A DNA stretch of 64,000 nucleotides from Xanthobacter sp. YC-JY1 (GTDB taxonomy: Bacteria; Pseudomonadota; Alphaproteobacteria; Rhizobiales; Xanthobacteraceae): positions 3,705,001 to 3,769,000 of the forward strand of contig NZ_CP032674.1 in NCBI RefSeq assembly GCF_021730305.1, read 5' to 3'. A model generated the notes under the pieces. The model saw only the letters and a program-made list of their open reading frames with translations, ran no database searches and had not been told where the DNA came from. Positions 1-64,000 of the stretch are shown in pieces (positions within the stretch are counted from its first letter, which is position 1; each line of letters opens with the position of its first letter). The translations under genes and the position numbers were made by a program.

Positions 1-322
1 GGATCGCCGAATGAATGACGAAGCCGGCGGGGCTGACGTCAAGCGGGTCGTCGTCGAGTTGGTTGCCCTCGATATCCACCTTCACGAGGTTGGAGGCGTT
101 CACCTCCTCATAAAGCAGCCCGAAGGCATTGATGAGGAAATGCTCGCTCTTGCCGGGGATGCGCAAGGAGATATGATTGTAGATCATATCCGTCATCCCG
201 TAGTGGGCGCACAGATGGTAGCACGCGGCCAACTCCACGCGCGCCGCCCACTCCACGTCGCTGACCCGATTACGCAATGTGGTGCGACGCTGCAGAGACT
301 GCTGCATTTTATCGTTGTTCAT
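1..322 (-). CDS. Class II aldolase/adducin family protein, N-terminal part
   Basis: The minus strand reads MNNDKMQQSL from an ATG at 322 and stays open to the left window edge, so only about the first 107 residues are seen. The stretch CAHYGMTDMIYNHISLRIP followed by FLINAFGLLYEEVNASN is typical of the N-terminal half of class II aldolase/adducin domains, which bind a metal and act on phosphorylated or acyl sugars. The metal-binding histidines would lie beyond the window. It is transcribed divergently from the LysR gene at 434, which may regulate it. Family assignment is firm; the substrate is unknown. Confidence 0.85.
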   Translation of the reverse strand, partial: MNNDKMQQSLQRRTTLRNRVSDVEWAARVELAACYHLCAHYGMTDMIYNHISLRIPGKSEHFLINAFGLLYEEVNASNLVKVDIEGNQLDDDPLDVSPAGFVIHSAI

Positions 323-433
323 GACGCAGGATGCTCCCTATCATCTCGTCCGGCCGTGTTGAGGCCGGGTGAAGCTGCAGCACGCATCCCGCAAAATCCA
401 ATGCCGTGTGAGCCGGAGATATAACCAGAAATC

Positions 434-1369
434 ATGCCCCTCGATTCCAGACTGGTGACGGCGTTTCTCGCGGTGGCCGAGCAAGGCTCTCTCAGCCGGG
501 CCGCGCAGGCGCTCAACCTCACCCAGCCGGCGTTGACCCGGACGATCAAGCGCCTGGAGGCCCAGGTGGGCGCGCCGCTCTTCGAGCGCCATCCCGCTGG
601 GATGACGCTGACCGCGTATGGCGAGGTGCTTCTGAGGCGGGCGCGGATTCTCGAGAGCGAGACACAGACCACGATCTCGGAAATCCGGGCGCTGCGCGGA
701 ATCGGCCAGGGCAGCGTCCGGCTCGGCATCGTGTCCAGCGCGGCCGAGGTTCTTCTTCCTCCGGTGATCGCCCGGATGGCGGAGACATTTCCAGAGACGG
801 TATTTTCCGTCGCGGTCGGGCTGGAGGATGAGTTGGCCGTGCGCCTCGTCCACGGCGAACTCGATCTGGCGGTTGCCTTTCACCTGCCGGAGGGACAGGA
901 CATTCAATGCCTCGTCAGCGGTCCGCCCCACGATGGCTGCTGCTTCGTCTCCAGCAGGACGCACGTGCTGGCGGCGCGGGCGGACCTCTCCCTTGAAGAC
1001 ATCCGCGCGGAAAACTGGGTCCTCCCGCCCGTAGGCACCTCGGTGCGCGCGCAGGTGACCGAAGTATTCGCCAGAAATGGCTCGCCGGAACCTGTCGTTC
1101 GCGTCGAGACGCAGTCCTTGCTGGCCATGAAGGCCCTGGTGGAGCGGGCCGGATTCCTGACCTGGCTTCCGCCGATGCTGTTCGAAGGCGATGCCGCGCC
1201 GATCATCGCGCTGGACGTGAGGCGGGCGCAGGTGCAATCGAGCCGCAGCTTCTCGATCTATTGCCGTGCGAACAGCTTGCTGACGGTCGCCGCGTCCCGT
1301 GTGCTGCAGCAACTGAGGAAAGAGCTGGAATCCGGTCAACACAGAGCGGACATTCGCGGCCCGAGGTGA
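434..1369 (+). CDS. LysR family transcriptional regulator
   Basis: This 311-residue protein has the usual LysR layout. Residues 1-60 form a winged helix-turn-helix (FLAVAEQGSLSRAAQALNLT, then QPALTRTIKRLE). The remainder is the substrate-binding effector domain with the usual SVRLGIVSSAAEVLLPPVIA opening. The length is normal for the family. It is divergent from the class II aldolase gene starting at 322, with about 110 bp between them, the standard arrangement for a LysR activator and its target. The effector cannot be told from sequence. Confidence 0.93.
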   Translation: MPLDSRLVTAFLAVAEQGSLSRAAQALNLTQPALTRTIKRLEAQVGAPLFERHPAGMTLTAYGEVLLRRARILESETQTTISEIRALRGIGQGSVRLGIVSSAAEVLLPPVIARMAETFPETVFSVAVGLEDELAVRLVHGELDLAVAFHLPEGQDIQCLVSGPPHDGCCFVSSRTHVLAARADLSLEDIRAENWVLPPVGTSVRAQVTEVFARNGSPEPVVRVETQSLLAMKALVERAGFLTWLPPMLFEGDAAPIIALDVRRAQVQSSRSFSIYCRANSLLTVAASRVLQQLRKELESGQHRADIRGPR

Positions 1370-1614
1370 GGCGCTCGAAGTGTCTTCTGCGACCTCTGGC
1401 GAGAGCTCTTGCTCTACGAAGCGACTTCAGAACCCGCGCAACCCATTTATTTATCGACTCATTCTGCTCCGACGATCGCCGGTCGACCGCTGACCGTCAA
1501 AAAATTCCACCACCGATACAAGTCCGCCCCCCGACTGCCGGGTCATGATACCACTCATTCCCGAGGGTAAGCTTTCAGCCGAATTAAGCAGATCCATTAA
1601 AATCGGGGGGACTG

Positions 1615-2294
1615 ATGGCGAAGGGGATGGGGCGCCAGGCGGGGGCGCGTGGTCTTGCGGAGCGGCGGCTGGAGCTTTGTGCGAGCGCGAGCGTGCTGGC
1701 ATTTTCTATAGCCACCAGCCCAGCTCTCGCCTAGACCTACGGCGGCACGCGCAACAGCCTCTTCGTGAACCCGTCTCCAATCCACGGGCAGGATGCCTAC
1801 AGCACCGGCTGGTGGCTCTTCAAAGACTACTATCAGGCGACGCAGGGCGGCGACGGCCCGACCCTGAACGTCACCACCTATGGCACCATCAAAGCCATCG
1901 ATCCCACCCAGATCATCTGGAAGCAATCCATCGCGCCAGCCCTCGTCGTGGGCTCGGAAGGCGGCCACGGCGGCGCCGGGCTCAAGCGCGGCTACCAGGC
2001 GTTCGGCGGCGGCGCGGGCGGCAACGTCACCGTCGAGAACAACGCCCAGATCAGTCGGTCCACCCAGCAGGGGGACAAGGCCAAGCCCACGGCCCTGGTC
2101 TCCATCTACTTGAAGGGCGGCAAAGGCGGGAACGGCAACTTTTACGTCCGCTCCCTTCGGTGCTGGGCAACGTCACGGCCGGGCTGCAACTCTTCTCCAC
2201 CACGGGATACGAGCTGCGCACAGAATACAAAGCCGACTTCGGCAACAATTACCTTGCCCAGGAGGCCAGCGTGCGCTTCGCCGTCACGTTCTGA
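1615..2294 (+). pseudogene. Collapsed autotransporter adhesin gene
   Basis: An ATG at 1615 opens a frame with a basic start and a signal-peptide-like hydrophobic segment ending SIATSPALA. A TAG at 1732-1734 follows exactly at the expected cleavage site. The same frame then continues into a passenger-like segment (LFVNPSPIHGQDAYSTGWW) and a glycine-rich patch (GGHGGAGLKRGYQAFGGGAG) up to about 2150. There the signal moves to another frame that ends in LFSTTGYELRTEYKADFG and a terminal VRFAVTF, the look of a last autotransporter beta-barrel strand. A whole autotransporter is several-fold longer, so this is a deleted, frameshifted and nonsense-interrupted relic. Confidence 0.7.
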
Positions 2295-2362
2295 CGGCAA
2301 GGCGTTTCCTCAACGGGAATGCGGCTTCGGCGCGCGTCTTTGCGAAGGCTGCTGGCGCGCGC

Positions 2363-2833
2363 CTACATGGTGTGGATCTCGAACAGCCCTTCCACCTCGA
2401 CGGGCACGTTGCGCGGCAAGGAGGAACTGCCGACCGCGATGCGGACATGCCGCCCGGCATCGCCGAACACCTCGACCATGAGGTCCGAGGCGCCGTTGAT
2501 GACCTTGGGGTGATCGCCGAACTCCGGTACGGCGTTCACGAAGCCGCCAAGGCGCACGACGCCGGCCACCCGGTCGAGATCGCCACCCAGCGCCTTCGAC
2601 AGCTGCGCGAGAAGGTTGATGGCGCACAACCGCGCGGCGGCCTGACCCTCGGCGAGGGACACGGTGTCACCGAGCTTGCCGGTGAACTGGTCCTGTCCGT
2701 CGCGGGTTGGCACCTGACCGGCCACGTAAAGGCACGTTCCGACGCGCCGGGTCGGCACGTAATTGGCCGAGGGGATGGCAGGATCGGGAAGCACGATGCC
2801 GAGTTGCGCGAGGCGCTCTGCGATCTTGCCCAT
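2363..2833 (-). CDS. RidA family protein (enamine/imine deaminase-like)
   Basis: The 156-residue product starts MGKIAERLAQLG at 2833 and has the YjgF/YER057c/UK114 fold signature (PSANYVPTRRVGTCLYVAGQ near the start, VEVEGLFEIHTM at the end). RidA proteins hydrolyse reactive enamine/imine intermediates released by PLP or oxidase chemistry. It is the last gene of the minus-strand catabolic cluster, 20 bp after the FMN oxidase gene, which fits clean-up of an imine made by an upstream oxidative step. Members of this longer subgroup (about 150 residues) often lack the catalytic arginine of true RidA, so activity should not be assumed. Confidence 0.88.
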   Translation of the reverse strand: MGKIAERLAQLGIVLPDPAIPSANYVPTRRVGTCLYVAGQVPTRDGQDQFTGKLGDTVSLAEGQAAARLCAINLLAQLSKALGGDLDRVAGVVRLGGFVNAVPEFGDHPKVINGASDLMVEVFGDAGRHVRIAVGSSSLPRNVPVEVEGLFEIHTM

Positions 2834-2853
2834 GGGTTTCGGACCTCCTGTCG

Positions 2854-4032
2854 TCAAAGTGCGTCCGGCAACGGCACCACCCGGCGGATGCTGTCGCGGT
2901 TGATTTCGTCGAGGGATTTCCAGCCGCCGATGGCCATGGCGAGGTCGATCTCCGCCTTCAGCAAAGCGAGGGCGTGCCGGACGCCGGCTTCTCCCGCGAT
3001 GGCGAGGCCCCACAGGTGGCTCCGGCCGATGAGCACCGCACAAGCGCCGAGTGCGATGGCCTTCAGGACGTCCGAGCCGCGGCGCACCCCGCCGTCGAGA
3101 AGCACGGGGACTTCGCCCGCAACCGCATCGACGACCTCTGCGAGGGCCTCGATTGCACCCAGGGTCCCATCGAACTGGCGGCCGCCATGGTTGGAGACCT
3201 GCACCCCGTCGCAGCCGAGAGACACGGCATGGCGCGCATCCTCGGCCCGCAGGATGCCCTTGATGATCAGCGGGCCGTCCCAGATGCCGCGCAGCCATTC
3301 CACGTCCTTCCAGGACACGGCGGGGTCGATCAGCGTCGAGATGTAGCGCGCCATGTCGACCACCCCGCCGCCGCCATAGGGCTCGAAATTGCGGAAGGTG
3401 ACGCGCGGCGTGCGCGCCATACGCATCCACCACCCCGCGTGAAGGGCCGCATCGGCGAGTGTGCCGAGCGACAGGCGCGGATCGATGGTGAAGCCGTTGC
3501 GGATATCGCGCTCGCGCCTGCCGAGTACGGGGCAGTCCACGGTCAGGACGAGCGCCTCGTAGCCTGCGGCCTTGGCACGCGCCGCGAAGTCCCGCGTGAT
3601 GCCGCGGTCGCGATAGATGAAGAGCTGGAGCCAGCGGGCGCCCTCCGCCGCTGCGGCGACCTCCTCAATGGCGAGCGTCGCACCGGCGCTCACTTCCATG
3701 ATGGTGCCTTCGGCCGCGGCGGCGCGGGCGACTTCCGCCTCCCCCCGTGGCCAGAGGAGGCCCGAAGAGCCCGTCGGCGCGACCAGGACAGGTGTCGAAA
3801 TGCGTCGGCCGAACAGCGTGCGGCCCTGGTCCCCGGTTTCGCCGCCGGTGAGCGCCTGCGCCATGAGCGCGTAGTGGGCAAAGCAGTCTGTGTTCCGCCT
3901 GAGCGTCGACTCGTCCCCGGATCCACCGTCGACGAAATCGAACAGCATGCGCGGCAGCGTTCGACGTGCGGCCTCGCGCATGTCGTCGATGGTGAGGAGG
4001 GAGGACAGGTGTCTGCGTCCGGTCGGGACCAT
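2854..4032 (-). CDS. FMN-dependent alpha-hydroxy-acid oxidase/dehydrogenase
   Basis: I start the protein at MVPTGRRHLSSLLT (4032), giving 392 residues; a longer frame to 4080 would overlap the preceding SDR gene. It shows the whole lactate dehydrogenase/glycolate oxidase domain: MLFDFVDGGSGDE, APTGSSGLLWPRGE, LFIYRDRG, VQVSNHGGRQFDGT with the catalytic His and Arg, LLDGGVRRGSDVLKA and GRSHLWGLA for FMN. The family oxidises L-2-hydroxy acids to 2-keto acids at the membrane or in the cytoplasm. It follows the SDR gene by 25 bp in the same operon. The substrate is unknown but probably comes from the imported compound. Confidence 0.93.
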   Translation of the reverse strand: MVPTGRRHLSSLLTIDDMREAARRTLPRMLFDFVDGGSGDESTLRRNTDCFAHYALMAQALTGGETGDQGRTLFGRRISTPVLVAPTGSSGLLWPRGEAEVARAAAAEGTIMEVSAGATLAIEEVAAAAEGARWLQLFIYRDRGITRDFAARAKAAGYEALVLTVDCPVLGRRERDIRNGFTIDPRLSLGTLADAALHAGWWMRMARTPRVTFRNFEPYGGGGVVDMARYISTLIDPAVSWKDVEWLRGIWDGPLIIKGILRAEDARHAVSLGCDGVQVSNHGGRQFDGTLGAIEALAEVVDAVAGEVPVLLDGGVRRGSDVLKAIALGACAVLIGRSHLWGLAIAGEAGVRHALALLKAEIDLAMAIGGWKSLDEINRDSIRRVVPLPDAL

Positions 4033-4057
4033 CAGGGCAACTCGCGCTCGGTGAGGA

Positions 4058-4831
4058 TCAATCGGCGGTCCACCCGCCATCGACGAGGAGGGATGCCCCG
4101 GTCACGAGCGCGGCGGCATCGCCGGCGAGGAACAGGACGGCGCCCATCACATCCTCGACCCGGCCGATGCGGCCGAGCTTGATGCGCGCACGGACCGCGG
4201 CCAGCGCGTCGTCGTCCAGTCCGTAGGAGCGGGTCAGGGGCGTGTCGATGAAGGTGGGCGCGATGGCGTTGACGCGGATGTCGTGCGGCCCAAGCTCCAC
4301 CGCGAGCGCCTTGGTGAGGCCCTCGATCGCGAATTTCGAGGCGACATAGAGCGACCGGTTGGCCGCGCCCACATGCCCGAGCTGCGACGAGATGTGGATG
4401 ATTGATCCCGGTCGTCCGGCGGCAATGAGGGTGCTCGCGACGCTCCGGGCGAGGAAATAGGCGGCCTTCACGTTGAGATCGAAGACCGCGTCGAAATCCT
4501 CGGGCGTCGTCTCGATCAGCGGGCGCGGACGATTGGTGCCGGCATTGCTCACCAGAATGTCGAATGGCTCGATCCGCTCCAGCGCGTCCTGCATCGCCGG
4601 CAGGTCGGTGATGTCGAGGGGCAGAGCGGAGGCGGCGCCGCCGGCCGCCCGGATGGCTTCGGCCCCGGCCTCCACTTCGGCTGCCGTGCGTGCGCACAGG
4701 GTCACATGGACGCCCGCATGCGCGAGGGCCGCGGCGGCCCCGAGCCCGATGCCGCGACCGGCACCGGTGACGAGGGCGCGGCGCCCTTCCAGGCGGAAGG
4801 ACGGCGTTTCCGGCAGCGGAGGCAGGGCCAT
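4058..4831 (-). CDS. Short-chain dehydrogenase/reductase
   Basis: A classical 257-residue SDR. It has the nucleotide-binding motif ALVTGAGRGIGLGAA near residue 20, NAG in VSNAGTNRP, the catalytic Ser in IIHISSQLG, the Tyr and Lys in SLYVASKFAIEG, and an LLVDGGWTAD tail. It should carry out NAD(P)-linked alcohol/ketone interconversion. It begins 3 bp after the stop of the dehydrogenase-like gene at 4835 and is followed by the FMN oxidase, so it belongs to the same operon. The substrate cannot be read from sequence. Confidence 0.94.
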   Translation of the reverse strand: MALPPLPETPSFRLEGRRALVTGAGRGIGLGAAAALAHAGVHVTLCARTAAEVEAGAEAIRAAGGAASALPLDITDLPAMQDALERIEPFDILVSNAGTNRPRPLIETTPEDFDAVFDLNVKAAYFLARSVASTLIAAGRPGSIIHISSQLGHVGAANRSLYVASKFAIEGLTKALAVELGPHDIRVNAIAPTFIDTPLTRSYGLDDDALAAVRARIKLGRIGRVEDVMGAVLFLAGDAAALVTGASLLVDGGWTAD

Positions 4832-4834
4832 GCC

Positions 4835-5911
4835 TCAACCGCCAAGCCGGGCGCGCAGCTCGCCTAGCGCCGTGGCCGCCGCTTCCACTTCGCTCACCTG
4901 GAAACCGGCCGCGAGGTCCGGGCTGTAGGCCGAAAGCGCACGTCGGGCAGCCTCGGAATAGACCACCCGTCCGTCCGCGGTCACGCTGACGCCGTCCGCC
5001 GCCTCGAAGCTCCGGTTCCAGGCCACGGCCTCCTCCTCGGCCATGCCGTCCGGCAAATCGAGCGTCACCCGGCCGCGATCGACCCTGACCGGATATCCGC
5101 CCGGCAGGCCCGCAGGCCCGGGCACGTGGGCGCGGATTTCGCCGTGGCCGGCAAGCGCCAGCAACACGGGAACGGCGGCAGCGCCGGAGATCGCATTGAG
5201 ATCGCGGTAAGGGAGCTGCACGTGGCGGGTCCAGCCGTCCACGTCCTCGACCTCCTCGCCGCCGATCCAGGCGCGCACGGGGGCGCCGGTGCGCTCGGTG
5301 CCGGGCTTTCGCCACTGAACGAGATGCTGGTGGTGGCCGAGCACGCGCACGCTGGCACGTTGCTCCGGAGGGACGAGCGCCTCGATGATGGACGAGAAGA
5401 TGCCAATATTGCCCACGCCGCAGGTGATGGGCAGGCCGGACGCCGCCAGCACCTGGTTCACCCCATCCGGATAGCAGGTGTTGACGAAAGCGATGTCGGC
5501 GCCGCCGGCCTTCACCGCGCGCGACGAGCGGGACGGCAGCAAAGCGTGGAACGCGATGGTCATGCCGAAGCCGGCCTCCGCCACCAGCTTCGACCACGCG
5601 CTGTCCATCCGGTCCACCTTCCAGGGGGACTGGAGCGAGGCGGACTGGACCACCACGCCGGGCTCGGAGGCGGCGATGGCTTCGCCCACCGTCTCCGCCG
5701 AAGACTGGTCGACCGCGAGGGTATCGAAGGTGGCCGGCGTGCCGAAAATGGCGGCGCGGGCGTTGCCCGCCTGCGCGAGCCACGTCATGCGCTCGCGATT
5801 GCGCCCGCCGATGGTGACCCTGACGGGCGCGCGCGCCGTGGCCGCCAGGTCACTGATCATGATCTCGGCGAAATAGCCGGTTCCGATGATGAGAATGTCG
5901 CTGTTGGCCAC
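4835..5911 (-). CDS. NAD(P)-binding dehydrogenase-like protein
   Basis: I choose a GTG start at 5911, giving 358 residues beginning VANSDILIIGTGYFAEIM, because the open frame further upstream only overlaps the binding-protein gene. The N-terminus is a Rossmann fold (GTGYFAE) followed by a conserved-looking segment around residues 100-170 with AFHALLPSRSSRAV and CYPDGVNQVLAASG. The overall look is that of saccharopine-dehydrogenase-like or Gfo/Idh-like proteins, but I could not place it in a named subfamily. It lies 23 bp after the substrate-binding protein gene, inside the uptake/catabolic operon, which suggests redox action on the imported substrate. Confidence 0.75.
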   Translation of the reverse strand: MANSDILIIGTGYFAEIMISDLAATARAPVRVTIGGRNRERMTWLAQAGNARAAIFGTPATFDTLAVDQSSAETVGEAIAASEPGVVVQSASLQSPWKVDRMDSAWSKLVAEAGFGMTIAFHALLPSRSSRAVKAGGADIAFVNTCYPDGVNQVLAASGLPITCGVGNIGIFSSIIEALVPPEQRASVRVLGHHQHLVQWRKPGTERTGAPVRAWIGGEEVEDVDGWTRHVQLPYRDLNAISGAAAVPVLLALAGHGEIRAHVPGPAGLPGGYPVRVDRGRVTLDLPDGMAEEEAVAWNRSFEAADGVSVTADGRVVYSEAARRALSAYSPDLAAGFQVSEVEAAATALGELRARLGG

Positions 5912-5934
5912 GGTCCGCCCTTTTTGCTCGGGGA

Positions 5935-6927
5935 TCACTTCAGGAAGTCGTTGGTGAACACCTTGGAGATGTCGGTCTTGTCCTTCATCATTTCCATGGC
6001 GATCAGCTGCGCCTGAAGGCTCTCCCAGGCCGCTGTGGTCGAGTGGCCGAGACCGTTCTGTTTCACGTCTGGCGACTGGGTGAGTTTGAGAACCTCGGGC
6101 AGCTTCAGCTCCGCATACACCTTGTCGGTGCTGGGATTGGCCTTGATGAAGGCCTCGTAGGCCGCCTTGGGATCGTCGATGGCGGCCTGCCAGCCCTTCA
6201 GGAAGGCCCGGGTGAAGCGCTTCACGAGGTCCGGCTTCTCCTTCACCAGGGCCGGGTTGGTGAGCAGGGAGGTGGAGTACATCTTCATGCCGAGGTCCTC
6301 GAAGAGGATCCAGCTCACATCCTCGCCCGTCGCCCTCAGCTTCAGCGCGTCGTTGAAATAGAAGCCGACGCCCACATCGATGCGGTTCGAGGCGATCATG
6401 GCGACGAGCGCGCCGTCGGCCGGCACCTCGCGCAGCTTGGCAGGATCGAGCTTGAGGTCCTTCTTCATCGCCTCCCACTGGCGCCCGGTGTTGCTCTTGA
6501 GCTGGACGCCGATGGTCTTGCCGTAGAGGTCGGTCTTCACGTCCTTGATGTTCTGGGACGTCTTGAAGATGAAGGCCGTGGGGTTCTGCTGGAGCACCAC
6601 CGCAGTCGCGACCAGATCCAGCCCGCGCTGGGCGCCGATCAGGATCTGGTCGGCGGTGGCATAGCCGAATTCTGCGTCCCGGTTGCCCACCAGCTTCACC
6701 GTGACGGACGAGCCCTCACCAGGCAGGAGATCGACATCAATGCCTTCATCGCGGAAGTAGCCACGCTCCAGGGCGAGGAAGATCGGCGCGTGCTCGGAAC
6801 CGAAAACCCAATCGAGCCGCAGCTTCACCTTGTCGGCCGCCTGCGCCACCACGGGCGCCAGAAGCCCCGACAGTGCGATGCCGGCGGCGGCCGTGAGTTT
6901 CAGAAGAGACCTGCGTTCCGTCCACAT
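5935..6927 (-). CDS. ABC transporter substrate-binding protein, NMT1/SsuA type
   Basis: This 330-residue periplasmic protein has an RRSLLKLTAAAGIALSGLL signal with a twin arginine and an AQAAD cleavage site. The mature part begins VKLRLDWVFGSEHAPIFLAL, followed by GYFRDEGIDVDLLPGEGSS, the typical opening of NMT1/THI5-like binding proteins that take up thiamine precursors, sulfonates, nitriles or other small organics. The permease (6988) and ATPase (7780) genes lie directly upstream in the same operon. The cluster enzymes suggest a nitrogen-containing organic acid as ligand; this is inference. Confidence 0.93.
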   Translation of the reverse strand: MWTERRSLLKLTAAAGIALSGLLAPVVAQAADKVKLRLDWVFGSEHAPIFLALERGYFRDEGIDVDLLPGEGSSVTVKLVGNRDAEFGYATADQILIGAQRGLDLVATAVVLQQNPTAFIFKTSQNIKDVKTDLYGKTIGVQLKSNTGRQWEAMKKDLKLDPAKLREVPADGALVAMIASNRIDVGVGFYFNDALKLRATGEDVSWILFEDLGMKMYSTSLLTNPALVKEKPDLVKRFTRAFLKGWQAAIDDPKAAYEAFIKANPSTDKVYAELKLPEVLKLTQSPDVKQNGLGHSTTAAWESLQAQLIAMEMMKDKTDISKVFTNDFLK

Positions 6928-6987
6928 GTCCGTTCCCCTTTGTTGCTGGAAGGTTCTGTTTCAACACGAGGTCTGCGGCCCTGCCGC

Positions 6988-7776
6988 TCACATGGTGGCC
7001 TGCACCCCGCCGCCTTCCGGGGCGGACGGAATGAGCAGGCGCTCGGCCAGCACCACGGCGAGGAACATGAGGATGCCGAGGACGCTGAGGCAGATGATGG
7101 CGGCGAACATCAGCTCGGTATCGAGCGTGATGTTGGAGGCGTTGATGACGTATCCGAGCCCCTCGCCGGCAGCGACGAACTCGCCCACCACGGCACCGAC
7201 GATGGCGAGGGTGATGGAGATCTTCAGCGCTGCGAAGAAATAGGGCATGGCCCAGGGCAGGCTGATCTTGGTGAATTTCTCCCAGGTGCTGGCGCCCAGG
7301 GAGTCCATGTATTGCAGCAGCTCGGAATCGACCGAGGTGAGCCCCTTGGACGTGTTGATCACCACCGGGAAGAAGGCGATCAGCGCCGCGATCACCACCT
7401 TGGGGGTGAGGCCGAAGCCGAACCAGATGAGGAAGAGCGGCGCGAAGGCGATCTTGGGCAGGATCTGCGCCGCCACGAGAAACGGATAGGTCAGGTCACG
7501 GATCACCCGCGAATAGGCGATGCCCACCGCGATGACGAAGCCGCTGGCCACCGCCGCCAGGAAGCCGAGGGAGATGGCGACAAAGGTGGGCCAGGTGTTC
7601 TTGATGAGGATGGCCCGGCTCTCCCACGCCACCTCGGCGATGCGGGAGGGCGGGGGCAGGATCACCGGCTTGATGCCAAGGAAGTCCACCAGCACTTCCC
7701 ACAGGCCGAAGAAGGCGACGAAGACGAGCACCTGGCCGAAGGTGACCGAGACGCGATAGAGCGAGGCGCCGGACAT
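6988..7776 (-). CDS. ABC transporter permease, SsuC/TauC type
   Basis: The 262-residue protein has about six hydrophobic segments. Near residue 170 it has the cytoplasmic EAA loop (KISLPWAMPYFFAALKIS followed by AIVGAVVGEF) that docks on the ATPase. This is the BPD_transp_1 arrangement of nitrate/sulfonate/taurine-type importers. Its start lies 3 bp after the ATPase gene stop, so the two are probably translationally coupled, and the binding-protein gene follows 60 bp later. Confidence 0.93.
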   Translation of the reverse strand: MSGASLYRVSVTFGQVLVFVAFFGLWEVLVDFLGIKPVILPPPSRIAEVAWESRAILIKNTWPTFVAISLGFLAAVASGFVIAVGIAYSRVIRDLTYPFLVAAQILPKIAFAPLFLIWFGFGLTPKVVIAALIAFFPVVINTSKGLTSVDSELLQYMDSLGASTWEKFTKISLPWAMPYFFAALKISITLAIVGAVVGEFVAAGEGLGYVINASNITLDTELMFAAIICLSVLGILMFLAVVLAERLLIPSAPEGGGVQATM

Positions 7777-7779
7777 GGT

Positions 7780-8595
7780 TCACACCTCCGCCATGGCAGG
7801 CACTGGCGCCGATGCCGGATCCCGGGGGCGCAGCAGGCCGCGGATGCGGGAGGCGAGCGCGGCGAAGTCCGGCATCTCCCGGATCTTCTCGGTGCGGGGG
7901 CGGGCAAAGGGCACGTTGATGCGCTCCAGCACGCGGCCGGGGCGCGCGGACATGACGACGATCTGTTCGGACAAGAGCACCGCCTCGGGGATCGAGTGGG
8001 TGATGAAGACGACCGTCGTCTCCGTCTGGGCCCAGATGCGCAGCAGTTCTTCCTGAAGGGTCTCCCGCGTGATCTCGTCGAGGGCGGCGAAAGGCTCGTC
8101 CATCAGGAGAATTCTCGGGCGGAAGGCGAGCGCGCGGCAGATGGAGACCCGCTGCTGCATGCCGCCGGACAGCTCGTGCGGGAAGCGATGCTCGAAGCCG
8201 GCAAGGCCGGCAACCTGGAGCCAGTGCCGGGCCTCTGCCTCGCGCTCGCTCCGGCTCATGCCGCGGCGGGCGACTTCCAGGGTCAGCATCACGTTGTCGA
8301 GCGCACTCCGCCACGGCAGGAGCAGCGCCCGCTGAAACACGTAGCCCACCTGCCCTTGTACCTTGGTTCGCGCCAGCGGCTCCCCGTCGAACAGCACGCG
8401 GACACCCGAGGGCTGGAGCACGCCGGAGAGGATCTTGAGCAAGGTGGTCTTGCCGCAGCCGGAGGGTCCCACCACGCTGAGGAACGAGCCGGGTGCGATA
8501 TCGAATGAAACCTTGTCGAGCGCCGTGGTGACGCCCGTCTTGGTCTTGAAAACGACGGACAGGTCCTCGATCGATATTCCGGGGGCTTTGGCCAT
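7780..8595 (-). CDS. ABC transporter ATP-binding protein
   Basis: The 271-residue ATPase carries Walker A GPSGCGKTTLLK, a Q-loop at FQRALLLPWRS, the ABC signature LSGGMQQRVSICRALA, Walker B ILLMDEPFAALD and the switch histidine in FITHSIPEAV. This is the SsuB/TauB subgroup. It starts 3 bp after the M24 gene stop and precedes the permease gene, so it powers the importer formed with the proteins at 6988 and 5935. Confidence 0.95.
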   Translation of the reverse strand: MAKAPGISIEDLSVVFKTKTGVTTALDKVSFDIAPGSFLSVVGPSGCGKTTLLKILSGVLQPSGVRVLFDGEPLARTKVQGQVGYVFQRALLLPWRSALDNVMLTLEVARRGMSRSEREAEARHWLQVAGLAGFEHRFPHELSGGMQQRVSICRALAFRPRILLMDEPFAALDEITRETLQEELLRIWAQTETTVVFITHSIPEAVLLSEQIVVMSARPGRVLERINVPFARPRTEKIREMPDFAALASRIRGLLRPRDPASAPVPAMAEV

Positions 8596-8598
8596 GGC

Positions 8599-9735
8599 TC
8601 AACCGATCCTGATCAGCCGGTCGGTGTCGGTGTAGTCCGACAACAGCTCCGAACCGGTGGCGGTGATCAGCATCAGGTCCTTGTTCTGGACCCCGAAGCC
8701 GTAGCCCGTGCGGTAGCAAAGGGGCTCGAAGCCCAGCACCATGTTCTCCTCGAGAGCCGCCGACTTCCCGGGCTGGCCAAGGAGAGGCGTTGCCCCGAGA
8801 TAGGGGTCTTCGTGAAGGTGGAGGCCGATGCCGTGACCGACGAAGGAGATCGGCGGCAAATTATGCGCTTTCAGCCGCCCCACGAAATCGTTGTAGATCT
8901 CGAGGCAGTCGGCCCCCGGCTTGGCAAGATCGAGCAGCCGATACTTGCAATCCACCATCACCTGCCAGACCTCTTCGGCCATGGGCGGCGGCTCTTCAAC
9001 ATAAGCGGTACGGCAGACGCCCGCCTGATAGCCGCCGATGACGGAGAAGATCTCCACGCGGCAGACGTCGCCGCGCACCAGCTTGCGGTCGGTGGGGCCG
9101 ACGTTCGGCAACTGGCTGCGCTCGCCGGTGGCGGTGATGAGCAGCTTGAAGTGCTCGGCACCCAGTTCGTAGATGTTGCGTGTGAGATAAGCGGCGATGT
9201 CGAGCTCGGTATCGCCGGGCTTGAGCGCCGAGAGCGTGTCTCCGATGGCCTGGTCCGCGATGCGCGCGAGCCGGCGCAGCAGCGCTACTTCGCCGGGCGT
9301 CTTGATCTGCCGGAGGCGCGAGAGGAGATGCTCGGCGGGCACGAAGGTAACACCCGGCAGGGCTGCCGAGAGGCGGGCGAAGTCTCCCGCTGGCAGGTAA
9401 TCCATCTCGATGCCGATGCGCCCACCTGAGAGGCCGAGGCCTCTGAGCATCGTGGCGAGCTCGCTCATGGCGTCGTCGGAGAACTCCTTCCAGATGGTGA
9501 GCGGCACGCCGGGCGCCTCGCGCACCACCGTGCTCTCCTCCATGTCCACGACGAACAGATTGAGCGCCGCATCCGCGCTCACCACCGCCATGGCGTGGCG
9601 ATGGCGCAGCAGCGGCTGGGAGGGGACGACGAAGCCGGCCGCATAGGCGAAGTTCTCCGGCGAGCAGGAGACGATCGCGTCGATGCCCTGTTCGTGCATG
9701 GCGGCGGCCTGCCGGCTGAGGATTTCCTCACGCAT
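8599..9735 (-). CDS. M24 peptidase-family protein with creatinase-like active site
   Basis: The 378-residue protein has the two-domain creatinase/Xaa-Pro dipeptidase layout: an N-terminal creatinase_N domain up to about residue 130 and a pita-bread domain after it. In metallo-members the first metal aspartates occur as D-x-G and S-D-x-x-R-T. Here the matching segments are VEIFSVIGGYQAGVCRTAY, so both aspartates appear lost. The glutamate expected near the end is also absent (VQNKDLMLI), while the histidine in SFVGHGIGLHLHEDP and the glutamate in LGFEPLCYR remain. Loss of the metal site is the hallmark of creatinase, which hydrolyses a C-N bond without metal. Gene order supports a catabolic hydrolase rather than a peptidase. 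Confidence 0.85.
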   Translation of the reverse strand: MREEILSRQAAAMHEQGIDAIVSCSPENFAYAAGFVVPSQPLLRHRHAMAVVSADAALNLFVVDMEESTVVREAPGVPLTIWKEFSDDAMSELATMLRGLGLSGGRIGIEMDYLPAGDFARLSAALPGVTFVPAEHLLSRLRQIKTPGEVALLRRLARIADQAIGDTLSALKPGDTELDIAAYLTRNIYELGAEHFKLLITATGERSQLPNVGPTDRKLVRGDVCRVEIFSVIGGYQAGVCRTAYVEEPPPMAEEVWQVMVDCKYRLLDLAKPGADCLEIYNDFVGRLKAHNLPPISFVGHGIGLHLHEDPYLGATPLLGQPGKSAALEENMVLGFEPLCYRTGYGFGVQNKDLMLITATGSELLSDYTDTDRLIRIG

Positions 9736-9761
9736 GTGTTCTTATCCCTGGATGCTTCGGC

Positions 9762-10922
9762 TCAGGCCGGAACGGTGTAGCGGGCGATCTTCTCGGCATC
9801 GATGTCGATGCCCATGCCGGGACCGGTGGGCACCTCGATGGCGCCGTCCACGAGGGTGAGCGGCTGGCAGATCAGGTCGTCCGTGTAGTAGATGCCGCCG
9901 ATCTGGCCCCGCTGGAACGCCGCGGGGGTGGAGACCGGCACGACATTCGAGAGGGTGACGGCCGGCGCGGACGCGGCGAGGTGGATGTTGGCGAGGTTGC
10001 CCACGCCCGTTTCCACCGAACCGTTCACGTTGCAGACGATGCCAGCGGCCCGGCACACCGCGGCCACCTCCATCGCCTTGTAGAGGCCACCGGGCTTGGT
10101 GGTGTAGATCGAGACGATCTGGGCGGCCCGGCGTTCGATGATCTGGATGGCGTCGTGGGCGTTCCAGGCGGATTCGTCCGCCATCACCGGCGCGTCGATG
10201 GCCCGCGCGACCTCGGCGATCCGCTCGATGCCCATCACCGGCTGCTCGACGTACTTCAGCTCGTATTTTTCCATCTTGCGGATGGTGCGGATGGCATCGC
10301 CCGGCGTGCGATATCCTTCGTTGGCGTCCACGCAGATGTCCACCTTGTCGCCCGCCGCGGCCCGCACCGCGCCCACCACCGCGACGTCGCGGTCCGGGTC
10401 CACGCCGATCTTCACCTTGATGGTGCGTATTCCCTCGGCGGCGACCTTCTCCGCCTCGGCTGCGGCCTCCTCCAGCGAGATGAGACCGATGGAATGGGTG
10501 ACCGGCACGCGCGACCGCGACTTGCCGCCCAGCAGGGTGTGGACCGGAACCCCCAGCCAGCGGCCGCTCACGTCGTAATAGGCGAACTCCACCGCCGCCT
10601 TGGCGTAGGGATAGCCTTTCAGCACGGCGTCCATGCGGGCATGCAGCTCGGCCGGATTGGCAAGCTCGGCGCCGATGATGGCGGGCGCGAGATAGCGCCG
10701 GATCAGCAGGTCGGCGATGGCGACGCTCTCGCCGAAATAGCGGCCGAACTCGCCGCCCCAATCCTTGAGCGCCGGCGCCTCGCCCCAGCCGGTCCGGCCG
10801 TCGTCGTCGGTCATCTTCACGAGCAGGTAGCGGCCGATGGGCTCCGTCAGCCCGGTCCATTGATGCTTCCGGCGGGTGGGGAGCTGTACGACAAGGGTCT
10901 CGATGCTGGCGATTTTCGGCAC
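9762..10922 (-). CDS. Enolase-superfamily enzyme (mandelate racemase/muconate lactonizing type)
   Basis: I start this 386-residue protein at the GTG at 10922 (VPKIASIETLVV), because a GGAG lies 7 nt upstream; longer frames run through the operator. The MLE-subgroup residues are visible: the lysine pair in TIKVKIGVD, metal ligands in CVDANEGY, KYVEQPV and VMADESAW, and the second lysine in YTTKPGGLYKA. Such enzymes abstract a proton alpha to a carboxylate and then cycloisomerise, racemise or dehydrate. It is the first gene of the minus-strand operon that continues with the M24 protein and the importer, and it follows a GntR-type operator. The precise reaction is unknown. Confidence 0.92.
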   Translation of the reverse strand: MPKIASIETLVVQLPTRRKHQWTGLTEPIGRYLLVKMTDDDGRTGWGEAPALKDWGGEFGRYFGESVAIADLLIRRYLAPAIIGAELANPAELHARMDAVLKGYPYAKAAVEFAYYDVSGRWLGVPVHTLLGGKSRSRVPVTHSIGLISLEEAAAEAEKVAAEGIRTIKVKIGVDPDRDVAVVGAVRAAAGDKVDICVDANEGYRTPGDAIRTIRKMEKYELKYVEQPVMGIERIAEVARAIDAPVMADESAWNAHDAIQIIERRAAQIVSIYTTKPGGLYKAMEVAAVCRAAGIVCNVNGSVETGVGNLANIHLAASAPAVTLSNVVPVSTPAAFQRGQIGGIYYTDDLICQPLTLVDGAIEVPTGPGMGIDIDAEKIARYTVPA

Positions 10923-10937
10923 GTCTTGGCTCCAATG

Positions 10938-10958
10938 TGAGCACATAGTGTGATCACA
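10938..10958. promoter_or_regulatory. GntR-type operator, enolase-operon promoter
   Basis: TGAGCACA (10938-10945) and TGATCACA (10951-10958) lie exactly 13 bp apart. The second is embedded in the perfect palindrome TGTGATCACA. They lie 16-36 bp upstream of the GTG start of the enolase-type gene. The same two-box design with the same spacing occurs before the GntR gene (11232) and before the opine-dehydrogenase gene (13598), so I infer that it is bound by the GntR protein encoded at 11323. Confidence 0.75.
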
Positions 10959-11231
10959 TTTTGAAGCTGTCAACGATCCCGGATGAAGATCAGTGCAGTT
11001 TTTTTAGTGCCCATTCGTTGGGCGCGCGCCGTAATTTCCGGCACGGCTTTCAACGGTGACGTGGCCCGAAAAGCCTTGTCTACGCGAGGGCCCTCGCCTC
11101 CCAGCAGGTACGATCCACGATATCGGAGCGGCGGCGCCGAGCGCCCGATCGAAGCGTTTCCGGTGCGCGTGGCTTGGTGTAGTGTCTAGCTCGTTCATTC
11201 TCGGGTTGCCGATCCTGGACGACTAAATTAT
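10959..11231. other. Intergenic region between divergent enolase operon and gntR
   Basis: Together with the two flanking operators this forms a roughly 400-bp divergent control region. I see no convincing gene or terminator in it. Short open frames on both strands have no recognisable content. Promoters for both divergent units must lie here, close to the operator boxes. Confidence 0.5.
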
Positions 11232-11252
11232 TGATCACATATTGAGATCACA
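11232..11252. promoter_or_regulatory. GntR-type operator, gntR promoter
   Basis: TGATCACA (11232-11239) and the related AGATCACA (11245-11252) recur with the same 13-bp period seen at 10938 and 13598. The site lies about 70 bp upstream of the preferred GntR start and overlaps possible upstream TTG starts, which argues against those starts. It suggests autoregulation. Confidence 0.72.
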
Positions 11253-11322
11253 GACCGATCAACCGCCTTCCGCTCCGGCCGCTTCCGACAGGCGTCCCGC
11301 GGCCGGCGGTGGCGAGGACCCG

Positions 11323-12066
11323 ATGGCCAACGCGAAGACCAACAAGACGCCCCCCGCGCCGGAGGAGAAGGCCACGCGCGGGCGCGCCCATGTCTACAAT
11401 CTCGTCGCCAGATACATGTATCGCGGCCTCATGGTCGGCGCCTTCTTGCCGGGGCAGGTCATGAGCCTCAGAAAGCTTGCCGCCGCCCTCGGCACCAGTC
11501 CCATGCCGGTTCGCGAGGTGCTGAGCCGGCTGGTCGCCGCCAATGCGCTGGAGGAGACCAAGGGCGGCTCGGTTCGGGTGCCCCGGCTGACGCCGGAAAA
11601 GATTGCCGACCTGTTCGATGTGCGCGAGCAGCTGGAGGGCAATGCTACTGAACGCGCAGCCAAGTCGTGCACGAAGGACTTGATCACGGAGCTGACGGCA
11701 ATCAACAAGAGCCTGCTCCAGGCCATCGAGAAGCGCGACATCATGAACTGCCTGTCGCAGAACCAGAAGTTCCACTTCACCCTGTATGAGGCGTCCGGCT
11801 CGGACGTTCTGATGCCGCTGATCGAATCCCTGTGGCTGCAGTTCGGCCCGACCATGTACATGTCATTCCTCGTGCCTTCGATGCCGTGGGACGCATCGAG
11901 CCACGTCAAGATCATCGAGGCGCTCAAGGCGGAAAATCCCGGCGCGGCCAAGCGCGCTATGCTGCACGACATCCGGCGCACGGGCCAGGCGCTGCTCAAC
12001 GTGGGTGGCGGACAGAGCATCGAGCTGCCCTTTACCCGCGGGCTGGAGCTGCTTTTCGACACCTGA
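11323..12066 (+). CDS. GntR family transcriptional regulator, FCD subgroup
   Basis: The preferred ATG at 11323 follows a GCGAGGA ribosome site and gives 247 residues. The N-terminal winged helix (MSLRKLAAALGTSPMPVREV followed by LSRLVAANALEE) is typical of GntR. The all-helical effector domain begins at KIADLFDVREQLEG and is of the FCD (FadR C-terminal) type, which binds small carboxylates and often a metal. The gene faces away from the enolase operon. Boxes at its own promoter, the operon promoter and the opine-dehydrogenase promoter make it the likely regulator of all three. Confidence 0.93.
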   Translation: MANAKTNKTPPAPEEKATRGRAHVYNLVARYMYRGLMVGAFLPGQVMSLRKLAAALGTSPMPVREVLSRLVAANALEETKGGSVRVPRLTPEKIADLFDVREQLEGNATERAAKSCTKDLITELTAINKSLLQAIEKRDIMNCLSQNQKFHFTLYEASGSDVLMPLIESLWLQFGPTMYMSFLVPSMPWDASSHVKIIEALKAENPGAAKRAMLHDIRRTGQALLNVGGGQSIELPFTRGLELLFDT

Positions 12067-12109
12067 CGGCGCTGCCCTCCCCCCTCGGCCGTCGCGCCAC
12101 CTGGTAGAG

Positions 12110-12430
12110 TTATACCTTGGTCCCGTCCGGGTCCCCCACGCAGATGGCGAGGCCGCAGGGTCCGTCGTGCAGGTCTATTGAGAAGGGCACCTCGGCCGAC
12201 TTCAGGCGGTCGCGCATGGCGCGCACGTCATCCACCGCGAAGGCGATGTGGTCGATATGCCGGGAATGGGGAAAAGGGCGATGTCAGCGCCTCCGAGCGC
12301 GTCCACCGCATCCTGCGCCAGCCGCACACCCTCGATGCCGCCCTCGGGCCAGAGAATGCCGAAGGCGTGCACTTCTGCCCCCGCCCCTGCGGCGCAGCGC
12401 GCAATCTCCTGCTTCGCCCTGCCAGCTCAT
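12110..12430 (-). pseudogene. Deletion scar: dipicolinate-synthase-A-like start joined to VOC protein end
   Basis: Reading down the minus strand, an ATG at 12430 overlaps the opine-dehydrogenase stop (ATGA). A neighbouring frame then gives CAAGAGAEVHAFGILWPEGG followed by IEGVRLAQDAVDALGGADIA and LFPIPG, resembling the N-terminal domain of dipicolinate synthase subunit A (DpaA). At about 12260 the sequence passes directly into HIDHIAFAVDDVRAMRDRLK, ending GLAICVGDPDGTKV and a stop at 12110. That is the C-terminal half of a vicinal-oxygen-chelate (glyoxalase-like) protein. Neither gene is complete and the frames differ, so this is a two-gene fusion scar. Confidence 0.68.
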
Positions 12431-13512
12431 GCCGCCCTCACCTTCTCCAGCAGCCCAGCAAAGGAGAGGCCGGCGATGCCCATGGCCTGCGCCGTGCGTC
12501 CGCCCGCGCGATAGTCCACGTCCACCGCGGTCTCGGCGAGGCGCATCAGCGCGACCGCCACCGGCACCTCCACACCGGCGATCCGCGCCAATTCGAGGAA
12601 GGGCAGCAGGCCGTGACCGAAGTCCTCCTTGTAGTAGCGATGGTCGAACGAGCCCGGCGCACGGATGCGCTGGTTCGCCGAGCCGGCGGAGATGGCACCG
12701 CGATAGTCGTCGGGATCGTCCAGCGCATCAATCGTGCCGATCTTCTGCATCTCACCCATGAGGTTGGGCAGGTCGTGACCGAAGGCACGGGCAACCGCGA
12801 GGCGTTCACCGTCGAGCGCGCGGACGACGCGGGCCACCCCCTCCGTCATGCCCTCCACATAGAAGGTGAAGTTGCCACCGGTCGCCTCAACCCAGGCGGC
12901 GGCCAGCACGGCACCGGGGGCGTGCAGCACCATGTTGACGTTGCAGAGCCCAGAGGCGAGGACATCGCGAACCGGCGTCGCGCCGGGAAACAGCCCGATG
13001 GCCAGATTCAGCACCTCCCGGGAGCCCCCGAGCGGCGCCGCGCGCACCGCGCCCGCGCGCCCGCTGACCGTGACCGAATCCGGGCCGTATTTGCGCGCCA
13101 CGTAGGTCAGCGTGGAGAACTCGACCAGCGGCGGCGGCCGGCGGCCCGCCTGAACGAACACCTGCGCGAATTCCAGCGCGCCGCCCGTATGGCCGGGATT
13201 GAGGATAACCGGCATGTCCACGCGCATGTCCGCATCGATCATGGCGCGGGCGACACCCGCATGCAGGAAGGTGGGGAGCACCACAACCGCCGCGTCCGCC
13301 CCCGCGAGCGCCTCCGCCAGGTCCGTGGTCATGCGCTGCGGCACGGCGAGCCCTTCGCCGAGAACGCCGTCATAGACAATTCCGCCGCGCTCCAGATGGG
13401 GCGCGATGGTCGCCCGCGAGCGGGACCAAACGCGCACCCGGTGCCCGGCCGCGAGCAACTCGACCGCCGCCGCGCATGCTCCGGCCCCGCAGCCCACCAC
13501 AGTCACGTCCAT
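12427..13512 (-). CDS. Opine (octopine/nopaline) dehydrogenase family protein
   Basis: Starting at MDVTVVGCGAGACAAA (13512, preceded by a GGGAG site) the protein has 361 residues. The N-terminal Rossmann domain (VVGCGAGACAAAVELLAAGH, then RVRVWSR) is followed by the helical octopine-dehydrogenase domain with NVNMVLHAPGAVLAAAWVEA near residue 210, containing the expected asparagine-histidine region. The family catalyses reductive condensation of an amino acid with a 2-keto acid, or the reverse oxidation. A two-box GntR-type operator lies 85 bp upstream. In this setting, oxidation of an imported N-carboxyalkyl amino acid is a reasonable guess. Confidence 0.9.
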   Translation of the reverse strand: MDVTVVGCGAGACAAAVELLAAGHRVRVWSRSRATIAPHLERGGIVYDGVLGEGLAVPQRMTTDLAEALAGADAAVVVLPTFLHAGVARAMIDADMRVDMPVILNPGHTGGALEFAQVFVQAGRRPPPLVEFSTLTYVARKYGPDSVTVSGRAGAVRAAPLGGSREVLNLAIGLFPGATPVRDVLASGLCNVNMVLHAPGAVLAAAWVEATGGNFTFYVEGMTEGVARVVRALDGERLAVARAFGHDLPNLMGEMQKIGTIDALDDPDDYRGAISAGSANQRIRAPGSFDHRYYKEDFGHGLLPFLELARIAGVEVPVAVALMRLAETAVDVDYRAGGRTAQAMGIAGLSFAGLLEKVRAA

Positions 13513-13597
13513 GCCCTGCTCCCTAAGCCTCCGTGCCCCGCCCCGCGACTGCGGGACCGCCCACGCGGACAGCGGCACCTGAGCCCCACCTCAAACT

Positions 13598-13618
13598 TGA
13601 TCACATTCAATGATCACA
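13598..13618. promoter_or_regulatory. GntR-type operator, opine-dehydrogenase promoter
   Basis: Two perfect TGATCACA boxes at 13598-13605 and 13611-13618, 13 bp apart, match the arrangement at 10938 and 11232. They lie 86-106 bp upstream of the opine-dehydrogenase start at 13512. This is the cleanest of the three copies. Confidence 0.78.
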
Positions 13619-13839
13619 AATGACCATGTCAAGGGAAACCAGCGGCTGCACCGGCCGGTTGGGCGGCCCTACTCAGCATTTCCGAGCCTCAGCTTCGGGA
13701 CATTCACACGGCAGGGCGCCCTTTCCAGGCCGAAGGCTTTGCCTTGCCGGGTTCCGGGGCGCGTCCGGCGGGGCCGATCTGATGCAAGCCCTGCAGGAAA
13801 TGATTCCTCAAGGCGCACCCGGACATCCCGCCCCGAGCG

Positions 13840-14414
13840 GACAAGCGATCCACCATCCACGCCTTCCGGTTCCCCGCGCAGGACTTCAAGCTCAAGGTCG
13901 GGGACACGCCGAAGCGCGCGGGAACGCGCGAGCCGGCCGGAGAGGTCGTCGCCATCGACGAGGACGCCCTCACTATCGAACTCAAGCTCGGGTCCACCCG
14001 CAGCCGTATCGAGGACGGAACCTGCCTCATCCCCTCGGGTCCGGTAGGCGACAAGGAGCTGCGAGCTGCGGTCTACCGCTTCGCCGAGGCGGTCAGGGGC
14101 GGCGACGCGGCGCGCTGCTCGGCGATCGTATCGATCCTGCGTCGCGACCTTCCCGACATCGCAGGCCACGAGCCCGGTGCTCCGGTGATGCCGGACGGTG
14201 CGGAGCCCCTCCCCGCGACCATCGGTACGCTGCTCGCTCTCAACGGCAGCCACCTCCTTCATCCAGGGCCCTCCCGGCGCCGGCAAGACCTACACCTCAT
14301 CCCAGGCCATCGTCGCCCTGCTCGCCGAGGGCAAGCGTGTCGCTGTAGCCTCTAACGGCCACAAGGCCATCGACCAGCTCCTGCGCGAAGTGGAGGCGCT
14401 GGCACGAGACACGT
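13840..14414 (+). pseudogene. TM0106-type RecB-like nuclease/helicase, internal fragment
   Basis: The frame from about 13840 reads IHAFRFPAQDFKLKVGDTPK and later CLIPSGPVGDKELRAAVYRF, ending near IGTLLALNGSHL. At about 14255 the coding signal shifts frame and continues with FIQGPPGAGKTYTSSQAIVA, a Walker A motif, and GKRVAVASNGHKAIDQLLRE. This order matches the central part of the TM0106 family (RecB-like nuclease fused to a superfamily 1 helicase). The nuclease part before and the helicase core after it are missing, so it is a frameshifted fragment. Confidence 0.65.
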
Positions 14415-14863
14415 CGCACCGCGAAGCCCCCGAACTGGCGCGCGATACCGACATGATCCTCATCGACGGACCGCCGCGCGTCGCCGGCTTGATGCGCTCG
14501 GCGCTCCTCGCCGCTGACCTCGTGCTGCTCCCGGTGCAGCCATCGCCGCTCGATGGTTGGGCCTCCGCCGAGATGCTCGCGCTCCTGAATGAGGCGCGCA
14601 TCTACCGGCCGGAGCTTGCAGCGCGCTTCGTGCTGAACCGCTGCGGCGCCCGCACAGTGCTCGCTCGCGAGACAGCTGAGATGCTGGCGGATCATGACCC
14701 GCCAGTGATCGTGAGCACCATCGGTCAGCGCGTGTCCTTCGCCACGTCCGCCCAGTCCGGGCGGCTGGTCGGTGAACTCGATGAAGGTGGTCGGGCGGCG
14801 CGTGAGATCGCGGCCCTGGCTGCGGAGATCGTTGGTCTCGGTGTTCCGGGAACCGCTCGATGA
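14415..14863 (+). pseudogene. ParA-family partition ATPase, C-terminal half
   Basis: From about 14415 the frame reads HREAPELARDTDMILIDGPP and continues as VAGLMRSALLAADLVLLPVQ, PSPLDGWASAEMLALLNEAR and FVLNRCGA, the second half of ParA/MinD-type partition ATPases carried on alphaproteobacterial plasmids and integrative elements. The deviant Walker A half is absent. The ParA tail is joined in frame to the helicase fragment upstream, so a chimeric frame of about 221 residues (14198-14863) is still open. A productive protein is unlikely but possible. Confidence 0.7.
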
Positions 14864-15012
14864 GCACACCGCCGACCCGCAAGGACTTCGCCGCACGGCC
14901 TGCCAATCCTGAGCAGTGGATCAAGGCAGCGGAAGCAAAGACGTCGAATGACGTCGCCGGCGCCTTTACCGCGCGGCTCACCATCGACGTCACGCCCGAC
15001 CTGCCCCGCAAG
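14860..15012 (+). pseudogene. Truncated ParA-associated small protein gene
   Basis: The ATG overlaps the ParA stop by 4 bases. The start MSTPPTRKDFAARPANPEQW, followed by FTARLTIDVTPDL, is the typical beginning of the small protein encoded after parA on alphaproteobacterial mobile elements. The usual ending (a short helix after the TPDL segment) is missing. The sequence instead runs into unrelated DNA and antisense to the Fic gene. It is a remnant left by the rearrangement that brought the Fic fragment here. Confidence 0.55.
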
Positions 15013-15072
15013 TGCTGGCGCGAGAGCGCCGCAGCCTGCAATATTATCACCGTTGCTGGACTTTCATTTCAG

Positions 15073-16097
15073 CTAAATGCCGCGCTGGATGGCCTGCGCG
15101 ACCGCGCCAACCAAGCGCTCGTCCGGGAAAACCCCCAGATCGTGCAGCGCGCGCAGCCTTGTTTCAAAGTCGGCATTGCTTGGCGTCGCTTCGAACTCGC
15201 GAGCGAGCGTCTGAAGCTCACCACCGATCGCCTGAATGCGCTCCATCCGAGTCCGGTCCTCCTCCGGACTGGGCGATCCCGGCCCATCCCGCGTCGCCTT
15301 GTCGGCGCGTGCCAGGACCCAGCGTGCCACCGCCTCTAGAGCATCGGCGGCGCTGGCGATGAGGCTGTAGCTGGTGCTCCGCCCGCCGGCCGGATCCCGG
15401 GCCAGAATACCCTTGCCGCACAGGTCTTCGATGTCGCGGGCGGCGGTGTCCTGCGAGCACTTGGCGAGGGTGGCGTATTTGGACGAGGTCAGCTTGCCTT
15501 CGAAGCCGTCAAGCAGGCGGTTGACCACGAGGTGCTGCCTCGGGCTGAGGGCGCTCCTGGCATGAGCCTCCCAGAACCGCGCCTTGCGCAGAACCGTGGC
15601 CAGGGCCGCCCCTGCCCCATGGAAGGCGCGGTCGAGGCATTCCAGGAACCAGGACAGCCACGCCGTGATGTCGAGGGCGCCCTTCTGAGTTCGCTCCAAC
15701 GTCTCGTAATAGGTCTTCCGCTCGATCCGGATCTGCGCGGACATGCTGTAGAACCGCTGCGGCGAACCCTCCGAGCGTGCCAGCGCCATGTCGGCGATGG
15801 CACGGGCGATGCGCCCGTTGCCGTCCTCGAACGGATGGATGGTGACGAACCACAGATGGGCCACGGCCGCGAACAGGACGGGATCGATGCTGCAGGGTGC
15901 GTTGAACCACGCGAGGAAGGCCTGCATCTCGGCCGGAAGGCGTTCCGCCCTCGGCGCTTCAAAATGGACATGCTCGCGCCCGATCGGCCCGGACACGACC
16001 TGCATGGGACCGGCCTCCCCGGTGCGCCACGCGCCCACGATGATCTTGGCCGTGCCGCTGCGACCGGTGGGAAACAGCGCGGCATGCCAGCTGACGT
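15073..16097 (-). pseudogene. Fic-domain protein, 5' end cut off by IS element
   Basis: The reading frame keeps WHAALFPTGRSGTAKIIVGA, MQVVSGPIGREHVHFEAP, the Fic active-site motif HPFEDGNGRIAR with its catalytic histidine, and a C-terminal winged-helix-like part (TAARDIEDLCGKGILARDPA). Fic enzymes transfer AMP or other nucleotide moieties to proteins. The first roughly 120 residues, which in this family include the inhibitory S/T-x-x-x-E-G/N helix, are absent because the IS3-type element ends at 16098. Removing the element and one target copy puts this frame in phase with the SIR2-like frame at 17358. Confidence 0.85.
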
Positions 16098-16155
16098 TGC
16101 CCCTCCTGGCTAATCCAGCTTTGAGTTCGTTCTGGCCCAATGAGAGGACCAGAAC

Positions 16156-16422
16156 ATGAGGCGCAGCCGGTTCACCGAGGAGCAGATCATCGGGATCCTG
16201 AAGGAGCACGAGGCCGGGGTGCCGGTCTCGGACCTGTGTCGGAAGCACGGGGTCAGCGACGCCAGCATCTACAAGTGGAAGGCCCGTTTCGGCGGGATGG
16301 ACATATCAGAGGCCAAGCGGCTGCGGGCGCTGGAGGACGAGAACGCCAAGCTGAAGCGAATGCTCGCCGACGCCATGCTGGACAACGTCGCGCTGAAGGA
16401 TCTCCTGGGAAAGAAGTGGTGA
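16156..16422 (+). CDS. IS3-family transposase OrfA
   Basis: An 88-residue helix-turn-helix protein ([20 protein letters not shown], then [20 protein letters not shown]) with a leucine-zipper-like [17 protein letters not shown] segment. It recognises the IS ends. It ends TGA at 16422, and the OrfB frame is in the -1 phase. The A-rich stretch GGGAAAGAAG just before its stop is a possible slippery site for making the OrfAB fusion transposase. Confidence 0.93.
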
Positions 16423-17345
16423 CGCCCGCTGCCGAGCGCAAAGCTGTCGCCCATCTCGTGGAGCATCACGGGATGAGCGAACGGCGGGCGTGTAAAGCCA
16501 CCGGCTTCTGCCGCATGACCATGAGATACAGAGCCAAGCGCGGGAATGACGCTTTGCTGCGTGAGCGGATGAAGGCCATCGCCCAGGAACGGCGGCGGTT
16601 CGGGTATCGCCGTCTCCACGTCCTGCTCAGGCGGGAGGGTTTCACGGTCAACCACAAGCGGCTGTTCCGGCTCTATCGTGAGGAACGGCTGATGGTGCGC
16701 CAGCGCGGTGGTCGCAAGCGGGCCATCGGAACGCGGGCGCCGATGATGATCCCGATGCGGCCGAACGAGCGTGGGTCGCTCGACTTCGTTGCCGACCAGA
16801 TGACCGATGGCCGGCGCTTCCGGATGCTGGCCATCGTGGACGATTGCACTCGCGAGTGCCTGGCGCTGGTAGCGGACACGTCGCTGTCCGGCAGGAGGGT
16901 CGCTCGCGAACTCGATCGGCTGCTGGCAGAGCGCGGCCGGCCGAAGATGATCGTCAGCGACAATGGCAGCGAGTTCACCTCCAATGCCATTCTGGCCTGG
17001 ACCGACGCGGCCCGGGTCGAGTGGCACTACATCGCGCCCGGCAAACCGATGCAGAATGGCTTCATCGAGAGCTTCAACGGCCGCCTGCGGGACGAGCTGT
17101 TGAACGAGACGCTGTTCTCCAGCCTGTCCCAGGCCAGGGCCGCCCTCGCCCGATGGCAGGTCGATTACAACACCGACCGGCCGCACTCGAAGCTCGGATG
17201 GCAGACGCCAAGCGCTTTCGCCTCAACGTTCCACCCGCGGCGGGATCAGACGCTCCGCAACATGAGTGGTTCCGCGTCTGCCCCCGCCGCCCAGCACGCC
17301 CGAAAGGGCAAATCCAACCGCCAGAACGAACTCAAAGCTGGATAG
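16419..17345 (+). CDS. IS3-family transposase OrfB, DDE catalytic subunit
   Basis: Read from GTG at 16419 the product has 308 residues. It carries the rve integrase core with the DDE triad: D in [14 protein letters not shown] in [11 protein letters not shown] and E in [20 protein letters not shown]. The segment preceding the core ([18 protein letters not shown]) is the usual HTH_21 region. The gene is intact, so this copy could be active. Expression normally needs a -1 frameshift from OrfA. Confidence 0.93.
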
Positions 17346-17357
17346 AAGTTGGGGGCA

Positions 17358-17893
17358 ACGTCATTCAGGGTGAAGAAATACACAGGGCGCAGGGGCCGGC
17401 CCACTTTGTCACGAGCCGCGAAAAGGGTCCGCAGAAAGTCGCGATGGTGATCGACCTTCACGACATGCTTGCCCTCTTCGGCGACCTTCGGGGCGCCGCC
17501 ATTCTCTCCGGGCAGATAGCCACGCCGGATCACGTCGCGGATCGCGTCACGAATTCCGCCGTGCAGCGCGCGCAGTGTTTCCACCGCATAGTCCGCTTCA
17601 CCAATGGCGATTTTCTGGTCTTTCGACCTTTCGGCCAGCGCGACGAAGTCGCCGAGCTGGCTGAGTACGTGTTCGATATGGGCTGTGTCAGGCAGGCCGG
17701 ACCGCAGCGACGCGAAAAGCGCGTGATGAGCGGCCGATGTATCCGCGTAGTTCGCCGCCACAAGTTCGGTGAGCGGATACATTAGCGGTAGCCCCGAGCG
17801 ACAGCTGATGCCAGCGCCGAAGAGCCAAGCCTGACGCTCCGAGGTAAGGTGCGCAGTTACATCCTCGACCGCAGCATCGAAGTCCGTCGTCAT
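17358..17893 (-). pseudogene. SIR2-like protein, N-terminal part interrupted by IS
   Basis: From ATG 17893 (GGGGA site upstream) the frame gives MTTDFDAAVEDVTAHLTSER and then AWLFGAGISCRSGLPLMYPL, the NAD-binding opening of SIR2-like domains found in antiphage NADases. It reaches VYFFTLN, comparable to the FFTTNYD motif, just before the IS end. The rest of a SIR2 domain is not present. Beyond the IS the frame continues directly into Fic sequence when the insertion is removed. Either a natural SIR2-Fic fusion or an older deletion scar was hit by the IS. Confidence 0.7.
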
Positions 17894-18573
17894 CTTGTCC
17901 CCTTCCGCCCAGGCCGAACGTCGCACGCTCAACGAACGAGGCTACCGAAGCAAGAGACACCCTAAACTCAGGCGTGTGCTTTTCCCATCCCGCCTCAGAG
18001 GCGGCCAACAGTTTCGAGCTGATTAGCTACGACGGTCTTTCTTCGATCGAACAGCCGAGCCGCCGACAACCGGACGTTCCTGATGTCCGCCCTGGGTCAT
18101 CTTTTGCCTCTGCGGTGAGGACAGCCCCGGGCTTCCCGTTCATTCGGGGCTTGGCAAATCCGGAAACACAGTTCCCGACGGAAGCGTGGTAGGGGCCCCC
18201 AGTTCTTGGTGCTCCCGTCTTCAGGACAGTGATATTGCGCCTGCTTCCCACAAGGAGAGAGAGGTGGTCGCGAGTTGAAGGGACAGGAGCTCGATGTGAC
18301 GGGAGGCGGAAGCGGACCAGGTGCTTGAGATTGACGATCCGTGAGCGGCGGGGAGGCATCGGGCGTCTGCCGACTTCCGCGCTCTTCAGAGACCGCCGTG
18401 GAAGCAGGCTCGGCGAGCCGAGCGTCTCATAGACCGTCGAATTTTGGAGAAGGCGAGATTCAGATCCAGGCGGGAGCCGCGCCCCGGTCTTGCCAAGGCG
18501 GTCAATGAGCGTCCAGCATTACGATGGAAAAACGCGACTTCCGCGCAAATACCAAAGCAATTTCTGGTTGTAG
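17894..18573. other. Region between SIR2-like gene and attachment site
   Basis: No gene could be recognised. One minus-strand frame (18359 to 18027, about 110 codons) has no familiar motif and an unusual Arg/Ser/Pro-rich start, so I do not call it. The base composition is more even than in the flanking genes. This stretch probably lies outside the element whose attachment site begins at 18574. Confidence 0.4.
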
Positions 18574-18619
18574 TGGCGCACCCGACACGATTCGAACGTG
18601 TGGCCTCCGCCTTCGGAGG
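18574..18619 (-). other. tRNA-Arg(CCG) 3' tail: integration attachment site
   Basis: The minus strand here reads CTCCGAAGGCGGAGG, then the T arm ACACGTTCGAATCGTGT, then GGGTGCGCCA: the anticodon loop (CCG), variable region, T arm and acceptor 3' strand with CCA of a tRNA-Arg. The 5' half is absent; identity to a tRNA stops within the anticodon stem. A 46-bp tRNA tail with an integrase gene reading away about 180 bp later is the standard att site left by a tyrosine-integrase element. The complete tRNA should sit at the far (right) end of the element. Confidence 0.82.
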
Positions 18620-18798
18620 GAGTACTGGTAGTTCCGTCGAATTTACGATGGAGCGCGAAGAAATGCGACATCATACTGTTATTGAAAAAGAATTTGTAAC
18701 GCGCTCTACCCGAGACTATCCTTCTCTCCGCCACCACTTTCTTCCTGCTGCTTACGTGGCGCTTACGCGAGACGAAGCGATCTGGGCGGAGAAACCCC

Positions 18799-20157
18799 AT
18801 GTCTAAGCTCACCAAAAGGGCCGTCGATGCCGCGGAAGCCGGCGCCAAGGATTACGTGATCTGGGACGACGAGCTCCCTGGCTTTGGCCTGCGGGTTTTC
18901 ACGTCCGGCAAGCGAAGCTACGTCCTTCAGTATCGGTCGGCGGGCCGATCGCGTCGGTTCACGATCGGACTGCACGGAGTCTGGACACCTGAACGCGCGC
19001 GCCAGGAAGCCAAGGCTCAGTTGGGACGGATCGCGCAAGGCGATGACCCGGCCGAAGAGCGGCTGCTCGATCGCAAGGCGCTCACGGTCAAGGAGCTCTG
19101 CAACCTCTACCTTGCCGACCTGCAAACGGGTCTCATCCTCGGAAAGGGCGGGCGCCCCAAGAAACACGGCACGATCGTCTCCGATCTTGGCCGCATCCAC
19201 CGTCATATCGTTCCCCTCCTCGGCTCACGTCGCGTCAGGGACCTGACGAAAGCCGACATCACGAAGGCCATGAAGGACATCATGGCAGGGAAGACGCGTG
19301 TCACCGTCATGACGAAGAACCTGCGCGGCAAGTCCATCGTGAGAGGCGGCGCCGGCACAGCCACGCGGACAATCGGCCTGCTGGGCGGCATCCTCACCTA
19401 TGCGGTCGAAGCCGGGATCATCGAAACGAACCCCGCACGTGGTGTGCGGCGGCCGAAGGACAACGTACGCGCCCGGCGGCTGAGCGAAGCCGAATATCGC
19501 GTTCTTGGCGACCTGCTCAAGGCGGCGGCCGGCAACGAGAGCTACCGGATGTCGGTCGAGATCATCCGCCAAATCGCGCTCACCGGATGCCGCCGCATGG
19601 AGATGGTCACGCTACGATGGACAGAAGCTGATACGGATTCGAGCTGTCTTCGCCTGATCGACAGCAAGGAGGGAAGCTCCATCCGGCCCATCGGGCTGCC
19701 CGTGGTGGAATATCTGGAGAGGCGCCGGAAAGAGGCGGTCGGCGATTACGTCTTCCCCGGCCGGGACGGCCAGAACGCATTCGGCAGCTTCCCCAATCAC
19801 TGGAGGAAGATCTTCGCGGACTCGCCCCTGGCCGATGTCACGCCTCACATCCTGCGCCATAGCTTCGCCAGCATCGCGAACGATCTCGGCTTCACGGAGG
19901 TCACCATCGCCGCCCTCGTCGGCCATGCGAAGGGATCGGTCACGAGCAACTACATCCACACGCTCGACACCGCCCTGATCATGGCAGCCGATACGATCTC
20001 AGGCTACATTCAGGGGCTGCTCGACGGAGTTGAGTTCAAGCAGACTGCCTATGCACTCGATCGCGGCTCCCGAAGGGCGGCATTGACCCGGTTTCTCCGA
20101 AGGGTCGCCGGCGATGAGGATCCGGAACCGGACCAAAGCGAGCATCTCGCCGCATGA
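18799..20157 (+). CDS. Tyrosine-type site-specific integrase
   Basis: The 452-residue protein has an N-terminal DUF4102-like arm-binding segment (DYVIWDDELPGFGLRVFTSG), a SAM-like core-binding region and the C-terminal catalytic domain. Catalytic residues are visible: Arg in LTGCRRMEMVTLRW, His-x-x-Arg in HILRHSFAS, His in LVGHAKGSVTSNYIHT and the nucleophile Tyr in SNYIHT. It begins about 180 bp from the tRNA-Arg tail and should integrate its element there. It is full length with no visible damage. Confidence 0.95.
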   Translation: MSKLTKRAVDAAEAGAKDYVIWDDELPGFGLRVFTSGKRSYVLQYRSAGRSRRFTIGLHGVWTPERARQEAKAQLGRIAQGDDPAEERLLDRKALTVKELCNLYLADLQTGLILGKGGRPKKHGTIVSDLGRIHRHIVPLLGSRRVRDLTKADITKAMKDIMAGKTRVTVMTKNLRGKSIVRGGAGTATRTIGLLGGILTYAVEAGIIETNPARGVRRPKDNVRARRLSEAEYRVLGDLLKAAAGNESYRMSVEIIRQIALTGCRRMEMVTLRWTEADTDSSCLRLIDSKEGSSIRPIGLPVVEYLERRRKEAVGDYVFPGRDGQNAFGSFPNHWRKIFADSPLADVTPHILRHSFASIANDLGFTEVTIAALVGHAKGSVTSNYIHTLDTALIMAADTISGYIQGLLDGVEFKQTAYALDRGSRRAALTRFLRRVAGDEDPEPDQSEHLAA

Positions 20158-20447
20158 GTCGGTCCTCTTCCCCAGAGCATCCTGCGCCCCCTGCCGGTGA
20201 GGGCCCCTCCTACCATGGGGCTCCTCGCCCTGGTGGCCATCTCCAATTATGCCGACGGGCTGCCTCTTTTTTCGCAGGAAAGCTTCTGCACCCGGGATGG
20301 CATCGTCCCCCGACGCTCGAACATGGCGGACGGAATGGGACAGGTCGGCTTCCACCCGAGCCGCTCACCGACCGTGTCCTTCAGAAATCCGCGACGGAGA
20401 GGCGAGAGATCAGTTCCGCGAGATCGGCTGCCTAGCGGCGAGCCTCC

Positions 20448-21632
20448 TCACGACCATTGCGAAACTCTTGCAATCTCATTGAACATCCCCGCCGCGCCCA
20501 GGCGGAGCGGATCCAGCGCCTCGGCCCGTTCTTTCGCCCAGGCGATCCAATCGCTCAAATTGCGATCCCCGACGCTGACGTCGCCTTCATCGAAGGCGCG
20601 CTTCTCCACTTCAGCCAGAAACACAAGCAACCTATCGCGCTGCTCCAAATCCGCTGCAAGCTCGCCGAGCTTGTTCCAGCGCTTGTCATCGATTTCCCTG
20701 AGACGCCTGGCCTCGTAGCGCCGGGCCTCTTCTTCCCGATGCCGCTTCTCACGCTCCTCGCGCTCGCGCTTCTGCTGATCTAGGATCGGTCCCGCAGCCA
20801 TGATGGTACCGACGATCTCCGGCAGCAGGTCGCCAATCTTTGTCTTCTGGCTTTCGATCCATTGAGGCTGCCGGCCATCCAGGTAGGTGGTGATCGACAC
20901 GCGCAGGAAGCCTGACGAGCCGAGGCCCGATTGATGGTGGTCGGGATAGGCTGTCCACGTCCGCGTCTCATCGCGCGGCTTAAGCGACTTCACCAGCTTC
21001 TCCACGATCGAGCATTCAACGAGGTGGCTCGCAATTTTGAAGGTCACCTTTCCTGTCATCGGGGACTGCTCAATCCTGCCTCCGGCTTTCTCGACGCCCG
21101 TGAAAATCGCGCTCGTGACCCGGAAACGGTATAAGTCACGTATGGTTAGGTCGGGAAGCAATCGAGGTGTCCACCAACTTTCGTGCCTTCGCCGTCTGCT
21201 CTCTTGCTCGCGTTCCTTCTGCTGCTTCTTGTGCTCCGCAAGCCACGCCTTCACGCGTGGATGAAGGTCATCCAGGCCATCCGGCACTCCAATGGCTTCT
21301 ACCTTCGCAGCGGCAGCCGTCGCCGACCTCTCAGCTTCCTGTAACGGCGCTGGCTTGGCGGGCGTGGGGTAGATATCCGTCATCTGCGGAATTCCGTCCC
21401 TGCGTGGCGGCAGCTTGAATGCAACCACCGGCTTGCCTGCCTCCCTTTTGGCCCAATAGCCGCGCGGTGGATAAGGCACGTCCATTCTGTCGCAGATCTT
21501 GGCAAGCCCATTTCCGCTGATCCCGAACTCCTCCGCTAAACGGCTCATCGGCTTTTGCCAGACCAGCGCGAAGAGTTCCTCGCGGCTCACATGCCGCGGC
21601 TCTTTGTGTACCGGTATATCCGCCATATCCAT
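20448..21632 (-). CDS. HTH-containing protein of unknown function
   Basis: A 394-residue protein. Residues 15-60 (SREELFALVWQKPMSRLAEE, then FGISGNGLAKICDRMDVPYP) look like a helix-turn-helix. A charged, probably coiled segment lies around residues 125-150 (EHKKQQKEREQESRRRR) and another around residues 290-320 (QKREREEREKRHREEEARRY). I do not recognise the family. It is convergent with the integrase gene and probably element cargo or an element regulator. The coding signal is continuous and in keeping with the neighbours. Confidence 0.65.
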   Translation of the reverse strand: MDMADIPVHKEPRHVSREELFALVWQKPMSRLAEEFGISGNGLAKICDRMDVPYPPRGYWAKREAGKPVVAFKLPPRRDGIPQMTDIYPTPAKPAPLQEAERSATAAAAKVEAIGVPDGLDDLHPRVKAWLAEHKKQQKEREQESRRRRHESWWTPRLLPDLTIRDLYRFRVTSAIFTGVEKAGGRIEQSPMTGKVTFKIASHLVECSIVEKLVKSLKPRDETRTWTAYPDHHQSGLGSSGFLRVSITTYLDGRQPQWIESQKTKIGDLLPEIVGTIMAAGPILDQQKREREEREKRHREEEARRYEARRLREIDDKRWNKLGELAADLEQRDRLLVFLAEVEKRAFDEGDVSVGDRNLSDWIAWAKERAEALDPLRLGAAGMFNEIARVSQWS

Positions 21633-22188
21633 CCCGCTTCACACTTGGTTGAACGCAAAGGCGACAGGAAGCTCACGTGCCGGATCGCACGCTGCGTGAT
21701 CGATGCTCAATTCCGGTTCGCGAGGCTCTGGCTGCCCATCTTGCAACACGGCTCGTGCGCGAGAAGCCCACCACTTACGATTTTGGAGGCGGTCGATCGA
21801 ATTTTGAAGAATACGAATTCAAAATCAAACACTTGATCGATTTTTGCGGATTTCCGCTGCCGCGCGCGATTGGATCGCATCTCCCGCGGGTTTCCCGCGC
21901 CGCAACTTCTCCGCCGCGATGGCGGACCTGGACGCCCGCCCGGCAGCGGCTGTCGTACCCGCCTTCTCTCGGCATCACAATCGCCTGTCCCCGAAGAAGG
22001 CTGAAGCGCCCCGCCCGTTCCTCGTCGAGATCGGCGGGGGCTCCTGGAGGCGGAAAGCGGCGCGCGTCACTTGTTGCAGGCTCGATGGCCGTTCGATGCA
22101 TGGGTTTTTGCTGGGACGGTCGGCGCGCCGTGCCTCGAACCTTGCCATCCTCTCCAGCGGAATCCACCCTTGAGACGAAGAGGGAACA
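21633..22188. other. Non-coding stretch before the restriction-modification module
   Basis: Short open frames on both strands lack recognisable content. The part around 21780-21850 is AT-rich relative to its surroundings and probably holds the promoter of the restriction genes that follow. A good ribosome site (GAGGGA) is seen at its right end before 22189. Confidence 0.4.
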
Positions 22189-23397
22189 ATGATTCTAGGG
22201 CTACGGCACTACGCCACCAAGGCTTCCGCGCGAGAGCCGCTGCTGCGCTTCATGGTGGACGGCCTTCGAGCGGCCGGCTGCCGGGTGCTCTTCGCATCGC
22301 CCCCGGATCGCGCGCCCTTCGTGATCACCTTCGAGACTCGCGACGGCGAGCGGATGGGCATTGTCGCATACGCGTTCCTCGCGACCCGGACGCCCACGCG
22401 AAACAGGCCGGCTGACGAGCGCTCCTTTCAGATCAAGTACGGTAGCAAGGAGGACTACGCCGACGACAACGCGCATGTCCTGTGGCAGGATCCGCTTGGC
22501 TTGTTCACGACGCTGCTGATCGGCATCGACCCAAAGGAAGGCTTCTTCGTCGCCGCCGACCCTGAGGCGCACAATCCCACCAAGTTCTTCATCCGCGTTG
22601 AGTTCAAGGATGAGCATGCGGAGGAGGTTCTGCGACAGGGATGGCATGCCTGGGAGCGGACACGGCGGGCTGGTCCGATGGCGGAGCCGGTGGAGGTGCT
22701 CGTCGGGGGCACCCGGGACGCCTTCCTTGACCTCGTGCGGTTCGAGCGGGCCGCGTATGGGCTGGCGCCCGGCGATCGCCAGCTGCTCGCCGACAAGCGC
22801 GAGCTGATCCGCGGCGCGCGTCCCATCGAGGATGTCCCAGCTGAGGCGACAGGGGTTGAGGTGGTCCACCCGCTTCTGCGCGAGCTCAGCCTCGGAGCCG
22901 AGGATGTGCTCGAGCTGATCGCCGGCGCCCGTCGGCTGAAGATGGCGGTGCGGGGCTGGGTGGCCGAGGAGCATCTGCGGGCGACGCTTGCCAAGCTTGA
23001 CGGGATCACCCATTGCGAGCGCCTTGACGTCGAAGGTGCGCCCGACCTCCTCATTCGCTACAAGGACGGCCCCCAGCTGACGGTGGAATGCAAGAACGTG
23101 CTCCGCGTGCTCAACAAGACGTTCAGCCTGCCGCGCATCGACTTCCAGCGGACGCGCGCGGCCAAGGGCGACCCCTGCTCGCGCTACTATGCCCCAAGCG
23201 ACTTCGATGTCGTCGCAGGCTGCCTGCATGCGGTGACCGAGCGGTGGGAGTTTCGCTATGCCATCCCGGCGAGCCTTGACCCGCATCAGAAATGCCCGGG
23301 CAAGCTTGCGAGCAATGTGCTGGTCGACAAAAGATGGGTGAGCGAGCCCGCGCTCGCTTTCGAGGCCGCTGCGGCTCAGGTAGAATCGCGCGCATGA
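22189..23397 (+). CDS. Putative type II restriction endonuclease
   Basis: The 402-residue protein has a C-terminal PD-(D/E)xK-like nuclease signature: the acidic residue in EGAPDLLIRYKDG and E-x-K in LTVECKNV (about residues 285-305). The N-terminal half (SFQIKYGSKEDYADDNAHVL, then WQDPLGLFTTLLIGID) is of unknown type, perhaps specificity. Its stop overlaps the start of the C5-methyltransferase gene by 4 bases (ATGA), which makes a restriction-modification pair the natural reading. I could not name the specificity or subfamily. Confidence 0.72.
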   Translation: MILGLRHYATKASAREPLLRFMVDGLRAAGCRVLFASPPDRAPFVITFETRDGERMGIVAYAFLATRTPTRNRPADERSFQIKYGSKEDYADDNAHVLWQDPLGLFTTLLIGIDPKEGFFVAADPEAHNPTKFFIRVEFKDEHAEEVLRQGWHAWERTRRAGPMAEPVEVLVGGTRDAFLDLVRFERAAYGLAPGDRQLLADKRELIRGARPIEDVPAEATGVEVVHPLLRELSLGAEDVLELIAGARRLKMAVRGWVAEEHLRATLAKLDGITHCERLDVEGAPDLLIRYKDGPQLTVECKNVLRVLNKTFSLPRIDFQRTRAAKGDPCSRYYAPSDFDVVAGCLHAVTERWEFRYAIPASLDPHQKCPGKLASNVLVDKRWVSEPALAFEAAAAQVESRA

Positions 23398-24632
23398 GCA
23401 AGCTTCGCGCGATCAGCCTTTTCACAGGAGCGGGCGGCCTCGACCTCGGCTTTGAGGCCGCGGGGTTCGAGACCGCTGTCGCGCTGGAGCTTGATGCGCG
23501 CTGCGTGACCACGCTGCGCGCGAACCGCCCTTGGCCCGTGATCGACCGCGACATCCTTGGCGTGGCGACGGCGGATCTGCTTTCTGTCGGCGGCCTTCGC
23601 GCCGGAGCTGCCGATGTTCTGATCGGCGGCCCCCCCTGCCAACCATTCTCCAAGTCGGGCTTCTGGGCGAGCGGCGAGGCGAAGCGCCTGGACGATCCGC
23701 GTGCCGGCACCCTTGGCGCCTACATGCGCGTGCTCGAGGAGGCGAGGCCGCGCGCCTTCCTGATCGAGAATGTCGAGGGGCTCGGCTTCCGCGGCAAGGA
23801 TGAGGGGCTGAGGCTCATCACGTCTGAGCTGGCGCGGATAAATGCGGCGCATGGCACCCGCTATTCAGCCTCCATCGCAGTGCTGAACGCGGCGGATTAT
23901 GGCGTGCCGCAGCTGCGCCGCCGACTGTTCGTGATTGGCGCGCGGGACGGAAGGCCCTTTGAATTTCCGGCTGCTAGCCACGTCGATCCAAATCTCGGCG
24001 ATCCGGTGGACAACCGTCCACCCTATCGGACCGCCTGGGACGCGTTGCACGATGTTGTCGTCGATGAGCCATCCTTAGCACTGACAGGCAAATGGGCGCG
24101 CTTGCTGCCCTCCATCCCCGAGGGCCAGAATTATCTGTGGCACACAGATCGGGGAGGCGGCTTGCCGCTCTTCGGCTGGCGCCGCCGCTACTGGTCATTC
24201 CTGCTGAAGCTCGCCAAGGCGCAGCCCGCCTGGACCCTCCAGGCGCAGCCAGGGCCTGCAACCGGCCCATTCCATTGGAGCAGCCGGCGGCTGAGCATGC
24301 GCGAGATGGCGCGGCTTCAGACCCTCCCCGACGATTTCGTTGTGACTGGAACGGTGGCCGACGCGCAGCGGCAGCTTGGCAACGCCGTGCCCTCGCTCCT
24401 GGGGGAGGTTCTCGCGCGCGCCATCGCATCCCAGCTGCTTGGCGTGCGGGTTGATCCGGACCGGCTCGCGCTGGCTCTTCGTGCCGCCCCGCCCGCGCCT
24501 CCGCCGGAGCGGGTGGCCAAGGTGCCTTCCGCCTACCTCGGCTTGCGCGGCGAGCACGACGCTCACCCAGGCACCGGCAAGGGATATCGAGCGTCCGGGC
24601 GCCCGGCGTCATCCCGGCTCGCTGCCGAATAG
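23394..24632 (+). CDS. DNA (cytosine-5) methyltransferase
   Basis: Starting at MSKLRAISLFTGAGGLDLGF, the 412-residue enzyme shows motif I (FTGAGGLDLGF), motif IV with the catalytic cysteine (GGPPCQPFSKSG, near residue 83), motif VI (IENVEGLG), motif VIII (PQLRRRLFVIGA), and motifs IX/X (LSMREMARLQTLPDDF and QLGNAVPSLLGE). It methylates cytosine C5 in a short recognition sequence set by the region between motifs VIII and IX. It is translationally coupled to the upstream endonuclease and convergent with vsr, overlapping it by 24 bp. Confidence 0.95.
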   Translation: MSKLRAISLFTGAGGLDLGFEAAGFETAVALELDARCVTTLRANRPWPVIDRDILGVATADLLSVGGLRAGAADVLIGGPPCQPFSKSGFWASGEAKRLDDPRAGTLGAYMRVLEEARPRAFLIENVEGLGFRGKDEGLRLITSELARINAAHGTRYSASIAVLNAADYGVPQLRRRLFVIGARDGRPFEFPAASHVDPNLGDPVDNRPPYRTAWDALHDVVVDEPSLALTGKWARLLPSIPEGQNYLWHTDRGGGLPLFGWRRRYWSFLLKLAKAQPAWTLQAQPGPATGPFHWSSRRLSMREMARLQTLPDDFVVTGTVADAQRQLGNAVPSLLGEVLARAIASQLLGVRVDPDRLALALRAAPPAPPPERVAKVPSAYLGLRGEHDAHPGTGKGYRASGRPASSRLAAE

Positions 24633-25019
24633 GAAGCCGCGCAGGATCAACCGCAGCTTCTCAGGGTCCTTCGTCTCGCATTCCCAGACCACAAGGCAGC
24701 TCCAGCCGGCTCGCTCGAGCGCTGCGCGCGCCTCTCGATCCCGCGCCACGTTGCGAGCGAGCTTAGGGAGCCAATAGTCCAAGCGGCTTTTCGGCTGTCG
24801 GGCCAGCTTGCAGCCTTCGTGCTGGTGCCAGAAGCCGCCGTGGACAAGGATCGCCTTCCGATGGCGGGGCAGGATGATGTCCGGCGTGCCCGGCAGGTTC
24901 CGCCGATGCAGCCGAAACCTGAAGCCGAGAGCATGGACCATGCGGCGAACCACCAGCTCGGGACTTGTGTCCCGCTTGCGGATGAGCCGTCGCTCGGCGG
25001 GGGTGAGACGGTCTGCCAC
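24609..25019 (-). CDS. vsr: Very short patch repair endonuclease Vsr
   Basis: I choose a GTG start at 25019 (VADRLTPAERRLIRKRDTSP), preceded by GAGGTG, giving the usual length of 136 residues. Vsr hallmarks are present: the catalytic-region TPDIILPRHRKAILVHGGFW, the zinc-site histidines in HGGFWHQHEGC, and WLPKLARNVARDREARAALE. Vsr nicks beside T:G mismatches that arise from deamination of 5-methylcytosine. It is therefore the natural partner of the C5-methyltransferase with which it overlaps tail to tail. Confidence 0.93.
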   Translation of the reverse strand: MADRLTPAERRLIRKRDTSPELVVRRMVHALGFRFRLHRRNLPGTPDIILPRHRKAILVHGGFWHQHEGCKLARQPKSRLDYWLPKLARNVARDREARAALERAGWSCLVVWECETKDPEKLRLILRGFLFGSEPG

Positions 25020-25193
25020 GGAAATCACCTCGTGTAGGTCCGGCCCCAAAGAGGGAAGCATGTCAGCTCCATCAGACCAAACTCCCCGTGGAGGCCGCTC
25101 ACCGACCGCCAGCTTGTCCGTGAGGTGTCCAGCATCGTGTAGGATGAATCAGTGTGTTAGTTGGGACGGCAGCGGGGATTGAGACCGTGAGAT

Positions 25194-26102
25194 CTACGAA
25201 AACCCCGCACGTCGATATTGCGTCGGCGTGCGCCCCATCACACGGCGAAATGCCGTGCTGAAGGCAGCTTCAGATTCATAGCCAACGGAAAAGCCGATGG
25301 TCGCAACGCTTTCACAGCTGCGCTGAAGACGATCGGCCGCCAGCCTCATCCGCCAAACAGCCAAGTAGTCGAGTGGCGTCTGTCCGACGACATTACGGAA
25401 ACGCTCGGCAAAGGTCGTCCGCGACATGCCGGCAACGCCGGCGAGATCGGCAAGCGTCCAGCGGCGTTCCGGTTCGGCATGCAAAGCACTCAATGCGCGG
25501 GAAAGCCTGTGATCAGCCAGCGCGCCTAGCCAACCGGAATGATTGCCGGAAGCGAGCCAGAGCCGCAGCACCTGAAGCAGCATGATCTGCGCAAGATAGT
25601 CGGCCATGAGTGCGCCGCCTGGTGATCCCTGTTTAAGCTCCATCGCCAATTGCTCAAGCGACCAGCGAAGCACCGCTGCCTGGTTGGAGGCATCACGCAC
25701 ATGGACGATGGGGGGCAGCGCATTGAACAGCAGCCCTGCATGATCTCCCTCGAACGAGAAGCGTCCGCCGATCAGAAAGAAATCACCACCACCGTTGCAG
25801 GTTGCGATCCCATCCGCTGCCTTGTCGTAGATCGTTGCGGAGTCGATGGTTGCCGCTGCTCCATCAGAAGCGAACACGAACGGCCGGCCGCGGGTCAGCA
25901 GGAAGCAGTCTCCGGCCTCGATCCGTAGCGGTGCGTCGACTTCACCTTCTACAGACACCCAGCAGGTTCCCTGGACCACGGTGTTGAACTTGATCCCCTG
26001 ATGGGCGGAGAATTGGATTCCCCATTCGCCGCCGGCATCGAGACCCGCACTGATCGCGGTTTTGGGTCTCAACAGGGAAAGAACGTCGGACAAGGGATCC
26101 AA
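25194..26102 (-). CDS. AraC family transcriptional regulator with cupin domain
   Basis: The 302-residue protein begins MDPLSDVLSLLRPKTAISAG with a TTG start. It has an N-terminal cupin_6-type sensor domain (IKFNTVVQGTCWVSVEG, CFLLTRGRPFVF) and ends in a double helix-turn-helix (WTLADLAGVAGMSRTTFAER, then SVATIGFSVGYESEAAFSTA and FRRVMGRTPTQYRR). It is divergent from the SDR gene at 26241 with about 140 bp between, the common AraC-SDR pair in which the regulator controls the reductase. The effector is unknown. Confidence 0.93.
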   Translation of the reverse strand: MDPLSDVLSLLRPKTAISAGLDAGGEWGIQFSAHQGIKFNTVVQGTCWVSVEGEVDAPLRIEAGDCFLLTRGRPFVFASDGAAATIDSATIYDKAADGIATCNGGGDFFLIGGRFSFEGDHAGLLFNALPPIVHVRDASNQAAVLRWSLEQLAMELKQGSPGGALMADYLAQIMLLQVLRLWLASGNHSGWLGALADHRLSRALSALHAEPERRWTLADLAGVAGMSRTTFAERFRNVVGQTPLDYLAVWRMRLAADRLQRSCESVATIGFSVGYESEAAFSTAFRRVMGRTPTQYRRAGFS

Positions 26103-26240
26103 AGCGGCAAATCCGTATCATCGCAAAAGAAAGTCGGATCCTATAGCGTGGATCGTTCGACTGCTATTGCTCATCTTCGCCTTAGTGAATTCAGCTGGCC
26201 CGCCCTTAAACGGCACTGTCCCGAACTGCGGAGAAGCATC

Positions 26241-27194
26241 ATGGCAGATCATCAGAAACCGTTGGGGTCAGGGTTCGGAGCGCACACGACCGCGTCGGAT
26301 GTGCTGTCTGGCATCGACTTGACCGGCAAGCGCGCGATCGTCACTGGCGGCCATTCGGGTCTTGGCCTAGAAACTACCAGAGCGCTGGCGGAGGCCGGCG
26401 CGGAAGTGATCATCGGCGTACGCGATCCCAAAGCAGCGAGGTCGGCGACGCGCGACCTTCCCAATGTGACAGTGGACGCTCTCGATCTTGGAGACCTCGC
26501 TAGCGTCGATTTGTTTGCGAAGCAGGTTCTAGCGTCCGGCCATCACATCGACATGCTAATCAACAATGCCGGCATTATGGCCTGCCCGGAAACACGTGTG
26601 GGCCCGGGATGGGAAGCGCAGTTTGCCACCAACCATCTCGGCCATTTCGCGCTGACGAACCTGATCTGGCCATTGCTAGAAGGTGGCGCGCGCGTGGTTT
26701 CCGTCTCCTCTGCCGGCCATCACAATTCGCCGATCCGCTGGGACGATGTACAGTTTGCGGACGGCTACAATAAATGGCTCGCCTATGGTCAGTCGAAGAC
26801 GGCGAACGCTCTGTTCGCGGTCCACCTCGACCGAGTAGGGCGGAAGCATGGCATCCGCGCTTTCTCGCTCCACCCCGGCAAAATATTCACGCCGCTCCAA
26901 CGCCACCTGACGCAGGCCGAGATGACCGCCGAAGGTTGGCTGGACGAAAATGGCAATCCCGCCGATCTAACTTTCAAGACTCCGGCACAAGGCGCGGCAA
27001 CACAGCTGTGGGCCGCGACATCACCTCAACTAGACAGCCTTGGCGGCCTCTATTGTGAGGATTGTGACATTGCCGTCCGGGCCGAAGCCGCTGGCGAACC
27101 TTTCGTCGGTGTCAAAGCCTATGCGACCGATGCGACCGAGGCCGAGCGAACGTGGAGCATGTCCGTGGAGTTGACAAAGATCGGGTCACGCTGA
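26241..27194 (+). CDS. SDR family oxidoreductase (WWOX/retinol-dehydrogenase-like)
   Basis: The 317-residue protein starts MADHQKPLGSGFGAHTTASD. It carries AIVTGGHSGLGLETTRALAE for NAD(P), NNAGIMACPE, the catalytic serine in VSVSSAGHHN, Tyr-x-x-x-Lys in YGQSKTANALFA, and FSLHPGKIFTPLQRHL. Oxidoreductases of this type are often induced by a neighbouring AraC regulator with a cupin domain. The window gives no pathway clue beyond the divergent regulator. Longer upstream starts would cross the shared promoter. Confidence 0.92.
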   Translation: MADHQKPLGSGFGAHTTASDVLSGIDLTGKRAIVTGGHSGLGLETTRALAEAGAEVIIGVRDPKAARSATRDLPNVTVDALDLGDLASVDLFAKQVLASGHHIDMLINNAGIMACPETRVGPGWEAQFATNHLGHFALTNLIWPLLEGGARVVSVSSAGHHNSPIRWDDVQFADGYNKWLAYGQSKTANALFAVHLDRVGRKHGIRAFSLHPGKIFTPLQRHLTQAEMTAEGWLDENGNPADLTFKTPAQGAATQLWAATSPQLDSLGGLYCEDCDIAVRAEAAGEPFVGVKAYATDATEAERTWSMSVELTKIGSR

Positions 27195-27249
27195 CGGTCG
27201 GAATAAGCGAAAATGCGGTGGCATCGGAAGTGTGGAAAGGAGCCGCCGT

Positions 27250-27594
27250 TGCCCCAAGTTTTATCCAGCGGTGAGTTCTTCCTGGCGGTTGGATTTGACC
27301 TTGTCGGTCGGGTGAACGGGGCGATCTGGCGCGGGTTTTTTGACTTGGCGCAGCGGCAGATCCCATCGCGGATGGAAGTGGCGGCGAATGCGGAGGGGGC
27401 TGCCAGCCGAGGGCGGAGTGCGGCCGGGACTCAGTATAGTCGGATCGCCCCCTGCCCTGGGCCTTTCTGGCCTGGCTCAGCGCCGAGAACAGCGTCTCGT
27501 TGAGCAGCTCGTCGCGCACCCGGTCGTTGAAACTCTCGAAGGCGCGTTCTGCAGGGGCTTGCCCGGCGCGATTTAATGCCATTCCACTTGTGCC
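27250..27594 (-). mobile_element. Degraded IS407-like 3' remnant
   Basis: The left boundary TGCCCC at 27250, and the sequence reading inward, closely match the right end of the intact element at 17357, with substitutions. The minus strand keeps pieces of OrfB, including [20 protein letters not shown], then SQARKAQGRGRSDYTESRPH and SALGWQ. The catalytic DDE core upstream is missing and the frame is broken. It represents an old, single-ended copy. Confidence 0.78.
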
Positions 27595-27640
27595 GCGTCT
27601 GCCCATCGGCGTTAGCCCAAGCTCGCCGATGGGCAGACGC
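27595..27640. repeat. 17-bp perfect inverted repeat
   Basis: GCGTCTGCCCATCGGCG (27595-27611) pairs perfectly with 27624-27640 across a 12-nt loop. It lies exactly at the broken end of the IS remnant and about 50 bp after the stop of the Gfo/Idh gene. There is no T-run on either side, so a classical terminator is not supported. It may be a duplication made by the rearrangement or a transcript-stabilising hairpin. Confidence 0.7.
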
Positions 27641-27690
27641 TAAGCGACGTCATCGCTCAATCCCTCAGAACTCGCAAAGAGAGGACCTTC

Positions 27691-28683
27691 TCAAACGAGA
27701 TCGACTGGTGCGTTCTGTCTCGCCGAGGCAAGCGCTGCGCTGATGATCTCGACCACCGGTCGGATCTCGACGGCTGAGGCTTGAGGCACCCTGCCCTCCC
27801 TGATTGCCAACGCGAATTCCCGGAACTGGTTGTCAAAGGCTTCATCGCCTTCAATGTAGGGGGTCAACGTACTGTCGATGACTTCCTGTCCATCCAGTTT
27901 CAGAATGCGGTCGTGGGTCAGCTGCATACTGCCATTCGGTCCGATAATCCAGCGTTCATTGGTGTGAGGACGCATGTTGAAGGACAGGTGACCTGTCGCC
28001 GTACTGCCGTCGGCGAAACCGAGAACCACGGTCGCCTGATCCTCACCCTGCCAGTTCTGCGGCTTGAGCTGCCCGGTCCGTGCGTAAACTGTGATCGGCT
28101 TCTCCCCCAGCAGCCACAATATTGTATCAATGACGTGCGGTCCGTTGAGACCGAGCGCCAGCCCGCCTGTGGCATCGGCCGACTTCCACCAATCGGCTTG
28201 CGCCTGAGGCACATCGACACCAAGGACATGAATGATGTCGAGCGGCCGGCCGAGTTCCGCGACGCGCTTCTTGGCCTCCTGAGCACCAGGAAAAAAGCGG
28301 CGACACTGCGCGACCATCAGAACGCGACCAGTTGCGTCGGCAGCGGCGATCATACGGTCGGCTTCGTCAACCGTGTTCGACAGTGGCTTCTCGACCAGCA
28401 CGTGCTTACCAGCTTCGAGCGCCTTGATGCTGACCGAGCAATGTAGGTGGTTGGGGACCGTCAGGACGATGGCATCGATCGATGCATCGCTGAGGATCTC
28501 GTCGAGATCGTGAGAGACGCGCTGGGCGCGAAAGCGCGTCGCCAATTCGCGCGTCTTCTCCGCCTCATGTGGCAGGCCGACGATGGCGACAAGTTCGGCG
28601 AGGTCGGGGTTGTTCTGGATTGCCGTGAGATGCGCCACAGCGATCCGGCCCGGACCGACCAGTGCGGTACGAAGTTTCGTCAT
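27691..28683 (-). CDS. Gfo/Idh/MocA family oxidoreductase
   Basis: The 330-residue protein has the N-terminal Rossmann fold (ALVGPGRIAVAHLTAI), the family E-K-P motif (KHVLVEKPLSNT, near residue 95) and the C-terminal alpha/beta domain (WWKSADATGGLALGLNGPHV, then IDTILWLLG) with the conserved aspartate/histidine region. These enzymes oxidise or reduce sugars, inositols or related polyols with NAD(P). It is the last gene of the TRAP-transporter operon, 14 bp after the SDR gene. Confidence 0.94.
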   Translation of the reverse strand: MTKLRTALVGPGRIAVAHLTAIQNNPDLAELVAIVGLPHEAEKTRELATRFRAQRVSHDLDEILSDASIDAIVLTVPNHLHCSVSIKALEAGKHVLVEKPLSNTVDEADRMIAAADATGRVLMVAQCRRFFPGAQEAKKRVAELGRPLDIIHVLGVDVPQAQADWWKSADATGGLALGLNGPHVIDTILWLLGEKPITVYARTGQLKPQNWQGEDQATVVLGFADGSTATGHLSFNMRPHTNERWIIGPNGSMQLTHDRILKLDGQEVIDSTLTPYIEGDEAFDNQFREFALAIREGRVPQASAVEIRPVVEIISAALASARQNAPVDLV

Positions 28684-28697
28684 GATGTCGATCCCGG

Positions 28698-29459
28698 CTA
28701 GTGGGTCACGAGGCCGCCATTCACATCGAGCGTTACGCCGGTGATGAAGCGGGCCTCGTCAGATGCGAGAAACACGATAGCGGGGGCAATATCCTCCGCG
28801 TCAGGGATGCGCCGAAGCGGCGTCTTGCTGATCAGGTCGCGTTCCTGCTCGGGCGACATGATCTCGGAGAGACGTTCGCCGCGGAAGGCGGTCGGCGCGA
28901 TGGCGTTTGCGGTGACGCCTTTGGGGCCATACTCATGGGCGATGTGCCGCGTGAGGCCGAGCGTGCCGGCCTTGGCTGCCGAATAATGAGAGCCGAGGAA
29001 ATAGCTGTAGGTGCGCGCCGCCAGCGACGACACATTGACGATGCGGCCATAGTTCTGCTTGACCATGGTCGGCAAAACCGCCTGACAGCACAGGAAAATG
29101 CTCTTCAGGTTGGTATCGACGATGCTGTTCCACTCCTGCTCGGAGGTGCCGATCAGCCCGTTATAGTGGTGATACCCGCCGGCGCAGTTTACGATGGCGT
29201 CGATACGCCCGTTCCTGTCCAAAGCCCTCTTGACCAAGGCATCGATCATCAGAGGCGATGTGACGTCGACCTTGACCGCGACGGACTGCTGATCCTCCGG
29301 CAAGGAGGCATTGATGTCCGCGGCGACTTTCTTCAGCCGGTCGATGTCTAGATCCGCGAGCACCAGCGAAGCGCCTTCCTGCGCCAGCATCCTTGAGGCT
29401 GCGGCCGCGAGCCCACGGGCGGCTCCGGTAACGATGACGGTCTTGTTCTCGAAACGCAT
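28698..29459 (-). CDS. Short-chain dehydrogenase/reductase
   Basis: A 253-residue SDR with TVIVTGAARGLAAAASRM, NCAGGYHHYNG, catalytic Ser in IVNVSSLAA, Tyr and Lys in SHYSAAKAGTLG, and the tail GVTLDVNGGLVTH. The coenzyme motif has alanines in place of the usual glycine/isoleucine (GLAAAA instead of GIGxAx), which may reflect altered coenzyme binding. It sits between the PEP-hydrolase-like gene and the Gfo/Idh gene in the TRAP operon, so it probably handles the imported acid. Confidence 0.93.
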   Translation of the reverse strand: MRFENKTVIVTGAARGLAAAASRMLAQEGASLVLADLDIDRLKKVAADINASLPEDQQSVAVKVDVTSPLMIDALVKRALDRNGRIDAIVNCAGGYHHYNGLIGTSEQEWNSIVDTNLKSIFLCCQAVLPTMVKQNYGRIVNVSSLAARTYSYFLGSHYSAAKAGTLGLTRHIAHEYGPKGVTANAIAPTAFRGERLSEIMSPEQERDLISKTPLRRIPDAEDIAPAIVFLASDEARFITGVTLDVNGGLVTH

Positions 29460-29471
29460 GGTCGCTCTCTT

Positions 29472-30299
29472 TCAGACTGACTGTTGCAGACGCTTGAACC
29501 GGCGCGCCTGATCGGTGATGGCGATCTCGGTCGGCAGGCGCTCCATACTGGAGGCCCCGAAGAATCCGGCGATGCCGCTAGTGTTGTTGAGGATGAAATC
29601 CACGTCTTCCGGCTCGGCGATGGGGCCGCCGTGACAGAGTACAAGAACGTCGGAACGGACTTTCCTGGCCGCGTCGTGCATGGACTGGACGCGCCGTGCG
29701 GCTTCCTCCAGCGACATGGCTGTCTGCGCGCCGATCGCGCCCTTGGTGGTCAGCCCCATATGCGGAACGATGATGTCGGCGCCGGCCTTCGTCATCGCCA
29801 CCGCTTCGTCCTCATTGAACACGTAGGGGCTGGTGAGCAGATCGAGCTCATGGGCGTGGCGGATCATGTCGACCTCGAGCCCATAGCCCATACCAGTCTC
29901 TTCGAAATTCGCGCGGATGATGCCGTCGAAGAGACCCACTGTCGGGAAGTTCTGAACGCCGGTGAAACCCATTTCCTTAAGCTGGCGAAGGAATTGCGGC
30001 ATGAGGCGAAATGGGTCGGTTCCGCAGACGCCGGCGAGCACGGGCGTGTGCCGGACCACGGGCAGGACCTCGCCGGCCATCTCGACGACGATGGCGTTAG
30101 CGTCGCCATAGGGCATCAGGCCGGCCATGGAGCCCCGGCCCGCCATGCGGTAGCGGCCGGAATTGTAGATGATAATGAGATCGACGCCGCCCGCTTCCGC
30201 GCATTTAGCCGACAGCCCGGTGCCCGCGCCCGCTCCGACAATTGCCGCGCCTGATGCGACCGTCGCCGCCAGTTTTTCGAGTGCTTGCTTACGGTTCAT
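29472..30299 (-). CDS. Phosphoenolpyruvate-hydrolase-like TIM-barrel protein
   Basis: The 275-residue protein ([20 protein letters not shown]) matches the TIM-barrel family annotated as PEP hydrolase. It has [62 protein letters not shown] and the C-terminal [20 protein letters not shown]. In plants and fungi this domain is fused to, or encoded beside, Tm-1-like ATP-binding domains. Here the Tm-1 partner lies 4 kb away at 34461 under the same repressor operator. The true reaction is not established; C-C cleavage or hydrolysis of a keto acid is plausible. Confidence 0.85.
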
Positions 30300-30329
30300 G
30301 AGACGTCCTTTCAGGAAATGTGCGGGCGC

Positions 30330-31616
30330 TTACAGGCCGAGCGCATGGACCAGCCCAAGCGACAGCCAGGGCACATAAGTGATGAGCAGGAGATTGAAGA
30401 TCAGGGCGGCCAGGAACGGCAGGCACGCCATCGCGACGTCCCACAGCGGGACTTTTGTGACGCTGGAGACCACGTAGAGCACGACGCCGACGGGCGGGTG
30501 GATGAAGGCCACGGCGAGATTGGCGATCATGATGACGCCGAAATGGATGGGATCGACGCCCACGCTCTTGATCGCCGGTAGAAGGATCGGCGTGAGGATC
30601 AGGACCGCCGCCAGCCCCTCCATGAAGATGCCGACGATCAGCAGAAGGATGTTCACCAGAAAAAGCAGCAGATATTTGTTGCCGCCCGACACGTCGACGA
30701 GGAACTCGGCGATCATCGCCGGCACCTGCTCGACCGTGAGGATGTATGAACTCAGCGACGCGCAGGCGATGAGGAACAGGGTCGAGGCCGAGATACGCGC
30801 CGACTTCAGCAGCAGCGCCGGCAATACCGAGACCTTGGTATCGCCATAGATAATGATGGCGACGACGGCGGAATAGATCACCGCGATCACGGAGGCTTCG
30901 GTGGGCGTGAAGTAACCCAGAGCAAATCCGCCAATGATGAAGGCCGGGGCAAAGACCGCGAAGAAGCTGGTCTTGCCCTCATGAACCAGTTTGCGGAACT
31001 CGAAGGGCTGGCGATCGCCCCAGCCGGCGCGCCTGACGATCAGATAATTAGTCGTCATCAGGAAGATTCCGCCGAGAATGCCAGGGACGGCGCCGGCGAC
31101 CAGCGCCGCCGATACCGGTACGTTGGCGGTCACGGCATAGACCACCGCGATGATGCTCGGCGGGATCAAGACATCGAGAGAAGCGGCGGCGGCAATCAGA
31201 CCGGCGGCGTAGGAGCGCGGATAGCCATGCTTTTCCAGTGAGTTGACCGATATCGGGGCAAGCGCCGCCGCGTCGGCAACCGACGAGCCAGATATGCCGC
31301 CGAAGATCATCGCGGCATTGATGACGACATTGCCGAGGCCGCCGCGAAACCCACCGACCAATGCCTGCGAGAAGCTGAAGATGCGCCGCGCAATGCCGCC
31401 GGAGTCCATCAGGAATCCCGTCAGCGCGAAGAACGGCACTGCGAGAAGCAGGAAGGAATCCATCGAATTGTACATCATGATGGGAATGATGCCGAAGGGG
31501 ACGGCCCCCGAGATCCCGATCGCCAGTACCGCCGCAAGACCCATGCTCACCGCGATAGGCGTCCCCAGACAGGCCAGGGCGACAAAGCCGATCACCCAAA
31601 TGAGTGCCATGCTCAT
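30330..31616 (-). CDS. TRAP transporter large permease (DctM)
   Basis: I start at MSMALIWVIGFVALACLGTP (31616), giving 428 residues with about 12 hydrophobic segments. Conserved DctM stretches are present: PFFALTGFLMDSGGIARRIF, GGISGSSVADAAALAPISV, IPPSIIAVVYAVTANVPVSA and AFIHPPVGVVLYVVSSVTKV. It forms the ion-coupled translocation channel with the small permease encoded just upstream. The gene is followed by the PEP-hydrolase-like gene after 30 bp. Confidence 0.95.
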   Translation of the reverse strand: MSMALIWVIGFVALACLGTPIAVSMGLAAVLAIGISGAVPFGIIPIMMYNSMDSFLLLAVPFFALTGFLMDSGGIARRIFSFSQALVGGFRGGLGNVVINAAMIFGGISGSSVADAAALAPISVNSLEKHGYPRSYAAGLIAAAASLDVLIPPSIIAVVYAVTANVPVSAALVAGAVPGILGGIFLMTTNYLIVRRAGWGDRQPFEFRKLVHEGKTSFFAVFAPAFIIGGFALGYFTPTEASVIAVIYSAVVAIIIYGDTKVSVLPALLLKSARISASTLFLIACASLSSYILTVEQVPAMIAEFLVDVSGGNKYLLLFLVNILLLIVGIFMEGLAAVLILTPILLPAIKSVGVDPIHFGVIMIANLAVAFIHPPVGVVLYVVSSVTKVPLWDVAMACLPFLAALIFNLLLITYVPWLSLGLVHALGL

Positions 31617-31642
31617 AATGATAGTTCCGGATTTTCGTTGGA

Positions 31643-32146
31643 CTACTCGGCGGCCGGCGGCAGTTGTGATGCCTCGTTCGACCGATCCACTACGTTTCCA
31701 GCTGCGTAGAGCGCGCCCAGCGCGCTCGCCACAGGCAGCGCGAGGCCGACCCAATAGATCGACATGGGGAAGGTGATGGCCGTCTGCTCCGACGCGACTA
31801 GGCCGGCGACCCACTCCGCGCTCAGCCAGAAAATGACCAGCATGAACACCAATGTGCCGACGCGGGCCACCAGCCGAAGCAGGGTTCTGACCGGAGCGGG
31901 CGTGGATTCGGCCAGCAGCACGAAGCCGATGTGCTCATTGTGCCTGACGCAGACCGCCGCGCCAAAGAACATCAGCCAGACCATGAGATAGCGGCTGATT
32001 TCCTCGGTCCAGGGCAGCGGATCGCCCATGAAGCGCGAGCCGATCTGCAGCACCACGAGGCTAAACAGCGCGATCATAATAATGATCAGGATCGCGCTTT
32101 CGAGCTGATCGAGCCCTCGGTCGATCGCTCGCCACGTTCCGCGCAT
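31643..32146 (-). CDS. TRAP transporter small permease (DctQ)
   Basis: The 167-residue protein has four hydrophobic segments and the DctQ core (VVLQIGSRFMGDPLPWTEEI, then SRYLMVWLMFFGAAVCVRHN). It bridges the binding protein and the large permease. It begins 4 bp after the binding-protein gene stop and precedes dctM by 26 bp, the canonical order. Confidence 0.94.
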   Translation of the reverse strand: MRGTWRAIDRGLDQLESAILIIIMIALFSLVVLQIGSRFMGDPLPWTEEISRYLMVWLMFFGAAVCVRHNEHIGFVLLAESTPAPVRTLLRLVARVGTLVFMLVIFWLSAEWVAGLVASEQTAITFPMSIYWVGLALPVASALGALYAAGNVVDRSNEASQLPPAAE

Positions 32147-32150
32147 CGCC

Positions 32151-33179
32151 TTAACTACCTACCGCCAACTGGGCGCGCTCGATCATGCCTACCGGCAGCT
32201 TCGCGCTCCACTGCTCCCACACCGGCGCGACCGCGCGCTTGAAAGCCTCACGGTTCTCGCTGGTGAGAACGTTCACCTCCATCCCCGCCTTGCGCATCGT
32301 GTCGATGACGTAAGCGCGCATCGACTTCTCCCGCTCGAACTTCGCTTCACCCGCCGTGCGGAAGGCATCGGTCAGAATGCGCCGAACGTCAGGCGGCAGG
32401 CTGTTCCACCGCGCCTTGTTGAAGGTCGGCATCAACGCATCGCCGGTATAGGCGGAGATGGTGAGGTATTCGGCGATGCTTTGCCACTTCTCGCCCACGA
32501 TGAATTCCGTCGGCCGCTCGGCGCCATCGAGCGTCCCGAGTTGAATGGCGGTGAACACTTCACCGAACGACATCGGCGTCGGCGTCGCACCCAATGCCCG
32601 GAAGGCCGCGACCCACAACGAGGTCTCCGGCACCCGGAAGCGAAGACCCTTGATGTCTTCGGGAGTTACAATGGGCCGTTTGACATTGACCCAGTGCCGC
32701 AGGTCGCGCGCCCAAATATCGACGGCGTAAAGGCCAAGCGGTTCGACGACCTTTTTGACGTCATCGCCGACACTGCTCGACACTAGCTTCTTCATGTCCT
32801 CGACGCCGGACAGCAGGAACGGCAGCGAGATGATGTCGGCGCGCGGCGTCCAGTTGTTGAGAATGCCGGTCGCCGTGATGGCGATGTCGATGGCGCCGGC
32901 CTGGTTCTGCTGAAATTGCGTCTTGAGATTGCCGCCGGCGAGCTGCGCGCCGGGAAAAATGGCGATGGTGACTTCGCCGTTGGTCTGTTTCTCGACGGCT
33001 GCCGCCATTTCAGACAGCACGCCGTGGGTGATCATCGTCGCCGGCTCGTCGTGCGACAGGCGCAGCTTGATCGGGGTCTGCGCAGTCGACACGGACGGGG
33101 CCAGGCCGACCGCTGAAAGAGGCACCGTCGCCGCAGCTGCCTTCAGCAGCCAACGGCGCGAGAATGTCTCGCGACGCAT
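32151..33179 (-). CDS. TRAP transporter substrate-binding protein (DctP)
   Basis: The 342-residue protein begins MRRETFSRRWLLKAAAATVP, a twin-arginine-like signal peptide ending STAQ. It shows the DctP fold (IKLRLSHDEPATMITHGVLS near the start; RFRVPETSLWVAAFRALGAT with the carboxylate-binding arginine; PMSFGEVFTAIQLGTLDGAE). The ligand is therefore probably an organic acid. It is the first gene of the operon and lies directly after a pair of LacI-type operators. Confidence 0.94.
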   Translation of the reverse strand: MRRETFSRRWLLKAAAATVPLSAVGLAPSVSTAQTPIKLRLSHDEPATMITHGVLSEMAAAVEKQTNGEVTIAIFPGAQLAGGNLKTQFQQNQAGAIDIAITATGILNNWTPRADIISLPFLLSGVEDMKKLVSSSVGDDVKKVVEPLGLYAVDIWARDLRHWVNVKRPIVTPEDIKGLRFRVPETSLWVAAFRALGATPTPMSFGEVFTAIQLGTLDGAERPTEFIVGEKWQSIAEYLTISAYTGDALMPTFNKARWNSLPPDVRRILTDAFRTAGEAKFEREKSMRAYVIDTMRKAGMEVNVLTSENREAFKRAVAPVWEQWSAKLPVGMIERAQLAVGS

Positions 33180-33216
33180 CGTATCCTCCCAGGTCTATTT
33201 TATAGCGTTCACTTTC

Positions 33217-33274
33217 CGTGAACGTTCACGATTCACTGGTAGCGATCGATCGATCATTTCCGTGAACGTTCACG
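33217..33274. promoter_or_regulatory. Twin LacI-type operators before the TRAP operon
   Basis: CGTGAACGTTCACG occurs at 33217-33230 and again at 33261-33274, 44 bp apart (about four helical turns). The second is part of the longer palindrome TCCGTGAACGTTCACGGA. A third copy lies at 34406. The two sites sit between the divergent dctP promoter and the lacI stop, where a LacI-family tetramer or dimer pair could loop or block transcription of dctP. Confidence 0.88.
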
Positions 33275-33330
33275 GAGAAATGTCACCGAATGTCAGGCCT
33301 GTCAAGCACGATGCTGCGGCAGCCGTAAGG

Positions 33331-34332
33331 TTACGAGGGAACAACCAGACGCGTAGGCAATCGGATCATCTCAGCTTCACCGGTACCGTTGATCATGCCG
33401 AGCAGCATGGCGACAGCCTTTCGCCCGATATTGTGGGTATCCTGCGCGATCACCGCGACGGGCGGATCGAGCAGCGCCGCCCAGGGAAAATCGTCGAAAC
33501 CCACCAGTTCCACGTCGACACCATGTCTCAGCCCCAGATGCCGCAGCGCCATCAACACGCCCTGCGTGATGCGCTGACTTGAGGTGATAATGGCGGTCGG
33601 CCGATCGGAACGCTGCAGAATCTCGATGGCCGCCTCGCATGCACCCTTCGGGTAAATTGTACCCGCTGCGGTCCAATGACGCTGGATCGGAAGGCCAAGC
33701 CGCTCCATGGCGCTTCGAAAACCTTCAAGACGCTCCTGCGACGTCATCAGATTGGGGCTGCCGACGACGGCGCCGATCTTGGTGTGGCCTCGCGCGACGA
33801 GATACTCGACCGCCGCGCCGGCGCCTTTCCGATTCTCGCTCAGCACCGCGCCGTAGAGCGGCGACGACAGGCTGCGATTGATCGCGACGACCGGAAACGT
33901 TTCCGGCAGATCGGTCTTAAGAAAATCGTGGTCGCCCTCTGCCGGGGCGACGATCAGCCCGTCGACGCGGCTTTCGAACAGATTGAGGATTGCCGTCCGC
34001 TCGCGATGAATGTCTTCGCTGGTGTTGGCGAGCAGCACGGAATAGCCGCGCTCGGTGGCCTCAGCCTCGACGCCGGCCGCCACCTCGGCGAAGAACAGGT
34101 TCTCGATATCGGAAACCACCAGCCCCAGCGCCTTGGACTGCGCGCTCCGCAGGCTGTTGGCGAGGCGGTTCGGACGGTAGCCCAGCTCGGCGGCGATCTT
34201 CAGCACGCGCTGCGACGTTTCGGCGTTGATCTCCCCAAATCCGTTAATGGCGCGCGAGACGGTCTGGTAGGAAACGCCGGCCGCGGCCGCGACATCTTTG
34301 AGCGTGACCGGGCGTCGGAGAGATTTCTGCAT
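33331..34332 (-). CDS. LacI family transcriptional regulator
   Basis: Preferred start MQKSLRRPVTLKDVAAAAGV (34332), giving 333 residues. The N-terminal LacI helix-turn-helix (VTLKDVAAAAGVSYQTVSRA) is followed by the hinge helix RPNRLANSLRSAQSKALGLV and a periplasmic-binding-like effector domain. It lies between the TRAP operon and the Tm-1-like gene, both of which carry the palindrome CGTGAACGTTCACG. That is a typical LacI/GalR operator shape with a central CG. I infer that it represses both units until the transported acid appears. Confidence 0.94.
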   Translation of the reverse strand: MQKSLRRPVTLKDVAAAAGVSYQTVSRAINGFGEINAETSQRVLKIAAELGYRPNRLANSLRSAQSKALGLVVSDIENLFFAEVAAGVEAEATERGYSVLLANTSEDIHRERTAILNLFESRVDGLIVAPAEGDHDFLKTDLPETFPVVAINRSLSSPLYGAVLSENRKGAGAAVEYLVARGHTKIGAVVGSPNLMTSQERLEGFRSAMERLGLPIQRHWTAAGTIYPKGACEAAIEILQRSDRPTAIITSSQRITQGVLMALRHLGLRHGVDVELVGFDDFPWAALLDPPVAVIAQDTHNIGRKAVAMLLGMINGTGEAEMIRLPTRLVVPS

Positions 34333-34405
34333 CGGAAGTCCATGCGCTGCGTCGGCGCGATAATAGGCTTTACAGGACGGCATTTCACCTTTTATGACCT
34401 TTAAT

Positions 34406-34419
34406 CGTGAACGTTCACG
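34406..34419. promoter_or_regulatory. LacI-type operator before the Tm-1-like gene
   Basis: The third perfect copy of CGTGAACGTTCACG, 42 bp upstream of the Tm-1-like ATG and about 75 bp upstream of the lacI start on the other strand. It can control the Tm-1-like gene and perhaps lacI itself. Confidence 0.87.
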
Positions 34420-34460
34420 GAGCGCGACACGAACGCTCCAGCGTCTCGAGGGAGGAGATC

Positions 34461-35660
34461 ATGGGCGTGGTCTACGTGGTTGGCACTTGCGACACCAAGC
34501 AGAATGAACTGGCTTTCGTGAAGTCCGTCATCGTCGAGGCGGGGGTGGAAGCGGTCCTCGTCGACGTCGGGACGCGCGGCGGCGGCCATGCCGATATCGC
34601 CGCTGAGGATGTGGCGGCGCATCATCCATCGGGTAAAAATGCCGTTCTCGGCTTCGATGATCGGGCGACCGCCGTCGAGGGCATGGGTCTGGCGCTGAGT
34701 GCTTTTCTCGCAGCCCAAGGCGATGTCGACGGCGTCATCGGGCTGGGCGGCTCCGGCAATACCGGCATCGTCACCCGGGCGATGCGGGCGCTGCCCGTGG
34801 GCGTGCCCAAGATCATGGTGTCGACCATAGCGTCGGGCAATGTCGCTCCCTATGTCGGCAGCACCGACATCACCATGATGTACTCGATCACCGACATTGC
34901 CGGGCTGAACCAGATCAACCGGACAGTGCTCGGCAATGCGGCTCATGCCATAGCCGGCATGGCGAAATGGCATCTTCCAACGGCCGATGGCCTTCACCCG
35001 CAGATCGGCATGACCCAGTTCGGCGTCACGACCCCGTGCGTCGATCAAGTGCGGAGCGAACTGCAGGACGAATTCGACTGCATGTCTTTCCATGCCACAG
35101 GGATCGGCGGTCAGACCATGGAAAAGCTGGTCGATTCTGGTTTCCTCGCGGGCGTGATCGACATAACCACGACCGAAGTGGCGGATTTTCTCGTTGGGGG
35201 AGTTCTGCCCTGCACTGAAGACCGCTTCGGCTCCATTATCCGCACCAAGATTCCCTATGTGATGTCACTCGGGGCCCTGGACATGGTTAATTTCTGGTCT
35301 CGCGGCTCGGTACCCAAGGAATTTCAGGACCGGACCTTCCATATGCACAATCCCGAAGTGACGCTGATGCGGACATCGGTCGACGAATGCAGACGTATTG
35401 GCGAATGGATCGCCGCCAAGCTTAATCGTTGCGAAGGCCCCGTGCGCGTCTTAATCCCGGAAGGGGGGATGTCCTCGCTCGACATGCCCGGCAAATCTTT
35501 CCACTATCCGGAAGCTAATGCCGCATTATTTGATACACTTGAGCGCGATACAATGACAACGAAAGATCGCCGGATTAGCCGGCTTCCTTACAACATCAAT
35601 GATGCGGCGTTCTCGACTGCGCTGGTAAATGATTTTATAGAAATAGCCAAGCAACAATGA
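34461..35660 (+). CDS. Tm-1-like ATP-binding domain protein (UPF0261)
   Basis: From ATG 34461 (strong GGAGGAG site) the 399-residue protein shows the Tm-1 domain: VYVVGTCDTKQNELAFVKSV, VDVGTRGG, VIGLGGSGNTGIVTRAMRAL, PKIMVSTIASGNVAPYVGST and ITTTEVADFLVGGVLPC. Tomato Tm-1 binds ATP and viral replicase, but the bacterial members are thought to be metabolic. The operator shared with the TRAP operon, which encodes the PEP-hydrolase-like partner, supports a joint enzymatic role. Confidence 0.93.
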   Translation: MGVVYVVGTCDTKQNELAFVKSVIVEAGVEAVLVDVGTRGGGHADIAAEDVAAHHPSGKNAVLGFDDRATAVEGMGLALSAFLAAQGDVDGVIGLGGSGNTGIVTRAMRALPVGVPKIMVSTIASGNVAPYVGSTDITMMYSITDIAGLNQINRTVLGNAAHAIAGMAKWHLPTADGLHPQIGMTQFGVTTPCVDQVRSELQDEFDCMSFHATGIGGQTMEKLVDSGFLAGVIDITTTEVADFLVGGVLPCTEDRFGSIIRTKIPYVMSLGALDMVNFWSRGSVPKEFQDRTFHMHNPEVTLMRTSVDECRRIGEWIAAKLNRCEGPVRVLIPEGGMSSLDMPGKSFHYPEANAALFDTLERDTMTTKDRRISRLPYNINDAAFSTALVNDFIEIAKQQ

Positions 35661-35816
35661 CGCATTATCGACGTTGATCGCCGCCGCTGGAGCGCAATCA
35701 TAGCAAAACTAAGTTGATTTTACATATTATATCAGCGCGCCTCAATACCTAAAATTGTACACCACATCTCGAATACGATAACAATCGATATCAGCTTACT
35801 CAATTTGAGGGATACC

Positions 35817-36791
35817 GTGAGGTCGTTAGCACTCGAGATTGATTTTCGCCATCTCCGATATTTCATCGTTGCGGCGGAGACCGGAAGCTTTCGCAGGGCG
35901 GCAGCCGCGCTTGGTGTTCAAGAATCGTCTGTTAGCCGCCGGATCCGAGACATCGAGGATCAAACTGGCGCTTCCCTCTTCGTGCGACACCACGGCGGAA
36001 TCAACCTCACCATGGCTGGCCAGCGCTTCCTTCATCGGGCGCGTCACGCGTTGGAGCACATTCGGGAGGGCGCTGCGGAGGTTGCGGCCATTGGAAGAGC
36101 CGAGGGCGGATATCTCCGGGTCGGGCTGTTTTCATCCCTGTCGTCCGGCTTCCTGTCCGCGCTATTTAACCAGTATGATTTGCGGCATCAGTCAGTTCAC
36201 ATTGATTTTGTCGAAGGCGAGGCTCATGAACACATCAATTCGCTACGTCAATTTCGCATGGATATTGCTTTTGTCATCGAAATGGCTGATTTCGCCGACT
36301 GTTACGCGAGCCATCTCTGGTCGGAGCCGGTTTTCGTGGCCCTCCCCCAGAGCCACCGACTCGCCTATTCAGAAGCGCTGACTTGGAAGGAACTCGACGC
36401 TGAAAAAATCCTTCTGCGGGATACCCCTGCCGCAGGTCGCATCGAGGATTATGTCGTGCACAGAATGCGGGAAGCCGGTGGGGCACCACTAATCGAAGCC
36501 CAGCGCGTCGGACGCTACAAGCTTCTCAACCTTGTCTCAGCCGGCAGAGGATTGACCCTGATCATCGAGTCCGAAAGCCTCGTGAAGATTCCTGGGGTCA
36601 TCTACCGGCCGCTGAATGGCGAGGCTGTCTCTTTCCACGCGGCATGGGCACCGAAGAACGACAATCCTGCACTCCAGACACTGCTTAGCCTTGCGCGAAC
36701 GATGGCTCGGGACCGGATGGCCGCCCCTTCAACGCCTCTCAACCTGAAGCCAAGCGCCGCGCTCTCGCGAAGGCCCGATCCGTCGCGATGA
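35817..36791 (+). CDS. LysR family transcriptional regulator
   Basis: GTG at 35817, 6 nt after GAGGG, is preferred over a TTG four codons earlier; the product then has 324 residues. The HTH (RYFIVAAETGSFRRAAAALG, then VQESSVSRRIRDIEDQTGAS) and the effector domain (YLRVGLFSSLSSGFLSALF) are clear. Its last 17 codons (ending SRRPDPSR) lie antisense to the DUF2274 gene of the conjugation locus. The tail may therefore be a product of the junction between the catabolic and conjugative segments. Confidence 0.9.
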   Translation: MRSLALEIDFRHLRYFIVAAETGSFRRAAAALGVQESSVSRRIRDIEDQTGASLFVRHHGGINLTMAGQRFLHRARHALEHIREGAAEVAAIGRAEGGYLRVGLFSSLSSGFLSALFNQYDLRHQSVHIDFVEGEAHEHINSLRQFRMDIAFVIEMADFADCYASHLWSEPVFVALPQSHRLAYSEALTWKELDAEKILLRDTPAAGRIEDYVVHRMREAGGAPLIEAQRVGRYKLLNLVSAGRGLTLIIESESLVKIPGVIYRPLNGEAVSFHAAWAPKNDNPALQTLLSLARTMARDRMAAPSTPLNLKPSAALSRRPDPSR

Positions 36792-36963
36792 ATCGCTCAA
36801 GCATCGGCACGATGAGCCGGACCGGATCGGTGATCGGGTTTCCCTTTTCCTCGCCCAGCACCCCCGCATAGGCAACGAGATCCCGATGAAGCTTTGCCGG
36901 CAGCTCCACGGTCACCTTCACCGGCTTGTCGTCGAGGAACTCGCTGAGCTTCAGCTTTGGCAT
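36739..36963 (-). CDS. DUF2274 protein of the trb locus
   Basis: The 74-residue protein (MPKLKLSEFLDDKPVKVTVE, then LPAKLHRDLVAYAGVLGEEK) is the small DUF2274 protein that follows trbI in alphaproteobacterial conjugation operons. Its ribbon-helix-helix-like start suggests DNA binding. It starts 8 bp after the trbI stop. Its last 53 bp overlap the convergent LysR gene. Confidence 0.88.
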   Translation of the reverse strand: MPKLKLSEFLDDKPVKVTVELPAKLHRDLVAYAGVLGEEKGNPITDPVRLIVPMLERFIATDRAFARARRLASG

Positions 36964-36971
36964 ATCAGCCT

Positions 36972-38210
36972 CTAGGGTTCGAGAACGAGATCGCGCGTGA
37001 CGATGACCCGCACCGGGTATCCCGGCCGGATGGTGAGCGTCGGCGCGATGTTGAGCTGGCGCTGGACGATCTGGCGGCCCGTCTGGCTGATGCTGTCGGA
37101 GGCGCCCTCGCGCAAGGCGCTGGCGAGGTCACTGTCACTGCCGGACGTGCCTGCGCTCGCCCCGACGCTCAGGATGGTGGAGAGCACGGCGGCCTTGAAC
37201 AGCTCGCCCCAGTGATAGTCGACGCCATCCTCCAGCCCGGCGTAGCCTTCCGCATCGGCTCCAGGCTGGCGCTCCAGTACGATGGAGCGGCCATCGGGGA
37301 AGATCAGCCTGTTCCAGACCAGGAGCACCCGGCGCTGCCCGAAGCCGACGCCGTTGTCGTACTGGCCGATGATGCGGGTGCCCTGGGGGATCAGGAGGAT
37401 CCGGCCGGTCGGGCTGTCATGGACATTCTCGGTCACCTGGGCGGTGACCTGACCCGGCAGGTCGGATCGGATGCCTGTGATCAGCGCCGCTGGGATCACG
37501 GCCCCCGCCTGCAGGATGTTAACCGAGGCCGGAGCTACCACGCGGTCGGGGGACACGGTGCGCCGGTCGATTGCCTGGTTGAGGAACGCCGTCTGCCGCT
37601 CCTGGGCGGTTGGTGTGACCGCGTGCGGCGCAAGACCAATGGAAGTCAGATCCGGGAGAGGTGCCGCCGTTGTAACCGACGCTGCGCTTGCCGGTTGCGC
37701 CATGACAGGGCTCGCCGGCCGCATGTTGGTCTGGGCGAACAGCCGTCCGGTCCGTGCCGCCTCGTTCTCCTGCTGCTGGCGCTGCTCCTCGGGGCTGAGG
37801 GCAGGATTGGGCATGCCTCCCATCGTTGGGATCGGCGGCTGGGCCGCCGTCTGGGCATTGAGGATCGGCCGACCGAGGTCGCCGGGCAGAGGCGGCCCCA
37901 GCTTGGGGATGCCGGTGTAATCCTTCGGCAGACTGGCGAGCCCGTCCGGCGTCGACTTGACGTCGGTCGCGTAGAGTTCCTGTCCCGGCCCACGGTCCTT
38001 GCGCGCCTGAAGAGCGTAGATCAGCGCTCCGCCGATCCCAAGGCCCGCGACCAGCCCCAGCCCGGCCAGCACCTTGCGGGACAGGCGGGTCACCCGGGGC
38101 GGCTCCGGCCGCAGCCGCATAACCGCCACAGCCTCCCCCGTCAGCGGCCGGGCGCCGTCATCGCCAGCTGATCCCAGCCCTTTCTCCTTCTCGGATTCAT
38201 TGCCGCTCAT
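36972..38210 (-). CDS. trbI: Conjugal transfer protein TrbI
   Basis: The 412-residue VirB10-type protein has a cytoplasmic proline-rich start, one membrane helix (VLAGLGLVAGLGIGGALIYA, about residues 45-65), a long proline/glutamine-rich linker and the C-terminal barrel domain (IPAALITGIRSDLPGQVTAQ, then IGQYDNGVGFGQRRVLLVWN and TLTIRPGYPVRVIVTRDLVL). It spans inner and outer membranes in the mating channel. Its start overlaps the trbG stop by 4 bases. Confidence 0.95.
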   Translation of the reverse strand: MSGNESEKEKGLGSAGDDGARPLTGEAVAVMRLRPEPPRVTRLSRKVLAGLGLVAGLGIGGALIYALQARKDRGPGQELYATDVKSTPDGLASLPKDYTGIPKLGPPLPGDLGRPILNAQTAAQPPIPTMGGMPNPALSPEEQRQQQENEAARTGRLFAQTNMRPASPVMAQPASAASVTTAAPLPDLTSIGLAPHAVTPTAQERQTAFLNQAIDRRTVSPDRVVAPASVNILQAGAVIPAALITGIRSDLPGQVTAQVTENVHDSPTGRILLIPQGTRIIGQYDNGVGFGQRRVLLVWNRLIFPDGRSIVLERQPGADAEGYAGLEDGVDYHWGELFKAAVLSTILSVGASAGTSGSDSDLASALREGASDSISQTGRQIVQRQLNIAPTLTIRPGYPVRVIVTRDLVLEP

Positions 38211-39259
38211 AGAACCGGCCTCCCATCGGTACGGGAGATGCGGACGCGCTTCTGGTCCTTGTCGGCGCCGAAGCGCAACTCAGCCGCGGCAAACAGCCTG
38301 TCCACGATCATGTAGGTGCCGCGCACGCGATAGTTCACGAGCTCGGAGGTGTCGCCCTGGGGGCCGACGACGAACAGCGGCGGCATCTCACCCTGGGCGA
38401 TGCCGCGGGGAAACTCGATGAATACCTGCTGACCGTCATCGAAGGCCCGCAGGGGTCGCCAGGGTGCCCGGTCACCGGTCACCTCGTAGCGGAAGTTCAC
38501 GCGGGCGAGGTCGATGCCGGTGGCGACGGGCTGCACCGCCAGCGCCTCGGCGTTCTGGCGTCGGAGGGCGATCAGCTGGTCATGCGGATACTGCCAGGAG
38601 ACCGAGGCCATGTAGGTCTTCTCGGTGGACCGCAGCTCCATGTGATAGGTGCGCAGATTGGTGTTGATGACGAGATTGGTGGCGAGGTCCGGTCGCGTGG
38701 GCTTCACCAGGATGTGGACCTGCTTCGCTCCGCCCACCCCACTCTCGGTATCACCGATGATCCAGCGCACCGTGTCGCCGGCGGCAACCGGCCCCGTGCC
38801 CACCAGTTGCTCGCCGGGCTGCAGGGCAATGTCGGTGACCTGCCCCGGCGCGGCATAGACCTGATAGAGCGCACCTTCCACGAAGGGATAGACCTGCATG
38901 GAGTTGATGAAGCCGTTGCGGACGGGCTGGACCCGGGCTGCGGCATTGGCCTGGTTGACCCGAGCAGCAGGGTCAGTCGCTTCGGGCTCCACCTTGCCCT
39001 CCCTGCCCACCGGCTTCAGCTGGCCGGGCAAAGGCAGAGGCTTCGGCAGCTCGACGATGCGCACCGGTCCCGGCGGCTCCGCCTTGAAGACGGCGGGCGG
39101 GGCATCGTCATACTCGATCTCGGGCGGCTTCTCGAAGGTGGCGCAGCCAGCGAGCGCGGAAGTGCAAATGAGGAGAAGCGGCAAGCCGGACTTACGGAAA
39201 GCCGGAAAGGAGAGGACACGGCGCGCCGGCCTCCCGGATGTGCGGATGGCCGTCGTCAT
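38207..39259 (-). CDS. trbG: Conjugal transfer protein TrbG
   Basis: The 350-residue VirB9-type protein has a signal with a lipobox-like end (LLLICTSALAGC). The C-terminal domain contains VINTNLRTYHMELRSTEKTY, MASVSWQYPH and NYRVRGTYMIVDRLFAAAEL, the outer-membrane ring component that packs with TrbI. ATGA overlaps join it to trbF and trbI. Confidence 0.95.
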   Translation of the reverse strand: MTTAIRTSGRPARRVLSFPAFRKSGLPLLLICTSALAGCATFEKPPEIEYDDAPPAVFKAEPPGPVRIVELPKPLPLPGQLKPVGREGKVEPEATDPAARVNQANAAARVQPVRNGFINSMQVYPFVEGALYQVYAAPGQVTDIALQPGEQLVGTGPVAAGDTVRWIIGDTESGVGGAKQVHILVKPTRPDLATNLVINTNLRTYHMELRSTEKTYMASVSWQYPHDQLIALRRQNAEALAVQPVATGIDLARVNFRYEVTGDRAPWRPLRAFDDGQQVFIEFPRGIAQGEMPPLFVVGPQGDTSELVNYRVRGTYMIVDRLFAAAELRFGADKDQKRVRISRTDGRPVL

Positions 39260-39945
39260 TGTGCGAGCTCCTTCGACCAGTTGATGGCGTTGACGTAGAT
39301 CCCGAGGGGATTGGCCCGGAGGCGCTCGGCGTCCCGCGGCGCCTGCACCACGACGGTGAGGATGGCGCTCCAGCGGGCGGTGTCGGCGAGACTGCCGTCC
39401 TGGTAGCGGCGCTCGGTCCAGGCGATGCGGAAGGAGTCCGGCGAGGCGCGGATGACGCTGGAGACCTCCACCGCCACCTGTTGCTTGCCGACCCGAGCGA
39501 AGGGATCATTGGCTCGGGCATAGTCATTGAGCGCGATGGCGCCGGCCTGCGTCGTATAGGCATAGGCCCTAAGCCAGTTCTGACGCACGATGACGGGATC
39601 GGCGGAGATGCTGCGCACCTCCTCGATGAAGCGGGCGAGGTGGAAGGCGATCTGGGGATCGGAGGGGAGATAGTCCGAGGTGGCGGGCGCCACCGCCTGC
39701 GCCTGCCCCAGCTTGTCCACCTGGACGACCCATGGGACCACCGAGCCGCTCAGCGCCTGCCACGCCAGAGCCCCGGAGAGGCCGGCCGCAAGCGCCAGGC
39801 AGCCAAAGGCCATAAGACGCCAGTTCTTCGCCTGGACGCGGGCTGAGCCCATGCGATCGTCCCAGACCTGGGCCGCGCGCTGATACGGCGTCTCGGGTTC
39901 GGGAGATCGGCCGTAATGGACCGAGGGTCGCTTGAAGGGCGTCAT
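39256..39945 (-). CDS. trbF: Conjugal transfer protein TrbF
   Basis: I start at MTPFKRPSVHYGRSPEPETP (39945), which overlaps the trbL stop by 4 bases; the product has 229 residues. The VirB8-type layout is clear: a short cytoplasmic segment, one membrane helix near residue 50 (LMAFGCLALAAGLSGALAWQ) and a periplasmic NTF2-like domain with LARFIEEVRSISADPVIVRQ. It nucleates assembly of the channel. Confidence 0.95.
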   Translation of the reverse strand: MTPFKRPSVHYGRSPEPETPYQRAAQVWDDRMGSARVQAKNWRLMAFGCLALAAGLSGALAWQALSGSVVPWVVQVDKLGQAQAVAPATSDYLPSDPQIAFHLARFIEEVRSISADPVIVRQNWLRAYAYTTQAGAIALNDYARANDPFARVGKQQVAVEVSSVIRASPDSFRIAWTERRYQDGSLADTARWSAILTVVVQAPRDAERLRANPLGIYVNAINWSKELAQ

Positions 39946-41222
39946 GGGCGATCGCTTTCGGAGAGGGAGATGGTGGAGCCGCCGCCATGGCTGTCGCCGG
40001 ACCGCACCTCGTGTGTGGCGGTCTGGATGCCGTGGGCCATCTGCTGGGAGCGCCGCATGCGCTGGGCCCACTCGGGAACATCACCGGAAGAAGCCGGCGT
40101 GCTTGATAAGGTGGCTGCGGCTCCGGAGACCGGCGGCGCGGCGGCTGAACCGCGCAATGGAGACGCTGCGGCAGTGGCTCCGGCGCGCGCGACACCACCA
40201 AGCCCACCCGCGACGCCGGACAGCCCGGATTGGCCGGCGGCTCCCGCGCTGTAGGCGGATGCAGCGCCTCCGGCGAGGCTCGCGCCAGCTCGTGCGGCCG
40301 CTGCCGTTCCAGAGAGCGCAGCACCGGCCCCCCGCACCGCGAGGCCAGCAGCACCCGCTCCCGCGAACGCTACGCCTCCTGCGGCGAGGCCGGTACCCAC
40401 GGCAGCACCCGCGCCCAGTTGTGGCGCACCGGTGATCAGGCCGGTGGCGATCCCCGGTCCGAAGATGCTGAGACCAAGCAGCGCCAGAGCCGCCAGCACG
40501 GCGGACAGGGCCTGGCTGATGGTCGGCTGGGCATCGCCATAGGAGGTGGTGAACTCAGAGAACAGCCCGGAGCCAATCCCGACGATGACGGCGAGGACCA
40601 TCACCTTCACACCGGAGGCGACGATGTTACCGAGCACCTTCTCGGCGAGGAAGGCGGTCTTGCCGAAGAAGGCGAAGGGGATAAGGACGAAGCCGGCGAG
40701 CGTCGTCAGCTTGAACTCTATGAGGGAGACGAAGAGCTGCACCGCCAGGATGAAGAAGGCGATCAGGATCAGGAGCCAGGAGATCAACAGCACGGCGATC
40801 TGCACGGCATTGACGAAGAGCGCCACGGGTCCAGTGAGCTGGCTCGCCGCATCGAGCAGCGGCTGGCCCGCGGTGAGCCCCACTTCCGCGAGGCGCCCGG
40901 GACGGAGGAACTCCGCCGTGCTGATGGTTGACCCGCCGGCCTTGAGGCCGAGCCCGGCGAAGCTCTCGAACACGATCTTCGCAAGCGCGTTGAAGTTGCC
41001 GATGATCCAGGCGAAGAAGCCGATGGCGAGGGTCTTCCTCACCAGCCGGCGCATCACGTCCTCGTCCGCGCCCCAGGCCCAGAACAGGCCGGCAAGGGTG
41101 ATGTCGAGTGCGATCAGGATGGAGGAGAGGCCCGTCACCTCGCCCTTGATCAGGCCGAAGCCGGAATCGATGTAGCTGGTGAAGGTGTTGAGGAAGGTGT
41201 CGATGACGCCCACGTCGTTCAT
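39942..41222 (-). CDS. trbL: Conjugal transfer protein TrbL
   Basis: The 426-residue VirB6-type inner-membrane protein has about six hydrophobic segments up to residue 270 and then a low-complexity Ala/Gly-rich tail. It begins MNDVGVIDTFLNTFTSYIDS, a typical TrbL start. The repeated AGAAGLAVRGAGAAL-type tail is commonly variable in this family. Its start overlaps the small trbK-like gene by 4 bases. Confidence 0.94.
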   Translation of the reverse strand: MNDVGVIDTFLNTFTSYIDSGFGLIKGEVTGLSSILIALDITLAGLFWAWGADEDVMRRLVRKTLAIGFFAWIIGNFNALAKIVFESFAGLGLKAGGSTISTAEFLRPGRLAEVGLTAGQPLLDAASQLTGPVALFVNAVQIAVLLISWLLILIAFFILAVQLFVSLIEFKLTTLAGFVLIPFAFFGKTAFLAEKVLGNIVASGVKVMVLAVIVGIGSGLFSEFTTSYGDAQPTISQALSAVLAALALLGLSIFGPGIATGLITGAPQLGAGAAVGTGLAAGGVAFAGAGAAGLAVRGAGAALSGTAAAARAGASLAGGAASAYSAGAAGQSGLSGVAGGLGGVARAGATAAASPLRGSAAAPPVSGAAATLSSTPASSGDVPEWAQRMRRSQQMAHGIQTATHEVRSGDSHGGGSTISLSESDRP

Positions 41223-41479
41223 GGCGTCGCTCCGTCCACGGGCTTGCCGAAGAAGCGGCGACGGTTCGCTTCCCAGAGGGCGGCGCAGCGCGGATCGACG
41301 GGATCGGCGGACTCCAGTCCAGCGCAGCTCTTGAGATCGGCCGAGGAGACGCTTCCTGCCGGCGCGCTTGGTGAGATGACCAGTTTCACCTGCTGGCCGG
41401 AGGCCATCGCCAGCGCGGCGATCACCGCGCCGACCAGGCCGGCGACAACAAGGGTTCTGAGTACGGTGCCCTGATCCAT
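41219..41479 (-). CDS. TrbK-like putative entry-exclusion protein
   Basis: The 86-residue protein has one membrane helix (LRTLVVAGLVGAVIAALAMA) and a short periplasmic part with two cysteines and a C-terminal ALWEANRRRFFGKPV motif. Its position between trbJ and trbL matches the TrbK-alt entry-exclusion proteins of this operon type. These limit transfer into cells already carrying the element. Confidence 0.83.
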   Translation of the reverse strand: MDQGTVLRTLVVAGLVGAVIAALAMASGQQVKLVISPSAPAGSVSSADLKSCAGLESADPVDPRCAALWEANRRRFFGKPVDGATP

Positions 41480-41488
41480 GGCAGCCCC

Positions 41489-42223
41489 TCAGTTCCCGCG
41501 GAACATGGTGACGGCGGAGGGCTGGTAGCTCGACGGGGTGGAGAAGCGCCGGTAGCGCTCCTGCCCCTCCGACACTGCGGTCGCCCGCTCGGCTTCGGAC
41601 AGCGCCTGCGCCCGGCCATTGGCGGCCACCACCGCGGTGAGGTCGGAGAGCTGCTGCGCCTGGAGCGCCTGGAGCTGGTTGCCCGCCTGCATGGCCTGGA
41701 GCGCACCGGTCGCCGCCTGGCTCTGCCCGACGAGCGTCGAGGCCTGCGAGCGGCCGGTGTCGAGATTGCCGACGACGCCCGCCTGCACCCGCAGCGCATC
41801 CTGGAGGCCGGCGACTGTGGTCTCCCAGCGGCTCCTGGCCTGGGCGACCAGGGCGGCATCCGAACTGCTCAGCGAGACCGAGCCGTACTGGCCTTGGAAC
41901 GCCCGATCGATGGCGGTGACGTCATAGGCGATCTTCTGGGCCTGCCCGAGCAGTTGCTGGGTCCGCTGGGTCGACTGCTGGAGCGCGCTGAGAGAGGAAT
42001 ATGGCAGGCTCGCGAGATTGCGGGCCTGGTTGATCAGCATCTGCGCTTCGTTCTGCAGCGAGGTGATCTGGTTGGTGACCTGCTGCAGGGCGCGTGCTGC
42101 CTGAAGGAGGTTCTGCGCATAGTTCGAGGGGTCGTAGACCACGTACTGCGCGGCGGCAGGCGCCAGCGGACAGACGAGGAACGGCGCGGCGAGGAGCGCC
42201 ACACGCAAAGAGCGGCGGATCAT
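41489..42223 (-). CDS. trbJ: Conjugal transfer protein TrbJ
   Basis: The 244-residue VirB5-type protein has a signal peptide (VALLAAPFLVCPLAPAAAQ) and a mostly helical, glutamine-rich body (NLLQAARALQQVTNQITSLQ, NEAQMLINQARNLASLP). It is a minor pilus or adhesin subunit. Its start overlaps the trbE stop by 4 bases. Confidence 0.94.
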   Translation of the reverse strand: MIRRSLRVALLAAPFLVCPLAPAAAQYVVYDPSNYAQNLLQAARALQQVTNQITSLQNEAQMLINQARNLASLPYSSLSALQQSTQRTQQLLGQAQKIAYDVTAIDRAFQGQYGSVSLSSSDAALVAQARSRWETTVAGLQDALRVQAGVVGNLDTGRSQASTLVGQSQAATGALQAMQAGNQLQALQAQQLSDLTAVVAANGRAQALSEAERATAVSEGQERYRRFSTPSSYQPSAVTMFRGN

Positions 42224-44649
42224 GAGCGTGTCTCCAGATTGTCGAGTTTAGGGATGAGGTCGGCGGCCCAGCCGAGGCCGCGATGGCGTAGCCAGGCGGC
42301 GAGGAAGCCGTCGCGCCCGTGCTCGGCGAGGATCTGCGAGAGCGCGGCCTGGTCGGTCTTGGACGCGGCGGCGCACAAAGCGAGCGCCACCTGCGAGAGC
42401 CCGAGCTCGAACAGGCGGTTGCCGCGCCGGGACTGGCAGTAATAGTCCCGCTTCGGCGTCGCCCGAGCGAGGATTTCAATCTGCCGGTCGTTGAGGCCGA
42501 AGCGTCGGTAGATGGCCGTGATCTGGGGCTCGACAGCCCGCTCGTTCGGGAGCAGTAGCCGCGTCTGGCAGCTCTCGATGATGGCGGGGGCAATGGCCGA
42601 GCCATCGATGTCGGACAGAGACTGGGTGGCGAACACCACGCTGGCGTTCTTCTTGCGCAGGGTCTTCAGCCATTCCCTGAGCTGGCCGGCGAAGCCCGGA
42701 TCATCGAGCGCCAGCCAGCCCTCGTCGATGATGAGGAGGGTGGGAGACCCGTCGAGGCGGTCCTCAATGCGGTGGAAGAGATAGGAGAGGACAGCCGGCG
42801 CGGCGCTGGTGCCGATCAGCCCCTCGGTCTCGAAGGCCTGGACGGACGCCTGCCCCAGATGCTCCGCCTCGGCATCGAGCAGGCGGCCATGGGCGCCGCC
42901 GATGCAATAGGGCCGCAGCGCCTGCTTCAGCGCATTGGACTGGAGCAGCACGGCAAGGCCGGTCAGTGTGCGCTCTTCAACGGGCGCTGAAGCGAGCGAC
43001 GAAAGCGCCGACCAGATATGCTCCTTCACCTCCGGGGTGATGGAGGCGCCTTCGCGGGCGAGGATCGACACGATCCAGTCGGCCGCCCACGTGCGCTCGG
43101 AAAGCTCATCGACGCGGGCCAGCGGCTGGAGCGCGATGCTCTCCTCAGCGAGACTTCCGCCCAGATCGTGCCAGTCGCCACCCATGGCGAGGGCCGCCGC
43201 TCGGATGCTGCCGCCAAAATCGAAGGCGAAGACCTGCGAGCCGGCATAGCGCCGGAACTGCAGGGCCATGAGCGCCAGCAGGACCGACTTGCCGGCGCCG
43301 GTCGGCCCCACCACCAGGGTGTGGCCCACATCCCCCACATGGAGCGAGAAGCGGAACGGGGTGGAGCCTTCGGTCTTGCCGTAGAACAAAGGCGGCGCCG
43401 CAAAATGCGCGTCCTGCTCGTCGCCGGCCCACACCGCCGACAGGGGGATCATGTGCGCGAGGTTGAGGGTGGAGACGGGCGGCTGGCGGACATTGGCATA
43501 GACATGCCCCGGCAGGCCGCCGAGCCAGGCGTCCACGGCGTTGATGGTCTCGACCATGGCCGTGAAGTCCCGGCCCTGGATCACCTTCTCCACCAGCCGG
43601 AGCTTCTCGTCGGCGATACGGGGATCACCATCCCAGACGGTTACCGTGGCGGTGACATATGCGATGCCGGCATGGTCGGCGCCGAGCTCCTGGAGGGCGA
43701 GATCGGCGTCCTCCGCCTTGTTGGCGGCATCGGAATCCACCAGCACCGAAGCTTCGTTGGTCATCACCTCCTTCAGGATGGCGGCGATGGACTTGCGCTT
43801 GGCGAACCACTGGCGGCGGATTTTCGTGAGCAGCCGGGTGGCGTCGGTCTTGTCGAGGAGGATGGCCCGGGTCGACCAGCGATAGGGGAAGGCGAGCCGG
43901 TTGAGGTCGTCGAGGATCCCAGGTGTCGTCGCCGTCGGGAAGCCGACGATGGTGAGGACACGCAAGTGCTCCGCGCCCAACATAGGCTCCAGCCCGCCGG
44001 TGAGCGGCTGGTCGGCGAGGAGCGCGTCGACATACATAGGCGTCTCGGGGATACGGACCCGCTGGCGCCGTGTCGAGACACAGCCGTGCAGATAGGTCAG
44101 GGTCTCGGCGTCATCGAGCCAACGGCACTCCGGCATGAAGGCTTCGACCAGCCGGAGCACCCGGTCTGTCCGATCCACGAAGGCACTCAGCGCTTCGCGT
44201 GGATCGACACTCTCGCGCCCACGCCCCTCATAGAGCCAGCTCTCCGCCCGTGCGGCATCCTCCGCCGGGGGCAGCCAACAGAAGGTGAGGAAATAGCTGG
44301 ATTCGAAATGGCTGCCGGCCTCGGCGAAGCCCGCCTTGCGCTCGGCCTCCACCAGCGCGGAGGCGGGATCGGGGAAGAGGCTCTCGGGATAGGCGCCCGC
44401 CTCGTGCCGCTGGGCTTCCACGAACAGTGCCCAGCCGGAGCCGAGACGACGGAAGGCACTGTTGAGGCGACCTGCCACCGCCCCCAGCTCAGCAGGCACC
44501 GCGGAATCGAGGTCCGGCCCGCGGAAGCGCGCCGTGCGCTGGAAGCTGCCGTCCTTGTTGATGACGATGCCCGGGCCAACGAGGGCCGCCCACGGCAAAT
44601 AGTCCGCGAGCCGGCTCCCGTGTCGACGATACTCGGCGAGGTTCATCAT
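42220..44649 (-). CDS. trbE: Conjugal transfer ATPase TrbE
   Basis: Starting at MMNLAEYRRHGSRLADYLPW (44649), the 809-residue VirB4-type ATPase has Walker A VVGPTGAGKSVLLALMALQF, Walker B TLLIIDEGWLALDDPGF and the motor segment VVFATQSLSDIDGSAIAPAI. An in-frame GTG four codons upstream overlaps the trbD stop and is an alternative start. It energises pilus assembly. It is full length and undamaged. Confidence 0.95.
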   Translation of the reverse strand: MMNLAEYRRHGSRLADYLPWAALVGPGIVINKDGSFQRTARFRGPDLDSAVPAELGAVAGRLNSAFRRLGSGWALFVEAQRHEAGAYPESLFPDPASALVEAERKAGFAEAGSHFESSYFLTFCWLPPAEDAARAESWLYEGRGRESVDPREALSAFVDRTDRVLRLVEAFMPECRWLDDAETLTYLHGCVSTRRQRVRIPETPMYVDALLADQPLTGGLEPMLGAEHLRVLTIVGFPTATTPGILDDLNRLAFPYRWSTRAILLDKTDATRLLTKIRRQWFAKRKSIAAILKEVMTNEASVLVDSDAANKAEDADLALQELGADHAGIAYVTATVTVWDGDPRIADEKLRLVEKVIQGRDFTAMVETINAVDAWLGGLPGHVYANVRQPPVSTLNLAHMIPLSAVWAGDEQDAHFAAPPLFYGKTEGSTPFRFSLHVGDVGHTLVVGPTGAGKSVLLALMALQFRRYAGSQVFAFDFGGSIRAAALAMGGDWHDLGGSLAEESIALQPLARVDELSERTWAADWIVSILAREGASITPEVKEHIWSALSSLASAPVEERTLTGLAVLLQSNALKQALRPYCIGGAHGRLLDAEAEHLGQASVQAFETEGLIGTSAAPAVLSYLFHRIEDRLDGSPTLLIIDEGWLALDDPGFAGQLREWLKTLRKKNASVVFATQSLSDIDGSAIAPAIIESCQTRLLLPNERAVEPQITAIYRRFGLNDRQIEILARATPKRDYYCQSRRGNRLFELGLSQVALALCAAASKTDQAALSQILAEHGRDGFLAAWLRHRGLGWAADLIPKLDNLETRS

Positions 44650-44661
44650 GGTGCGCCCCAC

Positions 44662-44934
44662 TCAGACCGACAGATGGGAGGGGATGCGCAGATGCCGGCG
44701 CACCACGTCGACGAAGAGCGGATCGCGCTTGGCGGCCCAGACGGCGGCGAGATGGCCGACGGCCCAAAGGGCGAGGCCGACGAGCCAGAGCCTCAGCCCC
44801 AGCCCGATGGCGCCGGCGAGGGTGCCGTTGAAGATCGCGATCGCCCGCGGCGCGCCGCCGAGCAGGATCGGCTCGCTGAGCGCCCGATGGACCGGGACGG
44901 AGAAGCCCGGCACCTCGCCGACATCGCCCGCCAT
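44662..44934 (-). CDS. trbD: Conjugal transfer protein TrbD
   Basis: The 90-residue VirB3-type protein begins MAGDVGEVPGFSVPVHRALS, then EPILLGGAPRAIAIFNGTLA. It has one or two hydrophobic segments (GLGLRLWLVGLALWAVGHLA). It overlaps trbC by one base and lies just before trbE, the fixed order of the operon. Confidence 0.94.
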   Translation of the reverse strand: MAGDVGEVPGFSVPVHRALSEPILLGGAPRAIAIFNGTLAGAIGLGLRLWLVGLALWAVGHLAAVWAAKRDPLFVDVVRRHLRIPSHLSV

Positions 44935-45266
44935 CAGACGAGCGCTCCGCCGCTGAAGGAGAAGAAGGACAGGAAGAAGCTGGAAGCGGCGAAGGCGATG
45001 GAGAGGCCGAACACGATCTGGATCAGCCGCCGGAACCCGCCCGAGGTGTCGCCGAAAGCCAGCGCGAGGCCGGTCGAGATGATGATGATCACCGCGATGA
45101 TCTTGGCGACCGGCCCCTGGATGGAGTCCAGGATCGACTGCAAGGGCGTCTCCCAGGGCATGGAAGAGCCGGAGGCGTGGGCAGCCGACACCGCGCAGGC
45201 GAAGGCGAGAGCTGCAGCGGCGGTTCGCAGCAAGCGGCGATGGCGGACAACGAGCATCGAGGTCAC
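44934..45266 (-). CDS. trbC: Conjugal transfer pilin TrbC
   Basis: The 110-residue VirB2-type prepilin has a long signal (LLRTAAAALAFACAVSAAHA) and two hydrophobic helices (AKIIAVIIIISTGLALAF and IVFGLSIAFAASSFFLSFFS). It forms the conjugative pilus, in the RP4 system after cyclisation. It overlaps trbB by 4 bases. Confidence 0.94.
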   Translation of the reverse strand: MTSMLVVRHRRLLRTAAAALAFACAVSAAHASGSSMPWETPLQSILDSIQGPVAKIIAVIIIISTGLALAFGDTSGGFRRLIQIVFGLSIAFAASSFFLSFFSFSGGALV

Positions 45267-46249
45267 GGGGAGGCTCCTTCTTCTGCAGGAGGGATAGCGG
45301 GAGAGACCCGGTAGTCGCCGTCGGGGCCGAGCCCTTCGACGCGGGCGAGCTCCGTGAGCCGGCGCGCCGCGCCTCGGCCGGACAGCACGGCGATGAGGTC
45401 GATGGTCTCGGCGATCAAAGCGCGCGGCACGGTGACCACGGCTTCCTGGATGAGCTGCTCCAGCCGTCGCAGGGTGCCTATGGCACTACCGGCGTGGATG
45501 GTGCCGATGCCGCCGGGGTGACCCGTCCCCCACGCCTTCAGGAGGTCCAGGGCCTCCGCGCCGCGCACCTCGCCGATGGGGATGCGGTCGGGTCTCAGAC
45601 GGAGCGACGAGCGCACGAGGTCGGAGAGCGAAGCGACGCCGTCCTTGGTGCGCATGGCCACCAGATTGGCCGCGGCGCACTGGAGCTCGCGCGTGTCCTC
45701 GATCAGGATGACCCGCTCGGAGGTCCTGGCCACCTCGGCGAGGAGGGCATTGGTGAGGGTGGTCTTGCCGGTGGAGGTGCCGCCGGCCACAAGGATGTTA
45801 GCACGGGAGACAACACCGTGACGGAGAGCCTCTGCCTGCGGCGCAGACATGATGCCGGCGGCCACATAATCGTCGAGCGTGAAGACCGCAACGGCGGGCT
45901 TGCGGATGGCGAAGGCCGGAGCTGCGACGACAGGCGGGAGCAGGCCTTCGAAGCGCTCACCGGTCCCAGGAAGCTCGGCGGAGAGCCGCGGGGCACCGGC
46001 ATGGACCTCGGCGCCGATATGGTGCGCGACGAGGCGGATGATGCGCTCGCCGTCACCGGGGGCCAGTCGCTCACCGGTGGCGCCGAGCCCGTTGGACAGG
46101 CGGTCGACCCAGAGGCATCCGTCCGGGTTGAGCATGACCTCGACGACGGCTGGGTCATCGAGAAGGCGGGAGATCACCGGGCCGAGCGCAGTACGCAGCA
46201 TGCGCACGCCGCGCATCAGGCCTTCTAAACTGTGATCTGAACCCGCCAT
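45263..46249 (-). CDS. trbB: Conjugal transfer ATPase TrbB
   Basis: The 328-residue VirB11-type hexameric ATPase has Walker [19 protein letters not shown], an Asp box [20 protein letters not shown], Walker [21 protein letters not shown], and the His box [14 protein letters not shown]. It is the first gene of the trb operon. A traG coupling-protein gene normally precedes it, but here about 350 bp of non-coding DNA and defence genes lie upstream. Confidence 0.95.
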
Positions 46250-46602
46250 ATCATCCCCGCCCTGGCCGGGAGCGACGCAGGGGCTTCCCGGACGGGGATG
46301 ATTAAAGAAGGGGGAATTGGGGGAGATTCAACAAGAGAACGCGGGCATCGCAGCGTGGCGCGCGATCGCCTGAAATCGGCGTGGCGCTCCTCCTCCGCAC
46401 TTGCCGGCTGCTACCGGAGTTGACCCTAAGCAGACTCTTGAAATGTCTGCTTGTGAGCACACTACCGAGCGTCACCGCCGAATGGGTCAAAACATCCTTT
46501 TAGCGAAATCTCAGTCGGTTCGCTTTCTGGCCATCTCACAACGATTTTCTGCTACGGTTGGTAAGTCCATTATTCGGTAGATAAGGCGTGTAAGAGCAGG
46601 GT
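46250..46602. other. Region upstream of trbB
   Basis: No gene is recognisable. The promoter of the trb operon must be here on the minus strand, and that of the next plus-strand gene towards 46600. The right half is less GC-rich than the trb genes. The traG and ribbon-helix-helix genes that usually occupy this side of trbB are missing. Confidence 0.45.
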
Positions 46603-47229
46603 ATGGAATTGCCAAACTGTCTTCCTAGGAGCTTCCAGGCAAACATCGACCGCCTATTCGAACGGGTGATCCGGCCGATGCTAACGGCCATGCCGATCCA
46701 CGCTGAACTTCAATCGGGCGTGATCGATGATTTGGATGTGTTCCTCGACCGGTGCGCCGCCCAGGTCGACAATCACACGGCCAATGAAGCAGCGAAGGCC
46801 TTTACCCTCATCTTGGCCAGCCTCTTCGAACGGCATTTGCGAATCTGGGGCCGCGGGCTCGGTGTAGCGATGGATGGCAAAAGGCCCGGGTTTGAACAAT
46901 TTCGCGAATACCTTCCTCTTTGCGCTGAGGCGGGCGGCGTCGAGCTGGAGGCCGGCGGGCTCGGTCGGAACTTGATCGAGATGTTTCTGGTGGCCAATGT
47001 TTACCGGCACGGTGACGGTCCCTCCGTGCGCGATTTGGTTCAGCACGCACCGGAACGTTGGACCTACGAGACTTCCCGCTACGTCGATATCCTGCCGTCG
47101 AATGAAGAGCAGAGCGAGCGGCTCCTGGTCCAACCGGACGACGTCACGCGTTACGCCGGCGCCTGCGCTCGGTTTTGGGGGCGGGCGGACAAGATGCCGA
47201 ACGCTTTACTCGAGCCGCCTTACGGCTAA
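46603..47229 (+). CDS. Hypothetical protein, possibly HEPN-like
   Basis: The 208-residue protein begins [20 protein letters not shown]. It is mostly helical in appearance, with [20 protein letters not shown] in the middle and [20 protein letters not shown] towards the end. The N-x-x-R-H-G-D-G segment resembles the C-terminal helix region of some HEPN-type or Apea-like defence proteins, but the R-x4-6-H motif is not clear, so I leave it unassigned. It starts the plus-strand defence block next to a truncated SIR2-like gene and Hachiman. Confidence 0.5.
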
Positions 47230-47370
47230 CTGAGGCGAACGCGCCGGATCGTACCTGCCACCAACGCGATGCCGAGATCGTCCGCAACCCTTACGATTGG
47301 TTTCCTATTATGTTCTGGTCGAGTCTGCTAGACTGAGGGCGACTCTTAAGATACATCGGTCGAGATCTCG

Positions 47371-47769
47371 GTGGCGGGGCAGGCACAGGACAATCTCAAG
47401 GCTCAAACTGGTCAGCTCGTTGTTCGCGCGGCAACGACCGGTCGACTGCGTTCGTTCCTCATGGAGAGCAAGGAGCCGATCTTGCTGCTCGGCGGCGGGG
47501 CTTCCATCAAGTCAGGCACTCCTGGAGCGGCAAAGACTGCCGAGAGCATCGCGCGATGGGCTTGGTGCAAAGAGAATGGCCGCCAAACCGAGGATTACAG
47601 TATTCGCCGCTCGGATTACTGGCTATCGTTAACTGCTCAGCCATGGTTCTGGAATGGCGTTGATCCTGCTGACCTCTACCGCGAGGCCGTCGAACGACTT
47701 CTCGGGATTAAGAGGGGCCGACTGTGGTTCTTTGAGAAGCTGCCCCCCCCGTATGCCTATCTATGGTAG
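47371..47769 (+). pseudogene. Truncated SIR2-like gene
   Basis: From GTG 47371 the frame reads FLMESKEPILLLGGGASIKS followed by GTPGAAKTAESIARWAW, the NAD-binding start of SIR2-like defence NADases. It stops at 47769 after PPPYAYLW, at 132 residues. Beyond the TAG the same frame briefly reads RFNAF, which recalls the segment before the FTTNYD motif, and then becomes unrelated. Full SIR2-like effectors are at least twice as long. It is probably a decayed defence gene. Confidence 0.62.
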
Positions 47770-47997
47770 CGCTTCAATGCTTTTCCGCCATCGGGACAGC
47801 AGTGCGAACGTCGAAGGACCGTGCGCTTGGAGCGTTGTCGGGAATCGTTTCTAGCTTGGGTCAGGCAGCAGAACCGTGCCTTGGAACGATGCTTAGTAAG
47901 ATGATTGCAATGCTATCTTGAACATTGTCATCATGCAAAGATATTCGCTCGACACGGGCCGCGCAGCGGCGACCTCATCCAGTAAAGGCTCGCGGGT

Positions 47998-49626
47998 ATG
48001 ACGACTCTCTCGAGCCTAGTCGATCCTGCCCTCGCCAACGACGCCGGCGGCGTCGCGGGGCGAATTGGCTACGACTTCCAGGCTCATGTGGCCGCTGGCT
48101 TCGTCTTGGACATGATTGCCGATCCAGAGCTTTTGCAGGTCGAGTGCGAAACAGCCGACGACGTTACCCTGCGCTGGGAACGGGGCGGTCGGCAGGAGAT
48201 CGAATACGTCCAGGTCAAGACAACGGATGGCAATTCGAAGTGGGGCATCCAGGAACTGACGGCGCGCGACAAATCGAAGTTCGGGAGTTCCCTCATGGAG
48301 AAGTCCTTGGCTTGCGACGCCTTTCCCGGCAATCCCTTGTTTCGTTTTGTTAGCACTCGCGACGTTCGCGGCGAGCTTGTGCTCTTCAAGGCCCGCCGGC
48401 CAAGTCGCCCCAACCCTGATCCCCGCTTCGCCAAGCTCGTCGGGAGCTTCGGGGCCAAGCATAAGACCTACAAATCGCCCCAGGGACGAACGACTGCCGA
48501 CTGGGCGGCAAGCATGCTCTGGGACGTCGAAGGAAATGAGAAGGCGCTCGAGGCAAAGAACGTCCTTAAGCTGCTCAGGCTCGCCGAGGACTCTGGCGAA
48601 CGGCCATCGTCGCAGCTTGCCGAGGAAGCCTACGATGATCTTCTCAAGCGCGTCACCGCCGCAAGCAAAGCATCCCGCGTGACCGAGCCTCAGGCCAAGT
48701 CAATTCCGCGCCGCGATGCCTGGACGTGGTGGAGGTCGTGGCTTTCGAAGATGGGCACCGCGGGTCAGCGCTCGCTAAAGGTCTACAACGCCACGCCTGA
48801 CGAGTTCTTCGTCAAGATCGTCGATGTCGATGAGGCCCACCTCAAACGCTCGTGCCAGGCGTTCGACGCGGAGTTCGATGGAGGGGCTTGGCGCCGGGAC
48901 GAGCTCGCCGCCTACCTTGTGGACTGGCTTCCAGACATTACCTTGCCGCCGAAGGTACTGGCATCCTTCAGTCATAACGAAGCGCGCGCCCTTACAAAGC
49001 GCGCTCTCGATGCTTTCAAGGCGAGCGGAAGCTTTGCCATTGGCCGGCTCCTTGCTGAGCTAATGCTAAATGCCATCCTTCGGCACTACCGCAGGAGCGA
49101 GCCGATTTCATGTAAGCTATTCACCAAGAGCGCCGGCGTCGTGCACTCCAACAGCGCGCATATCGTGCACGCAGCCGATACTGACGAGATTTGGCTCGGT
49201 CAAGCCCGCCTCGCCGCCACGACGAGCCACGAAGGCATCGTGTCGGAAGTCATCAGCCAGATCGAGGAGACGTTCGAGCGCGATGTCCTGAAGCGCGAGC
49301 GAGAAGTCATCGTCCAGCTCAGAGACCCAAACCACCTTAAGGCGACAAACATTGAGCGTTCGTTCTCCAAAAACGCCAAGCTCGACGATTTTTTGCGGGT
49401 ACTTCGAGTACCAATACTGATCGCCTACGACAGCGGGGTGATCAGCGCTGGCGGGCAGCCGGGTTACGTGACCGAGCTCATCGCTGAAGTTACCGTCTCC
49501 TACGAGCGGATCAAACGGCAACTGCCCAACAAGCTGCGCGACGTCCAGGTCCATGTATTCCTCGTCCCAGTGGAATGTGCGGTCTCGCTGGCGAACAGCT
49601 TCGAAAGCCACCTCAATGGAAAATAG
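47998..49626 (+). CDS. hamA: Hachiman HamA with N-terminal DUF4297-like nuclease domain
   Basis: The 542-residue protein has two parts. Residues 18-110 (AGRIGYDFQAHVAAGFVLDM, VECETADD, IEYVQVKTTDGNSKWG) look like a DUF4297 PD-(D/E)xK-type DNA endonuclease with the Q-V-K active-site strand. The C-terminal third (DEIWLGQARLAATTSHEGIV, LRVLRVPILIAYDS) matches DUF1837, the HamA domain. Hachiman senses phage DNA intermediates with a helicase and releases HamA nuclease activity. The stop overlaps the hamB start by 11 nt. The canonical short HamA lacks the DUF4297 extension, so this is a fused or longer variant. Confidence 0.82.
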   Translation: MTTLSSLVDPALANDAGGVAGRIGYDFQAHVAAGFVLDMIADPELLQVECETADDVTLRWERGGRQEIEYVQVKTTDGNSKWGIQELTARDKSKFGSSLMEKSLACDAFPGNPLFRFVSTRDVRGELVLFKARRPSRPNPDPRFAKLVGSFGAKHKTYKSPQGRTTADWAASMLWDVEGNEKALEAKNVLKLLRLAEDSGERPSSQLAEEAYDDLLKRVTAASKASRVTEPQAKSIPRRDAWTWWRSWLSKMGTAGQRSLKVYNATPDEFFVKIVDVDEAHLKRSCQAFDAEFDGGAWRRDELAAYLVDWLPDITLPPKVLASFSHNEARALTKRALDAFKASGSFAIGRLLAELMLNAILRHYRRSEPISCKLFTKSAGVVHSNSAHIVHAADTDEIWLGQARLAATTSHEGIVSEVISQIEETFERDVLKREREVIVQLRDPNHLKATNIERSFSKNAKLDDFLRVLRVPILIAYDSGVISAGGQPGYVTELIAEVTVSYERIKRQLPNKLRDVQVHVFLVPVECAVSLANSFESHLNGK

Positions 49627-51781
49627 CCAATCCATACAAGCGCTCCGCGCCGCACTCGCGGCCCCGGAAGCGGTCGCGTCGGATCCGTTCGGCCTGCTTC
49701 AGGCGATTTCGACCCTTGTGAATAATCATCCAAGCCATAGCATTGGGCGCGAGATGGTCATTCGGGCCCTGTCGGTCCAGGACCTGTTTCCAGAGGACCA
49801 CAAGATCATCCTCCAGTCGATGGTCAAGTCGGTAGGCCTCATTCCTTACCTTGACCGGGAACTTCGCGGCTTCGACCTACAAGATCGCATGCTTATCGAG
49901 GCGCACCGCCCACCCATCGACGAGCCTGGCCTGCTCTTTCACACTCTGCAACTCCAGATATATCGCGACCTGTTGGCTGGACGTAACGTCGTCCTGAGCG
50001 CGTCGACAAGCGTCGGCAAGAGCTTGGTCGTCGACGCGGTGATTGCCTCTGGCAAGCACCACCACATGGTAATCGTCGTCCCGACGATCGCCCTGATCGA
50101 CGAGACGCGACGTCGCTTGTCCAAGCGTTTCGGCGCGACCTACGATGTTGTTACCCACCCAACCCAGGCATCGGACGTAACGCGTCCGACGATCTTCGTC
50201 CTTACCCAGGAACGTGCGTTGGCGCGTCAGGATTTGGGCGAGGTAACGTTCTTCGTTATCGATGAGTTCTACAAGCTCGACCTTCGACGCGACAGTACGG
50301 ATCGGACGATCGACCTGAACCTTTGTTTCAACAAGCTCGCAAGGTCCGGAGCACAGTTCTATCTCATTGGCCCAAACATCGATGCCGTTACGGGACTAGG
50401 CGAGTCATACGAGTACACGTTCATTCCATCGCGTTTCTCGACCGTGGCCTTGGATATCGTCGTTTACGGCCTCCCGCGCGATGACGAAGTGCGATGCGAG
50501 AAACTCATTGAGATCCTTCCGCGACTCGAGACGCCAACGCTTGTCTATTGCCAATCACCTGCGAAAGCCGCGCTCGTCGCCGAGGCCCTCATCGACAGCA
50601 AGCTGTTTCCCGAAAACTTCGCCACCGCGGACGTCGTCGACTGGTTAGTGCGCGAATATCCGGAGCAATGGATTTTCATCCGGGCTCTTCGCTGCGGCAT
50701 CGGCGTCCATCACGGCAACATCCCGAGGGCCTTGCAGCAATATGTGGTGCGCGCTTTCGAGCAGGGGCACATCAAGACAATTGTTTGCACCTCGACGATT
50801 ATCGAGGGTGTAAATACCGTCGCCGAGAACGTCATCGTCTACGACAAGCGCATCGGCGGGCCCAACCTAGATAGCTTCACGTTCAAGAATATCGCGGGCC
50901 GTGCCGGGCGAATGACCAAATACTTCATCGGAAAGGTCTTCGTGCTAGAAGCGCCGCCGGCGGACGACCCATCCTACAGTGTCGAAGTTGGGATACAGCA
51001 TCAGGACGAGAAGACCCCGTTCCCGTTGATTTTGGACCTGCCAGAGGAAGATCTAATGATCGTCTCGAAACAGCGCATCGAAGACGTCCGCTTCGAAAGC
51101 CCTATCTCTCTGGCGACAATACGGCTCAACCGCCACATCCCGGTCGAAGACCAATACGCCGTCCACCGGGTCATTTCGCGAGACCTAGTATTGCTACAAG
51201 ATTCGCTCGCCTGGAAAGGTTCTCCGGAGCCGCATCAGCTCTTGGCCGTCTGTAACATCATCTACGATCAGATTGACCGTGGCCGCTCGTTGGGGGGATA
51301 CGGGGTCATGAGCGGCGTGGGCTTGAAGGCAGAACTTGATCGGCTTCGGATGGCGAAGTCGTTTCGGGAGGTGCTAGATCACTGGGTTGTCCGGAAGCGC
51401 TTCGAGGAGTCTATTAGCGACGCAGTCGAGCGCGGTCTACGCTTCATGCGGCGATACGTGAGTTTTACGTTTCCCCGTCAGCTGATGGCCGTCAGTCACA
51501 TCCAAGCCGAAATCTATGATCGTGAAGGGGTCGCTAAGGTTGGCGACTATAGCTTCTTCGCCACAAGTGCGGAGAGCCTATTCATGGAGTCCGGGCTCTT
51601 TGCCTTGGACGAGTACGGCGTGCCACCGGAACTGGCTCGTCGGTTAGGCAAGGGCGCTGGCGAGATTCGCACGCTCAACGCAGGGCTTGGGTTGGTCGCG
51701 AAAGTGGACCTGCAGGCTAAGAATCTCCATCCGTTCGAGCGCGAAATTCTCGCGGACGTCTTGGCTTCGCTTGGCCGCTAA
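49616..51781 (+). CDS. hamB: Hachiman HamB superfamily 2 helicase
   Basis: The 721-residue helicase starts at ATG 49616, inside the end of hamA. It shows Walker A SASTSVGKSLVVDAVI (about residue 130), motif II VIDEFYKLDL in place of the common DExH, motif IV-V segments (GVHHGNIPRALQQYVVRAFE and VCTSTIIEGVNTVAENVIVY) and motif VI IAGRAGRMTKYFIG. This is the Ski2-like pattern of HamB. It should hold HamA inactive until it engages aberrant DNA. Confidence 0.85.
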   Translation: MENSQSIQALRAALAAPEAVASDPFGLLQAISTLVNNHPSHSIGREMVIRALSVQDLFPEDHKIILQSMVKSVGLIPYLDRELRGFDLQDRMLIEAHRPPIDEPGLLFHTLQLQIYRDLLAGRNVVLSASTSVGKSLVVDAVIASGKHHHMVIVVPTIALIDETRRRLSKRFGATYDVVTHPTQASDVTRPTIFVLTQERALARQDLGEVTFFVIDEFYKLDLRRDSTDRTIDLNLCFNKLARSGAQFYLIGPNIDAVTGLGESYEYTFIPSRFSTVALDIVVYGLPRDDEVRCEKLIEILPRLETPTLVYCQSPAKAALVAEALIDSKLFPENFATADVVDWLVREYPEQWIFIRALRCGIGVHHGNIPRALQQYVVRAFEQGHIKTIVCTSTIIEGVNTVAENVIVYDKRIGGPNLDSFTFKNIAGRAGRMTKYFIGKVFVLEAPPADDPSYSVEVGIQHQDEKTPFPLILDLPEEDLMIVSKQRIEDVRFESPISLATIRLNRHIPVEDQYAVHRVISRDLVLLQDSLAWKGSPEPHQLLAVCNIIYDQIDRGRSLGGYGVMSGVGLKAELDRLRMAKSFREVLDHWVVRKRFEESISDAVERGLRFMRRYVSFTFPRQLMAVSHIQAEIYDREGVAKVGDYSFFATSAESLFMESGLFALDEYGVPPELARRLGKGAGEIRTLNAGLGLVAKVDLQAKNLHPFEREILADVLASLGR

Positions 51782-51904
51782 GGAGCTTGTGGCCGCACCG
51801 AGTGACGACCTGATTGATGTGCCCCTCTGAAATTCCTCTAGAAAAGAACTCAAGTCCGTCCTGACGTAAGCCTCCGGCGAGGACCAAGCTGGCGAGATGC
51901 TCGT

Positions 51905-52188
51905 ATGGCTGGTCGCCGCGACATTATCGCCGAGTTGCGGGCGCGGGACTTCATCGCCGCCGGGACCTGCAGCCCGCAGCCAGCCGCATCCTATTCCTAT
52001 GTCACGACGAGGGCGTTCCTCGCCCATTTCGGCTTTGACACCCTCCGCGACCTGCCGGACATGATGGCGTTGGAGGAAGTGGGGCTGCTGGCGGGGGCGT
52101 CTTGTCCTTCGAGCTTGCGATCGAAGCGGAGGCGGGTGACGCTACGTTTGACTTCGCCGATGATCCGGCTGAAACGAATGAGGTCTGA
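51905..52188 (+). pseudogene. scpB C-terminal fragment
   Basis: AGRRDIIAELRARDFIAAGT, then YSYVTTRAFLAHFGFDTLRD and LPDMMALEEVGLL, match the second winged-helix domain of ScpB, the condensin accessory subunit. At about 52095 the frame shifts, and an acidic tail (GDATFDFADDPAETNEV) ends at 52188. The first two thirds of scpB are absent, so this is a stray fragment carried between two defence modules. Confidence 0.68.
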
Positions 52189-52202
52189 AACGGAAGCAGC
52201 CA

Positions 52203-52358
52203 ATGGCCACCGCCAAAAATACCATCTGTCTCTGGTTTGATAATGATCTTGAGGTGGGAGCCCGACTTTATGCCGAGATGTTTCCGGACAGCTCCATCAG
52301 TGCCATTCAGCATGTGTCCTTTGCCCGCCCACCCGGCAAAGCCGGAGCGCGCCGATAG
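52203..52358 (+). pseudogene. PhnB-like VOC protein, N-terminal fragment
   Basis: MATAKNTICLWFDNDLEVGA, then RLYAEMFPDSSISAIQHV, is the beginning of a PhnB/3-demethylubiquinone-type vicinal-oxygen-chelate protein. It ends in a stop after 51 codons, where the family normally has about 140-160. The truncation just before the Gabija genes marks another insertion or deletion edge. Confidence 0.62.
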
Positions 52359-52478
52359 TGGATTCACCGTCGCCGGTACCCCTATCTCGGTAAGCCGCCA
52401 TCGAGGCGGCTTACCGCAGCCAAGCATCTAAATCGGATCTAATAGTGACACCCTGGACACGGGCTTTGGGGCTGTTCC

Positions 52479-54209
52479 ATGCGCATCGTCCTTCTAGAGA
52501 TAAAGAATTTCCGTGGCATTAAATGCCTCATTTGGTCCCCATCGCCAGGCATGAATTGCCTAATCGGCCCTGGAGATTCCACTAAAACGACGATCCTCGA
52601 TGCGATTGAGCTTTGCCTCAACCCGCGTTCCTACATTCTCGCAGACGATTGTGATTTCTTTGATCTCAAGGTCGAGGAGCCAATCCGGATCACTGTCACG
52701 CTGGCGGGTCTTCCATCCCACTTTAAGGCCGAGGACCGATACGGCCTGCATCTTCGCGGCTGGAACCAGTCGGAGGGCAAGGTCGTAGACGAGCCGGGAG
52801 CAGGGCTGGAAGAGGCTTTGTCTATCTCAGTCGTTATCGATCGGTCGCTCGAGGCGCGATGGTCCATCCACAATAATCGCATCGAGGCCTCGGAAGCTGA
52901 TCCGCCGACTGTTCGGTTCAAGGACGCCAAGCAGATGGCTACTAATCGCCTTGGGCCGTTTGCCGAACGACATCTCGGCTGGGGCCGAGCCTCGGTGCTC
53001 ACGCGGATTGGAGAAGCCGGCGAAGGTTACAGCCTTCAACTCGCGGAGGCCGGCCGCGCCGCCCGCAGCGCATTTAAAGCTGGCGACCAAGGCGTATTCA
53101 AGAAGGCCGTCGACCGGGCCGAAGAGCTGAGCAAAATCTTAGCCGTACCCATCCGCGGCAAGTTTACGGCTGAACTCGACGTCCAAGGCGTCAGCATCAC
53201 CTCAGGCGGCATCTCCCTTCACGGCGGCGACCTCCCGCTGCGCAGACTTGGAACAGGCTCTGCCCGCCTTCTTGTCTCAGCACTCCAGCATGACGCCGGA
53301 CCGCCACACGTCGCCATCATCGATGAGATTGAGCACGGCCTGGAGCCGCATCGTATCGCTCGCCTCATCAAATATCTGAAGGTTCCAAAGGCTGGCGCAG
53401 GCGCTGCCCTGCCACAGATTTTTGCTACCACCCACTCACCGGTTGTGGTCCGGGAGCTGATGGCCGCGGATATCTTCGCCGTCCGCTCCAAGGCCGGCAT
53501 CACGACCGTCGCATCCGTCTCGGCAACTGCGAAGGATCCCGAGACCGCCCAGCGTCATTTGCGCGGAACGCCGGAGGCATTTCTGTCCCGCAAGGTGATT
53601 GTCGGCGAAGGCAGAACCGAGCAAGGGTTGGCGCGAGGCCTCGATGACTGGTGGCAGGCGTCGGGAAGGGATTCCTTCGCGCTTCAAGGCGTCGTCGCCA
53701 TCGATGGCGGCGGTAAGGACAAGGCGCCGCTGATCGCCGAGCATCTTCGCGATCTCGGATATGAGGTCTGGCTGCTCCTCGATTCCGACGAGCCTCCGAA
53801 CGAGGTAGCCCTGAAACGGGCGACCGCGAAAGGCGCGGTCGTCCATCAATGGCCAGGCGGTTACTCCACTGAGGAGCGGCTGTTTCTCGATCTCCCGTGG
53901 TCCGCGGTTCGATCCATGATCATGCTCGCCGTCGAGTTTCTCGGCCAAGATAGCGTCATGGCCGTAATGGATAATGCCCTTGCCAAGGCCAGCCTCCCCA
54001 CGGCCACTGCTGCGAAATTAGGTGAGGATCGGGACACGGAAGGTGTCCGGCGCGTGCTTGGTAAGGTCGCGAAGGACAAAAGCTGGTTCAAGGACATCAC
54101 GCGCGGCGAACGGCTGGCCGAGATCATCGGCCCTTGTCTCCACACCATCTCAGAGAAGGCTACTGCAACCGGTTTCGACGCCATGCGGAGATGGGTCGAT
54201 GGCCAATGA
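52479..54209 (+). CDS. gajA: Gabija GajA, OLD-family ATPase with TOPRIM nuclease domain
   Basis: The 576-residue protein has the usual GajA length. An N-terminal ABC-like ATPase starts MRIVLLEIKNFRGIKCLIWS. Its Walker A reads IGPGDSTKTTILDAIELCL, with Thr in place of the usual Gly before Lys, and its Walker B VAIIDEIEHGLEPHRIARLI and FATTHSPVVVREL follow. The C-terminal TOPRIM domain carries the catalytic Glu in KVIVGEGRTEQGLARGL and the Asp pair in VWLLLDSDEPPN. GajA cuts DNA when nucleotide pools fall during infection. The gajB start lies inside its last codons. Confidence 0.85.
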   Translation: MRIVLLEIKNFRGIKCLIWSPSPGMNCLIGPGDSTKTTILDAIELCLNPRSYILADDCDFFDLKVEEPIRITVTLAGLPSHFKAEDRYGLHLRGWNQSEGKVVDEPGAGLEEALSISVVIDRSLEARWSIHNNRIEASEADPPTVRFKDAKQMATNRLGPFAERHLGWGRASVLTRIGEAGEGYSLQLAEAGRAARSAFKAGDQGVFKKAVDRAEELSKILAVPIRGKFTAELDVQGVSITSGGISLHGGDLPLRRLGTGSARLLVSALQHDAGPPHVAIIDEIEHGLEPHRIARLIKYLKVPKAGAGAALPQIFATTHSPVVVRELMAADIFAVRSKAGITTVASVSATAKDPETAQRHLRGTPEAFLSRKVIVGEGRTEQGLARGLDDWWQASGRDSFALQGVVAIDGGGKDKAPLIAEHLRDLGYEVWLLLDSDEPPNEVALKRATAKGAVVHQWPGGYSTEERLFLDLPWSAVRSMIMLAVEFLGQDSVMAVMDNALAKASLPTATAAKLGEDRDTEGVRRVLGKVAKDKSWFKDITRGERLAEIIGPCLHTISEKATATGFDAMRRWVDGQ

Positions 54210-55662
54210 CGAGAAAATCGCACGACTTGCCGCGTCCGTTCGTCGGGGCAGTATCGTGGCTGCTGCGGGCTGCGGCAAGACAGAGCAGATCGCACGCGCC
54301 GTTGGCATCTCGACGCAAAGACGGCTGATCCTGACCCATACACATGCGGGTGTCGATGCGCTGACCCGCCGTCTGAAGAAGCTCCGCATTTCTGCCGACA
54401 AGTACCGTATCGACACGATCGCAGGGTGGTGCCTGCGGTTCGCAGCGGCTTTTCCGCGGCGCTCCGGCATCGTCGCGACCGTTCCGACTACGCCAGCCGA
54501 CTGGGACGCCATCTATCTCGCCGGCGCAAGGCTCCTCGACAGCGGTGCTGTCGACGGCGTGCTGCTCGTCTCCTATGGCGGATGCTTTGTCGACGAGTAC
54601 CAGGATTGCACCCTCCAACAGCACCAGGTGATCAGCCGCCTCGCCAATCTCCTTCCCACCTGCGTCTTCGGCGATCCGCTACAGGCGATATTCGATTTCA
54701 GAGACCAGCACCCCGTCGACTGGGACAGCGACGTCTTCCCGACGTTCGTCCGGTCGGCCGAGCTCTCAACGCCGTGGCGTTGGAAGAATGCTAGAAACGG
54801 GGAATTGGCGGACTGGCTCGGCGATGTTCGCGTCGCCCTTGAGCAAAACAAGCCGATCGACCTGACGTCCCGACCCCGATGCGTCGCATGGACTGAGCTT
54901 CCAGTCGATGCTTCCCGCCACCAGGCCACTATCGTCGGTCAATGTCTCGAGGCCATGAGCGAAAACGACCTGGGCAATCTGGTCGTCATCGGCGACAGCA
55001 CCAGCGAGAATCGACGATCGGCCTTGGCACAGAAACTTGCCAAGCAAGGCTTCGCAAATATCGAGGCTATCGGCTGTAAGACCCTGCATTCCGCAGCGAG
55101 GGCAATCGACAAGGCGAAGGGTTTGGGCCGTCTCAAGGCGCTGTTGGATTTCGCGTCGAAGTGTATGACGGGCGCCGACAAGGCCGCACTCGAGAAGGCG
55201 ATCGATGCGCGGCAACAAGGCCGCCGCTTGGGTCAAGCCAAATTCGGCAACCTTCTCCCCCTGGCGGATGCAGTTATCGAAGATGGCGGCGACCTAGCGA
55301 TGCTTGCACTTCTCCAGGCCATGCGCGACCGGCCCGGCGTCTACCTCTATCGGCGTGAAATGTTTTTCGCCATGAGATCGGCGTTACAGATCAAGGCGGT
55401 CAACGGGCTTCCCACTCTCAGCACGTCTATCTGGGAGGTCCAGAATCGGATCCGTCACTCCGGCCGACACCTGGGCGAGCGGAGCATCGGCAGCACGCTT
55501 CTCGTCAAAGGCCTGGAGTTCGATCGCGCGATTGTTGTGGCGACCAACACCATGACCGGCAAAGACTGGTACGTTGCGCTCACAAGAGCGACAATGAGGC
55601 TCCGCATCATCTCGATGGACGAGCACCTCTCTCTGGCTAGAACATCGACCGCAATCTCATAA
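54199..55662 (+). CDS. gajB: Gabija GajB, UvrD-like helicase
   Basis: Starting at MANDEKIARLAASVRRGSIV (54199) the product has 487 residues. It has Walker A VAAAGCGKTEQIARAVG, motif Ia LTHTHAGVDALTRRLKK, motif II CFVDEYQDCTLQQHQVI, motif III FGDPLQAIFDF and the C-terminal WYVALTRATMRLRII segment of superfamily 1 UvrD helicases. Size and the partner ATPase-TOPRIM gene identify the Gabija pair. The 11-nt overlap with gajA suggests translational coupling. Confidence 0.85.
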   Translation: MANDEKIARLAASVRRGSIVAAAGCGKTEQIARAVGISTQRRLILTHTHAGVDALTRRLKKLRISADKYRIDTIAGWCLRFAAAFPRRSGIVATVPTTPADWDAIYLAGARLLDSGAVDGVLLVSYGGCFVDEYQDCTLQQHQVISRLANLLPTCVFGDPLQAIFDFRDQHPVDWDSDVFPTFVRSAELSTPWRWKNARNGELADWLGDVRVALEQNKPIDLTSRPRCVAWTELPVDASRHQATIVGQCLEAMSENDLGNLVVIGDSTSENRRSALAQKLAKQGFANIEAIGCKTLHSAARAIDKAKGLGRLKALLDFASKCMTGADKAALEKAIDARQQGRRLGQAKFGNLLPLADAVIEDGGDLAMLALLQAMRDRPGVYLYRREMFFAMRSALQIKAVNGLPTLSTSIWEVQNRIRHSGRHLGERSIGSTLLVKGLEFDRAIVVATNTMTGKDWYVALTRATMRLRIISMDEHLSLARTSTAIS

Positions 55663-55902
55663 CACAGACCTGTTGCGCCGACGGTATTGTGTGGCTAACG
55701 AGGTGAGGTGCTCCAAGCTAAGTGCGGGGTTGGCTGGCCTCGATTGGAGCCCAAATCTCTGTATCGACCACATTCGCGTTGATTTCTGCGTGGGGCCATA
55801 TGAGCTGCCGCCGGTCCCGCGCCGGGTTGAACAGCGTGTGGGGACGCAAAGGGGTAAATGCCCATCGTTCTTGAAGCCCTTTGGACCGTGAATGTATCGG
55901 CT

Positions 55903-56556
55903 TCATTCTCGAGGCACATAATCGCCGTCCGGATAGGGGAGACGGCGGACGATTTCCCTTAGCAGAGCGAGATATCTTCGGACCGAGTTCTTGAACTCGG
56001 CCGCGTCCCCTATCGGCCGGTCCTTGAACGCATGGATGGCGTTCCGCCGCTGCTGGACCAGTTCCATAAGGGTGAGGTGGTCGGTCTCCAAAATCTGTCT
56101 AGCCGCACAGTACTTGCGTAATGGCTCGAGCGTCAGGCCATCTGGACTATGCGCCACCCCCTTTTTATGGTCGTATGCATTCGCTGATTTTAGATTGTTA
56201 ATGTCAATTTTGTAGTTCTCGTAGTAGACTGAAAGCAGCAATTTCACTGAACCCTCAAGCAGACTCCCCAAGTTCGCCCATGCGAGGATCAGCTCCGCGG
56301 GAGTGAGCGTGGAGCTCTTCACCCAGATCCGCAGAGTTGAGGACAGAGATACTTGCCAATCCAGACGGGACTTCCCGAGAAGTCCGGCCGCGTCCGTTGG
56401 AGCCCAGCCGTCGCTTTTCGACCAGAAAGCGGCGAGCTGTGTGTTCAGCGTTTCTATCTTATCCACAACCTGCGCAATAGGGATCGATGAAACCGGCGTA
56501 GTCGACACGACGTTTCCGATTTGGATGATACTTGTTGAAGAGATGGTTCGTGCCAC
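55903..56556 (-). CDS. HEPN-like protein of unknown function
   Basis: I prefer the GTG at 56556 (VARTISSTSIIQIGNVVSTT) because a GGGGAG ribosome site lies just upstream, giving 217 residues; an in-frame GTG at 56595 is possible. The C-terminal half is helical and holds QQRRNAIHAFKDRPIG, an R-x4-H motif like that of HEPN ribonucleases or abortive-infection proteins. A hydrophobic stretch (LEGSVKLLLSVYYENY) precedes it. The gene converges on gajB. The function is unknown, but the context is defensive. Confidence 0.62.
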   Translation of the reverse strand: MARTISSTSIIQIGNVVSTTPVSSIPIAQVVDKIETLNTQLAAFWSKSDGWAPTDAAGLLGKSRLDWQVSLSSTLRIWVKSSTLTPAELILAWANLGSLLEGSVKLLLSVYYENYKIDINNLKSANAYDHKKGVAHSPDGLTLEPLRKYCAARQILETDHLTLMELVQQRRNAIHAFKDRPIGDAAEFKNSVRRYLALLREIVRRLPYPDGDYVPRE

Positions 56557-56822
56557 TTTCTTCTCCCCGATCCGCCGATTCCTGGTTCGCACCACGCCAT
56601 ATAACGATTTCGACAGCCGTTGAGCTTTGACCTAAAGGTGCCGGCGGCGGCCCATATAATGCGTGCGCCCTCTCCGATAAAGCCCGAGAGCCGCCCATGG
56701 CGTCAATCCTCTGAAAATGAAAGCGGAGTTATACACATCTATCACGACTTCGGTCGAACCCGAAATCGCTGTTGAAGTTTGAGACGGGGAAACATCCTGT
56801 TCCCCGCAATCGGGTGTGCATT

Positions 56823-58688
56823 TCAGCGGCGGGATTTTTTCGCAGGAAGATAGCCGGCGCACTTGTCGCGAGTGGCATCGTCGATGGTGAAATCGGCGGG
56901 CGACCGCCCGCCGAGCTCTGGGCGTGAACACCGCATCCATAGGTCAGCACACGCAGGGTCGATGTAGCGGTTGCGAGCGAGGGCCTCAAGCTCTCGGACG
57001 GCTTTTTGCTTGCGCTCGCGGGCTTGCTCTTCGATCCTGAGCTGGTCCGCTTTTCGTCCGAGAGCATGGATTACGTCGCGAAGCCCAGTTTCGCTCCGCG
57101 CGGACTCCAGGGGAGACTGGCCGTTCAGAGCGGCATCGCCGGTGCTCAGCCAGATTTCATGACCTTCACCTAGGTCCGCCGCCGCGAGCGTCCTGAGCCG
57201 GACCACCCGTGCTTCGGTATCGGCTTTCTCCTTCTCCCGTTTCTCCCGTTCTCTGTCTTCGGCCTCAAGGCGCTTCCTCTGCAGCGCGCGCGCAAGCTCC
57301 CCCTCACATGGGAGGCCAAGAAGCTCCAAGTCGGCACGAGGCGAAAAGCGGATCCGGGTGCGGATGTTGGACAGTTGATGGCAAAGCGCCGTCCATTCAG
57401 GATCGCTGCCGTGGATTGCGTCAACGACGGACTGTCCACGGCCCGATAGTTCGGCCAGGATCCATGCCTCGAACGAAAATTCGCGCGTTTCCTTGTCAGG
57501 CAGGCCAAGAAGCTGCTCTGACACGATGCCCCGAATTTCGGCCAGGCGTTTCCCAGGGCGCGCCCGCAACGCCTCCGCCTCGTGAATCCTCTGCCGCAAC
57601 AGACTGGACGCCTGCCAAATCTCTGAGGGCGCGGAGTGGACAAACCCGAGCCTCTCCAGTCGGCGAAGATAGCTCTCAACGGATTTTGCGGGAGAGGCGA
57701 ATGGCAAGCCCGCATCCTTTAGGGCTTTGGCAATGTCCTCGGAGACCGAGCGGAAGCGCGGGTCGATCCAGCTCCGCCTGACCAGGGCGGCGACGGCCGT
57801 TCGCGTTCTGAAGGGTTGGGATTTCGATTGCAGCAAGTCGAGGACAATTGCACCTTGCCACTCGGCGAGCGGGACCGTGAAACATCCGCTTCCGTCGACG
57901 GGGAGGTTGATCAGAGCATCCAAGCCGTCCTGTCGCAGGATAGCCTCGCATTCCCCACTACCCCCTTCGCGAGCCGGAAGGCGGTGCCGATAATTTCGAC
58001 GGTGCTCGTCGATGGACTTTTGCCGATCTTCGGCACGTTGGCGCGCCCTCTCCGACAAGCGGTCCCGGGCAGCGGGCTCGTGCGGATTGTGAAGCCAGAT
58101 CCTGGGAGCGTTGTAGAGGATGTCGTCGGCTAGCTCATCCAATGCTCGATCCCGGTAGGCGGACAGGTCGATCTCGATCGCCCCGACATTCATGGTCCGG
58201 ATTCGCGCGATTTTCACGTCATCGCAGGGGTGGGTGACTTTGAATTCAACGATGAGACGCCGATCCCGCAGCACCAGAACGACGTCCGGCACAATCGATC
58301 CATCCTTGGTTTCAAGAATGGCCTCGTCAAATGCGAGTCTCGTTGCCCGCACCACAACTTCGGTATCGTCTTGATGCGCAATGAGTAGCTCGGGAAGCGC
58401 AATCTCCAGTCGCTCGTCGAGGACCTGCTTCGCGAACTTGTGGAGGGCTGTTTCGCCCGCGGACGTACATGAAGCGCCGTAGCGATCAAAGTGATGCGCG
58501 AAGTGGTGTGCTTGCAGATCCCCCTGCTTTGCAACCATTCGCCGGTCGCAGCCGGGGCATCGGCATTGGCAGGCGAGTCCCGACGGCACTTCGTCGATAT
58601 GTCGAAGTGAACCGTCAGCGGCTTCCGCAACAAGAACACCGCCTTGCTCCGTACAATCGAAGAGCTGACCAAGCCGTATGCGTGCCAT
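56823..58688 (-). CDS. CoiA-like nuclease with ParS/MbcA-like C-terminal motifs
   Basis: From MARIRLGQLFDCTEQGGVLV the protein has 621 residues. Residues 35-75 contain the four-cysteine zinc-like segment CQCRCPGCDRRMVAKQGDLQ followed by AHHFAHH, as in competence protein CoiA. A PD-(D/E)xK nuclease strand follows (IVPDVVLVLRDRRLIVEFKV). A charged coiled region precedes two C-terminal segments, EIWLSTGDAALNGQSPLESA (about 511-530) and ADLWMRCSRPELGGRSPADF (about 571-590). Both resemble the toxin-binding motif of ParS/MbcA-type proteins. I know no named system with this architecture. It lies between two HEPN-like genes. Confidence 0.65.
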   Translation of the reverse strand: MARIRLGQLFDCTEQGGVLVAEAADGSLRHIDEVPSGLACQCRCPGCDRRMVAKQGDLQAHHFAHHFDRYGASCTSAGETALHKFAKQVLDERLEIALPELLIAHQDDTEVVVRATRLAFDEAILETKDGSIVPDVVLVLRDRRLIVEFKVTHPCDDVKIARIRTMNVGAIEIDLSAYRDRALDELADDILYNAPRIWLHNPHEPAARDRLSERARQRAEDRQKSIDEHRRNYRHRLPAREGGSGECEAILRQDGLDALINLPVDGSGCFTVPLAEWQGAIVLDLLQSKSQPFRTRTAVAALVRRSWIDPRFRSVSEDIAKALKDAGLPFASPAKSVESYLRRLERLGFVHSAPSEIWQASSLLRQRIHEAEALRARPGKRLAEIRGIVSEQLLGLPDKETREFSFEAWILAELSGRGQSVVDAIHGSDPEWTALCHQLSNIRTRIRFSPRADLELLGLPCEGELARALQRKRLEAEDREREKREKEKADTEARVVRLRTLAAADLGEGHEIWLSTGDAALNGQSPLESARSETGLRDVIHALGRKADQLRIEEQARERKQKAVRELEALARNRYIDPACADLWMRCSRPELGGRSPADFTIDDATRDKCAGYLPAKKSRR

Positions 58689-59033
58689 GCGTCCACCATT
58701 CGCTCGCGACAAGGCGCTGGAATGAGCCATGAACCGATTCGGTACGGGCTGCGAATTTCGGCTCCATCATGCCTAACGGCCGGCGTGGGTGGCGATCTCG
58801 AGCGTACTCAGCGGCTCGAAACCAACCTCAGCCATTCCCCAGGACTTCACCCCCGCGGCAACGCCGACTTTTTCAACAGAACCCGCCAAGAGCAGAAATT
58901 GGACCGTCATCGGATAGCTGACGTTCGACTTCGCGCCCCATAGTAGTCATTTTGGCAGTGGACTGGCGATCCCGAATCCTGCCATTTGTTCAGCATATTG
59001 ATAAGCGCAGCAATTGAGTGGATCTGAGCTGCA
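58689..59033. other. Intergenic DNA holding a stray IS end
   Basis: No gene is recognised. A 20-bp sequence at 58858-58877 is repeated at 60084-60103 and looks like the terminal repeat of an IS1182-type element. The rest has no clear feature other than the promoter region expected before the nuclease gene at 58688. Confidence 0.45.
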
Positions 59034-59735
59034 TCATTGGCCTCGGGAATTCGCCTTGGCGAGATTGACCAGCCCGCCGTCCAGTCGCCGGCAGAACGAC
59101 TTGATACGCGAGAGGTGAAGCCTGCATTGCTCGAACGTCAGCGCAATCGGGTCGCCGGCTGTGAACGGCAGGCTCGCGCCGCGTTCTACGGCGGTGTCAA
59201 GCATGCCTTGTGTCGCTCTGACATAGCCATGCGCGAAAGCGTTGCGCAGAATCGATGTCTGAATCAGCCCGGCCTTGCCGTCGATGATCCGCCAGTCCCG
59301 CCCAAGCTCCGCCAACAACTTGCCGCCCCAAGCCTCGACGCCGCCGGTCAGATGGATATCAAAGATGATCTGAACCTCGCCGTCGGTCGGGGCTCGGTAC
59401 AACAGTGCAAAGTCCTTGCTGTCGAGGATGTATCGGACGTACCGGCCGTGGGCGTCCATCAAGGAATAGGCCTTGATCAAGATAATTTCGAAAAACTGGC
59501 TGCGATCGCGAAGCGTCGCAAGATGTTCGTCGAGCGTGACCCGATACTTGGACTGCATAGTACGATCGCGCAATCGGACGCCATGCTCGGCGTCGAGCTC
59601 GGTCGCCTCCCAGCGCGCTAGCTCGCTATTAAAGGCGGTCTGACCGCTGAAGAGCAGGCGGCTCAGCCGCTGCCACTGCGGCCAGATCGGCGCGACTATC
59701 AGGTCGATGGGAGGTACATCATGATCGCTCATCAA
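59034..59735 (-). CDS. HEPN-like protein of unknown function
   Basis: The 233-residue protein begins MMSDHDVPPIDLIVAPIWPQ. Its last third has QTSILRNAFAHGYVRATQGM, an R-N-x3-H motif (Arg 164) of the HEPN ribonuclease type, followed by a helical C-terminus. The middle part (DRSQFFEIILIKAYSLMDAH) is also helical. It starts 5 bp from the edge of an IS1182-type remnant and may have lost its original promoter. Function unknown. Confidence 0.6.
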   Translation of the reverse strand: MMSDHDVPPIDLIVAPIWPQWQRLSRLLFSGQTAFNSELARWEATELDAEHGVRLRDRTMQSKYRVTLDEHLATLRDRSQFFEIILIKAYSLMDAHGRYVRYILDSKDFALLYRAPTDGEVQIIFDIHLTGGVEAWGGKLLAELGRDWRIIDGKAGLIQTSILRNAFAHGYVRATQGMLDTAVERGASLPFTAGDPIALTFEQCRLHLSRIKSFCRRLDGGLVNLAKANSRGQ

Positions 59736-59739
59736 GCGC

Positions 59740-60040
59740 TCATAGCCTAATTTGACCGATCCTGTCAGCGCATCGCGATAGTCGTAGGGGGAACGACAGC
59801 CGCCGCTCCGAGCGGATGCCGAAGCAATAGCCGATGAGCAGCATCCGGATCATCAGCTCCGGGTCGATCGAGGGGCGCCCGATCTCGCTGTAGAAAGGCT
59901 TGAGGCGTAGACGGATGCTGGAAAGGTCGACGAACCTGTCGATGGCCTGCACGAGGTGGCCGGCAGGGACATGACGCTCCAGGCTGAACTCGCAGAACAG
60001 TGCCTCCTGCGCCCCTGTCCGCTCGCCATCATCGGCTGTC
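59740..60040 (-). mobile_element. IS1182/IS5-type transposase N-terminal remnant
   Basis: The minus strand reads AQEALFCEFSLERHVPAGHL followed by VQAIDRFVDLSSIRLRLKPF, then YSEIGRPSIDPELMIRMLLI and GYCFGIRSERR, the conserved start of DUF772-type transposases. After RSERR the sequence becomes unrelated (LSFPLRLS), and the DDE catalytic part is absent. It is a truncated copy. Confidence 0.78.
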
Positions 60041-60068
60041 CTCCCTCAACGAGAATAACTGAATCAGG

Positions 60069-60080
60069 CCCCCCCCCCCC
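60069..60080. repeat. Homopolymeric C12 tract
   Basis: Twelve consecutive C residues lie 3 bp before the IS-end-like repeat at 60084. Such tracts are prone to slippage and may also be a sequencing weak point. No gene crosses it, so phase variation of a coding frame is not supported. Confidence 0.7.
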
Positions 60081-60114
60081 GCAGCAACGCCGACTTTTTC
60101 AACGGAATCGGCGC

Positions 60115-60660
60115 TCAGCCGAAACGGTAGCGCTTAGCGTGGCGGCCAAACAGCTTGGTGAGCGTCTCGTCAAATGGTACATAGACACCGTCATGGTCGG
60201 CGAGATTATGGCTGTGGTCCTTTCGGGCCAAAGGGCAGCGGGCGGCGGCCAGGTTGGAGGCGAAGTCGTGATAGTGGCGTGGTGACCCTGTGGTCGGGCA
60301 CAGTCACCCAGACCGAGCGGATCGCATTTACTTTGTGCGGTGATAGAAGATAATCGTCAGCACAGCCGCCAGCATGTGTCGGTGGGAGTGTTCCATGTCG
60401 TCGAAATGATGCTGGCCGAAGCGGATCGCCGCGTGGATACGGCCGGTGGCGGCAGCGTCTGTGCGAGCTCATCGATCAGATCGTTGAGGTCGGCAGCGTA
60501 GCTGTCGTCTTCCGTCTCGTAGCACTGGCTCGTAGCGTCCCACCAGAGCTCCCAGTTGGCGCGGACGTGGCTGAGGGGCCGCAGGATGTCGTAGTCCAGG
60601 CGGTCACTCCAGGCGAAGAAGGAGCGGATCGCGGCGGAATCGACGAGTGGTTTGGCTATA
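60115..60660 (-). pseudogene. Decayed hypothetical gene fragments
   Basis: Two coding-like pieces are visible on the minus strand. One ends at 60115 (HYHDFASNLAAARCPLARKD, then HSHNLADHDGVYVPFDETLT). The other starts near 60660 (AAIRSFFAWSDRLDYDILRP, LSHVRANWELWWDATSQCYE). It shifts frame after LNDLIDEL near 60470 and continues as AAIRFGQHHFDDMEHSHRHM to a stop at 60328. Neither has a recognisable family or a complete frame. They are remnants downstream of the LA2681-like gene. Confidence 0.4.
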
Positions 60661-60663
60661 GGC

Positions 60664-62241
60664 TCAGTCTCGCCGCTTCCAGGCGTCGTCCCAGGTGTCG
60701 AGCGACATGGGGAAGCTCGCCCCTGGCGGCCGCTCGGCTTCCCGCCGTCGCTCCTCAGCATGGATCGCTAGCGTGAGGTAGATGATCGCGGCCCGAGCGA
60801 GCTTGAGTTGGCGGCCGGTGCGGGCGGCGAGGTCTTCGAAGGAGAGGTCGAAGATGCCGGGCGCTGTCTCGGGGGACGGTGCGATCGAGACAGCTCGTAG
60901 AAACATATCGTGGACGCTGACGAATTTGTGCTCCAGGTGGTTGCGTAGCTCGTAGATCGCTTGGGCGTCGGGCTCGGTGACGTCCTTGAAGTCGTTCTCG
61001 AACACGTCTTTCGACAGCCAGAAGAGCCCGCGGAGCGGCCAGTTGGCGAGCCCGTCGAGGTTGGGGTGGAGGGCCTTGCCCCTACCCTTCACAAACCAGA
61101 GGTTCCGGAAGCTGACCTGCCGCTCCGGATGGCCGAGACCCAGGTAGGTGTTGAGGCAGAAGGCAACCTTGTCGAAGATCGAATATGCGCCGCGGAACGC
61201 CATCTTCAGACGCTCGACCGCGAAGCCGACGGCCGGATAGTCTAGGGTGTCGTAGACCTGCACGCCACGGTCGGCGAAGTGGACGCCGCTGGCGGTTAGA
61301 CCTTCCCAGCAAGCAAAACGGGCAGCCGCGTACTCCTGCTTGATCAGGTTGAAGTAGGCAATGACCGGCGGCGGACCGGGGCCGCCGTCCAAGCCGACGA
61401 CCGTGATGGAAGGCAGCATCATCACGTCGCGCGCCGCGATCTCGAATGTGCCGGCGTCATTCAGCGGGTTGATGAAGAGCCGGCGGGCGAGACACCAGCG
61501 GCGATATTCGCGTTCGCGGCGTCCTCGGCCTAGGGAATGGCCGTGAAGGTCCACTTCGACGGGGTTGGCGGTCAGGTACGCGTCGAGTGCCTGGGCGTGT
61601 TTCGCGAAGTAGTCCAGGGCGGGTTCGAGCCCATAGCTCTCGATGATGGCATTGGGGTCGATCGCACGGCGGAAAGCCTGGTGCGCGGCGGCAGCAAGGA
61701 CATAGTTGTGGCCGGGGTCATGCAGGCCGGCGGCATAGTGGGAAAGGCCGATGCCGCGATTGCCGTTGGCCATGGCCATGTTCGGGACCAGGGCGAGCGC
61801 TCGGTCCCAGACCTCGATGGCTTCGACGAACCGGCCGATGTGGTTGAGGATGTTGCCCAGATTGATAAGCGCCTGGGCGCGCTGGATCAAACCGAGACCT
61901 TCGAAGCCCTCGCTCGCCACCGCGCGCCGGAGCGCCAGCAGCTCCTGGTCGATCTCGTTCGAGTGCCAGGTCCAAGTCTGGTGGGTCAGCGACTGATGCC
62001 GTCGAATGCTCCAGAGGTTGGCGGTGAAATAGTGCCAGCGTGCACGATGGGTCGGGTCGAGGTCACGCACCTCTAAACTCGTTAGCACGGCCTCCGCTCG
62101 GTCCAAGCCTACGGCGCTCGCGGCTTCGGCACTGAGGTCCACCAACAGGGCGGCCAAGGTCATCGCATCGTTGTCGGACAGGCCCGTCGGGTCGATGGTC
62201 ATTAGCCTGGTGAGATCGGGGCTGTTCTCGAAGTCCGCCAT
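60664..62241 (-). CDS. TPR-like protein with LA2681-like HEPN domain
   Basis: The 525-residue protein has helical TPR-like repeats in the first 250 residues (LIQRAQALINLGNILNHIGR, FVEAIEVWDRALALVPNMAM). The C-terminal domain reads YSIFDKVAFCLNTYLGLGHP, FRNLWF and YELRNHLEHKFVSVHDMFLR. The R-N-x3-H motif (Arg 433) and the preceding IFDK and FRNLW segments match LA2681-like HEPN domains, candidate ribonucleases of defence or stress systems. It is divergent from the gene at 62296 with 54 bp between them, so the two may be co-controlled. Confidence 0.75.
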   Translation of the reverse strand: MADFENSPDLTRLMTIDPTGLSDNDAMTLAALLVDLSAEAASAVGLDRAEAVLTSLEVRDLDPTHRARWHYFTANLWSIRRHQSLTHQTWTWHSNEIDQELLALRRAVASEGFEGLGLIQRAQALINLGNILNHIGRFVEAIEVWDRALALVPNMAMANGNRGIGLSHYAAGLHDPGHNYVLAAAAHQAFRRAIDPNAIIESYGLEPALDYFAKHAQALDAYLTANPVEVDLHGHSLGRGRREREYRRWCLARRLFINPLNDAGTFEIAARDVMMLPSITVVGLDGGPGPPPVIAYFNLIKQEYAAARFACWEGLTASGVHFADRGVQVYDTLDYPAVGFAVERLKMAFRGAYSIFDKVAFCLNTYLGLGHPERQVSFRNLWFVKGRGKALHPNLDGLANWPLRGLFWLSKDVFENDFKDVTEPDAQAIYELRNHLEHKFVSVHDMFLRAVSIAPSPETAPGIFDLSFEDLAARTGRQLKLARAAIIYLTLAIHAEERRREAERPPGASFPMSLDTWDDAWKRRD

Positions 62242-62295
62242 GTTCGTTTTTTCGGGCCTGTCGTGACGCGCATCGCGTCTGCGATACCATGAGTC

Positions 62296-63183
62296 ATGGA
62301 TAGCGAATCAGATCTTTCCGACGTCGAGGCGCCGACGCCTTCTTTTGCCGAAGTCTGGCGGGGCCGCCGGGTCCATTGGCAGGACCGCAGCACCTGGTTC
62401 GGCGCGTTGGAAACGTGGCTCGAGAGAGAGTGGCGGCCGGGTGGCAAGGCCCGTCTCCAGAAGCGAAAGCTCGATCTCTGCTGGGACGACAGCGAATGGC
62501 TTGACGCTCTCGAGTGCCATGTGCAGCCGAGTGTGGAGACTTTGATCGAGGGGTTGGCGGATGAATTGGCGAAAGCGAAGCTACGGACCTTCTATGGCTG
62601 CCGCGTGCCGGATGCTGGCGTCTTCCATCGAGAGGGATTGCGGCGCAACGACCCGGCGGAGCTCGAAGCGCTGGCGCGCCGGTTGGTGGCAGAGCATGAC
62701 GACCTGGCATGGATGCGCCAGAATATCGAGGCGATAATCGCCGGCTTCGACGACCGGGAGCGCGACACCGGACGGCTCTATGTCTCCGCCGATGAGCGGC
62801 CGCAGCTCGACCACAGCGGCCACTATCTCCTCTTTGGTAGCGAGTGGCTTCAGTGCCTGCTCGGCCCGGGCGCTCGTCGCGCGTTGAAGCGGTATGGGAC
62901 GCCGACCGTAGTGGAAGTCGACCTACCCTTTGACTGGGCATCGGAGGAGACGCGTCGAGAATTCGCTCGGCATCTGCTGCAGGAGTGGACCCGGGTTTTC
63001 GTGACGGGGGAGACATTCTCGCCGGCCCTCGATTTCTCGGTGACCCTGCTACGGGACATTCCTGCCGAGATGGTGGTCGGACACTCGCATCCCAGGATGC
63101 TGAAGAACCCCTTCATGCAGTACCGCACGGAACGAACCGCCAATCCGACATGTCCGCACTGTGTGGGTAGCGCCAATGCATAG
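62296..63183 (+). CDS. Hypothetical protein divergent from LA2681-like gene
   Basis: The 295-residue protein begins MDSESDLSDVEAPTPSFAEV. Notable segments are KLRTFYGCRVPDAGVFHREG, GRLYVSADERPQLDHSGHYL, and a C-terminal CPHC (NPTCPHCVGSANA) that could bind metal. The YGCR, F/YHREG and GHYLLFGSEWL pattern recurs, as I recall, in uncharacterised proteins near defence genes, but I cannot name a fold. It shares a short divergent promoter with the LA2681-like gene, suggesting a two-gene unit. Confidence 0.55.
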   Translation: MDSESDLSDVEAPTPSFAEVWRGRRVHWQDRSTWFGALETWLEREWRPGGKARLQKRKLDLCWDDSEWLDALECHVQPSVETLIEGLADELAKAKLRTFYGCRVPDAGVFHREGLRRNDPAELEALARRLVAEHDDLAWMRQNIEAIIAGFDDRERDTGRLYVSADERPQLDHSGHYLLFGSEWLQCLLGPGARRALKRYGTPTVVEVDLPFDWASEETRREFARHLLQEWTRVFVTGETFSPALDFSVTLLRDIPAEMVVGHSHPRMLKNPFMQYRTERTANPTCPHCVGSANA

Positions 63184-63342
63184 GGGAAGACCCTCCCCTG
63201 GCCGACTGAGCCAGGACCGCCTGCGCAGTGACCGAACAAAAAGCCGGTCATTTCCGAACTCTGACAACTCGCGAACTTAACGGCGCGGATGTCCGCTCCC
63301 TGCGCTGAAGCCAATGACCGCTTCTGGCGCGCGTCTTCACCG

Positions 63343-64000
63343 TCACGCCTCTTCCAGCCGCGCCGCGTGCCAATCGATGTGGCTGGCCATGAAGGTCGAG
63401 ATGAAGAAATAGGAATGGTCGTAGCCCTCGCGCATATTGAGCGTGACGGGGATGCCCGCAGTCTGGCAGGCATCGACCAGCAGCTCCGGCCGAAGGCCCG
63501 TCTTCAGGAACGGATCCGCCGAGCCCTGATCGACAAGGAACTCCGGAAAGTGCTTGCCGTCCTCGATCAGCGCCACGGCGTCGTAGGAGCGCCACGCCAA
63601 CTTGTCATTGCCGAGATATTTCTCCAACGCCGGCCGTGACCAGTCCGCGGTCGATGGCTGGACGATCGGAGCGAAGGCGGAACAGCTCCTGAAGCGGTCG
63701 GGATGCTTCAGCGCGAAGGTAAGCGCGCCATGCCCACCCATCGAGTGGCCGAAAATGCCCTGCCGGCTCATATCCGCAGGAAACTCGGCGGCGATGAGCG
63801 CGGTGAGTTCCTCGACGATGTAGGAATACATCCGGTAGTGCGGCGCGTAGGGTTCCTGCGTCGCGTCCAGATAGAAGCCGGCACCGGAGCCGAACTGCCA
63901 ATTATCCGGCTCGTCCGCGACATGGGCGCCGCGCGGGCTGGTGTCGGGCGCCACGATGATGACGCCGCGCTCGGCCGCCGCCGCGCGATACTCGCCCTTC
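63343..64000 (-). CDS. fghA: S-formylglutathione hydrolase, C-terminal part
   Basis: About 218 residues are seen before the frame leaves the window at the right. It shows the esterase D/FGH pattern: VIIVAPDTSPRGAHVADEPD, NWQFGSGAGFYLDATQEPY, nucleophile Ser in GIFGHSMGGHGALTFALKHP, catalytic Asp in VDQGSADPFL and His in MREGYDHSYFFISTFMASHI. It hydrolyses S-formylglutathione to formate in glutathione-dependent formaldehyde detoxification. This is a chromosomal housekeeping or methylotrophy gene and marks the right edge of the accessory region. Confidence 0.95.
   Translation of the reverse strand, partial: KGEYRAAAAERGVIIVAPDTSPRGAHVADEPDNWQFGSGAGFYLDATQEPYAPHYRMYSYIVEELTALIAAEFPADMSRQGIFGHSMGGHGALTFALKHPDRFRSCSAFAPIVQPSTADWSRPALEKYLGNDKLAWRSYDAVALIEDGKHFPEFLVDQGSADPFLKTGLRPELLVDACQTAGIPVTLNMREGYDHSYFFISTFMASHIDWHAARLEEA

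Follow-up and report, generated by a model that had tools for sequence, protein, structure and literature searches.

The Gabija system of Bacillus cereus VD045 is represented by the structures 8sm3, 8jqb, 8x5i and 8u7i, and two papers name residues E379, E383, D432 and D434 of GajA, together with D511, D513 and K541, as those of the active site. Cleavage by B. cereus GajA is reported to be inhibited by NTPs, an inhibition by ATP that the Walker A mutation K35A leaves unchanged and that H320A partly relieves (PMC8136825). In the GajAB complex, GajA H320A gives no relief of ATP inhibition and GajB D162A/E163A gives partial relief, and both mutations abolish defence (PMC10822852). For the PA14 Gabija, a 2025 preprint argues for DNA ends as the trigger, against nucleotide depletion, and finds the conserved GajA ATPase residues to be necessary, mutations of the ATP site abolishing defence (PMC12407980). 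Defence by the retron Eco8 OLD is abolished by ATP-site mutations (PMC12887533), and K35A in the OLD protein YbjD is described as keeping the anti-phage phenotype with higher cytotoxicity (PMC13261556). The loss of defence upon mutation in B. cereus, PA14 and Eco8 thus indicates that the ATP site matters. Class 1 OLD is presented as a single gene with no helicase partner (PMC10568477), unlike the pair described below.

The locus lies in a window of 64,000 nucleotides (C1:3705001-3769000), the whole stretch of DNA analysed, from a 5.39 Mb single-contig genome. Two adjacent genes form the Gabija pair:

52479-54209, + strand: gajA, 576 aa, OLD-family ABC ATPase with TOPRIM nuclease
54199-55662, + strand: gajB, 487 aa, UvrD-like SF1 helicase

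The end of gajA and the start of gajB overlap by 11 bases; the ATG at 54199 is the likely GajB start, the mechanical GTG at 54022 falling within gajA. Both genes fit PADLOC models across nearly their full length, which excludes a chance match: GajA matches PDLC04168 (GajA) at E 1.3e-198 over residues 1-574, with 659 bits, and GajB matches PDLC04173 (GajB) at E 2.6e-160 over residues 12-478. The Pfam domains above cut-off are AAA_21, AAA_15 and OLD-like_TOPRIM in GajA and UvrD-helicase in GajB (E 1.6e-11). The features that mark membership are present, namely an N-terminal ABC-type ATPase and C-terminal TOPRIM in GajA (class 2 OLD) and, encoded next to it, a helicase of the UvrD/Rep type, GajB, that bears Walker A and DEXQD. 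A frame slip was considered and rejected, both frames being open and relatives covering both protein lengths. The Gabija identity proposed in an earlier note on this DNA is borne out by the agreement of the PADLOC models of both genes, Pfam and motifs, and, judged from sequence, the window pair is an intact Gabija of the known PDLC04168/PDLC04173 subfamily that is probably functional. It has the same overlapping gene order and the same ABC, TOPRIM and UvrD motifs as that subfamily, and differs just by sequence divergence and one P-loop residue, nothing else having been found. The GajA model matches proteins with Gly and with Thr at this residue alike, and several Gly proteins outscore that of the window (up to 797 vs 659 bits). 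The best reading of the locus is that of an ordinary Gabija, whose Walker A variant has in all likelihood become fixed in its lineage. By analogy, GajA and GajB would be expected to assemble as a GajAB complex that would cut foreign DNA through the TOPRIM domain, and nucleotide-binding sites in both proteins would control the cleavage; this mechanism is drawn from the Gabija of B. cereus and P. aeruginosa, and the observations on the window pair itself are of intact genes, conservation and selection. Gabija is further marked by a 4:4 complex of GajA and GajB and by an anti-phage activity for which both genes are required.

B. cereus GajA is very distant in sequence from that of the window, such that a profile is needed to join them: a single-sequence phmmer search with the window GajA against solved structures listed no GajA at E 0.1, and a 41-row profile reaches the B. 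cereus protein at E 2.6e-18. For GajB, phmmer alone reaches a solved GajB (E 0.0057). The AlphaFold model of GajA (pLDDT 78.9, pTM 0.78, 13 sequences) has a mean pLDDT of 80 at residues 31-40 and values below 50 at residues 165-169, 191-197, 228-255 and 304-308. Over residues 1-576 it can be aligned end to end with solved B. cereus VD045 GajA (8u7i_A, Z 16.9, 418 residues, 5.0 A; 8sm3_A, Z 16.5, 406 residues, 4.3 A). Its top structural match is the class 1 OLD nuclease of Thermus scotoductus (6p74, Z 19.3, 400 residues, 5.2 A), and the heads of SMC, condensin and RecN, which match the ATPase domain alone, score equal to or above the GajA chains (Z 17-18.6). Foldseek likewise places 6p74 first, followed by the retron Eco8 OLD and GajA (8u7i_A, E 6.2e-12), with TM-scores to GajA below 0.55. 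The GajB model (pLDDT 80.1, pTM 0.67) has its best fold matches in Rep and UvrD (E 4.5e-14 and up), the GajB chains 8iud and 8sm3_B standing at ranks 32 and 34 with E of about 1e-8.

The surroundings of the pair in the window comprise mobile-element genes, another defence system and gene remnants:

18799-20157, + strand: tyrosine integrase, upstream of Hachiman
36972-46249, - strand: Trb-type conjugation genes (TrbI, CagX/VirB9-like, TrbE/VirB4-like and VirB11-like; four tested), upstream of Hachiman
47998-49626 and 49553-51781, + strand: Hachiman pair, upstream of Gabija; best PADLOC matches HamA2 (E 7.2e-197) and HamB2 (E 2.9e-242)
51905-52240, + strand: end of a ScpB-like gene (remnant; PF04079, E 2.2e-06, just over cut-off)
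52203-52355, + strand: start of a 3-demethylubiquinone methyltransferase-like gene (remnant; PF06983, E 2.5e-07)
56823-58730, - strand: protein of 635 aa; N-terminus CoiA-like, but weakly so and below the Pfam cut-off; Xre/MbcA/ParS C-terminal match near the end (PF09722, E 2e-09)
60664-62241, - strand: TPR protein with LA2681-like HEPN domain (PF18733, E 4e-65), a candidate defence gene

The presence of two gene remnants between Hachiman and Gabija suggests repeated insertion at this place, and the conjugation genes together with the integrase raise the possibility that an integrative conjugative element carries the defence genes; the window contains no tRNA gene that the search could find. 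In the HamA of the window, a Cap4-type nuclease domain (PF14130, E 1.1e-22) at the N-terminus precedes the HamA domain (PF08878, E 1.3e-31). As a linked partner of Gabija, Hachiman was searched for in the flanks fetched with the relatives (E <= 1e-10), where no HamA was found and the sole HamB matches, those of L006 and L008, stood at 27%; these flanks span about 6 kb at most loci of one search, 8 kb at L020 and at most 2.5 kb at most others, and a more distant Hachiman escapes such a search.

Relatives of GajA are common on plasmids, with 318 records (tblastn, E 1e-5), 294 of them at 80% query cover or more and 314 below 60% identity. Two of the plasmid loci carry transposase genes, an IS630 gene between gajA and gajB in L111 and an IS3 gene directly 3' of a short gajB in L115. 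At E 1e-5 the phage collection has no match to either GajA or GajB; in viral contigs, single-protein scans found none and a profile scan brought up 8 loci. Searches for the family at E 0.001 returned 231/397, 221/385 and 322/398 genomes, yet they also matched 11/14 control genomes, so that these figures are no count of Gabija. Stricter protein searches matched 25/376 genomes in the family of the window genome (E 1e-20), 5/321 in the class of G1115 (E 1e-40, query L085) and 1/11 in the order of G671.

The residues and motifs on which the comparison with other Gabija proteins turns are the following:

52566-52589, + strand: GajA Walker A / P-loop, residues 30-37, GPGDSTKT, aligned to B. cereus GMNDIGKT
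52581-52583, + strand: Thr35 codon ACT, where a Gly usually precedes the Walker A lysine
53322-53327, + strand: GajA Walker B D282 and E283 (68/68 rows)
53433-53435, + strand: GajA switch His319, aligned with H320 of B. cereus GajA (68/68 rows)
53607-53789, + strand: GajA stretch with the TOPRIM acidic residues E377, E381, D435 and D437, from the B. cereus alignment
54268-54282, + strand: GajB Walker A, residues 24-28, GCGKT, invariant in an 11-row alignment
54592-54606, + strand: GajB Walker B, residues 132-136, DEYQD, likewise invariant in those 11 rows

B. cereus GajA and that of the window thus align at the four acidic TOPRIM positions, at the Walker A lysine and at the switch His. The two proteins differ at Walker B, which is Glu-Glu in B. 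cereus and Asp-Glu in the window, and in the P-loop, where the profile alignment sets T35 against the Gly at position 34 of B. cereus and K36 against K35. The non-canonical Walker A pointed out in the earlier note, with Thr for the Gly before lysine (G30-PGDS-T35-K36-T37), therefore holds as a sequence fact, at the exact coordinates. The motif GxxxxGK[ST], which describes P-loops in general and is no defining mark of Gabija, does not fit the window GajA, owing to Thr35, nor 19 more of the 68 rows compared. The note had also listed all TOPRIM residues as present; this stands for E377, E381, D435 and D437, which align to B. cereus E379, E383, D432 and D434, the profile alignment ending near residue 440, short of D511, D513 and K541, in whose region an invariant K538 lies. 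The GajB helicase motifs, which the note had likewise listed, are seen (AGCGKT, DEYQD, GDPLQ, KGLE and VALTRA). In the GajA model, helix 1 is predicted to begin at residue 34, which would place Thr35 within the first helix turn, a geometry left unproven by a model of such confidence.

The substitution recurs in the relatives. Thr is found in 9/9 distinct full-length GajA proteins of the window branch (the window, L001, L002, L003, L004, L005, L006, L020 and L132), the eight others being 71-81% identical to the window protein. Their hosts include Rhizobium, Bradyrhizobium, Phyllobacterium, a Hyphomicrobium bin, an alphaproteobacterial bin and another member of the window genome's family. A sequencing or assembly error, a reading with practically no chance of being right, is refuted by the same Thr in eight further distinct full-length proteins of other records, and a mutation specific to the window is ruled out by its presence in relatives. 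All four Thr codons (ACT, ACA, ACC and ACG) are in use within the branch, an indication that the residue itself is selected for. Since close relatives share it, Thr appears as a normal branch trait and signals neither damage nor a new mechanism. Phyllobacterium zundukense carries the pair on a plasmid (L020), where the P-loop has a second change, Arg for Gly32 (GPRDSTKT), and an annotated Shedu nuclease gene adjoins the Gabija pair.

Across 68 distinct full-length GajA proteins, a set drawn around the family of the window GajA and no population sample, position 35 is G in 48, T in 14, C in 4, S in 1 and F in 1. The set is what remains of 71 such rows after removal of the low-scoring L044, L047 and L088 (all Gly); outside the counts are fragments and split copies, among which the partial L009 and L148 show Thr and the partial L032, L051, L112, L126, L147 and L149 show Gly, and also L007, L087 and L125, whose P-loop the counts do not cover. 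At each of the 68 loci the fetched sequence contains a GajB-like match at some point (blastp, E <= 1e-5), and farther OLD rows with no GajB match, L041 and L019 among them, retain Gly. The near relatives L134-L137 have Gly as well, so that Thr is a trait of the branch and not general in Gabija. As to whether Thr is common among functional GajA proteins, the point on which the earlier note had made its reading depend, this is so within the branch (9/9) and not in Gabija at large, where Gly prevails (48/68). Thr35 is, by sequence comparison, a lineage-fixed natural variant, and position 35 in this part of GajA admits Gly, Thr, Cys, Ser or Phe, the other ATP-site residues inspected being kept in the alignment. 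No mention of the Thr-for-Gly substitution was found in the literature searched, which leaves most subscription papers outside, and no claim is made of its absence from print.

An early tree of 43 rows had a supported non-Gly clade of 16 rows (97/90; T 12, C 3, S 1) and, next to it, a clade of 20 rows with G in 19 and C in 1. In a quick tree of all 68 rows, L134-L137, all four with Gly, adjoin the Thr branch, and Gly and non-Gly states must interchange four times, which loosens the case for Gly having been lost once; one common origin for Thr/Ser was not rejected (AU test on 49 rows, 13 of them Thr/Ser; p-AU 0.434). This history bears on an alternative that is possible but on balance doubtful, namely that Thr retunes the GajA ATP site, through weaker affinity or binding without hydrolysis, such that the protein would respond to other nucleotide levels or control would shift to GajB or DNA ends. 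Consistent with it, 19 of the 20 rows that lack Gly have T, S or C, small residues with a hydroxyl or thiol group, and H277, K372, R467 and W474 are shared by 14/14 rows in the two main Thr/Ser branches, against 0/48 Gly rows; an ATP-site mutation also changes another OLD, as seen in the higher cytotoxicity of YbjD K35A (PMC13261556). However, these four residues were chosen after the fact, by scanning for columns that go with Thr, and with a p-AU of 0.434 their linkage may be merely shared descent. The Thr row L123 has none of the four, and among the Cys rows L106 and L053 carry two each and L107 and L023 none. The B. cereus K35A protein, moreover, is reported with ATP inhibition unaltered (PMC8136825).

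Selection and conservation bear upon a further alternative, which is very improbable: a degenerate ATP site that has lost nucleotide binding, leaving the nuclease constitutive, controlled by GajB, or inactive. The loss of the Walker A Gly, joined in L020 by the second P-loop change, would accord with decay, yet G258, G260, D282, E283, H319 and K36 are conserved in 68/68 rows, as are G30, D33, E285, E377, E381 and D435; position 37 is S or T in 68/68, and position 437 is D in 60 and E in 8. In close pairs gajA is under purifying selection (dN 0.036 and dS 0.325 for L003-L004; dN 0.009 and dS 0.126 for L001-L002) and the genes are kept, whereas decay would be expected of a dead site. In comparisons with the window, dN is 0.126-0.205 for gajA and 0.182-0.267 for gajB, with dS near or past saturation. 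A GajA with Thr35 thus most likely still binds nucleotide, and the preferred reading remains an ordinary Gabija with a lineage-fixed Walker A variant.

Among other P-loop families, MCM and MoxR proteins have Ala at the same place; Ras-type proteins lose nucleotide when this Gly is changed, a point against the ordinary reading. Going by the published mutants, a change of one P-loop residue need not alter sensing. The suggestion of the earlier note that Thr could alter nucleotide sensing, which it took as the key trigger of Gabija, is not supported, in view of the constancy of Thr in the branch, the lack of effect of K35A on ATP inhibition (PMC8136825) and the dispute over depletion as the trigger (PMC12407980). 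On present evidence, altered sensing through Thr35 is unlikely to be the main point of the locus. A bolder proposal, distinctly improbable as it stands, is that a branch of Gabija swapped the Walker A Gly for a small hydroxyl or thiol residue, fixed together with H277, K372, R467 and W474, and that its GajA would hold nucleotide without normal hydrolysis, activation being set by GajB or DNA ends instead of the ATP site of GajA.

Should the Thr prove neutral, the locus simply adds another Gabija pair. Should it affect hydrolysis or affinity, the branch would provide a natural test of the disputed trigger, setting the GajA ATP site against GajB and DNA ends.
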